A stretch of DNA of 64,000 bases from positions 1,931,547 to 1,995,546 of the forward strand of contig CP003940.1 of the NCBI GenBank assembly GCA_000317655.1, given 5' to 3'. Below the pieces are notes generated by a model. It had not been told where the DNA came from. It did not search any database and worked only from the letters and a program-made list of their open reading frames with translations. The translations under genes were made by a program, and so were the position numbers. Positions 1 through 64,000 of the stretch are shown in pieces. The DNA is from Cyanobacterium stanieri PCC 7202 (GTDB lineage: Bacteria; Cyanobacteriota; Cyanobacteriia; Cyanobacteriales; Cyanobacteriaceae). How positions within the stretch are numbered: position 1 is the first letter of the stretch; each line of letters begins with the position of its first letter.

Positions 1-3000
1 GAAATTTATTAGTTTTAAAAGACGATAAAAGCGTCAATAAAATTAATGACATTATGCGCGGTTTACACACCCTAAAAGGTGGCTCTGCTAGTGTCGGTTT
101 AAATAGCATTAAAAATATTTCCCACCAGATGGAGGACTATGTAAAACTCCTTTTTGATGAAACGGTGGCAGTGGATACGGAGTTAGAAGGTTATTTGTTA
201 GATGGTTTCGATTGTTTACGAGGGGCTTTGATGGAGCAAATCGAACAGGGAAGCCATGGTGAGCAGTGGGAGGCTCAAAGTCAGCCTATATGGGCAAATT
301 TAGACCAGAAACTAGGTGATATTGCACCCAATGACTACTTACCTTCCTCCGCAGACTTGGGGGTTGATATGATGGCATCGATGTTTGAGTCGGATGTGGG
401 AGAAGCCATTGAACATTTACAACAAATAGTGGATAGTCTTCCCGAAGAAAGTCTTAGAGAAGAAGTATTATTACAAACAGAAGTTTTCCTCGGTTTCGGT
501 GAGATGTTTAAACTCTCAGGATTCCGAGATATAGCCAAAAGTGCCTCAATGGCGATCGCACTTAACCCCTCAAAAATCCAAGAAATTACCCATTTATTGA
601 TCGAAGATATTACCCTTGCACGACAAGAAGTGTTACAGGGCGATCGCACCCAAGGAGGAAATCCATCCATAGAGTTAAAAAGACTCTCAGGGCAAGAAGA
701 TTCAAATCTAGGTGCCGAACCAGAAAACCTCGATTTCGCCCATTTAGCTCAAGAAATAGCTAACCAAGAGGAAGAAGCCCTCGATTTCGCCGAAGAATTA
801 TCCCCCCAAGAAGAAGAAAATATGGAGGAAGAAACCCTCGACTTTGGGCAACTAATCGGAAACTTGGACTCCCTCGAGGAAGAAACCCCCAGTTATGCCA
901 TGGATGCAACCCCAGAGGAGGACTACAGCAACCTAGAAGATGCTTTCGCTCAATATGCCGAGGAAGAAGAATCAGAACAAAAACAGCTACAAGAACAATC
1001 CTATCAATTCTTTATCGAAGAAGCCCCAGAATTAATTGCACTCATTGACACGGGCTTAGAAAAAGTCATCCAAGATCCTCATAATATCAACGAAATTAAC
1101 GAAATAGCCAGAGCAGCCCATTCCCTCAAAGGCGGAGGAAGAAGCGCTGGGTTAGAAGACATTGGCAACATTGCCCTACGGGTGGAGAAAAGTTTTAAGG
1201 CCTTGTTCAGCGAAAATATCACCCTAGATGATGATTTGACTGCCTATCTGGAGGAAATATATCAACTCCTACGCCAACCTCTCATAGCCCGTATTGAAAA
1301 TCAGGAATTTGATGAAAAGGTTAACCTCGATTTAGCCAATGAATTGTGGGCAGAGTTTGAGGAAAAATATGGAGAAGAGTTGGCAAAGGCAGAGGATTTC
1401 TTGCCCTCATCCAGTGATTTGGGTATTGATATTGCTACCTCTATTTTCGAGGTGGATGTTGCCGAGGGCATCAAGGCCGTTGAGGAAGCCATGGCAGGGG
1501 ATGAGGAAGCCCTACGAGATACCCTCACCATGCAAACGGAAGTATTTACAGGATTTGGCGAAATGTTGAATCTACCGGGGTTTACAGAAATTTGTCAGAT
1601 TACAGGGGAAACTTTACAACAACAACCCCAACAGTTAAGGGCGATCGCCTCTGCTTTTTTAGATAACATAAAACAGGCTCATCAGCTAGTAATGGAAGGG
1701 GATAGGGAAACGGGAGGAAGCCCCAGCGAAGAATTGTTAACCCTCGCAGGAATTGGGCAAACAGATAATACCCCCATAGAAGAATACCAAGAAACCCCCA
1801 TCGATACCAAAGATCCTAGTTACAACTTCTTTATCGAAGAAGCCCCTGAATTATTGGCAATGATGGAGGAAGGTTTATTAACCCTCAAACAAGAACGTAG
1901 TACAGGTAAAATTCACCAAATTATGAGGGCGGCACACTCCATCAAAGGCGGTGCGGCTAGTGTTGGTTTAGAAGCCATTAAAACCATTGCCCATCGTCTC
2001 GAAGACGTGATTAAAGTCTTTTACGATGAAACCATTATCATCGATACGGAGTTAGAAAGCCTGTTATTAGAAGGTTATGATTGTCTGCAAGAAGCCTTAA
2101 CCGAACAGATGCAAACAGGCACCTATCAACCCGCCGTTGCCCTCGCCAAAGCCCAAGGGATATGGGAAGCCCTGGAAAACCGATTAGGGGATGCCCTCAA
2201 CCGCCCCGATGACTTTATTCCTTCCTCCGAAGACTTGGGGGTTGATATTGTTCAATCCATGTTCGAGGTGGATGTGGCTCAAGAATTACAAAGATTACGG
2301 GCGGTATTATCTACCCCCACTTCTCAGCCCCTCGCAGGGGAGTTACGGGCTACCCTAGAAGTATTTGCTGGGTTTGGTGAAATGTTGAATCTCAGCGGTT
2401 TTGCTTCCATTGCCCACCTTGGTTTAACTGCCCTAGAAAATAATCCTGATCAAGCAATTGCCATTATTGAAACCGTCATTCAAGATGCCGATAATGCTCG
2501 TAATTTGGTACTAGGGGGCGATCGCACCACAGGAGGCTCTCCAAGTCAAAAATTAAGGGAATTAGCCGATACAAGCTCCACCACCGCCCCAGAAAGCGAT
2601 TTTATCCCCGACTCCTCCGAAGATATTTTCTACCTTGATGAAGAGAACGAATCAAGCGACATCGAAGAAGTATTAAGCGATGTGGTTACCAACACCGATG
2701 ATTTAATCAACTTTGCCCTCGAAGACAAAGAAACCCAAACCAACTCCCCCTCCCTTGAAGAAGTGTTCGGCAACCAAAAAGATGAGTTTGCCATCATAGA
2801 ATCCCTTGATAATCAAGAGGAAGAAGAATCGGAAATTCCCTCCCTCGAAGAAATCTTCACCAACGAAATTAGTGAGGAAGAAATTAACCTGCTTTCCAAA
2901 GCCTCCCAATTGGCATTGGATGATGACAAAAATTCCACCCTACCCTCCCTTGAGGAAGTATTTACCAGTCCCGACTTTAGTAATATCGAAGTCTCTCCCG

Positions 3001-5384
3001 ATACCCAAGAGGAGGAAGAGGAAGAAGATAAATCCCCCAGTTTAGATGAGGTTTTCGGAGAAAAAATTACCTTTAGCACCATCGAAGAAGCCCAAGAAGA
3101 TAGTGAAGATGATCCCGACTCTATTCCTAGTTTAGAGGATTTGATCGGTAAAGTTCCCAATGTGATCGAAGATTCCAAACAAACCATTACCCCCGAGACT
3201 TTTATTCCCGTGGGGCAAGAAAATAATCAGGAAGAAAACGAGCCATCTACAGAAAGCAAAGAAGACATTGAGAAGAAAATTCAATCTTTGCAAGATGTCT
3301 TTGATAAACTACCCGGATTGAGGGATGAAGCAGATATAAATCTTGTCTTCCGTCGTCAAGAATCCTCTCCCAAAAAGAAAGCCCCCATTGCCCCCACTCC
3401 CAAACCTGCCACCCCTGCCCCAAAAAGTAACCTCACTGTCAGGGTAGATTTGGAGCGTTTAGAAAGAATGAATAACCTTATCGGTGAACTATCCATTAAC
3501 CGTAACGGCTTATCGTTACAGAATGATAAACTACAAACATCTGTAAAAGAACTTTTAGAACGTTTTAACCGTTTCCAATCCACCGCCAACACTCTGCGGG
3601 AATTGTCAGATAAAATGCTCACGTCTCCCGAAAAATTTAATATTTCTCAGGGTGATTCTTCTTTCCCCCTTAGTCTTTCCGAAGATGGTGACTTGGATGT
3701 AACTGCTGCCTTCGACTCCCTAGAAATGGATCGTTACGACAACCTTTATTATGTGGTACAGGGGTTGATTGAGCAGATGATTCAGCTAGAGGAATCGGTG
3801 GATGATATTGCCCTCTATGCCGCCCAATCGGGGCAAACCATGGAAAATCAACGGCAAATGCTCAATCGGATGCGAGACGAGTTGATGTGGGCGAGAATGT
3901 TACCCCTTGGGGAGGTGTTAAACCGTTTTCCGAGGGTATTACGGGATTTATCGGTTAAGTATGATAAAAAGGTCAACTTAAAATTGAGTGGTACTAATGT
4001 TTTAGTCGACAAAGCCGCTCTGGAAAAATTGTATGATCCCCTTGTTCACTTGATGCGCAATGGTTTTGACCATGGTATTGAGTCTCCTGCACTACGTCGC
4101 CAGAAAGGAAAATCAGAAACGGGCATTATTGAGGTAAAAGCCTATCATCAGGGCAACCAAACCATTATCGAAGTTAAGGACGATGGCGGTGGTTTAAACC
4201 TCGATAAAATTGGTAAAAAGGCAGTAGAGCGTGGTATTCTCACTCCTGAACAGTTGACGGTAGCATCTAAAGATACTTTACTCGATCTCATTTTTCAACC
4301 CGGTTTTTCCACTGCCGCCTCGGTGACGGAAATTTCTGGCCGTGGAGTAGGTTTAGATATAGTGCGATCGCAACTTAGAGCCTTAAAAGGAACTATCTCC
4401 GTGGACTCTAATCCCAATCAAGGAACAACTTTCACCCTCAAGCTCCCCCTAACCCTCACCATCGATAAACTATTGGTATTGTCCGCCGAAGCCCAATTTT
4501 ATGCCCTCCCCTCCGATAACATTGAGGAGATTGTCGTACCTGAATCCTCACAAATTAAAACCTCTGGCAATAAACGCTTCCTCCATTTTGAAAACCGCAT
4601 TATCCCCATTTACTCCCTAGATAACTTATTACATTACCGCTGTCACATGCCCGACATCAGTAATACCACGACCCAAGCCCTAGAGGTGTTACCAACCCCC
4701 AAAGACTGGGGTAAACCCCTTTTACTAATCCGTCAAGGAGCAGAATTATTTGCCATCGAAGTTGATCACCTCGTCAGTGAACAAGAATTGGTAATCAAGC
4801 CCTTTGGTAGTGCTTTGAGCGCACCTAGTTATACCTATGGCTGTACTATTTTAGGGGATGGTACTTTAATTCCCGTCATTAACAGTGCGATTTTATTAGA
4901 AAACTATTTCCAAGCCACCCAACCCGGTAGTAGCCTCAATATGCCCATCTCAGGAGATGCTGACATCCCCCGTAAACCCTCCTCGGGAGTCTTTAAAATT
5001 ACTTCGGTGTTAGTAGTAGATGATAGTGCTGCCATGCGACGTACCCTTGCTCTATCCTTAGAAAAAGCAGGTTATCGGGTATTACAAGCAAAAGATGGTA
5101 AAGAAGCGCTTGATCAACTCCAACAAACCTCTAACATTAGTTTAGTAATTTGTGATATTGAGATGCCTAATATGAATGGATTTGAATTTTTAGGACAACG
5201 TCGTCGTTTTCCTGAGTTGAGTAAAATTCCCGTGGCAATGCTTACCTCCCGTAGTAATGAAAAACACCAAAAATTAGCCACCCATTTAGGGGCAGATGCT
5301 TATTTTACAAAACCTTATATTGAACAAAAATTCTTACAAGCCATTAAAAATATGGTGGGAGACAATGCCACAGCCAATGTTTAA
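1..5384 (+). CDS. CheA-type hybrid histidine kinase with three Hpt domains, CheW and REC (5' end outside window)
   Basis: The reading frame is open from base 3 with no stop, so the true start lies upstream; about 1,790 residues are visible. Residue numbers here count from the ATG at base 54. Three Hpt domains carry the phosphorylatable His in HTLKGG (H5), HSLKGG (H356) and HSIKGG (H628). Each is followed by a similar block of about 120 residues starting DxxPSSxDLG. A long acidic Glu/Ser-rich linker (about 850-1100) leads to a CheA dimerisation helix (NNLIGELSINRNGL), a HATPase (N box HLMRNGFDHG near 1332, G box GRGVGLDIV), a CheW-like domain and a C-terminal receiver with acceptor Asp near 1701 (VICDIEMPN). 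Family knowledge: such kinases (PilL/PixL type) control type IV pilus motility and phototaxis in cyanobacteria. No pil or pix partner genes lie in the window, so the specific pathway is inference. Confidence 0.93.
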   Translation, partial: NLLVLKDDKSVNKINDIMRGLHTLKGGSASVGLNSIKNISHQMEDYVKLLFDETVAVDTELEGYLLDGFDCLRGALMEQIEQGSHGEQWEAQSQPIWANLDQKLGDIAPNDYLPSSADLGVDMMASMFESDVGEAIEHLQQIVDSLPEESLREEVLLQTEVFLGFGEMFKLSGFRDIAKSASMAIALNPSKIQEITHLLIEDITLARQEVLQGDRTQGGNPSIELKRLSGQEDSNLGAEPENLDFAHLAQEIANQEEEALDFAEELSPQEEENMEEETLDFGQLIGNLDSLEEETPSYAMDATPEEDYSNLEDAFAQYAEEEESEQKQLQEQSYQFFIEEAPELIALIDTGLEKVIQDPHNINEINEIARAAHSLKGGGRSAGLEDIGNIALRVEKSFKALFSENITLDDDLTAYLEEIYQLLRQPLIARIENQEFDEKVNLDLANELWAEFEEKYGEELAKAEDFLPSSSDLGIDIATSIFEVDVAEGIKAVEEAMAGDEEALRDTLTMQTEVFTGFGEMLNLPGFTEICQITGETLQQQPQQLRAIASAFLDNIKQAHQLVMEGDRETGGSPSEELLTLAGIGQTDNTPIEEYQETPIDTKDPSYNFFIEEAPELLAMMEEGLLTLKQERSTGKIHQIMRAAHSIKGGAASVGLEAIKTIAHRLEDVIKVFYDETIIIDTELESLLLEGYDCLQEALTEQMQTGTYQPAVALAKAQGIWEALENRLGDALNRPDDFIPSSEDLGVDIVQSMFEVDVAQELQRLRAVLSTPTSQPLAGELRATLEVFAGFGEMLNLSGFASIAHLGLTALENNPDQAIAIIETVIQDADNARNLVLGGDRTTGGSPSQKLRELADTSSTTAPESDFIPDSSEDIFYLDEENESSDIEEVLSDVVTNTDDLINFALEDKETQTNSPSLEEVFGNQKDEFAIIESLDNQEEEESEIPSLEEIFTNEISEEEINLLSKASQLALDDDKNSTLPSLEEVFTSPDFSNIEVSPDTQEEEEEEDKSPSLDEVFGEKITFSTIEEAQEDSEDDPDSIPSLEDLIGKVPNVIEDSKQTITPETFIPVGQENNQEENEPSTESKEDIEKKIQSLQDVFDKLPGLRDEADINLVFRRQESSPKKKAPIAPTPKPATPAPKSNLTVRVDLERLERMNNLIGELSINRNGLSLQNDKLQTSVKELLERFNRFQSTANTLRELSDKMLTSPEKFNISQGDSSFPLSLSEDGDLDVTAAFDSLEMDRYDNLYYVVQGLIEQMIQLEESVDDIALYAAQSGQTMENQRQMLNRMRDELMWARMLPLGEVLNRFPRVLRDLSVKYDKKVNLKLSGTNVLVDKAALEKLYDPLVHLMRNGFDHGIESPALRRQKGKSETGIIEVKAYHQGNQTIIEVKDDGGGLNLDKIGKKAVERGILTPEQLTVASKDTLLDLIFQPGFSTAASVTEISGRGVGLDIVRSQLRALKGTISVDSNPNQGTTFTLKLPLTLTIDKLLVLSAEAQFYALPSDNIEEIVVPESSQIKTSGNKRFLHFENRIIPIYSLDNLLHYRCHMPDISNTTTQALEVLPTPKDWGKPLLLIRQGAELFAIEVDHLVSEQELVIKPFGSALSAPSYTYGCTILGDGTLIPVINSAILLENYFQATQPGSSLNMPISGDADIPRKPSSGVFKITSVLVVDDSAAMRRTLALSLEKAGYRVLQAKDGKEALDQLQQTSNISLVICDIEMPNMNGFEFLGQRRRFPELSKIPVAMLTSRSNEKHQKLATHLGADAYFTKPYIEQKFLQAIKNMVGDNATANV

Positions 5385-5588
5385 AAGTATTTAGGGGGTG
5401 TTGAAAAAGTGGAATCATCAAGGCAGGGAACAGGGAATGGGGAACGGGGAATAGTTTTCTTGCCTAGAAAACTGTCCCATTGTTATTTAAAGTAACTATA
5501 TATATATTTTCTGATTTATCATCGATAGTAAAAACCAAAAATTTGGGCATTTTATATATATAGGAAGATTTTTTGGTGGTGTTGTGTA

Positions 5589-5858
5589 ATGATCAAAGTA
5601 ATTAAAAAAATTACCAATGATATAAGTAGTTTGTGTGTGCATAGTATGCTTTTCTTACTCAAAACCAGTCCTTTTTTACTGGTGATTTTTATCGGTTTTG
5701 GGGATCAATTTTTGCCCCAACCTTTGAGTAAGACGAGTAGAGATGTTCGTAATTCTATCACCAATGCTTTATCCATCGGCGAAAACTCAGAAGTGCTAGA
5801 AAACAATAAGTATAACAATAATCGCAGTGATCAGATTATCAAAGACCTTTCGAGGTAG
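5589..5858 (+). CDS. small hypothetical protein with one hydrophobic segment
   Basis: This is an 89-residue frame with an ATG start after a short AT-rich gap. Residues about 20-40 (LFLLKTSPFLLVIFIGFGDQ) are hydrophobic and could be a membrane helix or an uncleaved signal. The rest is polar and Asn-rich. I recognise no family. It sits alone between the CheA-type kinase and the convergent pyrB. It could be a real small membrane protein or a chance frame; the mixed composition and single helix leave this open. Confidence 0.45.
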   Translation: MIKVIKKITNDISSLCVHSMLFLLKTSPFLLVIFIGFGDQFLPQPLSKTSRDVRNSITNALSIGENSEVLENNKYNNNRSDQIIKDLSR

Positions 5859-5889
5859 GTAAAATATACTCAAAAGAGAGGAATTTAAT

Positions 5890-6915
5890 TTAAACTGTGG
5901 GTAAAATTTGAGGGTTAGTTTCTTGTTTCAAATTACCAATCAGGTATAACAAAGCCATCCTCACAGCTACCCCACTGGTGACTTGGTCAGAAATTAGGCT
6001 CAATCTTTCATCGTCCATCAAATCCGAACTTAGTTCCACTCCTCTATTTACAGGGCCAGGGTGTAATACTTTTACGTCAGGATTACATAATAAAAGGCGA
6101 TCGCGCGTAATCCCAAACAATTGATGATACTCCCTCAAACTAGGTAATAAATAATCCGCCATGCGCTCTTTTTGTAGCCGTAGAGTCATGACAAAATCAG
6201 CATTTTCCAAAGCAGGTTCAAGATGCCAATGGATAAATAAACGATCCTTATGCTCAGATTTTACCGTATCCGCAAATAAATTTGGTAAAAGAGTAGGGGG
6301 CGCTGCTAGGTGTAGATGGGCACCTGCTGTTAACAGACTGTTAATATTAGAACGAGCCACCCGAGAATGAATTATATCCCCCACAATGGCGATTTTTTTG
6401 CGTTTTAATAAGTCCGTGCGAGGATTTTTGGGATCTAATAAATTGGTGAGGGTAAACAAATCTAGTAACCCCTGAGAAGGATGTTGATGTAGCCCATCCC
6501 CCGCATTAAAAATACTTACCCCCGTTTTCAGTCGATCCATTTCCTGGGCAATATTTAAAGGCACTCCCGAATGACTATGACGGATTACCATGATATTGGC
6601 ACCCATGGCGAGGTAAGTTTTCGCTGTATCAAGGATGGTTTCACCCTTGGTGAGGGATGATGAACTAGGGGCGAAATTCAGAATGTCGGCAGATAGTCTT
6701 TTGGCCGCCAACTCAAAACTGCTACGGGTGCGGGTAGAGGGTTCAAAAAACATATTAGCTACCACTTGCCCCTGTAGGGCAGGAACTTTTTTCGTCCGAC
6801 TCTTTAGCACATCCCGAAAACTAGCAGCAGTATTTAATACGGTGTCGTATTCTTCTTTGCTAAAGTCTTCGAGGGAAATGATATGTTTTTTTGTCCAGTG
6901 GGTTGTGGTAGTCAT
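5890..6915 (-). CDS. pyrB: aspartate carbamoyltransferase catalytic subunit
   Basis: PyrB condenses carbamoyl phosphate with aspartate to N-carbamoyl-aspartate, the committed step of de novo pyrimidine synthesis, in the cytosol. The carbamoyl-phosphate loop STRTRSSFE, the [11 protein letters not shown] segment and the C-terminal [11 protein letters not shown] motif are all visible. I chose the ATG at 6915 ([12 protein letters not shown]), giving 341 residues, close to the bacterial norm. A start 63 bases further up would add a low-complexity leader read from the flanking repeat region and is unlikely. There is no pyrI neighbour, as expected for cyanobacteria, and the gene appears monocistronic. 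Confidence 0.95.
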
Positions 6916-6960
6916 ATTTTGGGTTTTTGTTAATGTTGTAGGTGAAGATGGGCAATGGTT

Positions 6961-7066
6961 GTGTACTTCTCCCCCCAAACTTGGGGGGCAGGGGGGGCTT
7001 ATACCGTCGGATTGTGTACTTCTCCCCCCAAACTTGGGGGGCAGGGGGGCTTACACCGTTGGATTT
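6961..7066. repeat. two tandem copies of a 53-bp G/C-rich palindromic repeat
   Basis: Two near-identical units start at 6961 and 7014. Each has a C-run/G-run stem (CCCCCCAAACTTGGGGGG) followed by a variant of CTTATACCGTCGGATT. They lie upstream of pyrB and could form strong hairpins in either transcript. Nothing suggests a CRISPR: there are only two units and no unique spacers. Confidence 0.8.
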
Positions 7067-7067
7067 T

Positions 7068-7100
7068 GCCCCCTAAATCCCCCAATTCTGGGGGACTTTA
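7068..7100. repeat. interspersed palindromic repeat (CCCCCAATTCTGGGGG type), copy 1
   Basis: The core CCCCCAATTCTGGGGGACTT is preceded by CCCCCTAAAT. Closely similar copies occur at 34547-34575 and 56462-56497, always between genes. It resembles the short palindromic intergenic repeats common in cyanobacterial genomes. Confidence 0.8.
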
Positions 7101-7194
7101 ATTGTTAGGAACTATTTAAAAGTGATCTTATGGGGAATAGAGAACAAACCATTATAACCTCTTGCCTTTTGCCTCTTGCCTTTTGCCTAACCCC

Positions 7195-8682
7195 TTAACT
7201 ATTAATTTGTTGTTCAATGACAATCTGATTACCATAAAGAATTACCGAGGCTTCGGTTTTACACCATCTCAGCATCCAATTAGGTTGTAAACCAAAGATG
7301 ATAATTAAAGCCGCAAGGGCGATCGCCGGTATTCGCTCAGACCACATTACACGGGGCAAACTAGCCAGTTCGGTAGTCAAACGACCAAAAAAGACTCGAT
7401 TAACCATTAAGAGGAAATAAACTGCCGTTAAACCCGTTCCTACTAAACATAAGAGGGTGGGTATAGGAAAAATGGGGAAACTGCCTCGAAATACCAAAAA
7501 TTCAGCAATAAAACCAACCATCCCCGGAATACCAGCACTCGCCATCACCCCCAAAATCATCAAGCTACCCGTTACAGGTAATCCCCTCTCAGGATTTAAC
7601 AAACCACTGAGATAGTTTACATCACGGCTACCAGTCTTTTTGTACACAATACCCACCAAAATAAACAGCATGGCGGAGATTAAACCATGGCTCACCATTT
7701 GTAAAATAGAAGCCTCCAAACTTAGGCGGGTAGTGGCTGCCGCCCCCAACAAAATATAAGCCATGTGGGCGATAGAGGAGTACGCAACCACCTTTTTCAT
7801 ATCCTTCTGGGCGATCGCACAGGATGCTCCATAAAGGGCGCTAATGGCTGCCAAAAAGGCTAAATAGGGAGCTATTACCACCCAACCATCACGGAATAAA
7901 CCAACCCCAAACCTCAATAAACCATAAGTACCCAGTTTTAATAATACCCCTGCCAACAATACCGATACGGGGGTACTTGCTTCCACGTGGGCATCAGGTA
8001 ACCAAGTATGAAAAGGAAAGATGGGAATTTTGATAAATAAACCAATCAATAAAGGAATCAGTAACAATACCTGACTAGCCACAGGAATAGAATGGGATTT
8101 GAGAGGTTCAAAAGCAAAAGTCGATTCTCCGCTCAACCATACCAAACCTAGAAAAGAAACTAATACCAAAAACCCTGATAGCACAGTATAAAGTAAAAAC
8201 TTCATCGCCGCATAACCCTTTCTAGCACCTCCCCAGATAGCAATTAGGAAATATAAAGGCGCCACTTCCACTTCATAAAAAAGGAAAAAGAGTAATAAAT
8301 CCTGTGCCAAAAATGCTCCCATTACCCCTGCGCTTAGTAATAAAACTAAAGAGTAATAAAGTTTAGGGCGAGATAAATCTTTGGGAGTAATATAAATTGC
8401 CGTTAAAGTTAAAAAACTATTTAGACAAATGAGGGGAAAAGATAAACCATCTAAGCCTAAATCGTAACTTAACCCAAGCCAACTCAGCCACTGATAATGT
8501 TCTGTGAACTGTAAACTAAAGGTATTAGTATCAAATTTTAAAGCAATTAATAAATTAATAATCAGGGTAATAGTGGCAAAAACAAGAGCAACACTACGAA
8601 AAAGATTAGGGTTTTTATTCTTGGGTAAAAAGCCCACAACTAAACCACCTAATACTGGTATCCAAATCAATAAACTCAGCAT
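7195..8682 (-). CDS. ndhD: NAD(P)H-quinone oxidoreductase subunit NdhD, CO2-uptake type (probably NdhD4)
   Basis: This is a 495-residue multi-spanning antiporter-like subunit of the thylakoid NDH-1 complex. The conserved glutamate region of the proton channel (FLFYEVEVAPLYFLIA), the DAHVEASTPVSVLLAG motif and the following lysine (LLKLGTYGL) are intact. It lies 167 bases downstream of an NdhF whose channel motif is of the CO2-uptake type, so the two probably form one operon for an NDH-1MS or MS' complex. No cupA, cupB or cupS follows. This is the arrangement I recall for ndhF4-ndhD4 in Synechocystis 6803, where cupB is elsewhere. NdhD3 remains possible. ATG start at 8682. Confidence 0.85.
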   Translation of the reverse strand: MLSLLIWIPVLGGLVVGFLPKNKNPNLFRSVALVFATITLIINLLIALKFDTNTFSLQFTEHYQWLSWLGLSYDLGLDGLSFPLICLNSFLTLTAIYITPKDLSRPKLYYSLVLLLSAGVMGAFLAQDLLLFFLFYEVEVAPLYFLIAIWGGARKGYAAMKFLLYTVLSGFLVLVSFLGLVWLSGESTFAFEPLKSHSIPVASQVLLLIPLLIGLFIKIPIFPFHTWLPDAHVEASTPVSVLLAGVLLKLGTYGLLRFGVGLFRDGWVVIAPYLAFLAAISALYGASCAIAQKDMKKVVAYSSIAHMAYILLGAAATTRLSLEASILQMVSHGLISAMLFILVGIVYKKTGSRDVNYLSGLLNPERGLPVTGSLMILGVMASAGIPGMVGFIAEFLVFRGSFPIFPIPTLLCLVGTGLTAVYFLLMVNRVFFGRLTTELASLPRVMWSERIPAIALAALIIIFGLQPNWMLRWCKTEASVILYGNQIVIEQQINS

Positions 8683-8804
8683 TTTGTTTGTAAAAAAAAT
8701 AAACGATTAGAAAATGTTTTTTCTGATGAACTAAACTAATTTTTTTATAAAAAACAAGATTATATATAGTAGTCTTCAATGATGGGTGAAAATGTTAAGT
8801 TTAT

Positions 8805-8828
8805 TTCCCCTCTTATCAACGAGGGGAG
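8805..8828 (-). other. hairpin between ndhF and ndhD
   Basis: Inverted repeat CCCCTC (8807-8812) and GAGGGG (8821-8826) with an 8-base loop lies in the ndhF-ndhD spacer. No U-run follows on the minus strand, so it is more likely an mRNA-stabilising or processing hairpin than a terminator. Confidence 0.4.
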
Positions 8829-8849
8829 CATTTTCTCAAATAAATAATC

Positions 8850-10736
8850 TTAGAAATTCCAATAACTAAGAATATTACCCCACTGACCACTCAAAATTGA
8901 CCACATCAAAAGACTCACCCCAATGATGATAGTCAGAATATAAAATTGAGACTGTCCAGAAGTATTGTACTTTAAAGCGTTACCGCTAAAAATAGCAAAT
9001 AAACTCACTAAATTTACCGCCCCATCTACCACATAACGATCAAACCATGTAGTTAGACGAGATAAACCTGTTACAAAAGCCACCACGGTATATTGATAAA
9101 TTTTGTCCAAATAGAAGTCGTAGGCGAGTAAATCTTGTAAAAATCGCACCAACTTGTTTAAAGGACGATCCCATAATCGATGTAATGGTAAACTAAAACC
9201 AACCAAAACCCCCACCACTCCAGTAATAATCAAGGCGGGTACAGCGAAATTTAAAACAGGGGAATCATTACCTGATAATGGTGATACAGGGCTTAACCAA
9301 AGGGAGTATTTGATGGGAATAAGGGGAGTGAGTAAAGCAATAATGCTTAAACTTACCATGGGTACAGCCATGGACCAAATAACCTCGGGTGCTCGTTTGG
9401 TTTTGGGTTGAGTTTTACCGAGGAAAACAAGGCGAAATACTCGGGTAAAGTTAAGGGCATTAATGAAATTGACGGTTAATAAAATTCCTAATAACCACCA
9501 AGAAACCCCTAATTTACCGTCGAACCATCGGGAAAAGGTGAAAAACATTCCTAACGGTAATAAAGCCACAATTCCTGCACTACCAGTCATAAATGCGATC
9601 GTTGTTGCGGGCATCTTTGACCATAAACCCCCCAACTCAGTAATATTTTGAGCCGTGGTAGTCAGAATCACCGAAGCCGCACTCATAAATAGTAAAGCCT
9701 TGGCGATGCCGTGGGTTAAGACAATCAAAAAGGCAATATCCACATGACCCAAACCCACCGCAATAAAAGCCAAACCGAGATAAGCACTGGTAGAATGAGA
9801 TAGAGTTCGTTTTAAATCAACCTGTGCCAAAGCAATCAACGAACCACCTACCGCAGTGATAGCACCGATGATAATTAAAGCACTAGAAGAAATAGGGGAA
9901 AGGGTAAATACAGGCTCTAACTTAATCAAAACATAAGCCCCTGCCGACACCACCACCGAATTTCGCAGAATACTAGCGGGGCTAGGTCCTTCCATCCCTT
10001 CATCCAACCATAAATTGAGGGGAAACTGAGCGCACTTACCCGTAGGTCCTGCAATCAGAGATAAACCCAACAAAGCGGCGGTAAAATCAGATAAAGGATG
10101 ATCTGCTGCCCAAGTGGTTAACTCAGAAAAGGTTAAACCTGCCCCATAGCTAGAGAGGGCAACCAAACCCATCAAAAGAATAATATCCCCCACCCTTTTG
10201 GTCAAAAAAGCATCCCTAGCCGCTGTAACTACAAGGGGTTGAGCATACCAAAAACCTACTAATAGATAGGTAGAAAGGGTTAAGAGTTCTAATAAACCAT
10301 AGCTCAAGAGTAAGGAATCACTGAGGGCAATCCCGCCAATGGCAGCCTCAAAAAAGCTCATCAACCCGAAAAACCTTGCCAAAGACCAATCTTTTTCCAT
10401 ATAGCCGATGGCAAAAATTTGAGCCAGTAAGCTCATTAATGTGACTAAACTTAGGGCTGTCATGCTAATTTGAGAGACTTCCACTGCAAAGGATAAGTCT
10501 AAATCAGCAACGGTAAACCATGGAAAATTGAGGTTAAAAGATTCATTTTTAAAAACATAGTTAAAGGCTAAACTACCATGAATGAATGATAGTAAAGTCA
10601 TAAAAATATTTATATAAGCAGCTGGGCGTGGGCCTGTGCGACGCAAAAAACCCAAAGCCCAAGGAAGGGTTAATAATGCCCCTAGTAAACTATAAAAAGG
10701 GATTAACCATACATATCTAACGAGAAATTCTGTCAT
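8850..10736 (-). CDS. ndhF: NAD(P)H-quinone oxidoreductase subunit NdhF, CO2-uptake type (probably NdhF4)
   Basis: This 628-residue protein is an antiporter-like proton-pumping subunit of NDH-1 with many transmembrane helices. The segment CAQFPLNLWLDEGMEGPSPA followed by SILRNSVVVSAG departs from the respiratory NdhF1 pattern, where an HAATMV-like stretch follows the MEGP motif. That change marks the NdhF3/F4 paralogs that drive CO2 hydration with Cup proteins. The length, shorter than typical NdhF1, agrees. A GTG at 10739 directly precedes the ATG at 10736 and either could be used; I give the ATG. It is the first gene of a two-gene unit with ndhD. F4 rather than F3 is inferred from the absence of cupA and cupS downstream. 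Confidence 0.86.
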   Translation of the reverse strand: MTEFLVRYVWLIPFYSLLGALLTLPWALGFLRRTGPRPAAYINIFMTLLSFIHGSLAFNYVFKNESFNLNFPWFTVADLDLSFAVEVSQISMTALSLVTLMSLLAQIFAIGYMEKDWSLARFFGLMSFFEAAIGGIALSDSLLLSYGLLELLTLSTYLLVGFWYAQPLVVTAARDAFLTKRVGDIILLMGLVALSSYGAGLTFSELTTWAADHPLSDFTAALLGLSLIAGPTGKCAQFPLNLWLDEGMEGPSPASILRNSVVVSAGAYVLIKLEPVFTLSPISSSALIIIGAITAVGGSLIALAQVDLKRTLSHSTSAYLGLAFIAVGLGHVDIAFLIVLTHGIAKALLFMSAASVILTTTAQNITELGGLWSKMPATTIAFMTGSAGIVALLPLGMFFTFSRWFDGKLGVSWWLLGILLTVNFINALNFTRVFRLVFLGKTQPKTKRAPEVIWSMAVPMVSLSIIALLTPLIPIKYSLWLSPVSPLSGNDSPVLNFAVPALIITGVVGVLVGFSLPLHRLWDRPLNKLVRFLQDLLAYDFYLDKIYQYTVVAFVTGLSRLTTWFDRYVVDGAVNLVSLFAIFSGNALKYNTSGQSQFYILTIIIGVSLLMWSILSGQWGNILSYWNF

Positions 10737-11142
10737 CACCTTGATTTTTTTCTATCTGCAACTTTAGTTAAATTTAAAATCGCCTCACCATGTGACAATG
10801 ACTAAGCCATTGACAAATAACAGGAGAAATACTTAAAAACGTTTTCTTAAATTTGTTGTATTGACTTTACCATATTTTCTTGACGATCTTTGTCTTCGCC
10901 ACTTTCGAGATTTTTGGTTAAGCTGAGTTGTCAACTAGAGTGGTGTTTTTCATAAATGAAAAATCAACGTTTTATATATAGTTTATATGTACTATTTTTC
11001 TGGGTTTCTGTGCTGTAATAGGTGAATTTGACCAAAAAAAAGATAAAGTTTTATTTCACAAGTATGAAAAAAAATGTTATCTATAATACGATTGTCCAAA
11101 TATAGAAATTATTATTTTATTTTCCGAGGTTAATTATAAGTT
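10737..11142. promoter_or_regulatory. divergent intergenic region between ndhF and the coiled-coil gene
   Basis: This AT-rich region of about 400 bases should hold both promoters. An imperfect inverted repeat CAATG-N7-CATTG (10796-10812), within a longer TGACAATG/CATTGACA context, lies about 60 bases upstream of the ndhF start. Its shape would fit a LysR-type operator, as known for CO2-uptake ndh operons, but I cannot match it to a defined NdhR or CmpR site. Confidence 0.35.
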
Positions 11143-12102
11143 ATGACCAGAAAAAAGACTAAAGCTGGAACAGGTTTAGGTAGTTCTAAATCTAAAGTTA
11201 ACATCACTCTTACCCCTGAAGCTAACGACACTTTGGTTGCCCTTGCAAAAGAAACAGGTTTAAGCAAATCAAAGTTTTTTGAGGAAATTTTGGTCGGTAG
11301 TATTGTTATCAATAGTCAAAATGCTGAAACAAAGGTTATTTTGAATAACCAAGATGGGGATCAAAAATTTTCTGTGGCGAAGCTAGATGATAGTGATGAG
11401 CATAGCATGAAGGAGTCTGATTCTGGATCCATTTCTTTGGAAAATAATGCCATTGAGCAAGAAATTAAAAGTCAGCAACAAAAAATTGCCGAACTAGAGG
11501 CACAAATCAATAAACAAAAAGATTTAGTCGCTGATAAATCTAAGGCGAATGAAGATTTGGAAAGTCAATTAGAAAAGCAACAAAACCAAGTCAAGACTAT
11601 TCAAAGGCAGTTGGATGAGAAAGATAGTCAAATCAAAAGTTTAGAAAAAGATTTAAAAAATGCTTCAGCAAATAAAGAAAATGATAATTTAAATAATGAG
11701 GTTAAAGGCTTACAGCAAGATTTAAGTAAGGCTGATGATAGGATTAAAAGTCTCGAGAAAAAAATCTCTGATTTAGAATCTTTGATTACGGAAAAAGATG
11801 CTCAGATCCAGACCCTAGAAAATGAGGTTTCTTCTGGAAAGAATAATAATAATGAAGAGTTAAAATCGGTTATTGAAGCACAACAAGAAGAAATCAATAA
11901 TTATCGTCAACAACTTGCTACGAAAGAACAAGAAAAAGTGGCTCTAAGCCAAAGTTATGCCACCAAACAAAATACTTTAATTCAAGGTTTAACGAAGGAA
12001 AATGCAGAACAAAGTGCGTTAATTGCTAGTTTAAATAAGCGTATTACTGATTTGGAGCCTAGGGCAAATATTGGGGATAGATTCCTCAATAAATGGCGTT
12101 AG
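11143..12102 (+). CDS. ribbon-helix-helix-like N-terminus fused to a long coiled coil, function unknown
   Basis: The protein has 319 residues. Residues about 18-50 (KVNITLTPEANDTLVALAKE, then TGLSKSKFFEEIL) look like a ribbon-helix-helix DNA-binding fold: a beta strand followed by two short helices. Residues about 105-305 are a nearly continuous Gln/Glu/Lys-rich heptad coiled coil (repeated IKSLEK and LESLITEKD type blocks). No signal peptide or membrane segment is visible. An RHH plus long coiled coil would suit a DNA-binding structural or partitioning protein, but I recognise no named family. It converges on glnN with a shared hairpin terminator between them. ATG start at 11143 with a weak CGAGG upstream. 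Confidence 0.8.
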   Translation: MTRKKTKAGTGLGSSKSKVNITLTPEANDTLVALAKETGLSKSKFFEEILVGSIVINSQNAETKVILNNQDGDQKFSVAKLDDSDEHSMKESDSGSISLENNAIEQEIKSQQQKIAELEAQINKQKDLVADKSKANEDLESQLEKQQNQVKTIQRQLDEKDSQIKSLEKDLKNASANKENDNLNNEVKGLQQDLSKADDRIKSLEKKISDLESLITEKDAQIQTLENEVSSGKNNNNEELKSVIEAQQEEINNYRQQLATKEQEKVALSQSYATKQNTLIQGLTKENAEQSALIASLNKRITDLEPRANIGDRFLNKWR

Positions 12103-12121
12103 TTTATCTTTATTTTGTATA

Positions 12122-12151
12122 AAAAAATCCCCTAATTTTAGGGGATTTTTT
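12122..12151. terminator. bidirectional intrinsic terminator between coiled-coil gene and glnN
   Basis: A perfect stem pairs TCCCCTAA (12128-12135) with TTAGGGGA (12138-12145). It is flanked by six A on the left and six T on the right, so it can terminate transcription in both directions between two convergent genes. Confidence 0.85.
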
Positions 12152-12174
12152 AGTATATTTATTATGCAGTTAAT

Positions 12175-14349
12175 CTACTTAATAAATAACATTTCTTGAT
12201 AGGTAGGCAAAGGCCATAATTCGTCATCTACTTCACCCTCGAGGGCATCAGCATATTTGCGCACTTCATTCATCATGGGAAGAATGGTTTGGGCAAAATA
12301 TTTCATGTGATCTTCTGTATCGACAAAGTCTTCTTTTTCTAGGGCTTCGCTTAATTTTTCTACTTCTGCCATCAATTGATTGACTAAGGTAGCTATTTTT
12401 TCGATCGCACTGGTATCCAATTTAATACCAATATTATTCAAACTAGCCATAGTACTGGTGAGTTTAGAAAGATAATTAATCGCCGCAGGATAAATAGTAG
12501 TTTTTGCGATGCTAACCACTAATTTAGCCTCCACCTCAAGGGAAAGAATATACTGCTCTGCGTATACCTCAAAACGACTTTCTAACTCCACAGGAGAAAG
12601 TACACCCATCTTTTCAAATAACTCCTCAACCTCCTTGTATCTGAGACTGGGTAGAGCATCAGCGGTGGTAGGTAGGTTCGCCAAACCTCTTTCTTCTACG
12701 GCCATTTTGTGCCACTCTTCAGAATAACCATTACCTCCAAAAACTACGGCACCATGTTTTTCCATAATTTCCTGAAGCACCTTCTGAATGGCATCATTAA
12801 GTTCCACCCCTTGATTCAACTCAGCCTCTAATTTTTCGGCAATCCACTGTAAAGAATCTGCAAGGATGGTATTCATCGCCACCAAAGGACCCGCTACCGA
12901 CTGACTAGCACCCACCGCCCGAAACTCGAAACGGTTACCAGTAAAGGCAAAAGGAGAGGTTCTGTTGCGATCGCCCGGATCCTTGGGAATAACGGGTAAA
13001 GTATCAATACCAATATTCATAGTTTGGGCAAGTTGAGATCCCTTGATTTCTCCCGTGCGAATCTGCTCGAACACATCTTCAAGTTGAGAACCCAAATACA
13101 CAGACATAATGGCAGGAGGAGCCTCATTAGCACCCAAACGATGATCATTACTAGCCGTCGCAACCACCGCGCGCATCAAAGGCCCAAACTTATGAACCCC
13201 TCTGATAATCGCACCACAGAAAAGAAGGAATTGAGCATTACTATGGGGAGTATCGCCCGGATCCAATAAATTTCCTTGAGTAGCATTACCCACAGACCAA
13301 TTAACGTGCTTACCAGAGCCATTAATCCCTGCAAAAGGTTTTTCATGAAGTAAACACAAGAAACCATGTTTTTTCGCCATTTTTCTTAAAATGGTCATGG
13401 TCAACTGTTGATGATCCGTTGCCACGTTAGCACTTTCAAAGAAGGGTGCAAGTTCGAACTGTCCGGGGGCTACCTCATTATGACGAGTTTTGGCAGGAAT
13501 ACCAAGACGGTACATAGATTCTTCCACATCCTGCATAAACACCTGTACCCTTTCTGGAATGGCACCAAAATAGTGATCATCAAATTCCTGTCCTTTGGCA
13601 GATGGTCTACCAAATAGAGTTCTTCCTGCCAAGAGTAAATCAGGGCGACTATGAGCAAAATTAGAATCTACTAAAAAGTATTCTTGCTCTGCCCCACAAC
13701 TAGAACTAATGGGAGCAATATCTTTATGTCCCAACAATTGTAATACTTTACGGGCAGATTTGTTGAGGGCCGCATTAGAACGAAGCAGAGGGGTTTTTTT
13801 GTCGAGGGCTTCCCCTGTCCAAGAAACAAACACGGTAGGAATGCAAAGAGTAACACCGTTATCAGTTTCCATTACATAGGCAGGGCTTGTGACATCCCAC
13901 GCAGTGTATCCCCTAGCTTCAAAGGTAGAACGAATACCACCATTAGGGAAAGAAGAGCCATCGGGTTCCCCTTTGACTAATACTTTCCCTGCAAATTCTG
14001 AAATTACCGAACCATCTCCCTGTACCGATACAAATCCGTCATGTTTTTCGGCAGTGGAGTTGGTGAGGGGATAGAATACGTGGGCATAGTATAGAGCTTT
14101 TTTGGATATTGCCCAATCTCTCATGGCAGTGGCCACCACGTCAGCGATGGAGAGATCGAGGGGTTCTCCTGTTTTGATGGTTTTTTGTAGGGATTTGAAT
14201 ACGTCTTTGGGTAAGCATTCCTGCATTTTGCTCAGGGTGAATACGTCTTTTGCCCACATTTCTTCCAATCTTTTGGGGCTATTGAACGGTTTTATCTCTC
14301 TGTTGGTGATTTGATAAATAGCTTGAACCCTTGATTGATTTCCACTCAT
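12175..14349 (-). CDS. glnN: glutamine synthetase type III
   Basis: GSIII makes glutamine from glutamate, ammonium and ATP and is used in many cyanobacteria under nitrogen limitation. The 724-residue length is typical of GSIII and much longer than GlnA (about 470). Visible motifs include the metal-binding glutamates in [11 protein letters not shown], the [12 protein letters not shown] block, the GSGKHVNWS catalytic motif and the [19 protein letters not shown] block. The closest known homolog is Synechocystis GlnN. It reads away from a repeat-bearing intergenic region. No perfect NtcA box (GTA-N8-TAC) was found upstream by eye, but a short palindrome lies about 55 bases before the start. Confidence 0.96.
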
Positions 14350-14404
14350 AGTCTTTTGTCTTAAGGATAATCTTTTAGCATAATGATTATGTATTTTTTA
14401 AATA

Positions 14405-14417
14405 GTTCACGGTGAAC
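14405..14417. promoter_or_regulatory. candidate operator palindrome upstream of glnN
   Basis: GTTCAC-G-GTGAAC is a perfect 6-base inverted repeat around one central base, about 55 bases upstream of the glnN start. The position suits a repressor or activator site. No regulator is identified. Confidence 0.35.
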
Positions 14418-14473
14418 ACTTTTGTATTTTTTTTCTTCCATGGGTTAATTTTTCATTGAATTAAAGATAAAGA

Positions 14474-14719
14474 AACCTCAGTTCGGGATAATAGTTGTCA
14501 GTATGGTAGGGGACGTAGCATGCTACGTCCGTACAGGCGGCAGGTTGCAGGTGGCAGGTCATAGTTTGTTCATTGTTCATTGTCAATTCTCCCTCATGAC
14601 CCCACTTTTTCATCAACCCCTAACATAGACTTTTTGTAAATTCTTTAACCTAACACCTGATACCCGATACCTGACACCTTTATTTGTAAAGACTAAAAAT
14701 GTTATCCCGAACTCGAGTT
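14474..14719. mobile_element. MITE-like element, copy A (terminal inverted repeats)
   Basis: The ends are AACCTCAGTTCGGGATAA (14474-14491) and the complement of AACTCGAGTTCGGGATAA (14702-14719), matching at 15 of 18 positions. The five bases AAAGA abut both ends (14469-14473 and 14720-14724), as a target duplication would. The inside has no open frame of note. It contains a perfect 20-base palindrome (14511-14530) and a CCTGATACCCGATACCTGAC stretch that recurs, inverted, in copy B at 62850-63101. Confidence 0.6.
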
Positions 14720-14773
14720 AAAGAAAGGTATACTGCATATTAGATTAAGAACTATTAAGAACTACTAAAAAAT

Positions 14774-15256
14774 ATGAAGGAAACAATTAGAGAAATCTTA
14801 CAACCTATCGCCGACATTTTTTCTGGCTTCAACACCCCCGAAGTGGTTGTACATTGGGGACATCCTTTTTTTATGGGCATTGTGATTTTTTTCATGGGTA
14901 GCGCTGTGGCAGTAACAGGATGGCGTAGTCGTCTTCTGACTACTGAAGGAGAGGTGGCAGAAAATAAAATGAATCATCGTAAAATTGCTCCTTTGATGAC
15001 TTTATTTGTGACTTTGGGTTACAGTGGTGGTTTACTTTCTTTGATTATGCAGGGGGAACCGATTTTATCTAGTCCTCACTTTTGGACAGGTTCTCTTGTT
15101 ATTGGTTTATTGGGTTTGAATGGTTTAATTTCTATCACTGGTTTTGGTGGTAATAAGGATAGTTTACGCACTGCCCATGCCTATCTTGGTAGTGTTGCGG
15201 TGACAGTAATGGTTATCCATGCGATTTTAGGACTAAAACTAGGTCTTTCTATTTAA
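14774..15256 (+). CDS. DUF4079 family four-helix membrane protein
   Basis: This 160-residue protein has about four hydrophobic helices (near 30-50, 73-93, 103-122 and 137-157). Histidines are conserved in type in or near the helices (HWGHP, SSPHFWTG, TAHAYLG, VIHAILG), which resembles cytochrome b561-like haem membrane proteins. I recognise it as the cyanobacterial and plastid DUF4079 family, whose function is not established. Haem binding is inference from the histidine pattern. A clear intrinsic terminator follows. Confidence 0.75.
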   Translation: MKETIREILQPIADIFSGFNTPEVVVHWGHPFFMGIVIFFMGSAVAVTGWRSRLLTTEGEVAENKMNHRKIAPLMTLFVTLGYSGGLLSLIMQGEPILSSPHFWTGSLVIGLLGLNGLISITGFGGNKDSLRTAHAYLGSVAVTVMVIHAILGLKLGLSI

Positions 15257-15263
15257 GCTATGA

Positions 15264-15294
15264 GGGGGAAAAATCATATCCTTTCCCCTTTTTT
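15264..15294 (+). terminator. intrinsic terminator after the DUF4079 gene
   Basis: The stem pairs GGGGAAA (15265-15271) with TTTCCCC (15282-15288) across a 10-base loop, followed by six T. Confidence 0.8.
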
Positions 15295-15403
15295 CCCAAA
15301 TAAAAAAAAGATGACAAAAATAAGTGATTTTGGGGAAATATTATCGTGATACAATCAGGTGTCCAGATTAAGATCTAACCACTGAAATTAATATATTATT
15401 GCT

Positions 15404-18055
15404 GTGGATGGTTTTTTGCCTCAGAAATTGCTCCGAAAAGGTTTGGTGTGGCTAAAATCTCGTCACTGGGCGAGAAATTCTATTTCACCCCGTTATGCCC
15501 TTGCAGAAGCGGCTTTGATCGGTGTTTTTGGTGCTTTGTCTGCTCTTTTTCTCAAGCAGGGTATTGCTTGGTTGGGGGGCATTCGCATTAGTTTGGTAAA
15601 TCAATGGGGTGCGATCGCCATTTTACCTTTTTCAGGACTTTTTTTTGGAGCATTAGCAGGATTATTATTAGAATATGTAGCCCCTACGGCAGGGGGAGGG
15701 GGAGTTGCCCAAGTAAAAGCCTCCCTTGCCCGTTTTGCTGTGCCTTTATCTCTCAAAGTAGCTTTTGTTAAAATTATCGGTACCATTTTAATTTTGGGAG
15801 CAGGGTTAACCCTTGGTAGAAGAAGTCCCACGGTGCATATTGGTGCTGCGTTGGCGGCGGAGTTAACCCGTTTGGTGCCTACATCTCCCGAACATCGTCG
15901 ACAAATGATAGCAGCAGGGGCGGCGGCAGGGTTGGCGGCAGGGTTTAATACCCCCATTGCAGGGGTGATGTTTGTCATTGAAGAGTTGATGAGGGATGTA
16001 TCCAATCTCACCCTCGAGACTGCCATTGTGGCATCTTTTACAGGGGCGGTGGTATCGATTATTTTACAAAGTCCTGATTTAAGTCTTCCCTCTAGTTTAT
16101 TACCTGCTGATAGTATTAGTTTTTCTCCCCAAGATATTCCCTTGTATTTGATTTTAGGTATTTCGGGGGGGGTATTGGGCGCTTTATTTAACAAGGGGGT
16201 GTTAAAAAGTGTCAAGTTTAATCAAAGTTTGAAAATGCCCCTCTGGCAAAAAATCGGTTTAACGGGGTTGGTATGTGGAAGTGCGATCGCCCTTTTACCC
16301 CCCTATTTCCGTGACAATGCGGGATTAAGGGAATTTTTGGTCAGGGGGGAGCTATCATGGGAACAAATTGCCCTCGTATTAACCGCCCATTTTATCTTAA
16401 CCATCATCGCCGCAGGTTCGGGCGCCCCTGGGGGATTATTTGCTCCCGCCCTGATTATGGGTTCATCTTTGGGTTATTTAATCGCTGATATAGGGGGTTT
16501 TTGGATGGATATAGACGCTAGGGCTAGTTTTGCTTTGGCAGGAATGGGGGCGTTTTTTACGGGGGTGGTGAGGGTACCTGTCACCGCCATCGTGATGATA
16601 TTTGAGTTGAACGCTAATTTTAACTTGGTATTACCCCTGATGGTTACTTGTGCGGTGTCTTATATCAGCGCGGAGGCAATCCAAAAAGGTTCTATGGATC
16701 AGTTATTGTTACACCACATGGGCTTTGATTTGGAAGATGAAAACCATAATGATAGTAACCGTCAAAAGAATTTTTTAAGGGAATTAAATGCGGGGGCTGT
16801 TATGCAAACCAACGTGGAAACGGTTTCCCCCCGTCTTCAGGTCATTGAATTGTTGGATTTGATGTCGTTATCCTCCCATCGAGGTTTTCCTGTGGTCAAT
16901 AATGGTAAGTTGGTGGGCATCGTTACTCAATCTGATTTGGTGAAGGTGCGTAATCCTTCCTCTTTATTACTCACGAAGGAGATTATGACTCCCAATCCCA
17001 TTACGGTACCTCCTGATGCTTATTTGAGCGATGTTTTGTACCTACTCAATCGTTATACCCTTTCCCGTCTGCCTGTGGTGCAGGATGGGCGCTTGGTGGG
17101 CATTATCACCCGTACAGATATTATTCGGGTGGAGGTGGATGAGTTAAAAGCGGATGCGGCGATAAAAACTCAGGTGGCTTATACAGTCTATCAAAGTCGT
17201 TCCCCTGCCACAGGGAAAGGTTCTATTTTAGTGCCTGTTACTTCTGAGGATGATTATGAAAGTTTGGCTAAAATTGCCGTGGCGATCGCCCTTTATCATG
17301 ATTATGAAATTGAGTTTATAAAAGTATTAAAAATTGCCAAACATTTAGACCCTCATAGTACCTATGTTGACACAAAAGACGCTAGAAAATTGATGTTAAC
17401 CCTAGAAAAAATAGGTAAAAAAGCTAATGTACCTACCCATACAAGAATAGTTATTACCCACCATCGCACAGGATTATTATTAGAAATTATCAAAAGAGAA
17501 TATATTGATTTATTAGTAATGGGATGGGGTAAAAATTCTAGTTCTCAAGAGTTTATATTTTCTCATTTAGTAGATAATTTAATCACCCAAGCACCCTGTG
17601 AATTAATTTTAATTAAGTTGGGTAAAAGCCACAGCTATCCCCATAATTTGATGGCAAGGGGTAGTTGTTTGGTACCCATGGCAGGAGGCCCTAATGCACG
17701 GGAAGGTTTAAAATTGTTACCTGCCTTTCTCAATGTCTATCATAAGGGTAGTTTACCTCCTGTATGGTTGGCAAAAGTTTCCCCACCCAATGGCAAAAAG
17801 GTTGATTCTTCAGATTTATATTTTGCCGTGGAGGAGTTACAACCCCACGTAGAAACCATGGTAAAACCTCTCTCCATTACTTCCACTTCTGTGGTGGATG
17901 GTATTCGTTTAGTGGCCAAAAATCAACGGGCAGAATTGGTGATTATTGGGGCTTCTCGGGATGGTTTATTGAAACAGACTATTCATGGTAACATTCCTGA
18001 TGCGATCGCCTCTAAACTAGATACTACAGTAATTTTAATTCGTTTACCATCTTAA
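15404..18055 (+). CDS. ClC-family chloride transport protein with CBS pair and two universal-stress domains
   Basis: This 883-residue protein has a GTG start. Residues about 30-440 are a ClC membrane core with GSGAPGGLFAPAL and the FVIEELMRD segment. Residues about 460-590 form a CBS pair that binds nucleotides in related proteins (NGKLVGIVTQSDL, DGRLVGIITRTD). The rest holds two Usp-like domains (about 605-735 and 750-883). The region equivalent to the selectivity motif GREGP reads GRRSP (138-142), so the position of the gating glutamate is Arg, and the GSGIP-like region is Gly-rich without the usual Ser. This could mean uncoupled chloride or other anion conduction. No operon partner is obvious; the next genes are a toxin-antitoxin pair. 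Confidence 0.88.
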   Translation: MDGFLPQKLLRKGLVWLKSRHWARNSISPRYALAEAALIGVFGALSALFLKQGIAWLGGIRISLVNQWGAIAILPFSGLFFGALAGLLLEYVAPTAGGGGVAQVKASLARFAVPLSLKVAFVKIIGTILILGAGLTLGRRSPTVHIGAALAAELTRLVPTSPEHRRQMIAAGAAAGLAAGFNTPIAGVMFVIEELMRDVSNLTLETAIVASFTGAVVSIILQSPDLSLPSSLLPADSISFSPQDIPLYLILGISGGVLGALFNKGVLKSVKFNQSLKMPLWQKIGLTGLVCGSAIALLPPYFRDNAGLREFLVRGELSWEQIALVLTAHFILTIIAAGSGAPGGLFAPALIMGSSLGYLIADIGGFWMDIDARASFALAGMGAFFTGVVRVPVTAIVMIFELNANFNLVLPLMVTCAVSYISAEAIQKGSMDQLLLHHMGFDLEDENHNDSNRQKNFLRELNAGAVMQTNVETVSPRLQVIELLDLMSLSSHRGFPVVNNGKLVGIVTQSDLVKVRNPSSLLLTKEIMTPNPITVPPDAYLSDVLYLLNRYTLSRLPVVQDGRLVGIITRTDIIRVEVDELKADAAIKTQVAYTVYQSRSPATGKGSILVPVTSEDDYESLAKIAVAIALYHDYEIEFIKVLKIAKHLDPHSTYVDTKDARKLMLTLEKIGKKANVPTHTRIVITHHRTGLLLEIIKREYIDLLVMGWGKNSSSQEFIFSHLVDNLITQAPCELILIKLGKSHSYPHNLMARGSCLVPMAGGPNAREGLKLLPAFLNVYHKGSLPPVWLAKVSPPNGKKVDSSDLYFAVEELQPHVETMVKPLSITSTSVVDGIRLVAKNQRAELVIIGASRDGLLKQTIHGNIPDAIASKLDTTVILIRLPS

Positions 18056-18099
18056 CTTATGTGTTATAACAAAATATAATAACATTATTTATTCTAGTT

Positions 18100-18423
18100 A
18101 TGAAGCAAAAAACATACACCATAAACCCTGCCAAAATAGGAAATCAGCAAGGTTTTCGCCTTCCTAGTGCCTTTTATAAGGAAAATCCCCAATTTGCCGA
18201 AGCTACAGGAGAGATAGAGGTATTAAACGACGATACATTATTAGTGCGAATTAACCCCAAAAATAAGGTTGATGATGAGGAGGAAGAAGCATTAATGATG
18301 AGTCTTTTTCTTGACTTTTTAACTAAAGATGCCCTTAAAAATCCTGAACAACTCAAGCCCTATACCCAAGAAATGAGCGATGAAATAGATAATTTATTAA
18401 CGGGTGTTGATATAGAAGAATAA
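18100..18423 (+). CDS. AbrB/SpoVT-like antitoxin (PrlF-like partner of YhaV)
   Basis: This 107-residue protein begins with an AbrB-like swapped-hairpin segment (YTINPAKIGNQQGFRLPSAF). An acidic C-terminal region follows, as typical for antitoxins that wrap their toxin. Its stop overlaps the next start by one base (TAATG), which gives tight translational coupling with the YhaV-like toxin gene. The pairing of an AbrB-fold antitoxin and a YhaV toxin is the known PrlF-YhaV type II system. The antitoxin likely represses its own promoter (inference). Confidence 0.78.
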   Translation: MKQKTYTINPAKIGNQQGFRLPSAFYKENPQFAEATGEIEVLNDDTLLVRINPKNKVDDEEEEALMMSLFLDFLTKDALKNPEQLKPYTQEMSDEIDNLLTGVDIEE

Positions 18424-18878
18424 TGAAACCCATCCAAATAAATGGATATTTAATTTACTTTCATCCTGTTTTTTATCAACAGTGGTTAGAGTTAGTAAAT
18501 AGGGTTAAATATCTTAAGCAAAAATTAGCACCAGAAAACTTCATTACCCATCCAGAAGTTAAACTATTAAAGGCTTTAGATCAAGGGATAAAGGATAAAA
18601 TAGCAAACGATCCTTTTGCCTCCTATTTCGCCCTCAAAAAACCTTTACAAAAATATAGCCGTCTCAAAAAAATGGGTTTACCATCAAGGTATAGGTTATT
18701 TTTCCGAGTATTTAAAGAAGCAAATACAATTATTATTTTGTGGCTAGGATTTCCCCGTAAAGAAGGAGATAAAAAAGACTGCTATAAGGTATTTTCTAAG
18801 ATGGTTATTAATGGTAATTTTCCTGAAGATATGAGCAGTTTTTTAGATTTGGTGAATAACTCAGAAAATAATAATTAA
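18423..18878 (+). CDS. YhaV-family type II toxin (ribonuclease)
   Basis: This 151-residue protein is about the same length as E. coli YhaV, a ribosome-dependent mRNA interferase of the RelE superfamily. Visible family features are the opening INGYLIYFHPVFYQQWLEL and the late stretch SRYRLFFRVFKEANTIIILW, LGFPRKEGDKKD, CYKVF with basic residues. It is coupled to the upstream antitoxin by a one-base overlap. No sign of truncation is seen. Confidence 0.8.
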   Translation: MKPIQINGYLIYFHPVFYQQWLELVNRVKYLKQKLAPENFITHPEVKLLKALDQGIKDKIANDPFASYFALKKPLQKYSRLKKMGLPSRYRLFFRVFKEANTIIILWLGFPRKEGDKKDCYKVFSKMVINGNFPEDMSSFLDLVNNSENNN

Positions 18879-19035
18879 CCCCAATTCGGGAGCTTGGTAG
18901 ATGTCACAAAACAATCAACGACAGACTCAAATTTTCTTGATTTTCTCCATTTGTGAACTCAACTTGATATAATCAAACCACTTATATCCAATTCCTCAAT
19001 TTTCATGATTAATTCACCCTAATTATGCAGTTTTA

Positions 19036-19359
19036 ATGCTTCTGGTTATCATTGTCTGTTCTCTTAATGTATTAATGGCGATCGCTCATATTGTAATTTT
19101 AATAAAATTAATCCAAATTAAGCAAAAACTTATAGAAAGTAATCTTGTTTTACAAGAAATAGAAAAAGAATTAAACCTAGTATTAAAACAAATTCCTCTT
19201 TCAATTTTAACCCTAGGTTTAGAAATCAAAAAAACAAAAAATAATTACAAAAAATGGCACTCAAATTATAAAAAAATACAAAAAATAATCATAATAACAA
19301 AAACAATTTATAATATTTTACGCAGAAATAATATCTTATTTACTACCAATAAAATATAA
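19036..19359 (+). CDS. small membrane-anchored hypothetical protein
   Basis: This 107-residue protein has an N-terminal hydrophobic helix (about 1-25, LLVIIVCSLNVLMAIAHIVI) and a Lys/Asn/Ile-rich coiled tail. The next gene starts 2 bases downstream, so the two are probably co-transcribed. Cyanobacteria have many such one-helix basic proteins; I recognise no named family. The base composition is more AT-rich than in the neighbours. Confidence 0.6.
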   Translation: MLLVIIVCSLNVLMAIAHIVILIKLIQIKQKLIESNLVLQEIEKELNLVLKQIPLSILTLGLEIKKTKNNYKKWHSNYKKIQKIIIITKTIYNILRRNNILFTTNKI

Positions 19360-19361
19360 CC

Positions 19362-19727
19362 ATGAAACCTCCCAAATTTAAAACTATTCTTGACTATGAA
19401 AAAGCCAATATCTTAATGCAACCCGTATTTATTAGGGTTGTTGATAACATCAGAAAAGAAGCAGAAAATAATAATTGGGAAATAAGTTATCAAGAAATTA
19501 ACGAACCATTTCCCAGTCATATATTAACCCAAACCAAAGGAAATTTAGTCAAAAAAACCAATGTTTGGTTTATTTGTTTTCAAGTATGCTTTGATGAGTT
19601 TGAAATAGAACAAAACGAACCCGTACAAATTGATGCTAAATTGGTTAGTGATACTGGGGAGCTAAACTGGGATGAAATAGAAAATAAAACCAAAACTATC
19701 GTGACCAAATTATTTAAGAATGATTAA
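19362..19727 (+). CDS. hypothetical protein
   Basis: This is a 121-residue soluble protein with Trp-rich beta segments (TNVWFICFQVCFDEFEIEQ, IDAKLVSDTGELNWDEIE). It starts 2 bases after the preceding small membrane protein and converges with the GST-like gene. I do not recognise the family. The regular alternation suggests a real small alpha/beta domain. Confidence 0.6.
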   Translation: MKPPKFKTILDYEKANILMQPVFIRVVDNIRKEAENNNWEISYQEINEPFPSHILTQTKGNLVKKTNVWFICFQVCFDEFEIEQNEPVQIDAKLVSDTGELNWDEIENKTKTIVTKLFKND

Positions 19728-19730
19728 TTA

Positions 19731-20672
19731 TTAGTTGATATGAGGCAATCCTAAAGGAATTATCCCCCCCGGATTGAGAGGAAAAAGATTGCCATAATAA
19801 TCCTGTTTAATAAGTTCAAAATTACAGGTTTCTGCCACTCCCTGCAAATTATAAATATCTTTTAGATAACGACTAAGATTTGGATAATCAGCGATTCTTT
19901 TTAAATTGCACTTAAATAAACCAAAATAAACCAAATCAAAACGAATTAAAGTAGTAAATAAACGTACATCCGCAAGGGTTAAGTTATCTGCACATATATA
20001 TTGATTATTGCCTAACAATAGTTCAATCTCATCCAAAAGATTGAATAGTCCATAACAAGCCTCCTCATAGGCTTTTTGGGTTTGCGCAAAACCACAACGA
20101 TATACTCCATTATTAATATGATGATATATCTTGTCATTCCAGTGATCGATAGTTTCTTTTAGCTCATCAGGATATAAATTAAGCTCAGGACGGGAGGAAA
20201 ATTGGTTAAAACAATCATTAAGAAAAACAATTATTTCTGAACTTTCATTATTAACAATAGTTTGAGTTTTTTTATCCCACAAAACTGGTACGGTACAACG
20301 TCCTTGATAAGTAAAATCTGATTTAGAATATAATTGTTTTAAGGTATAACAATTTTCTGAACCTTGGGGAATTATCCATCCGCCATCCGCAGGGGAAGGG
20401 GTCGCAATAACCAAATCAACTATGTCCTCTAATCCTTTTAATTTTCTAACAATGAGGGTACGATGAGCCCAAGGACAACTTAACCCGGCATAAATGGTAT
20501 AGCGATTTTTTTCTGGGGCATAGAGCGTATTTTCAGCAATTATATTTCTAAATTGGCTTGAAGGGCGCTGGTAATTACCGTTATCGCTCGGTGCTAGGTT
20601 CGACATCATTATTTGCCAGATGGTTTTCCATGTAGTTTGAGCGATTATAATTAACCATTTTTGATTTAACAT
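19731..20672 (-). CDS. xi-class glutathione S-transferase / glutathionyl-hydroquinone reductase-like protein
   Basis: The protein has 313 residues from the ATG at 20672. A TTG at 20699 would overlap the upstream gene by 17 bases and seems less likely. The catalytic cysteine sits in SCPWAHRTLI. The N-terminal NYQRPSSQFR block and the C-terminal all-helical domain (LTLADVRLFTTLIRFD) are typical of the YqjG/ECM4 xi class. These enzymes reduce glutathionyl-hydroquinones or similar conjugates. The substrate here is unknown. The upstream hypothetical gene ends 10 bases before it, so the two likely form one unit. Confidence 0.85.
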   Translation of the reverse strand: MLNQKWLIIIAQTTWKTIWQIMMSNLAPSDNGNYQRPSSQFRNIIAENTLYAPEKNRYTIYAGLSCPWAHRTLIVRKLKGLEDIVDLVIATPSPADGGWIIPQGSENCYTLKQLYSKSDFTYQGRCTVPVLWDKKTQTIVNNESSEIIVFLNDCFNQFSSRPELNLYPDELKETIDHWNDKIYHHINNGVYRCGFAQTQKAYEEACYGLFNLLDEIELLLGNNQYICADNLTLADVRLFTTLIRFDLVYFGLFKCNLKRIADYPNLSRYLKDIYNLQGVAETCNFELIKQDYYGNLFPLNPGGIIPLGLPHIN

Positions 20673-20682
20673 GAGTAAATTT

Positions 20683-21303
20683 TTAAACGTTGGCGGCAAT
20701 CAGTCCTAGGTCGATATATTTTTTTATTACTAAAGTATTTTGTTCTAAAATAGTATCAAAATCATAAAAATGATGAATTGAATAATTTTCTAAATTCCCC
20801 TTTAATTCTAATTTAAAAAAACGAGATTTTTTTCCTTTTTGCCTTTGATTATAGCGAATTTTAACAATGACTTTTTGATTCTTTTTATTAAAATACAATA
20901 CCTCCCCTCGAATGGAAAAATAGTCCATTTTTAGGGTATTATCTTCTGGGGAAGTGGATGATTTATCGTCGGGAGCAATACCGACTATTTGTAAATAAAG
21001 TTGCTCACTATTACGAACTTTGTGAGGATAAACAATCCATTTTTGAGTTTGATTAATATCCACATGATTTTTGATTGAGCTAATGGCTTTTGCCAATATG
21101 ACACAATCAAATTGCTGTTTATCCCTTGTTTCCATTATTCCTTTGGTTAGTTTTCCTGCCATGGGAGTGTATTTTCCTTGTATTATTCCGATCGCCCTAT
21201 ATTGTTTAGGATGATTAGGAGTAGGAATAGGATTATAAGAAAAAGAATTTAAATCGGGAAAAAATTGATTAGGATTAGATAAGGGGGGATTACTCAAATT
21301 CAC
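20683..21303 (-). CDS. hypothetical protein, basic C-terminal half
   Basis: This 206-residue protein has a GTG start at 21303; an ATG 47 codons in would cut the Pro/Asn-rich leader. The middle (KQYRAIGIIQGKYTP, CVILAKAISSIKNH) and the C-terminal beta-rich part (YFSIRGEVLYFNKKNQKVIV) suggest one folded beta domain. The family is not recognised. It is probably co-transcribed with the downstream GST-like gene and divergent from the acetolactate synthase-like gene. Confidence 0.65.
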   Translation of the reverse strand: MNLSNPPLSNPNQFFPDLNSFSYNPIPTPNHPKQYRAIGIIQGKYTPMAGKLTKGIMETRDKQQFDCVILAKAISSIKNHVDINQTQKWIVYPHKVRNSEQLYLQIVGIAPDDKSSTSPEDNTLKMDYFSIRGEVLYFNKKNQKVIVKIRYNQRQKGKKSRFFKLELKGNLENYSIHHFYDFDTILEQNTLVIKKYIDLGLIAANV

Positions 21304-21407
21304 TCTAATTAAGGATTGATAGAAAAAATTATATATTCAATTACCTTAAGGATAGCTTTTTCTGAGGCACGGGGAACAAATTAACGACAAAAATTTGAGG
21401 AGTAAAT

Positions 21408-23054
21408 ATGTCTCAACAAAACACCGCAGAATTATTAGTTAAATGTCTGGAAAATGAAGGAGTAGAGTATATTTTTGGTTTGCCGGGGGAGGAAAATCTG
21501 CACATCCTTGAGGCTCTGAAAGACTCTACTATTCAGTTTATCACTGTTCGCCATGAGCAGGGGGCTGCTTTTATGGCGGATGTGTATGGGCGTTTGACGG
21601 GTAAGGCGGGGGTGTGTTTATCAACCCTTGGGCCAGGGGCAACAAATTTAATGACGGGGGTGGCGGATGCCAACCTTGATGGGGCGCCTTTGGTGGCGAT
21701 TACGGGGCAGGTAGGCACCGATAGGATGCACATTGAATCCCATCAATATCTGGATTTGGTGGCGATGTTTGCCCCTGTAACCAAATGGAATAAGCAAATT
21801 GTCCGTCCGGGTATTACCCCCGAAGTGGTACGTAAGGCTTTTAAGGTGGCACAAAAGGAGAAGCCGGGGGCGGTACATATTGATTTACCTGAAAATATTG
21901 CCGCCATGGGGGCGGATGGACATCCTTTGAGGATTGATCAAAAAGAAAAAATCTATGCTTCCTATCGTAGTATAAATGCAGCGGCTTTGGCGATCGCCCG
22001 AGCAAAAAACCCTTTAATCTTGGCAGGAAATGGCACCATTAGGGCAAAGGCAACGGAATCCTTGACGGAGTTTGCCACCCGTCTAAATATCCCTGTGGCG
22101 AATACTTTTATGGGTAAAGGGGCAATTCCCTACATTCATCCCCTCTCATTGTGGACAGTGGGGCTACAACAACGGGATTATATCACCTGTGGATTTGAAC
22201 AGGCAGATTTGATCATTGCCGTGGGTTATGATTTGATCGAATATTCCCCCAAAAAATGGAACCCTGATGGCACCACCCCCATTGTTCATATTGCCACCCA
22301 TGGCGCCGAAATTGATAGTAGTTACATTCCAGAAGTAGAGGTAGTCGGTGATATTGCCGATGCCCTTGATGAAATAGGAAAAAGGTGCGATCGCACTGGC
22401 AAACCTATTCCCTTCTCCGCCACCCTGCGCAAAGACATTCGAGAAGACTATGAACAATATGCCAATGATGAGGGCTTTCCCATCAAACCTCAAAAAATTA
22501 TTTATGACCTACGACAAGTAATGGGATCAGAAGATATAGTAATTAGTGACGTTGGCGCCCATAAAATGTGGATAGCCAGACACTACCACGCCGAAGCCCC
22601 CAACACCTGCATTATCTCTAACGGTTTCGCCGCCATGGGTATCGCCATTCCTGGCGCGCTCGCTGCCAAATTGGTTCACCCAGACAGAAAAGTAGTAGCC
22701 GTCACAGGGGATGGAGGATTTATGATGAACTCCCAAGAATTAGAAACCGCCATCAGAACCAAAACCCCCTTTGTTACTCTCATTTTCAACGACAATGCTT
22801 ACGGGCTGATTGGCTGGAAACAAAACAATCAATTTGGCTCATCAAGTTTTGTTGATTTCACGAATCCCGACTTTGTAAAATTCGCCGAAAGTATGGGTTT
22901 AAAAGGCTATCGAGTCACCGCCACCGAAGATTTAATTCCCATCCTCAAAGAAGCCCTAGCCCAAGAAGTTCCCGCCGTCATCGATTGCCCCGTGGACTAT
23001 GGCGAAAACCTCCGTTTCTCCGAAAAAGCAGGGGATTTAAGTTGTCCCATCTAA
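21408..23054 (+). CDS. acetolactate synthase large-subunit-like ThDP enzyme
   Basis: This 548-residue ThDP-dependent enzyme has the activating glutamate in RHEQGAAFMADVYGR, the GPGATNLMTGVADA segment and the ThDP-Mg motif starting GDGGFMMNSQ and ending FNDNAYGL. Acetolactate synthases join two pyruvates for branched-chain amino acid or acetoin synthesis. The GLPGEENLHILEAL start matches the IlvB/AlsS-like cyanobacterial paralog rather than the main IlvG-type enzyme. A small regulatory subunit is not adjacent, so anabolic versus catabolic use cannot be told. RBS GAGGAG precedes the ATG. Confidence 0.85.
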   Translation: MSQQNTAELLVKCLENEGVEYIFGLPGEENLHILEALKDSTIQFITVRHEQGAAFMADVYGRLTGKAGVCLSTLGPGATNLMTGVADANLDGAPLVAITGQVGTDRMHIESHQYLDLVAMFAPVTKWNKQIVRPGITPEVVRKAFKVAQKEKPGAVHIDLPENIAAMGADGHPLRIDQKEKIYASYRSINAAALAIARAKNPLILAGNGTIRAKATESLTEFATRLNIPVANTFMGKGAIPYIHPLSLWTVGLQQRDYITCGFEQADLIIAVGYDLIEYSPKKWNPDGTTPIVHIATHGAEIDSSYIPEVEVVGDIADALDEIGKRCDRTGKPIPFSATLRKDIREDYEQYANDEGFPIKPQKIIYDLRQVMGSEDIVISDVGAHKMWIARHYHAEAPNTCIISNGFAAMGIAIPGALAAKLVHPDRKVVAVTGDGGFMMNSQELETAIRTKTPFVTLIFNDNAYGLIGWKQNNQFGSSSFVDFTNPDFVKFAESMGLKGYRVTATEDLIPILKEALAQEVPAVIDCPVDYGENLRFSEKAGDLSCPI

Positions 23055-23060
23055 AACCTA

Positions 23061-23092
23061 GTGGGAAGGCCAAGATTAACTATCTTTCCCAC
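23061..23092. terminator. hairpin between convergent genes
   Basis: Stem GTGGGAA (23061-23067) and TTCCCAC (23086-23092) lies right after the acetolactate synthase-like stop and overlaps the 3' end of the convergent small gene. A T-run is weak, so termination is likely but not certain. Confidence 0.45.
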
Positions 23093-23429
23093 CAATGGAG
23101 TTTTTCGCCTTCTCAATCAAAGCCACTATATCCTGCAAAGAAATTTTTAAGAGGGATAAAATACCGATAACAATTAAAACAAACCCGATTAAAAAACTAT
23201 CATCCGATAAATATAAACCGACAATAACAATAAAATAGGGAGATAAAATCGAGCTAATTTTTTCTACCAACTTAACAGTTTGAATTTGTTCCTTATCCAT
23301 AACATTATCAGGAATAGGAACAGAGGATTTTTCTATGTCAATATCTGTATCAGTAGAACTTGGCGGAACAAAATTGCCAATATTAGGATTTGTGTCAGTT
23401 TTGCTTTCTTTATTTCCCTTACTAAACAT
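23076..23429 (-). CDS. small two-helix membrane protein, unknown
   Basis: This 117-residue protein has a polar, Ser/Thr/Asp-rich N-terminus (1-50), two hydrophobic helices (about 65-78 and 81-95, FIVIVGLYL and FLIGFVLIVIGILSLLKI) and a short amphipathic tail. It follows the IcfG-like gene on the same strand after 84 bases and could be its last operon member. No known domain is recognised. Confidence 0.6.
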   Translation of the reverse strand: MFSKGNKESKTDTNPNIGNFVPPSSTDTDIDIEKSSVPIPDNVMDKEQIQTVKLVEKISSILSPYFIVIVGLYLSDDSFLIGFVLIVIGILSLLKISLQDIVALIEKAKNSIGGKDS

Positions 23430-23513
23430 AAAAAAATGATCCTTTCCTTAATTAATGTCAATCAATTAAACTATAGCAATCCTCAGTAATTTTTTAACAG
23501 ATAGAATCTGATT

Positions 23514-25304
23514 TTAACCAAGACGACGCACTGCTAACATGGTAAGGTCATCAAATTGATCTGCTTCTCCGATATGTTCAATGACAGTATCTTTGACGGT
23601 ATTTACCAATGTTGCCACCGAGTCATAGGGTTGATTCAATAACTGCTCTAATCTTTCAGGGCGGAAAAACTCCCTATTCATAGAACGCGCATCGGTTACT
23701 CCATCGGTGTTACCAAAAACTATATCCCCTGTTTCTAAATAAAACTGTTTAAAATTAAATTTCATCCCCGGCATCATGCCCACAGCCGGGCCAGTGGACT
23801 TGAGGAGTTGTTTGGTGTTGCCTTGAGTGTCTTTGACATATAATGATTCATGACCACCATTGATATAGGTCAAAAGACCATTTTCGGGGTTGAGAATGCC
23901 CATAAACATGGTGGCAAACATCCCTAAATCTCCGTGGTTATTACCGATATAGTTATTGGTGATGCTGACGGCTTGGAGGGCGTTAAGGTGAACCAAATTT
24001 GTTTGGGCATCTTCCCCTATCCAACCTGTTTCTAGGGGTTGATGGGTAGCAAGAATATTACTCATTTCTCCCTCGAGGCGATGTTGATGGGAGAAAATGC
24101 GAATCAGACTACGAAAAAGTCCCATAAATAGGGCGGCACCGACTCCCTTATCGCAGACATCCGCCAAAACTAAAACAACGTTGCCATTGGGTAGGGTAAA
24201 GGTATCATAGAAGTCTCCTGCCACCTGACGGGCAGGTTTGAAGAAGGTGGCTATTTCCCAGTTAGGTATTTTGAGGGGTTGGGAGGGTAAAAAGTTCAGT
24301 TGTACTTCCCTACCTTTTTCTAATTCCTTGTTAAGTTTGTTGAGGTATTGAATTTCTCGATCGCGCAGAATTTTTTTCTCGAGGGATGCTTCTATCCTTG
24401 CCCGTAAAAGAATTTTATTAAAGGGTTTGGGTAGATAATCCTCGGCACCGATTTCGATACAACGAATGACATTGTCCATTTCATCGAGGGCAGAAATCAT
24501 GATCACGGGGATATGTTTTTTCTTCTCGTCTTGTTTGAGGGTTTCTAAGACTTGATAACCATCAATTTCGGGCATTAATAAATCGAGAAGAATGAGATCA
24601 TAATCTTGTTGGGCAATCATCTCGAGGGCATTTTTGCCATCAATGGCAGTGGTGACGGTGTAACCTTCTCGGGTGAGTTGGCTGTGGAGTAATTCTCGAT
24701 TATTTTCGTTGTCATCCACGGCGAGGATATGCCCTGTAATGTTTTTTGCCTCGACGGGTTTATTGATTTTGGGATGTCTGGTATCGACAAATTCCTTGAT
24801 GGGAATGTTACTAATATCGTGGGGATTTTCCACGGGGACAATAAATTCAAATCTTTCTATGTCGATGAGAAAGTTTTTGAGGCGAATGGAGGATTGATGG
24901 ATTCTGGCTAAGTCTTTGGCGAAGTCTTCTTCTTCGTGGTTGGGGCTAGTTTTGATCAGTTCGCAATTGTTGATAATTGTGGCAATTAAGGGGTCAGTTT
25001 TACTTCTGAGAAGAGATATTTTTTTGCTAAAACTATCTTTGGAATAGTCCTGATTTTCTTGTTTTAGCATTTGATTAATGGTGGCTAAAACTTCTTTACC
25101 ATTTTTTTGAATTGAGCTTAGTTTTTCTATTACTATTTGGTTAAGGGCGATCGCCTCTGGCTCCAAATCCCCCAAATCTTCCAACAACATTTCACTATAC
25201 CCTAAAATAGCATTAATAGGGGTACGTAAATCATGACGAAGATTAGCAATTATAGAAGAATTTAACTCGGTAATTTCGGGGATATTTTGTACTGTTTCAC
25301 TCAT
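23514..25304 (-). CDS. icfG: IcfG-type PP2C phosphatase with HisKA-like and receiver domains
   Basis: This 596-residue protein has a HisKA-like helix pair with His24 (LRHDLRTPINAILGYSEML) but no HATPase, then a receiver (about 192-305, acceptor D241 in ILLDLLMPEIDGY), a coiled coil and a SpoIIE/PP2C phosphatase domain (about 345-596). The phosphatase shows VAGDFYD, ADVCDKGVGAA, GNTDGVTDA and DDLTML metal-binding blocks. In Synechocystis 6803 the IcfG phosphatase dephosphorylates STAS phosphoproteins and is needed to coordinate glucose and inorganic carbon use (established knowledge). Two STAS genes and an RsbW-like kinase lie in the same gene run. The intact HisKA motif without a kinase domain suggests it accepts phosphate from a neighbour (inference). 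Confidence 0.87.
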   Translation of the reverse strand: MSETVQNIPEITELNSSIIANLRHDLRTPINAILGYSEMLLEDLGDLEPEAIALNQIVIEKLSSIQKNGKEVLATINQMLKQENQDYSKDSFSKKISLLRSKTDPLIATIINNCELIKTSPNHEEEDFAKDLARIHQSSIRLKNFLIDIERFEFIVPVENPHDISNIPIKEFVDTRHPKINKPVEAKNITGHILAVDDNENNRELLHSQLTREGYTVTTAIDGKNALEMIAQQDYDLILLDLLMPEIDGYQVLETLKQDEKKKHIPVIMISALDEMDNVIRCIEIGAEDYLPKPFNKILLRARIEASLEKKILRDREIQYLNKLNKELEKGREVQLNFLPSQPLKIPNWEIATFFKPARQVAGDFYDTFTLPNGNVVLVLADVCDKGVGAALFMGLFRSLIRIFSHQHRLEGEMSNILATHQPLETGWIGEDAQTNLVHLNALQAVSITNNYIGNNHGDLGMFATMFMGILNPENGLLTYINGGHESLYVKDTQGNTKQLLKSTGPAVGMMPGMKFNFKQFYLETGDIVFGNTDGVTDARSMNREFFRPERLEQLLNQPYDSVATLVNTVKDTVIEHIGEADQFDDLTMLAVRRLG

Positions 25305-25332
25305 TTTTTTGCCACAATTTTTATTAGTTAAG

Positions 25333-25695
25333 TTAGTCTAAAAAAGCCTTGATTTTATTTAACAAACGAGGTAATTCGATGGGCTTGGTGTCATAGTCAT
25401 CACACCCCGCTTTCATGGCTTTTTCATAATCCCCTGCCATGGCATGGGCGGTGAGAGCAATAATAGGGGTGCTTTTGGTTTCTTCTTTTTGCTTGAGGTG
25501 TTCTGTGGCAGTCCAACCATCCATGACAGGTAAACTCATATCCATGAGAATCAGGTCTGGTTTTTCAGAAATTGCTTTTTCTACTCCCTCCCCTCCATCT
25601 ACGGCAATAATAATTTCATAACCCTTACGTTTGAGACGACGGGAAAGCATATCCCGATTCATTTCATTATCTTCTACTAATAAAATTCTGTGCAT
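25333..25695 (-). CDS. single-domain CheY-like response regulator
   Basis: This is a 120-residue receiver with acidic pocket VEDN, acceptor D52 in LILMDMSLPVMDGW, and the conserved Thr/Lys region (IALTAHAMAGD, YDTKPIEL). There is no output domain. It sits between the hybrid kinase and the IcfG-like phosphatase with short gaps of 55 and 28 bases, so all three are almost certainly co-transcribed. A role as phosphate shuttle in a relay from kinase to phosphatase is inference. Confidence 0.93.
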   Translation of the reverse strand: MHRILLVEDNEMNRDMLSRRLKRKGYEIIIAVDGGEGVEKAISEKPDLILMDMSLPVMDGWTATEHLKQKEETKSTPIIALTAHAMAGDYEKAMKAGCDDYDTKPIELPRLLNKIKAFLD

Positions 25696-25750
25696 AAATT
25701 TTTCCTCCTAATTGTTTTTTTGAAAATATTTTTTTGGTTATTTAAAAAGT

Positions 25751-28693
25751 TTAAGTCAGGGTAACATGACTGATGAGACGATGAATTTCTTTGAGTAAAA
25801 GCTGACGATCATAATCACCCTTTTGAATAATATCTTCGACCTGAGAATTTAGTTTTTGACGATCATCTTCATTAAGATCTTTCGCAGTAACAATTATAAC
25901 AGGTACATCATTCCACGCTGGATTTTCACGCAAAATGTTAACAAATTGAAATCCATCAATTTTGGGCATCATTAAATCTAATAAAATTAACTTAGGAATT
26001 TTAGATTTAATCTTTTTAATACCATCCTCTCCATCTTCCGCCTCAATAACCTGCCAACCTTCTTTTTCTAGGAGGCGTCGCATCATTCTCCGGGTGGGTT
26101 CGTCGTCATCCACCACCATGACAACATTATCTGAAGTCGATTGATATTTATTGAGGATATTTTTCAGTTTTACCTGATTTAAAGGTTTTGTAATGTAATC
26201 TGTAGCTCCCAAAGTATAACCTATGCTGCGATCGCTCACTATGGTTGCCATAATCACGGGTATATGGGTCAATTCAGGGTCAGCTTTTAATTCCGTCAAA
26301 ACAGACCAACCATCCATTTTCGGCATAATCACGTCCAAAATAATTACATCTGGCATGATTTCCCGAGCCAACTGTAACCCCTGTTCGGGATCCACCGTGG
26401 CAGTGATAGTAAAATTCTCATTTTTGAGATAACCCTTAATCACATCATGGGTGGTCACATCATCATCAATAATTAAAATATGCTTATGGTCTTCGCATTT
26501 CTCCACAGGCTGATTAATAATTTCCTCCACATTTACCTCGGGCTTTTTAATATCCTCAACCACCACAGGTAAATGAATGGTAAAAGTGGTTCCCACCCCT
26601 TCCTCACTATCGAGATTGATATAACCCCCCATCATTTCACAGAATTTTTTAGTAATGGTTAATCCCAAACCAGTACCACCATATTTCCTCGTCGTCGATA
26701 CATCCGCTTGAGAAAAAGCATCAAACAATTTTGCCTGTTGCTTAGGATTCATGCCGATACCCGTATCCTTCACCTCAAAGAAAATCCAGTCTTTTCCTTC
26801 TTGTTGATACTTATCAATATTCATAGTGATAGTACCTTTATCTGTAAACTTACTGGCATTACTGAGTAAATTAAACATATTCTGACGAATCTTGGTGACA
26901 TCCCCCACCATAGAACCCAAATTATCAGGATAATGAACCTCAAGGGTATTATTATTTTTTTCAATCAGAGGCTGAATAGTTAACATAATCTCCTCAATCA
27001 CCGAAGAAACTTGGAACTCCTCGAGATAAAGCTCCATTTTTCCCGCTTCAATTTTGGAAATATCGAGAATATCGTTAATTAGACCTAATAAATGTTTTCC
27101 TGCCCCCTGAATTTTTTTCAAATCCTCCACAAAATCATCCTCGCCCATGTCTTCCGCCTCTTCCTGCAAAAGCTCACCATAACCGATAATGGCATTTAAA
27201 GGAGTTCGTAATTCGTGACTCATATTAGCAAGGAAAGAACTTTTTGCCTGATTGGCTTCTTCTGCTAATTCCTTCGCCTCTTCTAGTTCCTGGGTGCGCT
27301 CTTTTACCCTCACTTCTAAATCTTCATTGGTTTTGGCGAGAAAATCAAAAGAATCCCTCAACTTTTGAGCCATTTGATTGAATAAATATCCCAAATGCCC
27401 TAACTCATCACGACGGGTAATGTTCATCTGATACCTTAAATTACCCTGTGCCACAGTTTCCGTGGCATACATCAACTCATTAATGGGTTTTTCAATATCA
27501 TTTCTGATCAAAGAGGAAATAATTAAAATGATCACCGTCAAGGATAAAATTCCCACTAAAATTAAGGTTCTTGTAACCACAAAAACCTGATTATTGACCC
27601 ATGACTGAGGAACCACTGTTACCCAATACCAGTCTGGTCCTTCTATTTGACTAACAATGTAATACTCCTGATTGGTTTGGTCATAGATTTGAACAGTGCC
27701 ATCAATGCGTTGATTGGGGTCAATATATTCCATCAACTTGAGGAAAAAATCAAGGTCATAGGTATTACCAATACTGTCTAACTCCGCCTCGGTGACATTG
27801 TCTCTGGTTTCTGCCTCTCTTATGCGATCTAGGAGTTGAGGATGAACAATTAACCGGGCTTTTTGGTCAAAAATAACGTTGTATGTTCCCTCAATAGCAT
27901 CATTAATGGTTCTTTCTTGCAACTCACCGATCAAAATATCATGACCAATATTGCCGACTTGTTGACCTTCGGCATTGTCAATGGGAGTCACACTAGACAC
28001 CATCCAATCGCTTTGGGTAGCATCATAATATATCCTTGTCCACATGGTATCCCTTTCGGGGTTATTTTCAGGGATGCTAATTTGGAAAGATTCATCGGTG
28101 GTAATAATTTTTTCGGTTTCAGCTTCTTCTACCCAGGGATAATTAGGCATATAAATGACAATGCCATTTTCGGGGATATGGATATAGGTATTCACAAAGG
28201 TTTCTTGCCATGCCAAACCGTAGGAGCGCACATTTTCAAAAAATGTCACTACCCGATTTCTCATTTCCTCATCCACATTTACATTAGTACCCAAAAATAC
28301 TCCGGGGGTATCCAAGGTATTAAAGGGAAGAACGTTTCTGATGGTGGCATCTTCCCTTGTTTCGACAATTTCATCGAACCTATCAATTTTTTCGGGATCA
28401 AGGGTGTTAATTTCTTGGAGTAGTCTGTCTCTGAGGATGCGATTATTTTTTTCGGCTTCGATGAATATTTGGCTTTCTTTTTGAACGACAATGGTGGTAT
28501 TTCTGGTGACGTAACCGAGTATATGATCCCTGATGAGTTGACGAAGATAGATATAGCCAATGGCATTAAAAAAAAGCGTAATAGTTCCCACACCAATGAT
28601 GGTTTTCGCCATGGTAATTTTACCAAGGGAACGGTTAAATCTTTTCATGGACGTACATTTTTTTGGATCTTCTTTTTTATTATTAAATTTCAT
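25751..28693 (-). CDS. membrane hybrid sensor histidine kinase (Cache-like, HAMP, HisKA, HATPase, two receivers)
   Basis: The protein has 980 residues. Order: transmembrane helix about 31-50, large extracytoplasmic sensor (about 51-370, Cache-like with [15 protein letters not shown] before the second helix), transmembrane helix about 371-395, HAMP, coiled coil, HisKA with H493 ([18 protein letters not shown]), HATPase ([30 protein letters not shown]) and receivers with D787 and D906. The start codon overlaps the stop of the upstream NRPS-like gene (ATGA), which fixes the start and implies translational coupling. The signal sensed is unknown. Coupling to the NRPS-like enzyme and the IcfG-like phosphatase suggests control of the same pathway. 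Confidence 0.93.
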
Positions 28694-31638
28694 GGATTTT
28701 CAGGGTGGGATATATAGTGATTGAGATAGATATTTAAGAGTCGCTCATCTACGGGGGGGCAGGGTATTGACGGGGATATTTTTGCGAGGGTTTGATGATT
28801 TTCAAATTCAAAGGAACCAAGGGATCTTTGCAAGAAGTTTTCAAAGTGTAATAGGCTGACAAAGGGAGCAAGGGAGTTATAGGTTCCTATTTTGACGGTG
28901 TTTTCTAGTTGTTCGATCCATTGTGAGTGAGGCACTATGGAAAATTGATAGTTTTTATTTTTCATCCACTGCAAAATATGCTCGAAGGATGCGGGTTGCG
29001 GGTTAACGATATTAAAGGTTTGATTGAGGTAGTTTTGATGTCGGGAAAGATGGACAATGATTTGGCTAACATAGTCCACGGGAACGAGGTTAACGATCGC
29101 CCTTATTTGGGGAAATAATTTTAATTGTAAACAACCTTGAAACATTCTGGGTATAAATTCTGTGACAAGGGTAGGATCTGATTGGTGGGCATCGATGATA
29201 TTACTCGGACGGAAGATAGATACTGGTAATCCTCGTTTTTGGGCTTGTTGTAATAATTCCTCGGCGGCGTATTTGGTTTGGGCGTAGCCACCGCAGAGAT
29301 AATCACCATCAGGTTTCTGATTGATGGCTATTTTTCTGATGTCTTGGGAGGAAAACACATCGGTGGTGGAAATATAATGAATGGGTTTACAATCATTTTT
29401 ACAGGCGAGTTTGATGATTTCTTTGGTACTTTCAATATTTGAGGCTCTCATGGAGGAGTAGGGATAAACGATATTTACCCAAGCCCCACAATGGTAAATC
29501 ACATCTATTTTTTCGCTCAAAAGTTCCATCTGTTGGGGGTTTAAACCAAGGGAGGGTTTGCCCAAATCACCCATAAGGGGGATGATCCTTGATTCCCAGT
29601 GGGACTGCCAGAGATGATTTGTTTCTAGTTTGTTTCTAATTCTTTGTCGGGCTTGATCTTCATCTTTTGCCCTCACTAGGCAGTATATTTGATAATCGGT
29701 GGCGGTGAGCAATTCTGAGAGGAGGTGAGATCCTAATAAACCTGTAGCCCCTGTCAGCAGAGCGGTATGGTAGTTTTTATGAGGATTAAAGGGAGTTTGG
29801 GGGTGAATGTCATCGGGCAGTATGATGTCGGTGGCGAGGGTGCTGGTGTGTTTTTCGATCTGGGAAAGCTCCCTCTTTTGCTCAATATTTTTACTCAGGC
29901 AGGAGATGGTGGAACTTTCTAAAAATACCCCGAGGGATATATTGGTATTAAATTGGCTGTTGATGTCGTGGATAAGGGCGATCGCACTCAGGGAATTACC
30001 CCCAAGGTCAAAAAAGTTATCCTGAACCCCGATAGGTTCAATTTTGAGGACTAATTGCCACATTTGCACCAATCTTTCCTCCATGGCATTACGGGGGGCA
30101 ACATAGGAGCATTGGGTGGCACTATCCCATAGTAAATGACGTTCTGGGGTAGGTAAAGCACGACGATTAATTTTTCCGTTGAGGGTTTCGGGCAACTGAT
30201 CCAACACCATAAAACCCCCTGGCACTTCGTGGGGAGGTAGTTTTTCCCTTAAATATTCACGGATTTGGCTTAAGATCTGATTTTTGTCCACATCACTTTT
30301 TTTCAGAGTTACATAAGCAATCAATCTTTGATCATCATCATCAAAATGATGGAGAATTACCGCCGCCCTATCCACGAGGGGATGCTTGGTCAGGGTTGCC
30401 TCAATCTCCCCCAGTTCTACCCTAAAACCCCTAAATTTAACTAATTGATCCTGTCGCCCGACAAATTTTAATTGACCATTATTTAAATAGATACCTAAAT
30501 CTCCCGTTTTATACATCCTCGAGGTGGTATCAGCTTCAAAGGGATTGGGTAAATAGCGCTCGGCAGTCAAATCAGGGCGATGACGGTATCCCCTCGTAAT
30601 TCCTGCCCCTGTGAGGTAAATTTCACCAATGATGCCTTTTTCCACGGGTTCTAGGTTTTCATCCAATAAATGTACTTCTGTTTGGCTAATGGGTTCACCG
30701 ATGGGGGGAACATCATCAAATCCTTTGGGAATGAGGGCGACGGTGGAGTAGGTGGTATCTTCTGAAGGACCATAGAGATTGTAAACTCTTTCTACCTGCT
30801 CAAATTGATAGACTTCCTGCACGATATTATTGGTCAGTGCTTCCCCTGCCAGGTTAACGGTTTTTACATTGGGGGGAATACTTTTTATTTTCGTCAAAGA
30901 GGCGATCGCACTAGGAACTGTATCAATGAGGGTAACTCGCTCCCGATGGGGAGATTCGGGTAAATGAAGAATGTTATTTACCAAAATAATCGTACCCCCC
31001 ACACTCAGAGGCACAAAAATCTCAAACACCGATAAATCAAAACATACCGAGGTTGAAGCCAATACCCCTGACAATTCTTCGGGGCTAAAAAAGGCGATCG
31101 CCCATTCAATAAAGGCAATGGTGTTACGGTGTTCAATTTCCACCCCCTTGGGAATGCCCGTAGAACCCGAAGTATAGATGACATAAGCTAAATTATGAGC
31201 TTCATTAACTCTCGACAAATTATCATCGTCAAAACCCAGAAAATCATCCCGATCTACATTCACCACCTTCACCCCATCCTGCGGTAAATGAGCCAAAAAA
31301 GCATCTTGGGTGATTAACACCGACAATCCCGAATCCTGTACCATAAAAGCCAAACGATCTTGGGGATAGTGGGGATCAAGGGGTACATAACCACCCCCTG
31401 CCTTCAAAATAGCCAACAAAGCAACTATTAAATGAGCTTTCCTCTCTAAACATACCCCCACCAACATATCCTCACGGGAACCAATGCCCAAACTGCGCAG
31501 ATAATGAGCCAGACGATTCGCCCGAGCATTTAATTCCCCATAGGTCAGCTGTTCATCGTCAGTCAACAATGCCATGGCTTGGGGAGATTGACTAACGCTA
31601 TGTTCAAAAAAATCCTGAATCCCTTGATTTGCGATCAT
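28690..31638 (-). CDS. stand-alone NRPS-like adenylation - carrier - thioester reductase enzyme
   Basis: The protein has 982 residues. The adenylation domain (about 10-500) shows core motifs [52 protein letters not shown] and the catalytic Lys in [10 protein letters not shown] carrier domain follows with S549 ([12 protein letters not shown]), then a NAD(P)H-dependent reductase (about 625-982) with GATGLLG and YAQTKYAAE. There is no condensation domain. The architecture matches carboxylate-reductase-like A-T-R enzymes that release an aldehyde or alcohol. By hand alignment the substrate code reads roughly D-L-F-D-N-A-L-T-Y-K, which hints at a small amino acid such as alanine (weak inference). 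It is translationally coupled to the hybrid kinase. No phosphopantetheinyl transferase is nearby. Confidence 0.9.
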
Positions 31639-31684
31639 TAATGTACTTTGATAAAGAATAATATAGCTATCAATAAGAATGCCC

Positions 31685-32119
31685 TTAATCGGTGGAATGA
31701 TAAACCGTTAAAACACTGATATTTTGTTCATTAACCCTCTGATAAGAAAAATCATCCACTCCATCAAAGGCGAGAAAAATTCCTAAACCGCCAATTTTTC
31801 GTTCTTCTATAGGTTCCTTGGTTACTTCTATTTCCGATTCTATTTTGTTGGTAGGATCAAAAGGAACCCCATTATCTTTGATCGTAATAATCAAAGCCCC
31901 CTCAGAAATATCAGATTCCAAAAAAATCTCCTTTTCTTGAGGGTTATCGTTATCTGCATAGGCATAATTGGCAATATTAGTTGCCAACTCATCCACTGCT
32001 AACCTTAACTTATACATTGCCTTTTTTTCTAATCCGAACATTTTAGCAACTTTCATCACATATTCAGCGATGGGTTTTAGGGAATCTAAACTGGCGGGAA
32101 CCGTTAATTTTTCAATCAT
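31685..32119 (-). CDS. RsbW-like anti-sigma / serine kinase of the icfG partner switch
   Basis: This 144-residue GHKL ATPase has the N box (VDELATNIANYAYA) and the G boxes (DNGVPFDP and GGLGIFLA). It corresponds to the Rsb/Spo-type kinase encoded beside icfG in Synechocystis 6803 (Slr1861), which phosphorylates a STAS protein of the cluster. It starts 27 bases after the porin gene and ends 46 bases before the NRPS-like gene. Whether it also binds a sigma factor is not known from the sequence. Confidence 0.9.
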   Translation of the reverse strand: MIEKLTVPASLDSLKPIAEYVMKVAKMFGLEKKAMYKLRLAVDELATNIANYAYADNDNPQEKEIFLESDISEGALIITIKDNGVPFDPTNKIESEIEVTKEPIEERKIGGLGIFLAFDGVDDFSYQRVNEQNISVLTVYHSTD

Positions 32120-32146
32120 GGCTGTTCACAAGATTAAGGTTAATAA

Positions 32147-33799
32147 TTAAAAACTAAAAATGGTTCTAAAACCACTGACCACAAAACTAGAATTATCCCG
32201 ATCCTGATTGGGGGCTGTAATCCAGATTAGATAAGGAGTGATGGAAATATTGCGGTTAATTTGGTGGCGATAATAGGCTTCTATGTGCAAAGAGGTATCA
32301 TTTTTGAAACTGGCATGGGGTAAATCGGTTCTTAAACCCGTCAAAGTAGGCTCTACTCCTACCACCAAACCTCCTAAGTTACCCTCCCGAAACAAGTCAG
32401 GAAAAGCCGCTTGAATAGAGTAGCTCCAAATTTCTGCATCCCCCTTTTCGATCAGTCGGGCATTAATAAAATTCACCCAACCACCGAGGGAAAACCTCGG
32501 ACTAAATACATAATATCCTCCCACCTGATAAGCATTGGTCGATACCGCCGAAGCATCGGGGAAAAGTACCCCCGGTTTGGCAAAACGATTGGCAAGGGCT
32601 GTGCCGACAAAACCGCTATCTTGGAAAAATTGACCGTTGTTAAAACCGAAATTCCCCGGTCCAAAATAACCGTTTTGGTACAGTGCTTGTACAAAAAATC
32701 GGGGGCTAGGATTATATTTGACTTCAAAACTAGCCACATAATCCCCTTTACTTAAACCAAATTCGGGATCATTACCAAAGGTGGTGTTATAGTTTGCCGA
32801 AAGTACGGTGGAGGGGGAGGCTTGATAGGTGAGGGCAAAACCGCCATTACCGCCCCCGATAAGATATACAGGGGGGGCAGTGGCAAAGGCACTCACGGGC
32901 CCTCGTCCGAAGGTGTATTCAGTGACAAAGTTACCAAGAAAGGCTGGGGAAAAGTTGAAGCGGTTAACCCCTGTAAGGGTGGCACGAAGATTGTCGGTGA
33001 TGGGAAAGTCATAATTGAGGTTGATAATTCGGATGTCTCCCCTCAAGTCTCCTGCGGAGGCTGCGTAGCTGGTTCCTTCTCTGGTGGCTCCTACCATTCT
33101 GCCATCGTTGGTGTTGGCAATATTAGGAAAGGTGGTATTGGTGGAGGCGAAACCCACAAGGAGGGAGTCTCTACCTGTGAAACTGGTAATACTAGCGAGA
33201 AAGGCGTTGTATTGTAAACTGGCTTGGGCTTCTCCTTTTTCTCCAAAATAAAAGTTGGTTTGGGTGACTAGGTTTCCGAGGAGTTTGGAGGTGGTGGAGA
33301 ATTGGTTATCTTCGAGAAAGGCGATTCTGGATTCTAGGTTATCGATACGGTTGCCGAGATTAGCTAGTTCGGGGCTAAATTCTTGGGTTAGTCTTTGCAG
33401 TTGTTCTAAGTCTTCGGTGTTGACTCCCCCTTGCCCGATGAGGGTTTCTATTTGGTTAAGACAACTTTGTAATCCTGCGGCAAATTCATAGCGGCTTAGG
33501 GCGCGATCGCCCCTAAATGTACCATCAGGATAACCGACAATACATCCATATCGTTCTACCAAACTGCGCAATGCTTCATAGGCCCAATCGGTGGGGGATA
33601 CATCCCGAAGATTGGACACCCGATTAATTTGGTTCATGGATGAGGTGTTTGTGGGCAAAAAATCGGGGGAGGCAGATTCCGTTTGCTCTTGGGCAAAAAC
33701 TGATTTATTAGTCCATCCTAAAATGATTAGGGTAAATAATAGATATTTAAAAGTATTGCTTAAAAAAGCTGGTATGGGTCTGACATTATTAGTGAGCAT
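32147..33799 (-). CDS. SLH-domain OprB-type outer membrane porin
   Basis: This 550-residue precursor has a signal peptide (hydrophobic LLFTLIILGW, cleavage after SVFA). An SLH domain follows (VSPTDWAYEALRSLVERYG, GYPDGTFRGDRALSRYEFAA), then a coiled coil (about 120-155) and a beta-barrel OprB region ending in a terminal aromatic (TIFSF). This is the common cyanobacterial porin architecture; members carry inorganic ions or sugars. Its place directly upstream of the RsbW-like gene, 27 bases apart, is unusual and suggests uptake regulated with the icfG switch. The substrate is not predictable. Confidence 0.9.
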   Translation of the reverse strand: MLTNNVRPIPAFLSNTFKYLLFTLIILGWTNKSVFAQEQTESASPDFLPTNTSSMNQINRVSNLRDVSPTDWAYEALRSLVERYGCIVGYPDGTFRGDRALSRYEFAAGLQSCLNQIETLIGQGGVNTEDLEQLQRLTQEFSPELANLGNRIDNLESRIAFLEDNQFSTTSKLLGNLVTQTNFYFGEKGEAQASLQYNAFLASITSFTGRDSLLVGFASTNTTFPNIANTNDGRMVGATREGTSYAASAGDLRGDIRIINLNYDFPITDNLRATLTGVNRFNFSPAFLGNFVTEYTFGRGPVSAFATAPPVYLIGGGNGGFALTYQASPSTVLSANYNTTFGNDPEFGLSKGDYVASFEVKYNPSPRFFVQALYQNGYFGPGNFGFNNGQFFQDSGFVGTALANRFAKPGVLFPDASAVSTNAYQVGGYYVFSPRFSLGGWVNFINARLIEKGDAEIWSYSIQAAFPDLFREGNLGGLVVGVEPTLTGLRTDLPHASFKNDTSLHIEAYYRHQINRNISITPYLIWITAPNQDRDNSSFVVSGFRTIFSF

Positions 33800-34057
33800 T
33801 TTATATACATTTTTATAAAAGGGTTAATTAATCTTTTAATTCTTATTTTAATCGCCTTTTTTGTAATGAGAAAAATATTCAATATTTCTTAAAAAAATAA
33901 TTATTCTGGTCAATGTTACTTAAGTATGAAGTTTTATCAATGAAGAAAATAAAATTAGGATTGTGGAAAAAAGATATTCAAAAAAACTTAATTTATTAAT
34001 AGAAGTATAAATGCTATAAATTTAAAGAATCTATACAGTAAACTAAAAAAAGAGATA

Positions 34058-34510
34058 ATGCTAGACGTTAATAACTTAATTAATTTATTGCCTGAGTTTC
34101 ATGGTGGATTAGAAGGTATTGGATTAATGATTTTAAGAGGAACTTGGGGGGTGACTTTAATGTTTTATGGTCGTCCTATGTTAAGTAGACCTTTTACATG
34201 GATGGATATGCCTAAACCTTCAGGTATTCCAGGGTTTTTACAAGCCTTGGGGGCGTTGACTATTTTTGGGGGCGGTTTGGCGATGGCGGCAGGTATCCTA
34301 ACTTTTCTGGCTTCCCTTGCCCTCACTGGGGCCATGGGTTTCGCTCTGATTTTAAATTTTATGAAAGGGGTACCTTTTATGAAGGAAAGACCAGATGCCC
34401 CCGGTACTTCCTATGAGGCTTCTTTGGTTTACCTTGCGATCGCCCTTATGTTTGTATTGGTAGGCCCAGGTAAATTCTCCTTTGATTTTCTTATTTTTGG
34501 CAATTTGTAA
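34058..34510 (+). CDS. DoxX family membrane protein
   Basis: This 150-residue protein has four likely membrane helices (near 22-40, 60-85, 86-106 and 125-145) and the family-type stretch GIPGFLQALGALTIFGGGLAM. DoxX-like proteins take part in quinone-linked or thiol redox functions in some bacteria, but the role here is unknown. It is the only plus-strand gene inside the 23.5-54 kb minus-strand run, and it splits the glgX/STAS group from the porin/RsbW/NRPS group. The ATG follows an AGAG-type RBS. Confidence 0.82.
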   Translation: MLDVNNLINLLPEFHGGLEGIGLMILRGTWGVTLMFYGRPMLSRPFTWMDMPKPSGIPGFLQALGALTIFGGGLAMAAGILTFLASLALTGAMGFALILNFMKGVPFMKERPDAPGTSYEASLVYLAIALMFVLVGPGKFSFDFLIFGNL

Positions 34511-34546
34511 ATTGAGAGTGAGAAAAAAGATAACTGCTTTGCTGCG

Positions 34547-34575
34547 TAAATCCCCCAATTGTGGGGGACTTCAAC
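34547..34575. repeat. interspersed palindromic repeat (CCCCCAATTGTGGGGG type), copy 2
   Basis: It has the same core and ACTT tail as the copies at 7068-7100 and 56462-56497. It lies between the convergent doxX-like and STAS genes and could act as a bidirectional hairpin. Confidence 0.75.
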
Positions 34576-34580
34576 AAGTC

Positions 34581-34898
34581 TTATTCAAAGGTTTCTTGAA
34601 TAATTAAACTGTGATGTAAACCAGTTTTTTCGATGGTTTCGAGGATCATTTCATCGGCACCAACTACATAAACATCGACCCCTGCACCCATTTTTTGTTT
34701 AGAAAACACTAATACCCGTAAACCAGCACTAGCCATGAACTCTAAATCATTCATGAACAAGACTAATTTTTTGGGTTCGGCGGCGGCGGCTTCTTCGATT
34801 TTGGTTTTGAAATCGGCGGCATTACTACCATCCAATTCCCCTGCGAGGGTGATTTTTGCCACTTCGTTTTCTACGGTCAAAGTTAAATCTAATGCCAT
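34581..34898 (-). CDS. STAS-domain anti-sigma antagonist (IcfG substrate type, Slr1859-like)
   Basis: This is a 105-residue single STAS domain. The phosphorylatable serine is S57 in FMASAGLRVL, aligned with the SpoIIAA/RsbV site. In Synechocystis two such proteins from the icfG cluster are phosphoproteins dephosphorylated by IcfG. It directly follows glgX, as slr1859 follows slr1857. RBS GGAG lies upstream of the ATG. The target that it binds when unphosphorylated is unknown. Confidence 0.9.
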   Translation of the reverse strand: MALDLTLTVENEVAKITLAGELDGSNAADFKTKIEEAAAAEPKKLVLFMNDLEFMASAGLRVLVFSKQKMGAGVDVYVVGADEMILETIEKTGLHHSLIIQETFE

Positions 34899-34966
34899 GG
34901 GTTAAAACTCCTATGTGTTAATAAATTCAAAGGTTAAATTGTTAAAGATAGCGGTCAGGTTGTCAA

Positions 34967-37087
34967 TTATTTGCCCACTAAAATAACTGTGGAGCGATCG
35001 CCCACTAACATCCCGTATTGATCTTGTAATACAGGTTCAGATCCCGGTGTCCAACTGTCTTCGGGGGAAGGCATAGCAGTATTAGCGAATACGTGCCATT
35101 GAAGCCCGGGGGGAAGTTGGGGAATCTCGAACCAGAGGGCATCCCAATAAACATTGGTGGCGACATAGACATAATTGTCCTCCACGGTGCCACCCTTGGC
35201 GTGTTCACCACAGAGCATAAAGGCGATGGCTTTGGCATCTTCCGACCAATCGGCATTCCAGGCTTGGGTACCATGCCAAGAAATATCGGCGTAGCCACTG
35301 CCTACATAATCACGGTTTTGGAAATGCCAAGTATTACGCAATACGGGGTGGGCTTTACGGAAGTTGATGCAGTTTTTGGTGAACTGGAATATATCGTTAT
35401 TTTTCTTGAGTAAATCCCAATTGAGCCAGTTTAGTTCGTTGTCGTGGCAATAGGTATTATTGTTGCCATATTTGGTACGCCCCATTTCATCCCCCATCAA
35501 CATCATCGGCACCCCTTGGGATACCATCAATAGGGCGATCGCATTTTTGATCTGACGATGGCGCAGGGCGTTGATATATTCGTTGTCGGTTTCCCCTTCC
35601 CAACCGCAGTTCCAACTATCATTATCATTACTACCATCATTATTATTTTCCCCATTGGCTTCGTTGTGCTTCCCGTTGTAGGAAACCATATCCATGAGGG
35701 TAAAACCATCGTGGGCGGTGATAAAGTTAATAGAGGTAGCAGGCGCCCTTCCTGCCCCTTCATAGAGATCTGGAGAACCCTGTAACCGTTGAGCCATTTC
35801 CCCTACGGTGGTATCCGCCTTGAGAAACTTACGAATGGCATCCCGATATTTACCGTTCCATTCCCCCCATCTGCCATAGGCGGGGAAAGAACCCACCTGA
35901 TATAAACCCCCTGCATCCCATGCTTCGGCAATGAGTTTACATTTTGCCAAAATAGGGTCAAAAGCTAAGGTTTCGAGGAGGGGAGGATTGGATAAAGGAG
36001 CGCCCCAGGGATCTCGACCTAAAATGGAGGCAAGGTCAAACCTAAACCCGTCAATGTGGTATTCTGCCGCCCAATAACGGAGACAATCAAGAACGATACC
36101 ACGGACGATGGGGTTGTTACAATTAAGGGTATTACCGCAACCGCTGAAGTTGTAATAATAACCTTCGGGGGTAAGCATATAGTAGGTTTTGTTATCAACC
36201 CCTCGGAAAGAAATGGTCGGGCCCCGTTCGTTGCCTTCGGCGGTATGGTTAAATACCACATCAAGAATTACCTCAATATCATTTTTGTGTAATTCCTTAA
36301 CCATGGCTTTAAGTTCGTCCACCTGCATCCCAAACTTACCCGTGGCGGCGTAACCTGCCTTGGGAGCAAAAAAGCCCACGGTACTATATCCCCAGTAGTT
36401 ATAAAGGGTTTCCCCAGTGGTGGGGTTGGGGCGACTGTTTTCAAACTCATCAAATTCATAGACGGGCATCAGTTCGATAGCATTGACCCCTAATTCTTTG
36501 AGATAGGGAATTTTGTCTCGAATCCCCGCAAAGGTACCTCTATGGCTTTCCTTGATGCCAGAGGATTCGTGTTTGGTAAAGCTACGGACGTGCATTTCGT
36601 AGATAATCTGATCCTCGGGGGCGATTTCTAAGGGGCGATCGTCTTCCCAGTCAAAATCATCAAAGGCGATACGCGCTCGATGGTGGTACATATCATCCCA
36701 GTCAGGGGGAGTTCCCCACACATCACGCCCTCCAATAATTTTGGCGTAGGGATCTAGTAATACTTTACTTTTATCAAACCAGTGACCTTCTTGGAAGTTA
36801 TTGGGCCCATCCATGCGATAACCATATTCGATGTTTTCATAGTCCAAATCAAAGACAATCATCGAGTAAACATTACCGATTCTAAACTCATCAGGAAAGG
36901 GTATCTCTCCAAAGGGTTCGGGGGCGTGTTTTTTGAACAAAACCAAAGTACAGGAGGTGGCATGACTAGAGAAAATAGAAAAGTTTACTCCCCCCGGCAC
37001 AAAGGTTGCACCAAAAGGGGCAGGGTTTCCCCGTCTTAGTTTAAATTTCCCATGGGTATGGGTAGGGTGGACATCAATTCTTTGCAT
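34967..37087 (-). CDS. glgX: glycogen debranching enzyme / isoamylase (GH13)
   Basis: This 706-residue enzyme cleaves alpha-1,6 branches during glycogen breakdown. The N-terminal CBM48-like part begins PAPFGATFVPGGVNFS. GH13 catalytic motifs are visible: DVVFNHTAEG, DGFRFDLASILGRD (nucleophile Asp), LIAEAWDAGG (acid/base Glu) and FITAHDGFTL. It lies between two STAS genes, the same order as slr1856-slr1857-slr1859 in Synechocystis 6803, so glycogen mobilisation is built into the switch locus. The gap to the upstream STAS gene is 46 bases. Confidence 0.95.
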   Translation of the reverse strand: MQRIDVHPTHTHGKFKLRRGNPAPFGATFVPGGVNFSIFSSHATSCTLVLFKKHAPEPFGEIPFPDEFRIGNVYSMIVFDLDYENIEYGYRMDGPNNFQEGHWFDKSKVLLDPYAKIIGGRDVWGTPPDWDDMYHHRARIAFDDFDWEDDRPLEIAPEDQIIYEMHVRSFTKHESSGIKESHRGTFAGIRDKIPYLKELGVNAIELMPVYEFDEFENSRPNPTTGETLYNYWGYSTVGFFAPKAGYAATGKFGMQVDELKAMVKELHKNDIEVILDVVFNHTAEGNERGPTISFRGVDNKTYYMLTPEGYYYNFSGCGNTLNCNNPIVRGIVLDCLRYWAAEYHIDGFRFDLASILGRDPWGAPLSNPPLLETLAFDPILAKCKLIAEAWDAGGLYQVGSFPAYGRWGEWNGKYRDAIRKFLKADTTVGEMAQRLQGSPDLYEGAGRAPATSINFITAHDGFTLMDMVSYNGKHNEANGENNNDGSNDNDSWNCGWEGETDNEYINALRHRQIKNAIALLMVSQGVPMMLMGDEMGRTKYGNNNTYCHDNELNWLNWDLLKKNNDIFQFTKNCINFRKAHPVLRNTWHFQNRDYVGSGYADISWHGTQAWNADWSEDAKAIAFMLCGEHAKGGTVEDNYVYVATNVYWDALWFEIPQLPPGLQWHVFANTAMPSPEDSWTPGSEPVLQDQYGMLVGDRSTVILVGK

Positions 37088-37133
37088 TGTTATTCTTGCT
37101 CTTAATTTTTGCGGTGGAGAAGATGGTTAAAAA

Positions 37134-37469
37134 CTATCCTTCTAGTTGTTTTTTGGCATCATCAATGGAATCACTGACGGTGAAAAAGTCGAGGAATCCT
37201 GTGACTGACATGGTATCTTTGATGTCTTCTGATAATCCGACCAAAATTAATTTTGCTTCCTTGGCAGTGGCTTGGCGGTAGGTGGAAAGTAGAATCCTCA
37301 GTCCTGCACTGGACATATATTCTACCCCTGTCATATTAAGAATAATTTTGGCGTTTTCGGTGACTAGGGGAATAATGGTGTCTGTCACTTCAGAAGCGAC
37401 GGAGGAGTCTATATCTCCTTGAATGGTGGCAATTTGGATACTGTCTTGATTGGTAATATTTATTTCCAT
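37134..37469 (-). CDS. STAS-domain anti-sigma antagonist (Slr1856-like)
   Basis: This is a 111-residue STAS domain with the regulatory serine S54 in YMSSAGLRIL. In Synechocystis the equivalent protein is phosphorylated by the RsbW-like kinase and dephosphorylated by IcfG. A 9-base-pair hairpin separates it from the epimerase gene upstream, which may tune its expression within the operon. Confidence 0.9.
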   Translation of the reverse strand: MEINITNQDSIQIATIQGDIDSSVASEVTDTIIPLVTENAKIILNMTGVEYMSSAGLRILLSTYRQATAKEAKLILVGLSEDIKDTMSVTGFLDFFTVSDSIDDAKKQLEG

Positions 37470-37500
37470 TACTCTGATTGATAGTTTGGATAAAAGGAAG

Positions 37501-37525
37501 AATGACAGGTATTACGCCTGTCATT
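37501..37525 (-). other. 9-bp perfect hairpin between epimerase and STAS genes
   Basis: AATGACAGG (37501-37509) pairs exactly with CCTGTCATT (37517-37525) across a 7-base loop. On the minus strand it is followed by a loose pyrimidine run (CTTCCTTTTATCC). It may be an attenuator, a partial terminator or an RNA processing site inside the operon. Confidence 0.5.
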
Positions 37526-37532
37526 GCTGGTT

Positions 37533-39353
37533 TTATACGGGGGCGATGGTTACTTTTACTTTGACTCGGGTATCAGTTTTGGGTAACTTCACAGTCAAGG
37601 CATGGGCATCAAAGTTGCTGTAGGGTTCGCCATCAATTTCTACCCTGTCAATTTTGATACTACCGGGGGGCAAAATATCGGGGGATACCCTTAAAATATC
37701 GTCTTCAAACCCACCGGGGATGGGCTTAAAGTAGAAGTCCATGGGTTGTTTAACCACCAACAGATTAGTATATACGGCGGCAAGGTAGCAGAGTTCAAAG
37801 GAGTGATAACCACTCATGGAGTGACTTCCTTTGCCTCTTTCGTTACCCCCTGCGAGGAAGGGAATACCGTTGGCAAGGACGTTAAAGTAAACTCCGCCGT
37901 CTTCTAAGTCCAAGAACCAAGCGTTATAGAAGGCAGATGATTCACGGGCAAGGCGATGGTAGTCTTGATCGTCTAGTACCCCCGCAAGGATGAAGTAGGC
38001 AAGGATCATTTGTTCTTGTTGCCACCATGGTTTGCGATCATGCCATACGTAGCGATGATATTTTTCCCCTTCGGGGACGATTCTTTCTACCACATCATAG
38101 CATCCACCCCGTTGGCGATCGCTCCCGTGTTCGTTCATCAAGTCAGCAATCTTCTTGGCAAGTTCTACATATTCTTCCTTGGGTTTGAGGCTTTGCATCC
38201 TCATCAAGTTCCAGGCAATTTTGTAGTTATGTCCTACTACACCCCTGTCCTGTTGCCATCCCCAAGTTTTGTCGGGAGTCCAATCTTGATAAAACTTCTC
38301 CTGTACAAAGGGGCTGTTATCAAAATCAGGGAAATATTTGGCAATGGTATCAAAGGTATCCTCCAACATATCGGCATACTCCTGTTTGCCTGTGGCTAAC
38401 CAGAGATTGATCAAATAGGCAGGAGCATGATCCCCCACGGAGTTCCAGTTTTTACGCCCTTTATTGCGTCCTAGGGTGTCGCTGAGGGGGTCTAACATGA
38501 TGGGGTCTAGGTGGGAGAAATAGCTACCATGTTCCCCTTTATCTAGGAAAAATTCGTTAAATAGTTTGATGGTTTTTTCCGTATCCTCCATAATGCGAGG
38601 ATCCCCTGTACAACGGTAGGTTTGAATCGGACCTGCGAGGGCGTAGATTTGTTCATAGGCAGGAATAGCGTCATAGTCATCCCCAAATTCTGAGGCAAAT
38701 ATTTTCTCTTCGCGATCGCCATTAACATCAATACCATGATACCAATAGACAATCCCCTCATCGAGATCCTCAAATTTCATGTGTTCCCGTAAATATTCCG
38801 TTCCCCTCTCCGCAGCTTTGAGGAAACTATCATTACCTGTCATCATAAACGCCGTAGCAAAACCATATACTAAACGGGAAATAGTATCGGTTTCTTGACG
38901 AAAGCTAGTTTCTGATTGAATACCACTAATGGAAAGAGAAGTTCTATATCTACGGTAATCAAACTCCCCATCCCCAAATTGAGCTTTGAGATAAAACTTA
39001 CCTAAAGCATTGACTTGATTGATCCACCAGTTTTGTTTTTCAAAGACATAATCATTTTTCTTGCGTCCTGCAAAAACAATTTGTTTGGCATCAAAATATT
39101 CACTATCAGGATAAAATACACCGTAAACAAACAAAAAGCGTCCAACTTGCAACATTGAACGCATATTGCCTGTGGCATCAGGATAAGCCTCATCAAAATT
39201 TTGAATCAGTTTGGCATAGGCCATGGGGCTAAGTTTGACTTTAAATTCTCTCTCGTCAGAGGTTTTGATGGTGAAAGAATCATTAGCAGAATCATGGCTA
39301 GTTACATAACCAGCGATGAGATCAGAAAAGGGAAAATCAATGGAAAGAGTCAT
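37533..39353 (-). CDS. AGE-family (N-acylglucosamine 2-epimerase-like) protein, Slr1855-like
   Basis: The protein has 606 residues, longer than classical epimerases of about 400. An N-terminal extension of about 110 residues (beta-rich, KTSDEREFKVKLSP) precedes an (alpha/alpha)6 barrel region containing GWQQDRGVVGHNYKIAWNLM, RGGCYDVVER, WWQQEQMILAY and GNERGKGSHSMSGYHSFELC. A C-terminal beta segment closes the protein. The family interconverts sugars at C2 or isomerises aldoses; the substrate cannot be told here. Its place beside a STAS protein and glgX matches the Synechocystis icfG cluster. Confidence 0.87.
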   Translation of the reverse strand: MTLSIDFPFSDLIAGYVTSHDSANDSFTIKTSDEREFKVKLSPMAYAKLIQNFDEAYPDATGNMRSMLQVGRFLFVYGVFYPDSEYFDAKQIVFAGRKKNDYVFEKQNWWINQVNALGKFYLKAQFGDGEFDYRRYRTSLSISGIQSETSFRQETDTISRLVYGFATAFMMTGNDSFLKAAERGTEYLREHMKFEDLDEGIVYWYHGIDVNGDREEKIFASEFGDDYDAIPAYEQIYALAGPIQTYRCTGDPRIMEDTEKTIKLFNEFFLDKGEHGSYFSHLDPIMLDPLSDTLGRNKGRKNWNSVGDHAPAYLINLWLATGKQEYADMLEDTFDTIAKYFPDFDNSPFVQEKFYQDWTPDKTWGWQQDRGVVGHNYKIAWNLMRMQSLKPKEEYVELAKKIADLMNEHGSDRQRGGCYDVVERIVPEGEKYHRYVWHDRKPWWQQEQMILAYFILAGVLDDQDYHRLARESSAFYNAWFLDLEDGGVYFNVLANGIPFLAGGNERGKGSHSMSGYHSFELCYLAAVYTNLLVVKQPMDFYFKPIPGGFEDDILRVSPDILPPGSIKIDRVEIDGEPYSNFDAHALTVKLPKTDTRVKVKVTIAPV

Positions 39354-39446
39354 TTGTTTTGTCCTACGTTCAGATAATTAATTGTATTTTGTTTCAAAAA
39401 AATAATGGTTTTTAGAGGTAATCAAAATAACTTTTAGCTCGGTTTT

Positions 39447-40037
39447 TTATTTTTCTATTTCCGCCAAAAAAGCATCTAAAAACTGATCTACAACCCCCGG
39501 ATGTTTCCCTGTAATTAAGTTACCATCAATAACCAAATCAGAGGTTACATCTCCCTCATAAACTACATCTCCCCCTGCGTTTTCCACATCACAAATAATG
39601 TTATGGGCACAGGTAACTTTTTTACCTTTTAGTAAATCAGGATCAGCACAAAATAACCATAAACTATGGCAAATTGTTCCCAATTTAACTTTATCTTCTT
39701 GCACTGCTTTTCTGAGAAATTCCACCGCAGGAGCAGTATTTTTTTGACCTTTTTTAACACTTACTTGATAGCGCAGTCTATCCATAGCGTAAGCTCCGAT
39801 ACAAATAATTCCTTTATAATCGGAGGGCTGAACATCATTTATTTCTGTGCTTACGGTGGCGTGAAATTCGATGACATCATTTTCAGGGTTAGAACCAAAT
39901 TTCAAAGATTCATTACCCCATAAATGGGAAATATACTCCACTTCGTAGCCATGTTCTGGAAAGAACTCATTAAAACGACGATATTCGGTAGCGTCGAAAT
40001 GTTCTTCAATAATTACACCAATTTTTCCTTTGGACAT
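39447..40037 (-). CDS. DJ-1/PfpI family protein, Slr1854-like
   Basis: This 196-residue glutamine-amidotransferase-like fold carries the nucleophile elbow cysteine in TICHSLWLFCAD and an upstream acidic segment (IEEHFDATEYRRF). Family members act as chaperones, glyoxalases or peptidases. It precedes the AGE-family gene by 93 bases, as slr1854 precedes slr1855 in Synechocystis. The C-terminal GKHPGVVDQFLDAFLAEI is typical of the family. Confidence 0.9.
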   Translation of the reverse strand: MSKGKIGVIIEEHFDATEYRRFNEFFPEHGYEVEYISHLWGNESLKFGSNPENDVIEFHATVSTEINDVQPSDYKGIICIGAYAMDRLRYQVSVKKGQKNTAPAVEFLRKAVQEDKVKLGTICHSLWLFCADPDLLKGKKVTCAHNIICDVENAGGDVVYEGDVTSDLVIDGNLITGKHPGVVDQFLDAFLAEIEK

Positions 40038-40466
40038 ACTTTTATCTTTTCTTAAAATTGCAATTTATTTTATTGGACTAAATCGTAATTATTTAATAAC
40101 TTATTTTAGTTATATTTTCGACCATTACTGATTGCTCCTAATATACTTCCTATATATAACTCTTTATGTAAAAAAAAGATATTAATTTATGTAAACTTTA
40201 CTGACCATATTCACTTTCTCGAAAACAAGTTACTCTTTTACGATAAAGCAAAATACCAGAAAAAATATCTAAATTTTGTAAGTATTTTTTTCAAGATAAA
40301 TATTAAGATAATCTTAAGACAATTATTCTCTTAGTATTTTTACCTAAGTACACTTAAGATTTTTGTTAAATAACAAAGAAAATTGTCATTTTCAAAGGTC
40401 GAAAAATATCAAGGTATTAAGAAATTAAATAAAACCTTTAAAAGTCGAACTGATTAACCATTGAGA
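40038..40466. promoter_or_regulatory. 429-base regulatory gap upstream of the DJ-1 gene
   Basis: This AT-rich spacer separates two same-strand blocks of the locus. It contains nested inverted repeats: AATCTTAAG (40310-40318) with CTTAAGATT (40353-40361), and inside them CTTAG with CTAAG. This symmetric layout could be an operator for the downstream DJ-1/epimerase/STAS/glgX unit. No open frame is seen. Confidence 0.45.
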
Positions 40467-43400
40467 TTAACTGATATTTGCAACTAAAGGATTTTGATGA
40501 CCCACATTAGAGATGGGATGATGCCCATGATGGGAAATAATGTCATGACCATGGGGCGAAGCTGATGAGGAACCATGATGACTAAAAGCAAAAGATTCTT
40601 GCATCAAACTAGCCAGAGAATGATGGCGAAGCATAATTAAGGGTTGGAGTACATCGTCAAAAATACCTCGAGGAGAAGAAACAGGGGGTTGGGGAGAAGG
40701 TGTATGACTATCAATGGCAATAAATTGAGGATTATTTTGTTGGTGTAAACTAATGAATTGCTCTTTACCGTTAATATCTTGAGCCAAAATGACTCCTTTA
40801 CCTCTTTTGCTATGTATATCAGCAAATGTACCAGCAAAATTAGTTAATTCCACATCGGGGGTGAAGGATGTTTGTAGTAATATTTGATCATTGCCAGAAG
40901 CAGAATGATCATCTCCTCCATGATTACTATGATCATGAGCAGATTGGGGTGTCAGATGGGAAGAGCTATGATGACCATGTCCTCCGAGAAGGGCGTGGAT
41001 TTTGATTTGATCATGACCATGGGGTATATCTCCCATCGCCATGGTGGTAATATTCGCCCCTGCGGTTTGTACTGGTAAGCCATTGGGTTCGTCGGGGGTT
41101 TGTAAGACATAACCCGATGTCACTTTCACTTCACCTGTAAAGTGGGGCCCGTAGGGTTGAAATTCACTGGTTAAGATTTCGGTTTCATGGGCGACACCAT
41201 TGGGGCTTAGGGTGTTAATTTCCCCTGTACGAATGATGCGGTCAAATTCACGTCCATCATATAATTCAACTAATCCTCTTCCTCCTGCCCCTTGGGAGAT
41301 GATAATGTCATCGAAGTTATCACCGTTGATGTCTCCCACGGCAATATTAATGTTACCCGTAAATTCTTCATGGTGGAAAGGATTAAAACGACCCAGTAAT
41401 TGAAAGTTTTGACCGCTATAGATTTCCACACGGGGGGCGATTCCTCCCCCAATGCCCACCACTATATCGGCAAAGCCATCCCCGTTGATGTCTCCTGCGG
41501 CAATGGAGGTAATGTTATCGGTACTGGTGTTAATATCTTGAAAGGGTCTGATTTCGGCGAGGAGGGTATTGGGATCATTCCCTGAAAAGTGATATGCAAA
41601 TTCAGAGTTGATAAACAGGGTGTCACCGTCAAATACTTTGATGGCAAATTCTTGGTTAGGATTGGTGAGTTGTCTTTGAATGGTGGCAACATCGGTTATG
41701 TTGTCATTGACATTGACATTGTTAGGATCTCGGATGGTTTTGTTGTTTATATCGGCGATCGCCACTTGAACCCCTCCTGAAAATCCGTGACCATAGGGAG
41801 TGAGATGGATTTGATTATCAGTATTACTAGCTTGGGATAGATGAATAGAATCCCCATGATCATTGTCCAAACCAAGCCAAGTATCTTCCGTATTCAAAAT
41901 CACCCTTACCACCGCCATCATCCCCGCATCCTCATGGAAAAGAATATGACAATGATTGACATAAGCCCCAGGGAAATCAAGAAACTCCATTAAAATCCTC
42001 ACCACCGATGGATTACCGTTGATTTGGGGAGTACCATAGGGGTTTTGGGGAGTCACCGAACCGGGGGCGTGGGCAGGGGGAAGGGCAACGGTATCACTTA
42101 ACACCCGTTCTAAGTAGTTTTGTTGAATATCACTAACAGGGATACCATTAATTTCTAAGACCACAAAATCATTTTGATGGATATGGAAAGGATGCCATTC
42201 TAGGAGAGGAAAATCGACCTGTAAACTAGGATCCGAGATACCAGAAATATTGACCACATCCCAAATTTCTGTGGTACCCAACATGGGCATGGTTAAAGGA
42301 GTCATGGCGATGCCTTCGGTGGCATAATATTCTCCATTAATCCGATAAGTTCCCTCAAAAGTTGCTACATCCGTATCATCAGGCATTCTACCTTCACTGA
42401 TGGCACCGCCCACATTTGCAGACCAAACAAATGTTCTCTCCTTATCCACATCTCCTGCCAAAGCCCGATCTACCAAATTATTGATCTTGTTGCTTTCTTG
42501 AATCAGAAAATCATACGCTTCAGGAAAAGCCCCCGTAGGAGTGGGATCCCCCGTCACTTCTACCGTCGCCAACACTTGAGGAGCCCAAGTTAGATGACCA
42601 TCATCAAATCCTTTATTTTGGGTTAGGAAAGGAGCATGATCGCCAATTAATTCGGCGGTACCATTGGCAAGAAAATAATATTTACCCGGTTCCTCAAACC
42701 AGTTTTGTAACGAAATACGAGAACCCGGATTAAGGATGGGGCTGTCCATTACCTCCCGACGAATGCCCTCCACAACCCCCGCCGCATCACCATCGATCGC
42801 CGTTAAGAGTAGTTCTTGAGGGGTAAGGGTTCCATCCGCTTCTTCTTTATAGAGTTGAACGATAAAGAAAGAATTAACGCTCATGTTGGCAAAAGAAAAT
42901 AAATTCCATTCCCCCGTGGTGGTTTCGATGGTGGGGTTATACTGTCCATTGATGGTATGGATGACATTCTCCACAGGTTCGAGGAACAAACCTTCTCCGT
43001 AGGGTCTTCCCCCGAGGGGATCAGTGGGATCATACCCTGCTACGAGTCCGCTATAGGTGACATAGGGGGCATTGGAGATGGTATATACAGGATCCCCATC
43101 TTGGTTGATGGTTTGGGCAAGGGGAGTCCCTGCGGGGAGAGAGAAGGAAGAATCCGCCGATTGATTGAGGGGATCATTAGGACGACTAGGGCGATATTCC
43201 TGTTGGATGCCGTAGGTTTGAATCGCCATGAAAAAGGCTGGGTTAGTAACGGGATCAAACTTATCTAGGTCAGGGAGATCATGACGGGGATTAATTAATA
43301 GATAACCTGCTAAACCCGAAGCTACCTGCTCATTGGTTAGTCCATGGAGGTGGGGATGGTACCATTGGGGCCCGATAAAGTGATTCTCAGGGATTTTTAT

Positions 43401-43958
43401 TTCTATGTCCCAACTGTCTCCCGGGGCGATGGTAACTAAAACATTATCCCCATGACCGACGGGGGAAACGTGCAAACCATGGGTATGAAAATTGGTGGGC
43501 TGATCGAGGTTGTTATGGAGGGTTATTTTCAGGGTATCTCCCGGCTCTGTGATCAACATTGGGCCAGGGATGCGACCGTTGTAAGCCCTGAGAATGTCGT
43601 AGGGGGTCGCTTTTCCTAGCCAATCAATAAAACCGTCTCCTTGTTGTAGGATACCAAAACCATCGATGACGATCTGCTCTAGTTCGTCCATATAAAGATC
43701 GATTTCCAAGGTATCCGCAGGCCCCCAACTAGAATAGTATTCCCCATTGGCACCTCGGGATACGAATACACCATCTTGATAGTTTTGATGATCAATCTGC
43801 CATTGCAAGAAGGGATCTTGATAAACTACTTTTTCGTTAGGTCTAGGTAAAACTTTGAGGTATCCATCGGGGTTAAATCCTTGGCTCCAACTATCGAAGT
43901 TTTGTTGACCGATAATGTAGCCGTTTTCAAGGGAGGAAAGAAGCGGTAGTGTACTCAT
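40467..43958 (-). CDS. large multicopper oxidase with FG-GAP repeats and His-rich tail
   Basis: The protein has 1,163 residues. The copper sites are complete: HTHGLH (158-163), WYHPHLHG (199-206), HPFHIHQ (near 590) and HCHILFHEDAGMM (near 666), the last giving type 1, 2 and 3 ligands. After residue about 700 come FG-GAP/VCBS-like repeats with calcium-type DINGDGFADIVVG and DINGDNFDDIIIS motifs. A strongly histidine-rich C-terminal region follows (HALLGGHGHHSSSH, HHGSSSASPHGHD). No signal peptide is visible; the C-terminal end (NPLVANIS) could serve type I secretion (inference). Family members oxidise phenols, Mn(II) or other metals. The two cupin genes lie immediately upstream on the same strand. 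Confidence 0.88.
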   Translation of the reverse strand: MSTLPLLSSLENGYIIGQQNFDSWSQGFNPDGYLKVLPRPNEKVVYQDPFLQWQIDHQNYQDGVFVSRGANGEYYSSWGPADTLEIDLYMDELEQIVIDGFGILQQGDGFIDWLGKATPYDILRAYNGRIPGPMLITEPGDTLKITLHNNLDQPTNFHTHGLHVSPVGHGDNVLVTIAPGDSWDIEIKIPENHFIGPQWYHPHLHGLTNEQVASGLAGYLLINPRHDLPDLDKFDPVTNPAFFMAIQTYGIQQEYRPSRPNDPLNQSADSSFSLPAGTPLAQTINQDGDPVYTISNAPYVTYSGLVAGYDPTDPLGGRPYGEGLFLEPVENVIHTINGQYNPTIETTTGEWNLFSFANMSVNSFFIVQLYKEEADGTLTPQELLLTAIDGDAAGVVEGIRREVMDSPILNPGSRISLQNWFEEPGKYYFLANGTAELIGDHAPFLTQNKGFDDGHLTWAPQVLATVEVTGDPTPTGAFPEAYDFLIQESNKINNLVDRALAGDVDKERTFVWSANVGGAISEGRMPDDTDVATFEGTYRINGEYYATEGIAMTPLTMPMLGTTEIWDVVNISGISDPSLQVDFPLLEWHPFHIHQNDFVVLEINGIPVSDIQQNYLERVLSDTVALPPAHAPGSVTPQNPYGTPQINGNPSVVRILMEFLDFPGAYVNHCHILFHEDAGMMAVVRVILNTEDTWLGLDNDHGDSIHLSQASNTDNQIHLTPYGHGFSGGVQVAIADINNKTIRDPNNVNVNDNITDVATIQRQLTNPNQEFAIKVFDGDTLFINSEFAYHFSGNDPNTLLAEIRPFQDINTSTDNITSIAAGDINGDGFADIVVGIGGGIAPRVEIYSGQNFQLLGRFNPFHHEEFTGNINIAVGDINGDNFDDIIISQGAGGRGLVELYDGREFDRIIRTGEINTLSPNGVAHETEILTSEFQPYGPHFTGEVKVTSGYVLQTPDEPNGLPVQTAGANITTMAMGDIPHGHDQIKIHALLGGHGHHSSSHLTPQSAHDHSNHGGDDHSASGNDQILLQTSFTPDVELTNFAGTFADIHSKRGKGVILAQDINGKEQFISLHQQNNPQFIAIDSHTPSPQPPVSSPRGIFDDVLQPLIMLRHHSLASLMQESFAFSHHGSSSASPHGHDIISHHGHHPISNVGHQNPLVANIS

Positions 43959-44034
43959 TAGGAGTTAGTCTGGATAAATTTTGAGTATTGATGATCGTCA
44001 GAAAAAATTAATTTTCTGACGAAATTATTTGTTG

Positions 44035-45690
44035 TTAAGCAAAAATGCTACTATCAGCAGAGGCAGTAATAATTGATGCTTCGGTGGTTTGGTTTCCCAA
44101 CATGGCATTTTGGAATGGTCTTCCCTGGGCATTGACAGGGCCCATACCCATATTATTGGGGTTATTAAATCCGGGGGGAAGGTTGTTGGCGAAAAGGTTG
44201 GCTAAGACATTAGGAGCGTTACCCCGATTTTCCCTCGCCCCTTGTCCGGGGTTGTTGGGAATTCCTCGACCAAATAAATTGAAGCCCACAGGGGGGAAGA
44301 TACTTGTGGGTGGTTCATTGGGGGAGGTGATGGGGTCAGGTTCTGTTCTGTCTCCTGCGATGGTAAATTGAATGACGTTGGCGGTTAAAGGAGTACCTCG
44401 CAATTCAAAGGTTTGACCTCGGTCAATATAGAAATAGTCTCCTTCTTGGGCTAGTTGTTCAAACTCGCCAATGCGGAAAATGACCGCCCCCTCAAGGATG
44501 CGAAATACTTCTTGATCATCGGTCATTTGAATGTAAACTTCATTTACCCCAATTTGAAATAAATTAGTAGCCACGGGGTTGGGGTTTAGGGGACCATCAT
44601 TTTGTCCAAATCTCATTAAGGAGAAAGGAGTTTCAAAAGAAGTATTGGCAAAGGGATCTAGGGGGGCAGGAATGGCATCCTCTAGGGTAGGAGAATCATC
44701 CCCCACAATGGCAGACCCGGGGCGATCGCCCAGTACCAGACCACTAGGGCCGCCATCAGGGGGATCAATTTGAAAGGCAGGACTACCATCGGCAGGAACT
44801 CCGTATAACACCAGAGAACCTACTCCCTCAACGGTTTGGGGAATGGGATTAAAGCCCAAAAATTCTAATACCTCGGGCTGAAAATCCACCTGTTTAAAGA
44901 AGTCATAAAAATCGGGGTCATCAGGAACGATTCCCTCCACCTCGGTAGAATTAAATAATCGACCTGTGGGAATTAAATTGTTGGTATTATTGGCCGCTAA
45001 AATAGGATGGGGTTCGGGGGATGGATCGTATAATCCCGCAGGGGCACCTACACGGGCAAAACCTTCCCCAATACCCGCAGGGGTGAGTAGGGCGATGATT
45101 CTTGCGGGTATTTTTCCTGTATTTGACCAAGTATGAATTTTACCCGTTGCTAAACCGACAAAGGAGCCTTTAGTTAGTTCTACCCCATTAATTTCTATTT
45201 CCTCATCCCTGACAATGGAAAAAGGGTTCATGGGATCTGCTAAATTAAATACTCCGTCCAAATCAGCATTTAATTCAAAAATGACCTCATCGTTATCCGC
45301 AATGTTGGGGTTATCATCATTGAAAGGATCTCCCCCGAGTACATAAAACAATTCCACCCCTTGCAGATGGGAATGAAATACTGTCGTAGCTTCGGGAGGC
45401 ACAAGAAACTCAAAAATATCGAAAGCTAACCCTGTCTGTTCCCCTGTGACCACATCCAGATACAAACCTTGGGAGGGTTGAAAGGTAGCAGTGGTTTTTT
45501 CTTGGAAAACTAGATTACCGCTACTATCAAACCCTGTGGCGATAAAACTAGGGGCTTGAATTTGTAAGCTATCAGGGTTGAGCAGATCGGAACCTGCTTC
45601 CACGTCGGCTCGAATGAAAGGATTACGTAAAAAATCAACGTCGATGATGTCATCCAAGTTGGCTGTTACATAGATAAATGGTGCTCTCAT
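44035..45690 (-). CDS. bicupin protein, shorter duplicate
   Basis: The protein has 551 residues. The first cupin has a full metal motif, VFHSHLQGVELFYVLGGD (His, His, Glu) and the second-motif His in GKIHTWSN. A second cupin near 380-445 (IFRIGEFEQLAQEGDYFYID) lacks the histidine ligands. The C-terminal 90 residues are Pro/Asn-rich and end in SIITASADSSIFA. No signal peptide is seen. Cupins of this type include dioxygenases acting on aromatic or flavonoid compounds, but the substrate is unknown. About 455 N-terminal residues are nearly identical to the next protein upstream, which shows a recent tandem duplication. The stop is 76 bases from the multicopper oxidase start. Confidence 0.85.
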   Translation of the reverse strand: MRAPFIYVTANLDDIIDVDFLRNPFIRADVEAGSDLLNPDSLQIQAPSFIATGFDSSGNLVFQEKTTATFQPSQGLYLDVVTGEQTGLAFDIFEFLVPPEATTVFHSHLQGVELFYVLGGDPFNDDNPNIADNDEVIFELNADLDGVFNLADPMNPFSIVRDEEIEINGVELTKGSFVGLATGKIHTWSNTGKIPARIIALLTPAGIGEGFARVGAPAGLYDPSPEPHPILAANNTNNLIPTGRLFNSTEVEGIVPDDPDFYDFFKQVDFQPEVLEFLGFNPIPQTVEGVGSLVLYGVPADGSPAFQIDPPDGGPSGLVLGDRPGSAIVGDDSPTLEDAIPAPLDPFANTSFETPFSLMRFGQNDGPLNPNPVATNLFQIGVNEVYIQMTDDQEVFRILEGAVIFRIGEFEQLAQEGDYFYIDRGQTFELRGTPLTANVIQFTIAGDRTEPDPITSPNEPPTSIFPPVGFNLFGRGIPNNPGQGARENRGNAPNVLANLFANNLPPGFNNPNNMGMGPVNAQGRPFQNAMLGNQTTEASIITASADSSIFA

Positions 45691-45855
45691 GGTTTTTCTT
45701 ATTATACTTTTTACGGTTCATTAATCTGATTAGGGCAGGGAATAAAGGAAGGGTTTATGATTGTAATAAGGTTTCAGCGTTTTTGTATTCCCACTCTGAA
45801 TTACCCCTGCCTTAATAAAGGGGAAAAGAAATTTCAAATTCTCATAATTGATTCA

Positions 45856-48800
45856 TTAGCTAAATAATGGGGAATTAGCGCCCATCATATTGCTAGAACC
45901 TTGACCCGAGATTAGTTGGGATAATACCTGTGCAAAGATATTAGAACCCACAGAAGGAGGCTCTCCCACACCAGGGGGGGAAGGAATATCGACAATAATG
46001 GGAATTTCTGGGAGTTGGTTGGCACTGGTCACAAAATTATCAGTAATGACTGTTAGGGAGTCAATATCTAATATGTCTCCTGCATCACCAAAGTTGGATA
46101 CTCCCGGATCCACCGCAGCACTGTTACCACTAATTAAACTGTCAATAATGGTAGTATTACTGGCAATGTCAGGTCGATTATCACCATTACCGACACCCCC
46201 TGCCCGTTGTACTGCTGAGTTATTGAGAATGGAAGTTCTGACTATTTCCAAAGTTCCGAGGGAATTTCCTAATCCTCCGTTGTTGAGGGCTTGGTTATTC
46301 TCCACGGTACTATCAACAAGGGTTGCACTGCCAGAGTTGCCCACACCACCATTATCTCCTCGGGTGATGTTATTGGCGATGGTGCCACGAATAACGCTGA
46401 TATTACCGCTATTGAGAATACCGCCGTCTCCTAGTTCCGCAGAGTTGTTACTAATCACACTATCGACCACTTGACCACGGTTATAATTGGCGATCGCCCC
46501 TCCATTACCTGCGGTACGATTATCAACCACAGAGCTATTTTGTAGGTTAAAAGTACCATAGTTGGTGATACCACCACCATCAATGTTAGAACTGTTATTG
46601 CTGATTTCTGTACCAATAACGTTCATAAAGTTATAGTTACCAATACCGCCCCCTGTCTGCAAGGCTCGGTTGTTGATAACTCGACTATTAGTAAGGGTTA
46701 AAGCTCCATTATTACTAATACCGCCATTATCAAAATCAGCAACATTATTACTAATTTCTGTATTATTAATCATGGCATTGCCAAAATTAACAAATCCACC
46801 GTTAAACTGAGCGGCTACGTTATTACGAATGACACTGTCTTGAATACTGATAAAGCCACCATTGGCAACCCCACCATTAAATTGTCCTGAAATATTATCA
46901 GCGATGGTACTTCTTTCGATGGTCAAACTACCGAGGTTAGAAATACCACCATTATTAAGAATTGCCGAGTTGCCGATCACTTCACTATCAATTAAAGTCA
47001 GGGTATTACCATTAAAAATACCGCCCACATTTTGCAGAGAATCATTATTATTAATTCTCGTATTTTGAATCATGGCAGTACCAAAATTAGTAATACCCCC
47101 ATTATCAAAACTAGCTCGGTTATTTTCAATGACACTATTGGTAATAACCAAATCACCCCCAGCAAAATTAACAATACCTCCAGTGAAACGGGTAGCTTCG
47201 TTGTCTGCAATCAAGCTATTATCGATTACTAATCGACCAGAGTTGTAAATTCCTGCATGGTCAAATTCGACAAAGTTTCCACTAACTTCACTGTTAGTAA
47301 TGGTTAAATCTCCACCGTTGAAGATACCACCAAAAAATGTAGTACGTCCTCCCGTAATTTTTAGATTGTCAAAACGTACTTGGGCACCGGGGAAAATCTC
47401 GAAGACGCGATCGCCCTGTTCCAATCCTGAAGCATCAATAACCGCTTTTTGATCGCCAATGCCAACAATTTCAACCCTACCCCCTGCCAGAATATCCAAA
47501 TCTCCTGCCAAGGCTTCATTTTCATCTCGGAGATCAATTTCGAGGAGATAAGTTTGTCCTCCCTGTAGTTCAATAATAAAATTATCCACAGGATTACGAT
47601 TAGCAATAATAATCGCATCCCTTAAGGAAAGACCATTTTCCGCACTACCATCATTTTGATCCTCCGTGGTATCAACTCGAAGGGTAATAGTTTCAGGTAA
47701 AGGACTACTGGCAACGGAAAATTGAATTACATTAGCCGTATTAGCAGTACCCTGTAACTGAAGATTTTGCCCCGCATCAATATAAAAATAATCCCCTTCC
47801 GATGCGGTTTGTTGAAAATCACCAATGGAAAAAACCACCTCTCCACTCAAAACCCGGAATACTTCCTGAGTGGTTGTCACTTGAGAATAAAATTCATTGG
47901 CGCCAATTTGAAATAAATTAGTAGCCACGGGGTTAGGGTTCAAAATACCATCATTTTGCCCAAATCTCATTAAGGAGAAAGGAGTTTCAAAAGAAGTATT
48001 AGCAAAGGGATCTGAGGGTGCAGGAATGGCATCCTCTAAGGTCGGAGAATCATCCCCCACCAAAGCAGATCCCGGAATCACAGAGGTAACTAGACCACTA
48101 GGGCCGCCATCAGGGGGATCAATTTGAAAGGCAGGACTACCATCGGCAGGAACTCCGTATAACACCAGAGAACCAACCCCATCAACGGTTTGAGGAATCG
48201 GATTAAAGCCTAAAAATTGTAATACCTCGGGCTGAAAATCCACCTGAGTAAAAAAGTCATAAAATTCTGGATCTCCCGGGACAATCCCTTCCACCTCGGT
48301 GGGAGTTCTACCTGTGGGAATTAAATTGTTGGTATTATTGGCCGCTAAAATAGGATGGGGTTCGGGGGATGGATCGTATAATCCCGCAGGGGCGCCTACA
48401 CGGGCAAAACCTTCCCCAATACCCGCAGGGGTGAGTAGGGCGATGATTCTTGCGGGTATTTTTCCTGTATTTGACCAAGTATGAATTTTACCCGTTGCTA
48501 AACCGACAAAGGAGCCTTTGGTTAGTTCTACCCCATTAATTTCTATTTCCTCATCCCTGACAATGGAAAAAGGATTATTGGGATCTGCTAAATTAAATAC
48601 TCCGTCCAAATCAGCATTTAATTCAAAAATGACCTCATCGTTATCCGCAATGTTGGGGTTATCATCATTGAAAGGATCTCCCCCGAGTACATAAAATAAT
48701 TCCACCCCTTGCAGATGGGAATGAAATACTGTCGTAGCTTCGGGAGGCACAAGAAACTCAAAAATATCGAAAGCTAACCCTGTCTGTTCCCCTGTTACCA

Positions 48801-49038
48801 CATCCAGATACAAACCTTGGGAGGGTTGAAAGGTAGCAGTGGTTTTTTCTTGGAAAACTAGATTACCGCTACTATCAAACCCTGTGGCGATAAAACTAGG
48901 GGCTTGAATTTGTAAGCTATCAGGGTTGAGCAGATCAGAACCTGCTTCCACGTCGGCACGGATGAAAGGATTACGTAAAAAATCAACATCAATGATGTCA
49001 TTTAAATTGGCTGTTACATAGATAAATGGAGCTCTCAT
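45856..49038 (-). CDS. bicupin fused to a right-handed beta-helix domain, longer duplicate
   Basis: The ATG at 49038 (MRAPFIYV) is chosen because it matches the start of the paralog, giving 1,060 residues. Residues 1-455 repeat the bicupin module with the same HSHLQGVE motif. From about 470 the protein turns into a pectate-lyase/autotransporter-type beta-helix: the entry motif NGLSLRDAIIIAN, then some 18 turns of about 24 residues of the pattern NGGI-N-G-LTI-NS-I-NN. The C-terminus ends GANSPLFS. No signal peptide is visible. The combination of a metal cupin and a beta-helix is uncommon. It may be surface-displayed or exported by a type I system (inference). Confidence 0.85.
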   Translation of the reverse strand: MRAPFIYVTANLNDIIDVDFLRNPFIRADVEAGSDLLNPDSLQIQAPSFIATGFDSSGNLVFQEKTTATFQPSQGLYLDVVTGEQTGLAFDIFEFLVPPEATTVFHSHLQGVELFYVLGGDPFNDDNPNIADNDEVIFELNADLDGVFNLADPNNPFSIVRDEEIEINGVELTKGSFVGLATGKIHTWSNTGKIPARIIALLTPAGIGEGFARVGAPAGLYDPSPEPHPILAANNTNNLIPTGRTPTEVEGIVPGDPEFYDFFTQVDFQPEVLQFLGFNPIPQTVDGVGSLVLYGVPADGSPAFQIDPPDGGPSGLVTSVIPGSALVGDDSPTLEDAIPAPSDPFANTSFETPFSLMRFGQNDGILNPNPVATNLFQIGANEFYSQVTTTQEVFRVLSGEVVFSIGDFQQTASEGDYFYIDAGQNLQLQGTANTANVIQFSVASSPLPETITLRVDTTEDQNDGSAENGLSLRDAIIIANRNPVDNFIIELQGGQTYLLEIDLRDENEALAGDLDILAGGRVEIVGIGDQKAVIDASGLEQGDRVFEIFPGAQVRFDNLKITGGRTTFFGGIFNGGDLTITNSEVSGNFVEFDHAGIYNSGRLVIDNSLIADNEATRFTGGIVNFAGGDLVITNSVIENNRASFDNGGITNFGTAMIQNTRINNNDSLQNVGGIFNGNTLTLIDSEVIGNSAILNNGGISNLGSLTIERSTIADNISGQFNGGVANGGFISIQDSVIRNNVAAQFNGGFVNFGNAMINNTEISNNVADFDNGGISNNGALTLTNSRVINNRALQTGGGIGNYNFMNVIGTEISNNSSNIDGGGITNYGTFNLQNSSVVDNRTAGNGGAIANYNRGQVVDSVISNNSAELGDGGILNSGNISVIRGTIANNITRGDNGGVGNSGSATLVDSTVENNQALNNGGLGNSLGTLEIVRTSILNNSAVQRAGGVGNGDNRPDIASNTTIIDSLISGNSAAVDPGVSNFGDAGDILDIDSLTVITDNFVTSANQLPEIPIIVDIPSPPGVGEPPSVGSNIFAQVLSQLISGQGSSNMMGANSPLFS

Positions 49039-49140
49039 GGTTTTATCATTATGAAGATTATTAAATCGGTTATATAAAACAAAGATGGTGAGCATTTTTG
49101 CCCACCGTGAAAAGAGTTCAGTTAACCATTAATCAAGGGT

Positions 49141-52100
49141 TTATAACTGAACTCCTGTTTGAGAAGCATCGGGATATACGCGCCACTCAAAGATTTTGTC
49201 TCCGTCAAAGCGATAAATATCGGTACAGGGTACTTGGACAAATTTCTGGGTTTTCTTGTTGACATAATTAGCATCCATTTCGAGGATGATGGTATTGTCC
49301 ACTTCCCACATACCACGGGTGTTATGGGTGGTTAGTTTGAGGGTTTGGTAAATATGTTGTAGTAAACCCGCAATGTTATCAGGGCCGATTACAGGCTCAT
49401 TGGCACCAATTTTATAGAGGACATCGGGGGTAAAGAAGGTTTTAAATTCTTCCCAGTTACCTGCATGGAGTGCCGCATACATTTTGTTGAGTTGTTCGCC
49501 AATTTTGGCACTGGGGGCAGGTTTGGCGGGTTCTACCGCAGGGGTGGCAAATACTGGGGTAATGTCCATATAGATGCGTAATTCCTGCACCTTATCCCCT
49601 TTGAAAACGATAGTGTCACAGCAGGGTAAGCGGAATACTTTACCGTCATGGCGAATATAGGTAACTTCCATTTCACAGATGACCGTGTCACCATATTCCC
49701 ACATTTTAGTAATGTGATGGTAAACTTTGGCTACGGTGTTGAGAAAGTCCACAGAGGCACCTTTGATGCCTTCGGGCCCATAGGCTACGGGGAAGTTACT
49801 GAATTGATAGTGAGCATCTTCGGTGTAGAATTTAACGAAGTTGTTGACGTTCATAGATTCCCCTGCGAGGAACATTTGGCGAACGATTTGGCAGAGTCTG
49901 CCTTCGGTGGTGGGGTTGTTGGTGGTGATTTGACTCATAGGATTTTCGGGGTATTTTTGTTCAACTATATTTTTGATGTGTAAGGTCGCTTTTTCGATAT
50001 ATTCGGGATTAGCGGCATGAACAAAGGGCTGGGCTTCGGGAAGTTCTAAGGCTCCATCGGCTAGGGGTGTAAGTTGAAAAACATTCACTAGCATGGGGGA
50101 GGAGGGTTTTCCCGGTTCGTTGGGTTGGATTACCTGATTGATGAATCGAGGTTGGAACATGGGATAGTTGAGGATGTCGTAGGTGATCATCCGATTGGAC
50201 TCATCAATGGTAATTCTTTCTCTGACTAGCATTTGGGAAGTTTTAACTTCCCTGAGCATTCCATCAGTATATTTTTCGAGGGTGCGGGTATATTCCACGG
50301 GGGAGGGCATATAGTTGCCGGGGTTTTCGATTTTATCGAGGAGAATTTCCCACACGGACTCGGCTTGGGCGTTAACGGGAATGCTGTAATGGGCTTTGAG
50401 TTCTTGGTTGGCAGGGCTAAATCCTCTACCGTTCAAACCCCAATACTGATTATGGTTATCGATGTTGTATTCCCGTTGCGCTCTGGTAAAGTTTTCTTTG
50501 GCTTTACGGCGTACTTGGTTAAATTCCAGTTGTTCGCCATTGGGCCCTTTGCAGTAAAATAATGCCCAACCGTCAAAGTCTCCGGGAAACTCGGTTTTGG
50601 CGTATTTTTTAGGAGCGATCGCCCTTGCCTGTTCAGAGTCTAGGCGGATGGTACGGTTTGCCACTACGTTAGTCATGCCCCGACGGTGACATTCTTCTTC
50701 TAACATACGGGCAAATTCATCTAAATCCACATCATCTTTGACAAAGAAGGAAAGATGGGGCGCGTTTACATAACCAATACCTGTGGGAATGGACTCGAAG
50801 GTATTGGGGGCGTGTTCATCTTGATTTGCCCCACGGAAGTGGATTAACTCCACGCAGGTATTACCAAAGGAAATAAAGCGCACGTCTAGGGCATCTTTAC
50901 TACCATCCCGAATGTCAGGAACTCCTAAACTACGGGGATCAATACCTTTTTGTTTTGCTTCTAAATCTTCTTTTTGGAAGATCAGATTATGTAAGTCTTC
51001 GCCCACAAAACCGTTACCACCAATGGCAACTTTACCCCCTAATACCTCTAGGTAAAATTCGAGGGCAAGATCCAAATTATTTACGGTGATTCCGAAATGT
51101 TGGACTCCTTGCAAATGTTGGGCAATGGTACGGGGGGAAGCATTGGGATTAATGGCTTCTAGGGGTACTTTTCCGTTGGGCTGATGACCATTGCCATTAC
51201 TGTGATGACCATTGGATGGTGCAGGGGCGATCGCCCCTTCATAGTTACCCTTGAGCATCAAATCAGTAATATCAGATCGCAGTTGGTTGGTTGCTCCGAT
51301 GGTGGAAATGAGTTCCGATACCTTAGAACTTCTTTCTCCTGCTAGGGTCATTTTACCGTCATAGACAAAGGTATATACAGTGCGTTCGGGAAAAGGACGA
51401 ATCAACTGAATATATTGTCCTGCTTGGGCTACAGCCTGTTGATATTCCGCCGATGCAAAAAACTGCTCCCTTTGTAACTGATTACCAAAAGCAATCTCAA
51501 AAGCCGCATCATACTCCTTGCCGGGGGTTTCTGAATGAATTACCCCTGCCGCATCAGGACGGGAATTATCGATGGCATCAAAAAGATGAAGACGAAATTT
51601 AAGAACCGAAGAAGATTTACTGATATAAGGAGCAAAAGTATTGCGCAAATAGTTGCGAAAATCCTCCACACTGACATGGGGCTGTTTTCTAACCATGGTA
51701 TGGAATTTAACCGCTCCACTCACCCCGTTAGGGCTACCATTGACAATGCCATCCACATAGGTAATGGAGTTACCAGGGCTGGTGGTGTAACCGATGGCTT
51801 TTTTAAAGATATTATGCTCATCATCCATAAGGATACCTGCGGCGGTAAACCAGGTGGTGCGATCTTGTTCGTTGGCAAAAGTTAACTCAGCAATGCCATC
51901 GAAGTTATCTTCGGGATCAAAATAAGAATTTACCCCAGCAATATTAGGAAATAGACCATTTTCGCTATGGGCAACATGAAATTGCCAATATTGAAACTGC
52001 CCTGGGAGTCTGGCACACACTGGACCATGGACATCTTTCCAGTAGTTATCAAACAGATCCAAGGTGATGCCGTCTCGCTTCCAAAGAAGAACATAGAAGG

Positions 52101-52161
52101 CGACTTTTCCTGTGGCATCCCGTGGGGCGTAATTGTTAGTGGTGATGGTTTCTAAGGTCAT
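49141..52161 (-). CDS. multidomain fusion: two EthD, VOC, SRPBCC and two SnoaL-like domains
   Basis: I chose the ATG at 52161 because GAGG lies at good spacing before it and the start falls 11 bases after the upstream stop, giving 1,006 residues. Domains in order: two EthD-like ferredoxin folds (about 15-130, with WKDVHGPVCARLPGQ, and 150-265), a Gly/Asn/His linker, a VOC/glyoxalase domain (about 345-550, metal-type His in VQHFGITV and APHLSFFV and Glu in EQLEFNQV), an SRPBCC or DUF1857-like lipid-fold domain (about 585-735) and two SnoaL/NTF2-like domains (about 755-868 and 890-1006). All are folds typical of aromatic or polyketide tailoring. I know no named protein with this layout. The function is unknown. 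Confidence 0.83.
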   Translation of the reverse strand: MTLETITTNNYAPRDATGKVAFYVLLWKRDGITLDLFDNYWKDVHGPVCARLPGQFQYWQFHVAHSENGLFPNIAGVNSYFDPEDNFDGIAELTFANEQDRTTWFTAAGILMDDEHNIFKKAIGYTTSPGNSITYVDGIVNGSPNGVSGAVKFHTMVRKQPHVSVEDFRNYLRNTFAPYISKSSSVLKFRLHLFDAIDNSRPDAAGVIHSETPGKEYDAAFEIAFGNQLQREQFFASAEYQQAVAQAGQYIQLIRPFPERTVYTFVYDGKMTLAGERSSKVSELISTIGATNQLRSDITDLMLKGNYEGAIAPAPSNGHHSNGNGHQPNGKVPLEAINPNASPRTIAQHLQGVQHFGITVNNLDLALEFYLEVLGGKVAIGGNGFVGEDLHNLIFQKEDLEAKQKGIDPRSLGVPDIRDGSKDALDVRFISFGNTCVELIHFRGANQDEHAPNTFESIPTGIGYVNAPHLSFFVKDDVDLDEFARMLEEECHRRGMTNVVANRTIRLDSEQARAIAPKKYAKTEFPGDFDGWALFYCKGPNGEQLEFNQVRRKAKENFTRAQREYNIDNHNQYWGLNGRGFSPANQELKAHYSIPVNAQAESVWEILLDKIENPGNYMPSPVEYTRTLEKYTDGMLREVKTSQMLVRERITIDESNRMITYDILNYPMFQPRFINQVIQPNEPGKPSSPMLVNVFQLTPLADGALELPEAQPFVHAANPEYIEKATLHIKNIVEQKYPENPMSQITTNNPTTEGRLCQIVRQMFLAGESMNVNNFVKFYTEDAHYQFSNFPVAYGPEGIKGASVDFLNTVAKVYHHITKMWEYGDTVICEMEVTYIRHDGKVFRLPCCDTIVFKGDKVQELRIYMDITPVFATPAVEPAKPAPSAKIGEQLNKMYAALHAGNWEEFKTFFTPDVLYKIGANEPVIGPDNIAGLLQHIYQTLKLTTHNTRGMWEVDNTIILEMDANYVNKKTQKFVQVPCTDIYRFDGDKIFEWRVYPDASQTGVQL

Positions 52162-52172
52162 AGGTTTATCCT

Positions 52173-52529
52173 CTACTGGGACTGGGAAAAAAAATCGTTT
52201 AAAGCTCCAAAACAACCAGCAGCTTTATTAAAACCTGTGTAGGGGCAAAGGAATAAAAGGAGTTCTTCTATTTCCTCTCGGGTTGCCCCTTGTTTCATTG
52301 CCATGGCAACATGGGCGCCGAAGGGACTCCCCGGACCATTTTGGCTTTGATTAACCACATCTAGGGCGATGGTAATTAATGCTTTGGTTTTTTGGTCAAT
52401 GAGGGGTAATCCCCAAGCCTCCCCTGCCACTCTGGTGACAAAGTCACCGAATTTGGGGTTAATAGCTTTTAGCCCTTCCTGAAGTTCTAGGTCGTCTAAA
52501 ACCGCATTTTTGTAGGGTTGATCCGTCAT
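52173..52529 (-). CDS. carboxymuconolactone decarboxylase-like protein, Slr1853-like
   Basis: This is a 118-residue CMD domain: KTKALITIALDVV, FGAHVAMAMKQGATREEI and LLFLCPYTGFNKAAGC. The AhpD CxxC pair is absent before the histidine, so it is nearer the true decarboxylase/lactonase subgroup than the peroxidase-like one. It lies between the two EthD proteins with gaps of 11 and 51 bases, so the three form one operon. A homolog sits at the start of the Synechocystis icfG cluster. Confidence 0.88.
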   Translation of the reverse strand: MTDQPYKNAVLDDLELQEGLKAINPKFGDFVTRVAGEAWGLPLIDQKTKALITIALDVVNQSQNGPGSPFGAHVAMAMKQGATREEIEELLLFLCPYTGFNKAAGCFGALNDFFSQSQ

Positions 52530-52580
52530 TTTTTCTCCTTACTAATAGTGGTTTATAAGTTATTGGTTAAATAAATCAAT

Positions 52581-54110
52581 TTAGGTGGTGATTAATTGGA
52601 TTAACTCCCCAGGGGCGAAGACATCACGGTAGAAGGTGAGTTGTTCGGTTTTGAGATAACAAGCCCCTCTATGTCCTCTTCTGACCCAAGTAACGTTACC
52701 TTTAGCGAGGGTTTCGTTGGTTTCGTCATCAACACATTTCCATTCAAAGTAGGTATGTTCCCCAGAAAACATGACGATGGGCCAACACATGGTAACTCCG
52801 GGTTGAGCGATTAATGCCCACCAGTGTTTTTCCCTTTCTCTCTGCTCGTTTAAGCCGTAGTAGGGTCCATCTTGGCAAAGATAGGTTAGGTCATCACGAT
52901 ATTCCCCGGTGAGAATGTCTCCCCTTCCTTGTCTGAGGGCTTCGCAATGGGTAGGCCACCATTCTTTGTTTTCGGCTTCGATTTGCTCAAGGGTGTAGCC
53001 TGGCCCAATTTGAGGTAACACAGGCTCTTTCATCGCAACGATCTTCTCGGCATCTTCAATGAGCTTTTTGGCTACATAGGAACTAACTAAGCCGGGGCGG
53101 GAGTAATCTGCGGAGAGTCCTTGATAATAGTTGGTTCTTTTTTTCATGGTGGTTTGTTGATTAGTGGAGGCGAAGTTACCTGCGAGGTTTTGATGCAACA
53201 TCAAGTCGGTGATGTCGGGTTTTACTTGGTTGACGGCGCCAATGTCGGTGATCAGTTCGGCGACATAGGAACTTCTTTGCCCGGCGAGGGTCATGGTGCC
53301 GTCATATACAAAGGTGTAAGCGGTACGCTCGGGGAAAGGGCATATCTGTTCGATATACTGAGGAGCGTTTTTGATGGCATTTTGGTATTCGGAGGAGTTA
53401 AAGAATTTTTCTCGCTCGAGGTGATTGGCAAAGGCAATCTCGTAAGCGGCATCATATTCTTTGCCCACTGTCTCTGAATGAATAACTCCCGCCGCATCTG
53501 GACGAGAGTTATCTATGTCATCAAAGAGATGGAGTCTAAATTTTAAGAGGTGAGCATTGTTAATGATGCTGGGGGCAAAGGTATCTCTGAGGTAGCTTCT
53601 GAAGTTTTCCCGAGAAACACTTTTGTGTTTGCGCACCATGACATGGAATTTTACTATGCCCGTTTCTCCGTTGGGGGTACCTTCTACGATGCGATCGCAA
53701 TAGGTGATGGAATTACCAGGGCTGGTGGTATAACCAATGGCTTTTTTAAAGATGTTATGTTCATCGTCCATTAACATCCCCGCCGCATTAAACCAAGTGT
53801 TTCGATCTTGTTCGTTGGTAAAGGTTAACTCGGCAATACCATCGAAGTTATCTTCTTCTGGAAAATATTCCTGTAAACCGGGTATTTGGGGACAGAATCC
53901 TCCTTGATTATGGGCAACATGAAATTGCCAATACTGATATTGCCCTGGCAATCTAGCACACACTGGACCATGAACATCTTTCCAATATTCATCAAACAAA
54001 TCCAAAGTAATGCCGTCTCTTTTCCACAGCAACACGTAAAAGGCTACTGTCCCTTTTCGATCCCTGACGGAATAATCGATCTGGCTTGATTGATTGATCG
54101 TTGAAACCAT
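52581..54110 (-). CDS. EthD-EthD-SnoaL-like protein, paralog of the upstream-type fusion
   Basis: The protein has 509 residues. The first 280 residues are closely similar to the N-terminal two EthD modules of the 1,006-residue fusion (same KDVHGPVCARLPGQ and DDEHNIFKKAIGYTTSPGN blocks). The C-terminal half has a SnoaL/NTF2-like domain (IVMFSGEHTYFEWKCVDDE, CYLKTEQLTFYRDVFAPGE). EthD proteins catalyse or aid ring oxidation and peroxide chemistry. It is the first gene of the minus-strand run and follows a 430-base AT-rich promoter region, so it probably heads the operon. Confidence 0.85.
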   Translation of the reverse strand: MVSTINQSSQIDYSVRDRKGTVAFYVLLWKRDGITLDLFDEYWKDVHGPVCARLPGQYQYWQFHVAHNQGGFCPQIPGLQEYFPEEDNFDGIAELTFTNEQDRNTWFNAAGMLMDDEHNIFKKAIGYTTSPGNSITYCDRIVEGTPNGETGIVKFHVMVRKHKSVSRENFRSYLRDTFAPSIINNAHLLKFRLHLFDDIDNSRPDAAGVIHSETVGKEYDAAYEIAFANHLEREKFFNSSEYQNAIKNAPQYIEQICPFPERTAYTFVYDGTMTLAGQRSSYVAELITDIGAVNQVKPDITDLMLHQNLAGNFASTNQQTTMKKRTNYYQGLSADYSRPGLVSSYVAKKLIEDAEKIVAMKEPVLPQIGPGYTLEQIEAENKEWWPTHCEALRQGRGDILTGEYRDDLTYLCQDGPYYGLNEQREREKHWWALIAQPGVTMCWPIVMFSGEHTYFEWKCVDDETNETLAKGNVTWVRRGHRGACYLKTEQLTFYRDVFAPGELIQLITT

Positions 54111-54540
54111 GAAAGTATCCTTATATCATTTATTCCTGAAAACGAAAAAATTTGGATTATGGATGACCATAAACTCAAAATTGACTTTTATAAAATTTTT
54201 ATGGCAATTTTTTTTACCTAAAATTATCTCTAACTTAACGTTAGTAATCGTTTTTTCTTAAAGTCTTATTTTTATTTTTAGCTCAGTTTTTATCTTTGAG
54301 ATTATTTTTGAGATTTTTGTAATATTTCTTAATATTTTTTGTAAAAGAACTTTAATAATTTAGGTTGAAAATCATAAAATATAGATTAAATTTAAAAAGA
54401 AACAAGATTAATTTTAATCATATAGATTGATTGATTAAATTTTGTTGACAAAAATCGCTATATCTATATGTAGAAATAAAACGATTAAGATAAAGAAAAA
54501 TTAATATTTTTTTAATAATTGTGGATTAATATTTTGGGTT
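54111..54540. promoter_or_regulatory. divergent promoter region for the EthD operon and the CDF-like gene
   Basis: This is a 430-base, very AT-rich spacer without a frame. On the plus strand TTGACA (54445-54450) with TATGTA 16 bases downstream (54467-54472) could be a sigma70-type promoter for the CDF-like gene. T-runs and many AT tracts occur. No clear operator was recognised for the EthD operon. Confidence 0.4.
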
Positions 54541-55500
54541 ATGAATAATTATCGGCGTTTGGAACAAAGATCGATTTATATTTCGATCGCAACGACTTTG
54601 TCAATGTCCATTTTCGGTATTGGTTTTGGTATTTGGATCCAATCAGATGCAGTAATGTTGGACGGCTTTTTTAATCTAGTCAACTTTTTGATGGCTTCGG
54701 CTTCTCTGTGGATTATTTGGTTAACGCAGAAGCAGGAGAATAAAGTCTTTAACTTTGGCTATGCTGGGTTTGTACCCTTGTTAAATTTATGCAAGGGTTT
54801 GCTAGTGTTTGGGGTATCTATTTTCGCTTTTACTGGGGCAGTGGGTGCTTTATTTCATGGAGGCAGACCTGCTAATACTGGTATTGCAGTAGTTTATGCT
54901 ATCATTGCGGCTACGGTGGCGTTAATTGTGGCTTTTATACAGCGTACTTTGGCGAAAAAGACTAACTCACCCATTGTTAATGTGGATGCCAAAAACTGGT
55001 TTATCAATGGTATGATTTCCGTGGCAGTGGGTATTTCTTTTTCTATTGCCACTTTTTTACAAACCACGAGGTTTGATTGGTTAGTACCCTACGCTGATCC
55101 TACCATCGTAACGGTGTTGGTATTAATCGCTTTTCCTATTCCTGTAACCATTATCATCACAAGTTTAAAGCAGTTAATGCTGGGTTCGGCTTCTCCCGAA
55201 ATTCGTAATGATGTCAAAGCCTTGATTGAGGAGGGTATTAGTAGTTTACCTTGGCAACGGTATGCCATTAGAATCACGGAGGTAGGCAATTCCTTATATC
55301 TCCATTTTTATTGGTTATTACCTGCGGATGATGCCCCTGTTACTCTGATGGATGTGGATAAGATGCGATCGCACTTTAATCAAATTTTGATGGAAAAATA
55401 TCCCAACATGACCATCGATATTATTTTCACTCAGGATGAGCCGTGGTTTATGACCATGAATGACCAAAGAGGAGTAGAATCTATTGCTAAAATAAGTTAA
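54541..55500 (+). CDS. cation diffusion facilitator-like membrane protein
   Basis: The protein has 319 residues with about six helices followed by a cytoplasmic alpha/beta domain of about 100 residues, which is the CDF layout. The second helix has LDGFFNLVNFL and the fifth has DAKNWFING where zinc CDF proteins have D-xxx-D and H-xxx-D ligand sets. By hand alignment only one of these four ligands remains, so a different ion or substrate is likely. The ABC permease gene starts 31 bases downstream on the same strand. Confidence 0.75.
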   Translation: MNNYRRLEQRSIYISIATTLSMSIFGIGFGIWIQSDAVMLDGFFNLVNFLMASASLWIIWLTQKQENKVFNFGYAGFVPLLNLCKGLLVFGVSIFAFTGAVGALFHGGRPANTGIAVVYAIIAATVALIVAFIQRTLAKKTNSPIVNVDAKNWFINGMISVAVGISFSIATFLQTTRFDWLVPYADPTIVTVLVLIAFPIPVTIIITSLKQLMLGSASPEIRNDVKALIEEGISSLPWQRYAIRITEVGNSLYLHFYWLLPADDAPVTLMDVDKMRSHFNQILMEKYPNMTIDIIFTQDEPWFMTMNDQRGVESIAKIS

Positions 55501-55531
55501 TCAATCACACGAAAAAGCATTACCAAACAAG

Positions 55532-56365
55532 ATGAATCAGAAAAAAAGTTTTCTCAAATTGACCATTATTTATCTGATTTTAATACTCATTGCCATGGCA
55601 ATGCTTTTCCCCCTCCTGTGGTTACTCGGCACATCATTTAAATCGGCGGGGGAGGACATTTTTAGTTTTCCCCCTAACTTCATTCCCGAACAATTTACCC
55701 TCGAAAATTTCATCACCGTATGGCAAAACTATCCCTTTGAAACCTATCTGTTAAACAGCATAATTGTGGCAGTATTAACAGTTGGTTTTAATCTGTTATT
55801 TTGTTCTCTTGCCGCTTACCCCCTCGCTAGGTTAGACTTTCGAGGAAAAAAACTCATTTTTATTTTAATTGTGGCAACCATCATGATTCCCTTTCAAATT
55901 GTGATGATTCCCCTCTATATTTTTACCGTCAACTTTGGTCTGAGAAACAGTTATTTAGGAGTAATTTTACCTAACCTCGCCTCCGCCTTTGGTATTTTTT
56001 TACTCAAACAAGCCTTTGAAGGAGTACCCAAAGAATTAGAAGAAGCCTCCCGAATTGATGGCTGCACCGAATTAGGTATCTGGTGGCATATCATGTTACC
56101 CGCCATCCGCCCTGCCACTGTTACCCTTGCCATCTTCGTTTTTATTGGTGCATGGAGCGATTTCCTTTGGCCTTTGATTGTTTTGGATCGTCCTTCCTAC
56201 TATACTTTACCCCTAGGGGTAGCAACTTTGGCTAGTGCGTTGGATTTGAACTGGCGTTTGATTGCCGCAGGATCAATTATTTCCATTGCCCCTGTGATGC
56301 TTTTGTTTATCTTGTTGCAAAAGTATATTATCCCCAGTGATGCGAGTAGCGGAGTAAAGGGATAA
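55532..56365 (+). CDS. sugar-type ABC transporter permease (MalG/GgtD-like)
   Basis: This 277-residue protein has six helices. The EAA loop that contacts the ATPase is EEASRIDGCTELGIWWHIML, followed by PAIRP. It belongs to the MalG branch of carbohydrate permeases; in cyanobacteria this includes GgtD of the glucosylglycerol/sucrose/trehalose system. No binding protein, second permease or ATPase is adjacent, so its partners must be encoded elsewhere. It is co-directional with the CDF-like gene, 31 bases apart. Confidence 0.88.
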   Translation: MNQKKSFLKLTIIYLILILIAMAMLFPLLWLLGTSFKSAGEDIFSFPPNFIPEQFTLENFITVWQNYPFETYLLNSIIVAVLTVGFNLLFCSLAAYPLARLDFRGKKLIFILIVATIMIPFQIVMIPLYIFTVNFGLRNSYLGVILPNLASAFGIFLLKQAFEGVPKELEEASRIDGCTELGIWWHIMLPAIRPATVTLAIFVFIGAWSDFLWPLIVLDRPSYYTLPLGVATLASALDLNWRLIAAGSIISIAPVMLLFILLQKYIIPSDASSGVKG

Positions 56366-56392
56366 TAAAAAAAGGTGGACATATTGCCCACC
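56366..56392 (-). terminator. probable terminator of groESL (minus strand)
   Basis: GGTGG (56374-56378) pairs with CCACC (56388-56392). On the minus strand the stem is followed by a run of T. The site lies just after the convergent permease stop and 130 bases past groEL. Confidence 0.55.
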
Positions 56393-56461
56393 CCAGAGTT
56401 ATTTATAATCCTAGATTTTACCTGAGTTCGAGTAATCGGTTATGAAAAGGACTTTTGTGTA

Positions 56462-56497
56462 GCCCCCTAAATCCCCCAATTCTGGGGGACTTTCATT
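56462..56497. repeat. interspersed palindromic repeat, copy 3
   Basis: The CCCCCTAAATCCCCC-AATT-CTGGGGGACTTTC-type unit is nearly identical to that at 7068-7100. It lies between the convergent permease and groEL genes. Confidence 0.8.
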
Positions 56498-56521
56498 GTA
56501 AGAATTTATCCAAACTTGATA

Positions 56522-58156
<1,635 letters not shown>

Positions 58157-58237
58157 TTATTTACTCTAAAAGTTGAAATAATTTAAGGGTTATAAAGGTG
58201 TTAATTTTTAGCCACCTTTAGGGTTTCAATAATAAAA

Positions 58238-58549
58238 TTAGGAAACTACAGCGAGGATGTCTTTTTCGGAGAGTAAGACATAGTCATCGTTACCAAGTTT
58301 GATGTCGGTACCTGCATATTTGGAGTAAAGAACTTTATCTCCTACTTTTACTTCTACTGCGGTGCGCACACCTTGATCATTTACTTTACCATCGCCCACG
58401 GTGACAACTTCACCAATTTGGGGTTTTTCTTTGGCGTTGTCAGGTAGGTAGATACCACCAGCAGTTTTTTCTTCAGCTTCACTTACTTTGACGAAAACAC
58501 GATCGCCCAAGGGCTTTACAGTTGATACATTAATGGTAATTGCAGCCAT
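58238..58549 (-). CDS. groS: co-chaperonin GroES
   Basis: This 103-residue GroES forms the seven-subunit lid of GroEL. Motifs [11 protein letters not shown], the mobile loop [19 protein letters not shown] and the C-terminal [15 protein letters not shown] are intact. It is the first gene of the groESL operon with a CIRCE element about 60 bases upstream of the start. Confidence 0.97.
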
Positions 58550-58609
58550 TGATGGTTTACTCCTTATTTCTCTATAATTAATACTTTTAATCGCTCGGAG
58601 AAAATGTTT

Positions 58610-58636
58610 TTAGCACTCTCACCTCACGAGTGCTAA
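58610..58636. promoter_or_regulatory. CIRCE operator (HrcA binding) upstream of groES
   Basis: TTAGCACTC (58610-58618), nine bases, then GAGTGCTAA (58628-58636) is an exact match to the CIRCE consensus. HrcA represses groESL through it until heat stress. Confidence 0.97.
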
Positions 58637-58768
58637 TTTAACCGAAATCAGTGTACCATAGCAATGGGTTTTATTGTACGGGTTCCCGAACTGTGCTAGA
58701 AGTAATGAGGAGTAAAGGAGTGGAGAGGATAAAATATATTGGGTTGTCTGGTTCAACCCAAAACAAAA

Positions 58769-59353
58769 TCAAAGTTCATCAGTAAAGCGTTGGGTAGGTT
58801 GGAAATGAAAAGGCCCAGCTACCGAACCCCACAAAAGTTCGTCTGTTTCCAAGTCTCTACCACGGTCAAAACTAATTAGTTTATTTTCGTCAATCTCAAA
58901 ACTATTATCAAGATAGGATTTTTTGCCTTTACGTTCTACAATACAAGCCTTACCCGGTTTGACATGACCTTTGAAATGAGTTCCTGTCCAGTGGGCAATC
59001 ATATCACAACCGTTCATTTTTTCGAGATGGTCAAGGGTTAATCCTTTGAGTTTTTCGGGGTTGCGAGAGGCTCCATAAAATTCTTTTTCTTCTTTGAGTT
59101 TATAGTGTTCTAACTCGAGATGGTCATCCACTGCTTTGATGGTGAATACTCTGAGACGGTAGGGTTGAGATAGTAAAAAGTCGTAGGCTTGTTCGAGGAA
59201 AAAACTTACTTCTCCCAATAAGGAATGGGGGAGAGGGCGCATACATACCCGAATATGGGCAAAGAAAGGAGGGTTTTCTATGGCTTGAGGTTCGTTACTA
59301 AAATCAGCCGCCATTAGTCTGGCGAGGGCTTTTACATCCGTGGAATTACTCAT
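58769..59353 (-). CDS. cpcT: phycobiliprotein lyase CpcT/CpeT family
   Basis: This 194-residue lyase of the CpcT family attaches phycocyanobilin to Cys-153-type sites of phycocyanin or phycoerythrocyanin beta subunits. Visible family blocks are the LARLMAADFSNEPQA start, FFLEQAYDF, YRLRVFTIK, MNGCDMIAHWTGTHFKG and the late WGSVAGPFHFQPTQRF. It lies 123 bases downstream of a CpcS-type lyase on the same strand, so phycobilisome assembly genes are paired here. CpcT rather than CpeT is inferred from the absence of phycoerythrin genes in view. Confidence 0.9.
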   Translation of the reverse strand: MSNSTDVKALARLMAADFSNEPQAIENPPFFAHIRVCMRPLPHSLLGEVSFFLEQAYDFLLSQPYRLRVFTIKAVDDHLELEHYKLKEEKEFYGASRNPEKLKGLTLDHLEKMNGCDMIAHWTGTHFKGHVKPGKACIVERKGKKSYLDNSFEIDENKLISFDRGRDLETDELLWGSVAGPFHFQPTQRFTDEL

Positions 59354-59476
59354 TTTTAAAAATTTTACTAATAATAGAAACAGTCTTTTTTATATATTTT
59401 TTTTATGGGGAATTGCAAAGATTTGATCCCCCCTAGCTCCCCTTGTTAAGGGGGGAAATAAAACTTTTTTTTCGTA

Positions 59477-60067
59477 TTACCAACCAGTGATGGCGGGGGA
59501 ATCTAATAATGAATCAAGACTAGGTTGGGTGGTTTTTTCATCATCAGATTTTTCCCTTACTTCAATACAAAAGGTAGCGGTGTTGAAACCGCCAAATCTT
59601 TGTACTGTGCTAGTGCGCAAACGAACATCATCACTGACAAACCAGAAACGTTCATGGATTGTCATGGTTTCGTATTCGGTGGTTAAAACGAGGGCATCTT
59701 CATGATCGAGATAATATTCCCCTGCTACAGGTACGATTTCTGCATAACCTCTTTCTCTGAGGAGTTTTCCTTGGCGGGGGTTATCAGTTTCGGGAATGAG
59801 GGCGAAAACTGTTTCTCCTTTGTGGCTTTCGTTTTCTTTATCCCATGCCATGGCACCATCCCAAGTGACGTAAGAGCCTCCCACAGATTTTTCGGGATCA
59901 AATTGGTGCATTTCGCAGATTTCTTTGATTTTGGGGTTATTTTTGTCGAGGGTTTCTACTCTTATTTCTGAACCTCCACTTTCAGCACGGCGGAAGGGTA
60001 AGTGATGGGTGGTACGTTGCGATCGCCACTTACCAGCACTATTTTGAAAAAAGGTTAATCCGTCCAT
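59477..60067 (-). CDS. cpcS: phycobiliprotein lyase CpcS/CpeS family
   Basis: This 196-residue fatty-acid-binding-fold lyase is the S-type that ligates phycocyanobilin to Cys-82/84-type sites. Visible: FFQNSAGKWRSQRTTHHL near the start, GGSYVTWDGAMAWD, TTEYETMTIHERFWFVSDDV and VRLRTSTVQRFGGFNTATFC. In some species two S-type proteins (CpcS and CpcU) act as a heterodimer; which of these this one is cannot be settled here. Confidence 0.87.
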   Translation of the reverse strand: MDGLTFFQNSAGKWRSQRTTHHLPFRRAESGGSEIRVETLDKNNPKIKEICEMHQFDPEKSVGGSYVTWDGAMAWDKENESHKGETVFALIPETDNPRQGKLLRERGYAEIVPVAGEYYLDHEDALVLTTEYETMTIHERFWFVSDDVRLRTSTVQRFGGFNTATFCIEVREKSDDEKTTQPSLDSLLDSPAITGW

Positions 60068-60180
60068 TTTATATTTATTTTTTATCTTAATATTTTTCTT
60101 TTTACCATAACCTAATTAAGGTTTAAGGGTCAACTGAGCAATGAACAATCGACCCTTATCAAAAAAATAATTGAGATAAC

Positions 60181-61317
60181 CTAAGCCGCCAAAAGTCCTT
60201 TATCAGAAGAGGATAGCACCCCTTGATAATAGTTTTGTAATTGACGGGTAGCAGCCGCCCAGCCCCACTTTTCGGCCTCTAAACGAGCATTTTGTCTCAA
60301 TGTTTCTCTTTCGTCTTTTTGGGCTAATAATCTTTGGGTAGCGGCGATCGCCCCTTGAGGGTCATCAGGTTCAAACATATAACCATTGACTCCATCGGTG
60401 ACAATATCAGGAATTCCGCCCCTTCTAGCGGCCACCACAGGGCAACCCGCCGCCATGGCTTCGAGTAATACTAAACCGAGGGTTTCGGTGGAAGAAGGGA
60501 ATATAAAAGCATCGGCGGAGGCATAGGCTTCTCCTAACTCCTTACCATGGAGATAGCCCACAAAATTGGTATTTGTATCCGCAAAAAACTGTTCTAATTC
60601 TGCCCTAGCAGGGCCATTGCCTACAATAGCCAACCTTGCATTGGGGATACTTTCCAATACAGGTTTAATTTTGTCAATTTCTTTTTCTGCCGATACCCTA
60701 CCCACATATAATAACAGCGGATCATTAGGATTACCCTGAGAAAGGCGATCGCGCATATCCTTAGATACTAAACTAGGGTTAAATGATTCCGTATCTACTC
60801 CCCTTTGCCACAAATCAACCCTTTCAATGCCATGATTTACCAACTCATCAACCATCGCCGTGGAGGTACATAAATTTAATTGGGCTTGATTATGAGCCAA
60901 CTTTAATAACTCCCATAACAATCCTTCCAAAGCCCCAACATTGTAGTGATGCAGATATTGAGGTAAATGGGTATGGTAGGAAGCTACTAAGGGAATATTT
61001 AATTTTTTTGCGTAATAGATACCCCCTACCCCCAACACCGCAGGATTTACGACATGAACCAAATCAGGTTTAAATCTTTGTAATGCGAAACGAATAGAAG
61101 GATTAGGAATAGCCAATTTTAATTCAGGATATAAAGGCAAAGGAATCCCTTTTATACCATTAATTTTTGCTCCTTTATACTCTTTCAAACCACCTTCAGG
61201 AGAGAAAATTAAAACCTCATCTCCTTGTTTTTGTAGATGCTCAACGGTATGTTTTAAGCGAGTAACAATACCATCAACTTTCGGCAAAAATGTTTCAGTA
61301 AATAAGGCTATACGCAT
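60181..61317 (-). CDS. sqdX: sulfoquinovosyldiacylglycerol synthase SqdX
   Basis: This 378-residue GT4 glycosyltransferase transfers sulfoquinovose from UDP-sulfoquinovose to diacylglycerol, making the thylakoid sulfolipid. The N-terminal ETFLPKVDGIVTRLKHT and the C-terminal donor site TETLGLVLLEAMAAGCPVVA with RGGIPDIV are typical. Length and start agree with cyanobacterial SqdX (about 377). Other GT4 enzymes are possible but the N-terminal block favours SqdX. It lies close to the phycobilisome lyases, all related to thylakoid function. Confidence 0.9.
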   Translation of the reverse strand: MRIALFTETFLPKVDGIVTRLKHTVEHLQKQGDEVLIFSPEGGLKEYKGAKINGIKGIPLPLYPELKLAIPNPSIRFALQRFKPDLVHVVNPAVLGVGGIYYAKKLNIPLVASYHTHLPQYLHHYNVGALEGLLWELLKLAHNQAQLNLCTSTAMVDELVNHGIERVDLWQRGVDTESFNPSLVSKDMRDRLSQGNPNDPLLLYVGRVSAEKEIDKIKPVLESIPNARLAIVGNGPARAELEQFFADTNTNFVGYLHGKELGEAYASADAFIFPSSTETLGLVLLEAMAAGCPVVAARRGGIPDIVTDGVNGYMFEPDDPQGAIAATQRLLAQKDERETLRQNARLEAEKWGWAAATRQLQNYYQGVLSSSDKGLLAA

Positions 61318-61449
61318 ACAAAAAAGGGCTAAATTATTTATGGTTAATTTAACTCATTACTATATCGCAATTTTTGCGCAAATCCATAGATGATACTGAA
61401 AAAATGCTTTGATGAGGATTAGAAGTAGGGGGAATTCAGAATAAAAGAA

Positions 61450-62799
61450 CTACTGATCAATTTTTCCTCGGTAGATCATTGGTACTCCGCCCTCTGGACG
61501 TAATACAACTCCCCGACGACGAGCTTTTAAAGGTTTTTTCTCGACTAAATCCAGTTGATATTTACTCAAAACTTGGGCAACCACCAAGCGCATTTCATAA
61601 CTGGCAAGGGCTTCCCCCAAACAACGTCTAACTCCTCCCCCAAAGGGTAAAAATTCATACGGAGAATATTGTTTTTCCAAAAATCTTTCGGGAATAAATT
61701 CGTCATGGGAGGGATATAAATCTTCTCGATGATGAACTGTATAAATACATCCTGCCACTACGGTATTCTTGGGAATATGATAACCCATCATTTCTATATC
61801 TTCGGTGGCAAGGCGAGGAAAAGTAAGCACTGCCACGGGGTGAATGCGGAGGGTTTCGTTACATACCGCATTGAGGTAAGGTTGTTTACAAATGGTCATC
61901 CCATCTGCGTCATGGGGTAATTGTTCCAATTCTGCTCTGATTTTTGCGCCTACTTCGGGATAATAATGACTCCAGTATAATGCCCAAGTCATGGCGATCG
62001 CCGTTGTTTCATGACCTGCAAACAAAATTAACATCAATTCATCTCGCAATTCTTGGTCACTTAATCCCTCTCCTTGCTCATCAGTCGCCTGTAAAAGGAG
62101 GGAAAGCATATCCACCCTATCAGGATTTTTTTCTATCCTTCTTTGTTTTATTTCCTCATAAATAAGTTGATCTAATTCTTTTTGTACACGGAGAAAATTT
62201 CCCCATGGACTCCATTTCCCTAAATCTTGGCGTAAAAATTTATAAAATAAAAAGCTCACATTTACAGGCTGATTAAAAAGGCTTAAAATTCTCTTGATAA
62301 GATTAGCTATACGATCATAACGTTGCCCTTCCCTCAGACCAAAAACCACTTTCAGAATTACTTGCAAAGAAACATTTTGCATCAAATTCTGAGCGATGAA
62401 TTTATCTCCTACCTGAAAATCTTTAAATAAATCATCGACAATATCATGAACCAAATCGCCATAATAAACCATTCTATCCCCATGAAAAGGAGGCATCATT
62501 AACTTTCTTTCTCGGCGGTGACGACTACCATCAAGGGAAAGAAGGGAGGAGTTACCCACAATAGGCACTAATAAACCATTTAAATCTCCCCCTGCAAAAA
62601 ATGTCTTTCTGTCATTGGTTAATAGTTGTTGAATGCCTTGGGGATGATTGATAAAAACCAGTGGTTCACCAAATCCTGCGGGTTTACCCATAAAAATATC
62701 AGGGCATTCTATCACTGCCTGACGCATATATTCTATAGGATCTACAATCCATAAGATTTTTTTTCCCCAACCCGTGAAGATAGTTTTTATTTCTTTCAT
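61450..62799 (-). CDS. cytochrome P450, CYP110-like
   Basis: The protein has 449 residues. The haem-binding motif FLPFGGGVRRCLGEALA holds the cysteine ligand. The I-helix oxygen-binding segment is LFAGHETTAIAM, the K-helix is NETLRIHP and the PERF-type block is FIPERFL. The N-terminal half shows LLSLDGSRHRRERKLMMPPF, a feature of the cyanobacterial CYP110 family, several members of which hydroxylate fatty acids or terpenes. No reductase or terpene cyclase is adjacent, so the substrate is unknown. There is no membrane anchor. Confidence 0.9.
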   Translation of the reverse strand: MKEIKTIFTGWGKKILWIVDPIEYMRQAVIECPDIFMGKPAGFGEPLVFINHPQGIQQLLTNDRKTFFAGGDLNGLLVPIVGNSSLLSLDGSRHRRERKLMMPPFHGDRMVYYGDLVHDIVDDLFKDFQVGDKFIAQNLMQNVSLQVILKVVFGLREGQRYDRIANLIKRILSLFNQPVNVSFLFYKFLRQDLGKWSPWGNFLRVQKELDQLIYEEIKQRRIEKNPDRVDMLSLLLQATDEQGEGLSDQELRDELMLILFAGHETTAIAMTWALYWSHYYPEVGAKIRAELEQLPHDADGMTICKQPYLNAVCNETLRIHPVAVLTFPRLATEDIEMMGYHIPKNTVVAGCIYTVHHREDLYPSHDEFIPERFLEKQYSPYEFLPFGGGVRRCLGEALASYEMRLVVAQVLSKYQLDLVEKKPLKARRRGVVLRPEGGVPMIYRGKIDQ

Positions 62800-62849
62800 A
62801 TCCCATTTAAAGTGAATCCCAACCCCATTTTAATGTACTCTATCTAATT

Positions 62850-63101
62850 AACCTGAGTTGGGGATAAAATTCATAGTCTTGTCAAAAAGGTATCGGGTAT
62901 CAGGTGTCAGGTTGCAGGTTGTAACAGACAAAAGATTTTAAATTTACTTTCTTAGTGTTGGTTTTTCACACCTCATCTCCCCGTCTCCCTATCTCCTTAT
63001 TTCCAAGCCATTGCCCGGTTGATGAGCGTAGTCGAATCAACAAGAGTGCCTTTTGCCTTTTGCCTTTTCCTAGCCGACAATTCTTATCCCGAACTGAGGT
63101 T
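62850..63101. mobile_element. MITE-like element, copy B (inverted relative to copy A)
   Basis: The ends are AACCTGAGTTGGGGATAA (62850-62867) and the complement of AACCTCAGTTCGGGATAA (63084-63101). The right end is identical to the left end of copy A. AATT borders both ends (62846-62849 and 63102-63105). The inner GGTATCGGGTATCAGGTGTCAGG block matches copy A in inverse orientation. A TGCCTTTTGCCTTTTGCC run lies inside. No transposase frame is present, so mobility would depend on a protein in trans. Confidence 0.6.
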
Positions 63102-63221
63102 AATTCTCAATTATCAATCATAAATTACCTATGTAGGGTATCCCGTCCTTAATATTAGTTCATCCGTGCCATTAAAATTAAGTTAAGGATTTATTTATAT
63201 TTTTATATTTATAGAAAAAAA

Positions 63222-64000
63222 ATGCAACCCAATAACCCTCAACAATTTACGGAGAAGGCTTGGAGTGCGATCGCCCGTACCCCAGACATAGCCAAGGAAA
63301 ACAACCATCAACAGATAGAAACAGAACACTTATTTAAGGCATTACTAGAACAAAAAGGACTGGCTGTCAGTATCTTTAACAAAACCGATGCGGGTATCAG
63401 CCGTTTACAAGAGAAAACAGAGCAATTTATTAACAGTCAACCTAAAGTTAAAAACATAGGTGAATCAGTCTATTTAGGCAGAGCATTAGATCGTCTTTTA
63501 GATCAGGCAGAAAATTATCGTAAGGAATTTGAAGATGATTTTATCTCCATAGAACATATTATCCTAGCCTATGCAAAAGATGACCGTTTTGGTAAGAATT
63601 TGTTAAAAGAATTCAACCTAGATGAAAACAAACTAAAAACTATTATTAAAGAAATTAGAGGAACTCAAAAAGTGACCGATCAAAACCCCGAAGGAAAATA
63701 TGAATCTTTGCAAAAATATGGACGAGATTTAACCCAATTAGCCCGAGAAGGAAAACTCGATCCCGTCATCGGTCGTGATGATGAAGTACGCCGTACTATT
63801 CAAATACTCTCTCGCCGTACCAAAAATAATCCCGTGTTAATCGGTGAGCCGGGGGTAGGTAAAACCGCCATTGTGGAAGGACTTGCCCAGCGTATTATTA
63901 ACCGTGATGTGCCAGAATCATTGTTAGATCGTACCCTTATTGGCTTGGATATGGGGGCGCTCATTGCAGGGGCAAAATATCGAGGGGAGTTTGAAGAAAG
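63222..64000 (+). CDS. clpB: AAA+ disaggregase ClpB, 5' part (continues beyond window)
   Basis: The frame is open from the ATG at 63222 to the window edge, about 259 residues. It begins [20 protein letters not shown] with the two N-terminal Clp repeats ([12 protein letters not shown] and IEHIILAY). The first AAA domain follows with [20 protein letters not shown], the Walker [10 protein letters not shown] and [10 protein letters not shown] at the edge. ClpB resolves protein aggregates with DnaK after stress. Cyanobacteria usually carry ClpB1 and ClpB2 and the visible part cannot decide between them. An AT-rich region after copy B of the MITE-like element holds the promoter. Confidence 0.95.

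Follow-up and report, generated by a model that had tools for sequence, protein, structure and literature searches.

What does a single protein that joins six cavity-forming domains do in Cyanobacterium stanieri PCC 7202, and to which cellular process does it belong? In the window analyzed here, the whole stretch of 64,000 nucleotides, an intact minus-strand ORF (49141..52161) encodes a 1006-aa fusion with the layout EthD-EthD-VOC-SRPBCC-SnoaL-SnoaL, as read from Pfam and a structure model. The frame opens with ATG at 52161 and stops at 49141; an alternative, longer frame begins with TTG at 52215. An AGAGGA-like site precedes the ATG, and 11 nt separate the ATG from the stop codon of an upstream gene encoding a carboxymuconolactone decarboxylase family protein (CMD). 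Pfam scores above the cut-off were obtained for EthD (5.2e-17), Glyoxalase (1.7e-6), and SnoaL_2 (7.7e-26), with two EthD and two SnoaL_2 stretches counted at E values up to 1. The coordinates and the single-chain, six-domain reading of the initial annotation were right, as Pfam, fold matches, and a homolog in Geminocystis all confirm. That annotation knew of no named enzyme with this layout and none was found, nor was any description of such a fusion found in open-licence papers, including those on EthD and cyanobacteria. A PDB sequence search with the whole fusion returned only nonsignificant VOC-type matches, FosB among them (best E 0.047).

The Geminocystis homolog, the closest full-length relative, has the same six-domain layout and is 79-80% identical to the fusion. 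Between the two, dN/dS was 0.04-0.10 per domain in all six, with dS near saturation. Purifying selection acts on all six domains, while the linker at residues 306-345 drifts (53% identity). The host genome was assembled as one contig. A frameshift or assembly artifact joining separate genes, a possibility raised alongside the initial annotation, is ruled out by the intact homolog (~80% identical) and the low dN/dS of every domain. In one stretch from the same genus (L061), the fusion protein and several neighbors are in pieces, in what looks like a poor contig. A role in anti-phage defense was also considered and rejected, with no PADLOC match at E values up to 0.01 for the fusion, its partner protein, or CMD.

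Directly upstream of the fusion, on the same minus strand, lie the genes encoding CMD (118 aa; 52173..52529) and a 509-aa partner protein (52581..54110) that combines an EthD pair with a further domain, P2C (52584..53135), as read from Pfam and gene order. By gene order, CMD and P2C are the counterparts of slr1853 and slr1852 of Synechocystis sp. PCC 6803, respectively. P2C matched no Pfam family at E values up to 1 and no credible relative in a PDB sequence search; its structure model (pLDDT 87.3) is an NTF2 cone fold, with best matches to 7e85_A (Z 13.0, rmsd 2.8, 113 residues aligned) and 3f7s (Z 12.9). On the other side of the fusion, and likewise on the minus strand, are a 1079-aa cupin and repeat protein encoded by the next gene (45856..49095), a 551-aa cupin protein (44035..45690), and a 1163-aa multicopper oxidase with FG-GAP repeats (40467..43958), the last a recurrent neighbor in domain searches and gene order. 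Beyond a 429-nt gap, a same-strand series runs from 40037 down to 34581, namely a DJ-1/PfpI protein (39447..40037; slr1854 position), a 606-aa AGE-epimerase-like protein (37533..39353; slr1855 position), a STAS anti-sigma factor antagonist (37134..37469; slr1856 position), the glycogen debranching enzyme GlgX (34967..37087; slr1857 position), and a second STAS antagonist (34581..34898; slr1859 position), the last three assigned by profile matches. The AGE-like protein had no Pfam match and gave weak matches below the cut-off; its homologs in named records are annotated as AGE family. An RsbW-like serine kinase/anti-sigma factor of the slr1861 type (31685..32119, minus strand; RsbW models below the cut-off) and a response-regulator SpoIIE-type phosphatase (23514..25304, minus strand), a possible, nonadjacent counterpart of IcfG, are also present, with other genes intervening between them and the core. 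An NRPS-like adenylation-carrier-reductase protein (28690-31638) recurs in two stretches from the same genus.

In the available portions of the published descriptions, slr1852-1862 form one operon that includes the epimerase, the antagonist, GlgX, and IcfG, with slr1853 as CMD (PMC8670252, PMC3564720), and the icfG operon has, since 1994, been linked to regulation involving glucose and inorganic carbon (cited in PMC12329169). Assignment of the fusion to an enlarged head of this icfG (slr1852-slr1861) carbon-regulation operon, predicted from gene order, spacing, and strand, is well supported. Promoter-like sites (31 vs. 38.0 in shuffled sequence) and terminator-like sites (17 vs. 18.1) were not above shuffled levels. 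One published paper reportedly treats CyAbrB1 together with the icfG and sll1783 operons.

Gene order was then surveyed in 64 stretches, 63 of them distinct (L004 and L042 are one contig). Across the 63, a kit of modules (CMD, EthD pair, VOC, SRPBCC, SnoaL, and P2C) occurs either as separate neighboring genes or in at least nine fused layouts and, alone or fused, mostly adjoins the same icfG core; in many relatives a CMD module is joined to the N-terminal end of the fusion homolog. Of 53 stretches with P2C, 41 (40 of 52 distinct) show at least two of five core genes. VOC is joined to other modules in 21 proteins, a count that includes the VOC-SRPBCC piece of L061; DJ-1 is in view for 16 of these and on the same strand in all 16. 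No icfG core genes were found in the 19.5-kb Geminocystis stretch (L057) or in L072. Three Synechocystis-like loci (L086-L088) share the order P2C-CMD-DJ1-AGE-STAS-GlgX-STAS-SpoIIE-kinase, identical from DJ-1 to the second STAS gene with that of the window; in L087, the AGE frame is split and the divergent neighbor is Sll1785 (PDB match). The head of these loci consists of P2C and CMD alone, which shows that the core can do without the further head modules.

The N-terminal part of the fusion carries an EthD unit (residues 16-145; 51727..52116, minus strand) with the motif H45-G46-P47, HGP being the active-site motif of the EthD family. Across 58 aligned sequences, H45, G46, and P47 are kept in 94%, 100%, and 96% of non-gap rows, respectively. 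A degenerate EthD-like unit (residues 146-305; 51247..51726, minus strand) follows without HGP and has conserved residues of its own (R190, H192, and N292). Hence, of the two EthD domains initially annotated, both stretches are present, but they are better read as one EthD pair. No credible relative of the pair was found by PDB sequence search. In the EthD tree, the pairs of fusion and partner share history, and both labels need at least five changes on well-supported branches, in a tree whose bootstrap is not settled and in which some branches are long. This pattern may reflect repeated fusion or gene conversion, being compatible with both.

The VOC domain (residues 346-575; 50437..51126, minus strand; Pfam Glyoxalase) holds a candidate metal tetrad, H355, E438, H469, and E546, each present in 100% of non-gap rows among 29 distinct sequences plus the reference. 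The AF2 model is poor over this part, and the tetrad is known from alignment rather than geometry. H-E-H-E is the glyoxalase-type metal tetrad pattern, and a DJ-1/PfpI gene adjoins the head genes; both would suit a DJ-1 and VOC glyoxalase-type clean-up enzyme that protects against reactive carbonyls, quinones, or peroxides from photosynthesis or carbohydrate breakdown, as would CMD, whose family includes peroxidase-like members. However, as many as seven modules fused in differing arrangements would hardly be required for clean-up, and relatives of the SRPBCC and SnoaL domains lie in biosynthetic or aromatic clusters. We regard such a protective role as unlikely.

The SRPBCC/AtaL-like domain (residues 587-742; 49936..50403, minus strand) was assigned by fold match and is sub-threshold in Pfam (AtaL, 22.5 bits vs. 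27; Polyketide_cyc2, 16.7 vs. 27.4). Its model (residues 584-741) is a helix-grip fold of the ZhuI type, matching the ZhuI aromatase/cyclase 3tfz_E over 150 residues (Z 16.6, rmsd 3.2). Two SnoaL_2 domains follow on the minus strand, SnoaL1 (residues 747-880; 49522..49923), modeled with the fold of limonene epoxide hydrolase (Z 19.1), and SnoaL2 (residues 883-1006; 49144..49515; 3i0y_B, Z 16.8). SnoaL1 dominates the list of structure matches that gave these Z scores, which bears only on the families it shows. The triad of limonene epoxide hydrolase, Arg99-Asp101-Asp132, is absent from SnoaL1 in a profile alignment, where Arg99 falls in a gap, Asp132 corresponds to Ile863, and Asp101 corresponds to Glu832, a position held by Asp in many relatives.

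Given an operon linked to inorganic carbon, SnoaL and P2C might instead act on CO2 or bicarbonate in the manner of iota-carbonic anhydrase. Multi-unit iota-carbonic anhydrases occupy ranks 11-13 of the Foldseek matches (E 1.7e-7 to 2.9e-7, rmsd ~25), and there is a sub-threshold match to SgcJ/EcaC (TIGR02246; E 0.035, 14.1 bits vs. a cut-off of 33.95), a family we take to be related to these enzymes. Yet the common NTF2-type fold is the only feature established as shared, CaMKII-AD was not listed by Pfam for the fusion at E values up to 1, and the other modules would be left without a role, making this proposal very improbable.

Distant standalone relatives provide further leads to the chemistry. 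An AtaL-like relative of the SRPBCC domain in Crinalium (36.9% identical) sits in a type I PKS/aromatase cluster, and in Caballeronia an SRPBCC and NTF2 pair adjoins aromatic and gentisate dioxygenases. On plasmids of the rhizobial order, the gene following a VOC relative is annotated as a "putative quinol monooxygenase" in all three annotated cases, two of them from one species; two further VOC plasmids have no annotation, and plasmid matches H12, H13, H17, and H18 were left out. Among surveyed loci, four of six Nif11-SnoaL proteins have ABM domains. The genomic context of an EthD-pair relative in Roseomonas was uninformative. Together with the VOC tetrad and the motif of EthD unit 1, these relatives, some of which lie in polyketide or aromatic-catabolic clusters, are the basis from which we infer the chemistry. 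The fusion may be a multistep tailoring catalyst, linked to the icfG switch, that acts on one labile aromatic, quinol, or enol compound, a reading we favor tentatively, at somewhat less than even odds. The initial suggestion of a multistep catalyst or scaffold for one labile substrate thus gains from module recurrence, the kept VOC tetrad and EthD1 motif, and the clusters of relatives, but had missed the icfG setting and the partner protein.

The same six cavity domains could alternatively form a ligand-sensing scaffold that binds a metabolite without converting it and keeps the STAS/RsbW switch informed of carbon or redox status. The head genes do adjoin a partner-switching set, cavity folds also serve as binders (designed NTF2-type binders are among the P2C matches), and SnoaL1 has lost the epoxide-hydrolase residues. 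Against this, conservation of the VOC tetrad and of the EthD motif is of the kind seen in enzymes, the neighboring CMD, DJ-1, AGE-like, and multicopper oxidase proteins belong to enzyme families, and none of the layouts tallied joins kit modules to a STAS, kinase, or phosphatase domain, the signaling types covered. A sensing scaffold seems doubtful, and we consider multistep catalysis by the fusion likelier than a role confined to binding or sensing.

As a multistep catalyst, the fusion would represent a natural joining of cooperating small tailoring enzymes, encoded in the variable head region of the enlarged icfG operon. Its one chain would take a single unstable intermediate, be it an aromatic, a quinol, or an enol, through consecutive rearrangements. 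The VOC domain could contribute metal-assisted proton or oxygen chemistry, EthD a decarboxylation or dehydration, and SRPBCC and SnoaL a cyclization or isomerization, with CMD, P2C proteins, DJ-1, AGE-like enzymes, and oxidases (multicopper oxidase, cupins) acting before or after the fusion. The EthD pair common to fusion and partner might form an intramolecular dimer, and such pairs may serve as docking pieces joining the two chains. Expression of the head genes would respond to carbon status, a behavior reported for the icfG operon. A bolder version, which we think improbable, is a new modular assembly in which a shuffled kit of cavity-fold enzymes, docked through the homologous EthD pairs of two partner chains, makes a small molecule under direct icfG control that may itself report carbon status.

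In the portion of the published annotation of the icfG operon available, slr1852 is hypothetical and slr1854 has no assigned function. The fusions act as a Rosetta stone, suggesting that the first icfG genes and the EthD, VOC, SRPBCC, and SnoaL modules work together in a set that recurs. The metabolic role of this central regulatory operon can thereby be tested directly. Nature also supplies a graded series here, starting with separate genes and ending with chains of six or seven modules, in which the origin of enzyme fusions can be studied. Were the bolder version true, a carbon-reporting small molecule would be the missing metabolic output of the long-known icfG operon.

Each part of the fusion has known counterparts. 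Like EthD family proteins, unit 1 carries HGP; unlike them, the fusion sets this unit in tandem with a second, degenerate one and adds further domains. Its VOC domain shares the half-motifs and a candidate H-E-H-E set with glyoxalase I and methylmalonyl-CoA epimerase but differs in spanning ~230 residues, and where PDB profiles align it with these enzymes, the alignment is largely confined to the first half-motif. Residues 584-741 have the predicted fold of SRPBCC aromatase/cyclases (ZhuI, BexL) and AtaL-like proteins, whereas the AtaL score is below the Pfam cut-off and no ketosynthase occurs among the 22 window proteins scanned. The best Foldseek matches are of the Lsd19/MonBI/MonBII type (E 5.5e-10 for 3rga), polyether epoxide hydrolases whose SnoaL-fold units likewise occur in tandem or complex; however, identity is ~10%, no polyether pathway was seen near the fusion, and SnoaL1 lacks the epoxide-hydrolase residues. 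Finally, the core order of the icfG operon of Synechocystis sp. PCC 6803 (slr1852-slr1862) is seen in L086-L088, in agreement with published annotation, and the window shares it from DJ-1 to the second STAS gene. Synechocystis-like loci have no EthD, VOC, SRPBCC, or SnoaL head modules, whereas the window places cupins and a multicopper oxidase between head and core, with the phosphatase further off.

Consistent with the single ORF of the initial annotation, the fusion was encoded by an intact 1006-aa frame on the minus strand (49141-52161) of a genome comprising one contig (3,163,381 bases), and that observation is correct. Pfam matches above cut-off were EthD, Glyoxalase, and SnoaL, with EthD and SnoaL_2 each found in two stretches; the AtaL/Polyketide_cyc2 signal was sub-threshold. 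In an AlphaFold2 model built on 25 sequences (mean pLDDT 69.0, pTM 0.38), the EthD, SRPBCC, and SnoaL parts were well modelled and residues 294-585, covering the linker and VOC part, were poorly modelled, mostly with pLDDT <60. By structure comparison, the predicted SRPBCC part resembled the ZhuI aromatase/cyclase fold (3tfz_E, Z 16.6, rmsd 3.2, 150 residues), SnoaL1 the limonene-epoxide-hydrolase fold (5yqt_E, Z 19.1, rmsd 1.8, 123 residues), and SnoaL2 a SnoaL-like cyclase fold (3i0y_B, Z 16.8, rmsd 2.2, 122 residues), with Lsd19 and MonBI/MonBII the best structural match to the tandem SnoaL pair. The six domains initially assigned are thus borne out by Pfam and fold matches together.

VOC residues H355, E438, H469, and E546, a pattern known from glyoxalase-type metal sites, were invariant wherever no gap occurred when 29 distinct sequences were aligned with the reference. 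Across 58 sequences, EthD unit 1 kept H45 (94%), G46 (100%), and P47 (96%), whereas unit 2 lacked this H-G-P motif and instead conserved R190 (100%), H192 (94%), and N292 (100%); the EthD pair may thus be a dimer joined in one chain, with a single functional site. In SnoaL1, Y785, N789, Y835, C847, and D849 were each 100% conserved (30 sequences), and the limonene-epoxide-hydrolase residues were not kept in a profile alignment. Relative to the Geminocystis homolog, dN/dS ratios of the domains, in order, were 0.101, 0.042, 0.077, 0.094, 0.082, and 0.104, values that are rough because synonymous sites were near saturation; linker 306-345 shared only 53% identity.

Directly upstream, a CMD gene (118 aa) ended 11 nt before the fusion ATG, and the 509-aa partner, also upstream, carried a second EthD pair and the 184-aa P2C domain. 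P2C matched no Pfam family at E up to 1; the window copy was 58 to 93% identical to 52 other sequences and was predicted to adopt an NTF2-like fold (pLDDT 87.3; 7e85_A, Z 13.0; 3f7s, Z 12.9). Downstream on the same strand followed two cupin proteins, a laccase-type multicopper oxidase, DJ-1, a 606-aa AGE-like protein, STAS, GlgX, and STAS; beyond the second STAS lay a plus-strand ORF, then an OprB porin, an RsbW-like kinase, an NRPS-like protein, and sensor and phosphatase genes. The neighboring cupin proteins (44035-49095, minus strand) were 90.6% identical over 445 residues, a recent duplication; the larger has a long tail that, by eye, is rich in repeats. The NRPS-like protein (28690-31638, minus strand; adenylation-carrier-thioester reductase) adjoins the RsbW-like kinase, and among the stretches compared it recurred only at the ends of L037 and L038, from the same genus (78 to 79% identity), which suggests that the cluster may have gained it at genus level.

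For comparison, 64 stretches were annotated with profiles made from the window and a few loci: 40 around fusion matches, 20 mostly around P2C matches, L003-L005, and the window. As L004 and L042 are one contig, 63 were distinct. Three of them (L086-L088) encoded P2C, CMD, DJ-1, AGE-like, STAS, GlgX, STAS, SpoIIE phosphatase, and RsbW-like kinase in that order. L087, in which the AGE frame was split, is a Synechocystis, given that its divergent neighbor matches Sll1785 in the PDB (238 residues, E 4e-163). This order agrees with published accounts in which slr1852-1862 form one operon with epimerase, antagonist, GlgX, and IcfG (PMC8670252), slr1853 is listed as CMD (PMC3564720, table), and Slr1861 acts as a kinase and anti-SigC factor with a link to inorganic carbon (PMC12329169). 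Its place in the order makes P2C the slr1852 counterpart, and the window cluster is well supported as an enlarged icfG operon. Among 21 proteins or pieces in which a VOC was joined to other modules, 16 had DJ-1 in view on the same strand; of the other five, L045, L059, and L068 were at a contig edge and L057 (Geminocystis) and L072 were not. Of 53 stretches with P2C (52 distinct), 41 (40 distinct) showed at least two of five core genes.

A similar gene set lies on a plasmid of Nostoc sp. NIES-3756, encoding CMD, P2C ("hypothetical protein"), an "AtaL-like" protein with 67% of its length matched to the fusion, aldose epimerase, glucose dehydrogenase, DJ-1, AGE, STAS, and GlgX. As icfG-like genes or head modules were plasmid-borne in this strain (L106), Gloeocapsopsis dulcis (L116), and Gloeothece verrucosa PCC 7822 (L117), transfer is suggested.

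The modules behave as a kit, occurring as single genes or in many different fusions. Across the 63 distinct stretches (L042 copy removed), the layouts were P2C alone (34), EthD pair-P2C (18), EthD pair alone (15), VOC alone (7), EthD pair-SnoaL-SnoaL (6), CMD-EthD pair-VOC-SnoaL (5), CMD-EthD pair-VOC-SnoaL-SnoaL (4), and CMD-EthD pair-VOC-SRPBCC-SnoaL-SnoaL (4, one with a shortened second EthD). The window layout, EthD pair-VOC-SRPBCC-SnoaL-SnoaL, occurred twice, in the window and Geminocystis; rarer layouts, some of them truncations at contig ends, included a double VOC and a separate SRPBCC-SnoaL gene. Within the order, the fusion was matched in 54 of 388 genomes (E 1e-10) and P2C in 68 (E 1e-6); across the phylum, the fusion was matched in 17 of 386 sampled genomes, a sample overlapping that of the order.

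In one fusion (L060:8537-11530), the second EthD unit was mostly absent (45 residues matched), a natural deletion offering a useful handle on this unit's role. In three 2.3 to 2.8 Mb genomes of one genus (L089-L091), the EthD pair and VOC were separate divergent genes, and a multicopper oxidase adjoined the VOC gene. Nif11 is mainly known as the leader of peptide natural products. Here, it headed an enzyme-like chain, followed by one or two SnoaL, in all six fusion-adjacent proteins scanned (L062:5757-7262, L063:12761-13948, L065:12942-14069, L066:12122-13630, L067:11944-13431, and L074:10366-11544), four of which (L062, L065, L066, and L067) also carried an ABM domain; a domain scan found no Nif11 in the L073 relative.

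A tree was built from 57 EthD pairs (bootstrap rough). In it, the pairs of the fusion and the P2C partner intermixed by lineage, all four window and Geminocystis copies forming one clade (support 98/100), and well-supported branches required at least five changes per label. This pattern points to either repeated fusion or gene conversion keeping the two copies alike, and either would fit an EthD role in docking or co-assembly.

Clues to the chemistry came from distant relatives on plasmids (tblastn, 13 records); the contexts described are those of hits other than H12, H13, H17, and H18. A Crinalium AtaL-like relative belonged to a type I polyketide cluster that also encodes an aromatase/cyclase and methyltransferases, and a Caballeronia SRPBCC and NTF2 pair adjoined an aromatic-ring dioxygenase, coniferyl-alcohol dehydrogenase, and gentisate dioxygenase. 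A "putative quinol monooxygenase" followed Rhizobium/Phyllobacterium VOC relatives in all three annotated records, two from one species (two further records carry no annotation and fall outside this count). A Salipiger SnoaL relative shared its cluster with genes for VOC, cupin, and fumarylacetoacetate hydrolase proteins, and a Gloeothece EthD gene had a multicopper oxidase, CMD, P2C, and two CDGSH genes in its neighborhood, with hpaB about 5 kb away; the surroundings of a Roseomonas EthD-pair relative gave no clear context. Over rival roles in sensing or clean-up, these contexts favor a fusion that would catalyze successive conversions of an aromatic, quinol, or enol compound, chemistry that would be under icfG control. 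The initial proposal of a multi-step catalyst or scaffold finds partial support. No description of the fusion, the partner domain, or the operon enlargement was found in the literature searched; already known are the modules and the core operon, icfG, to which the interpretation is anchored.
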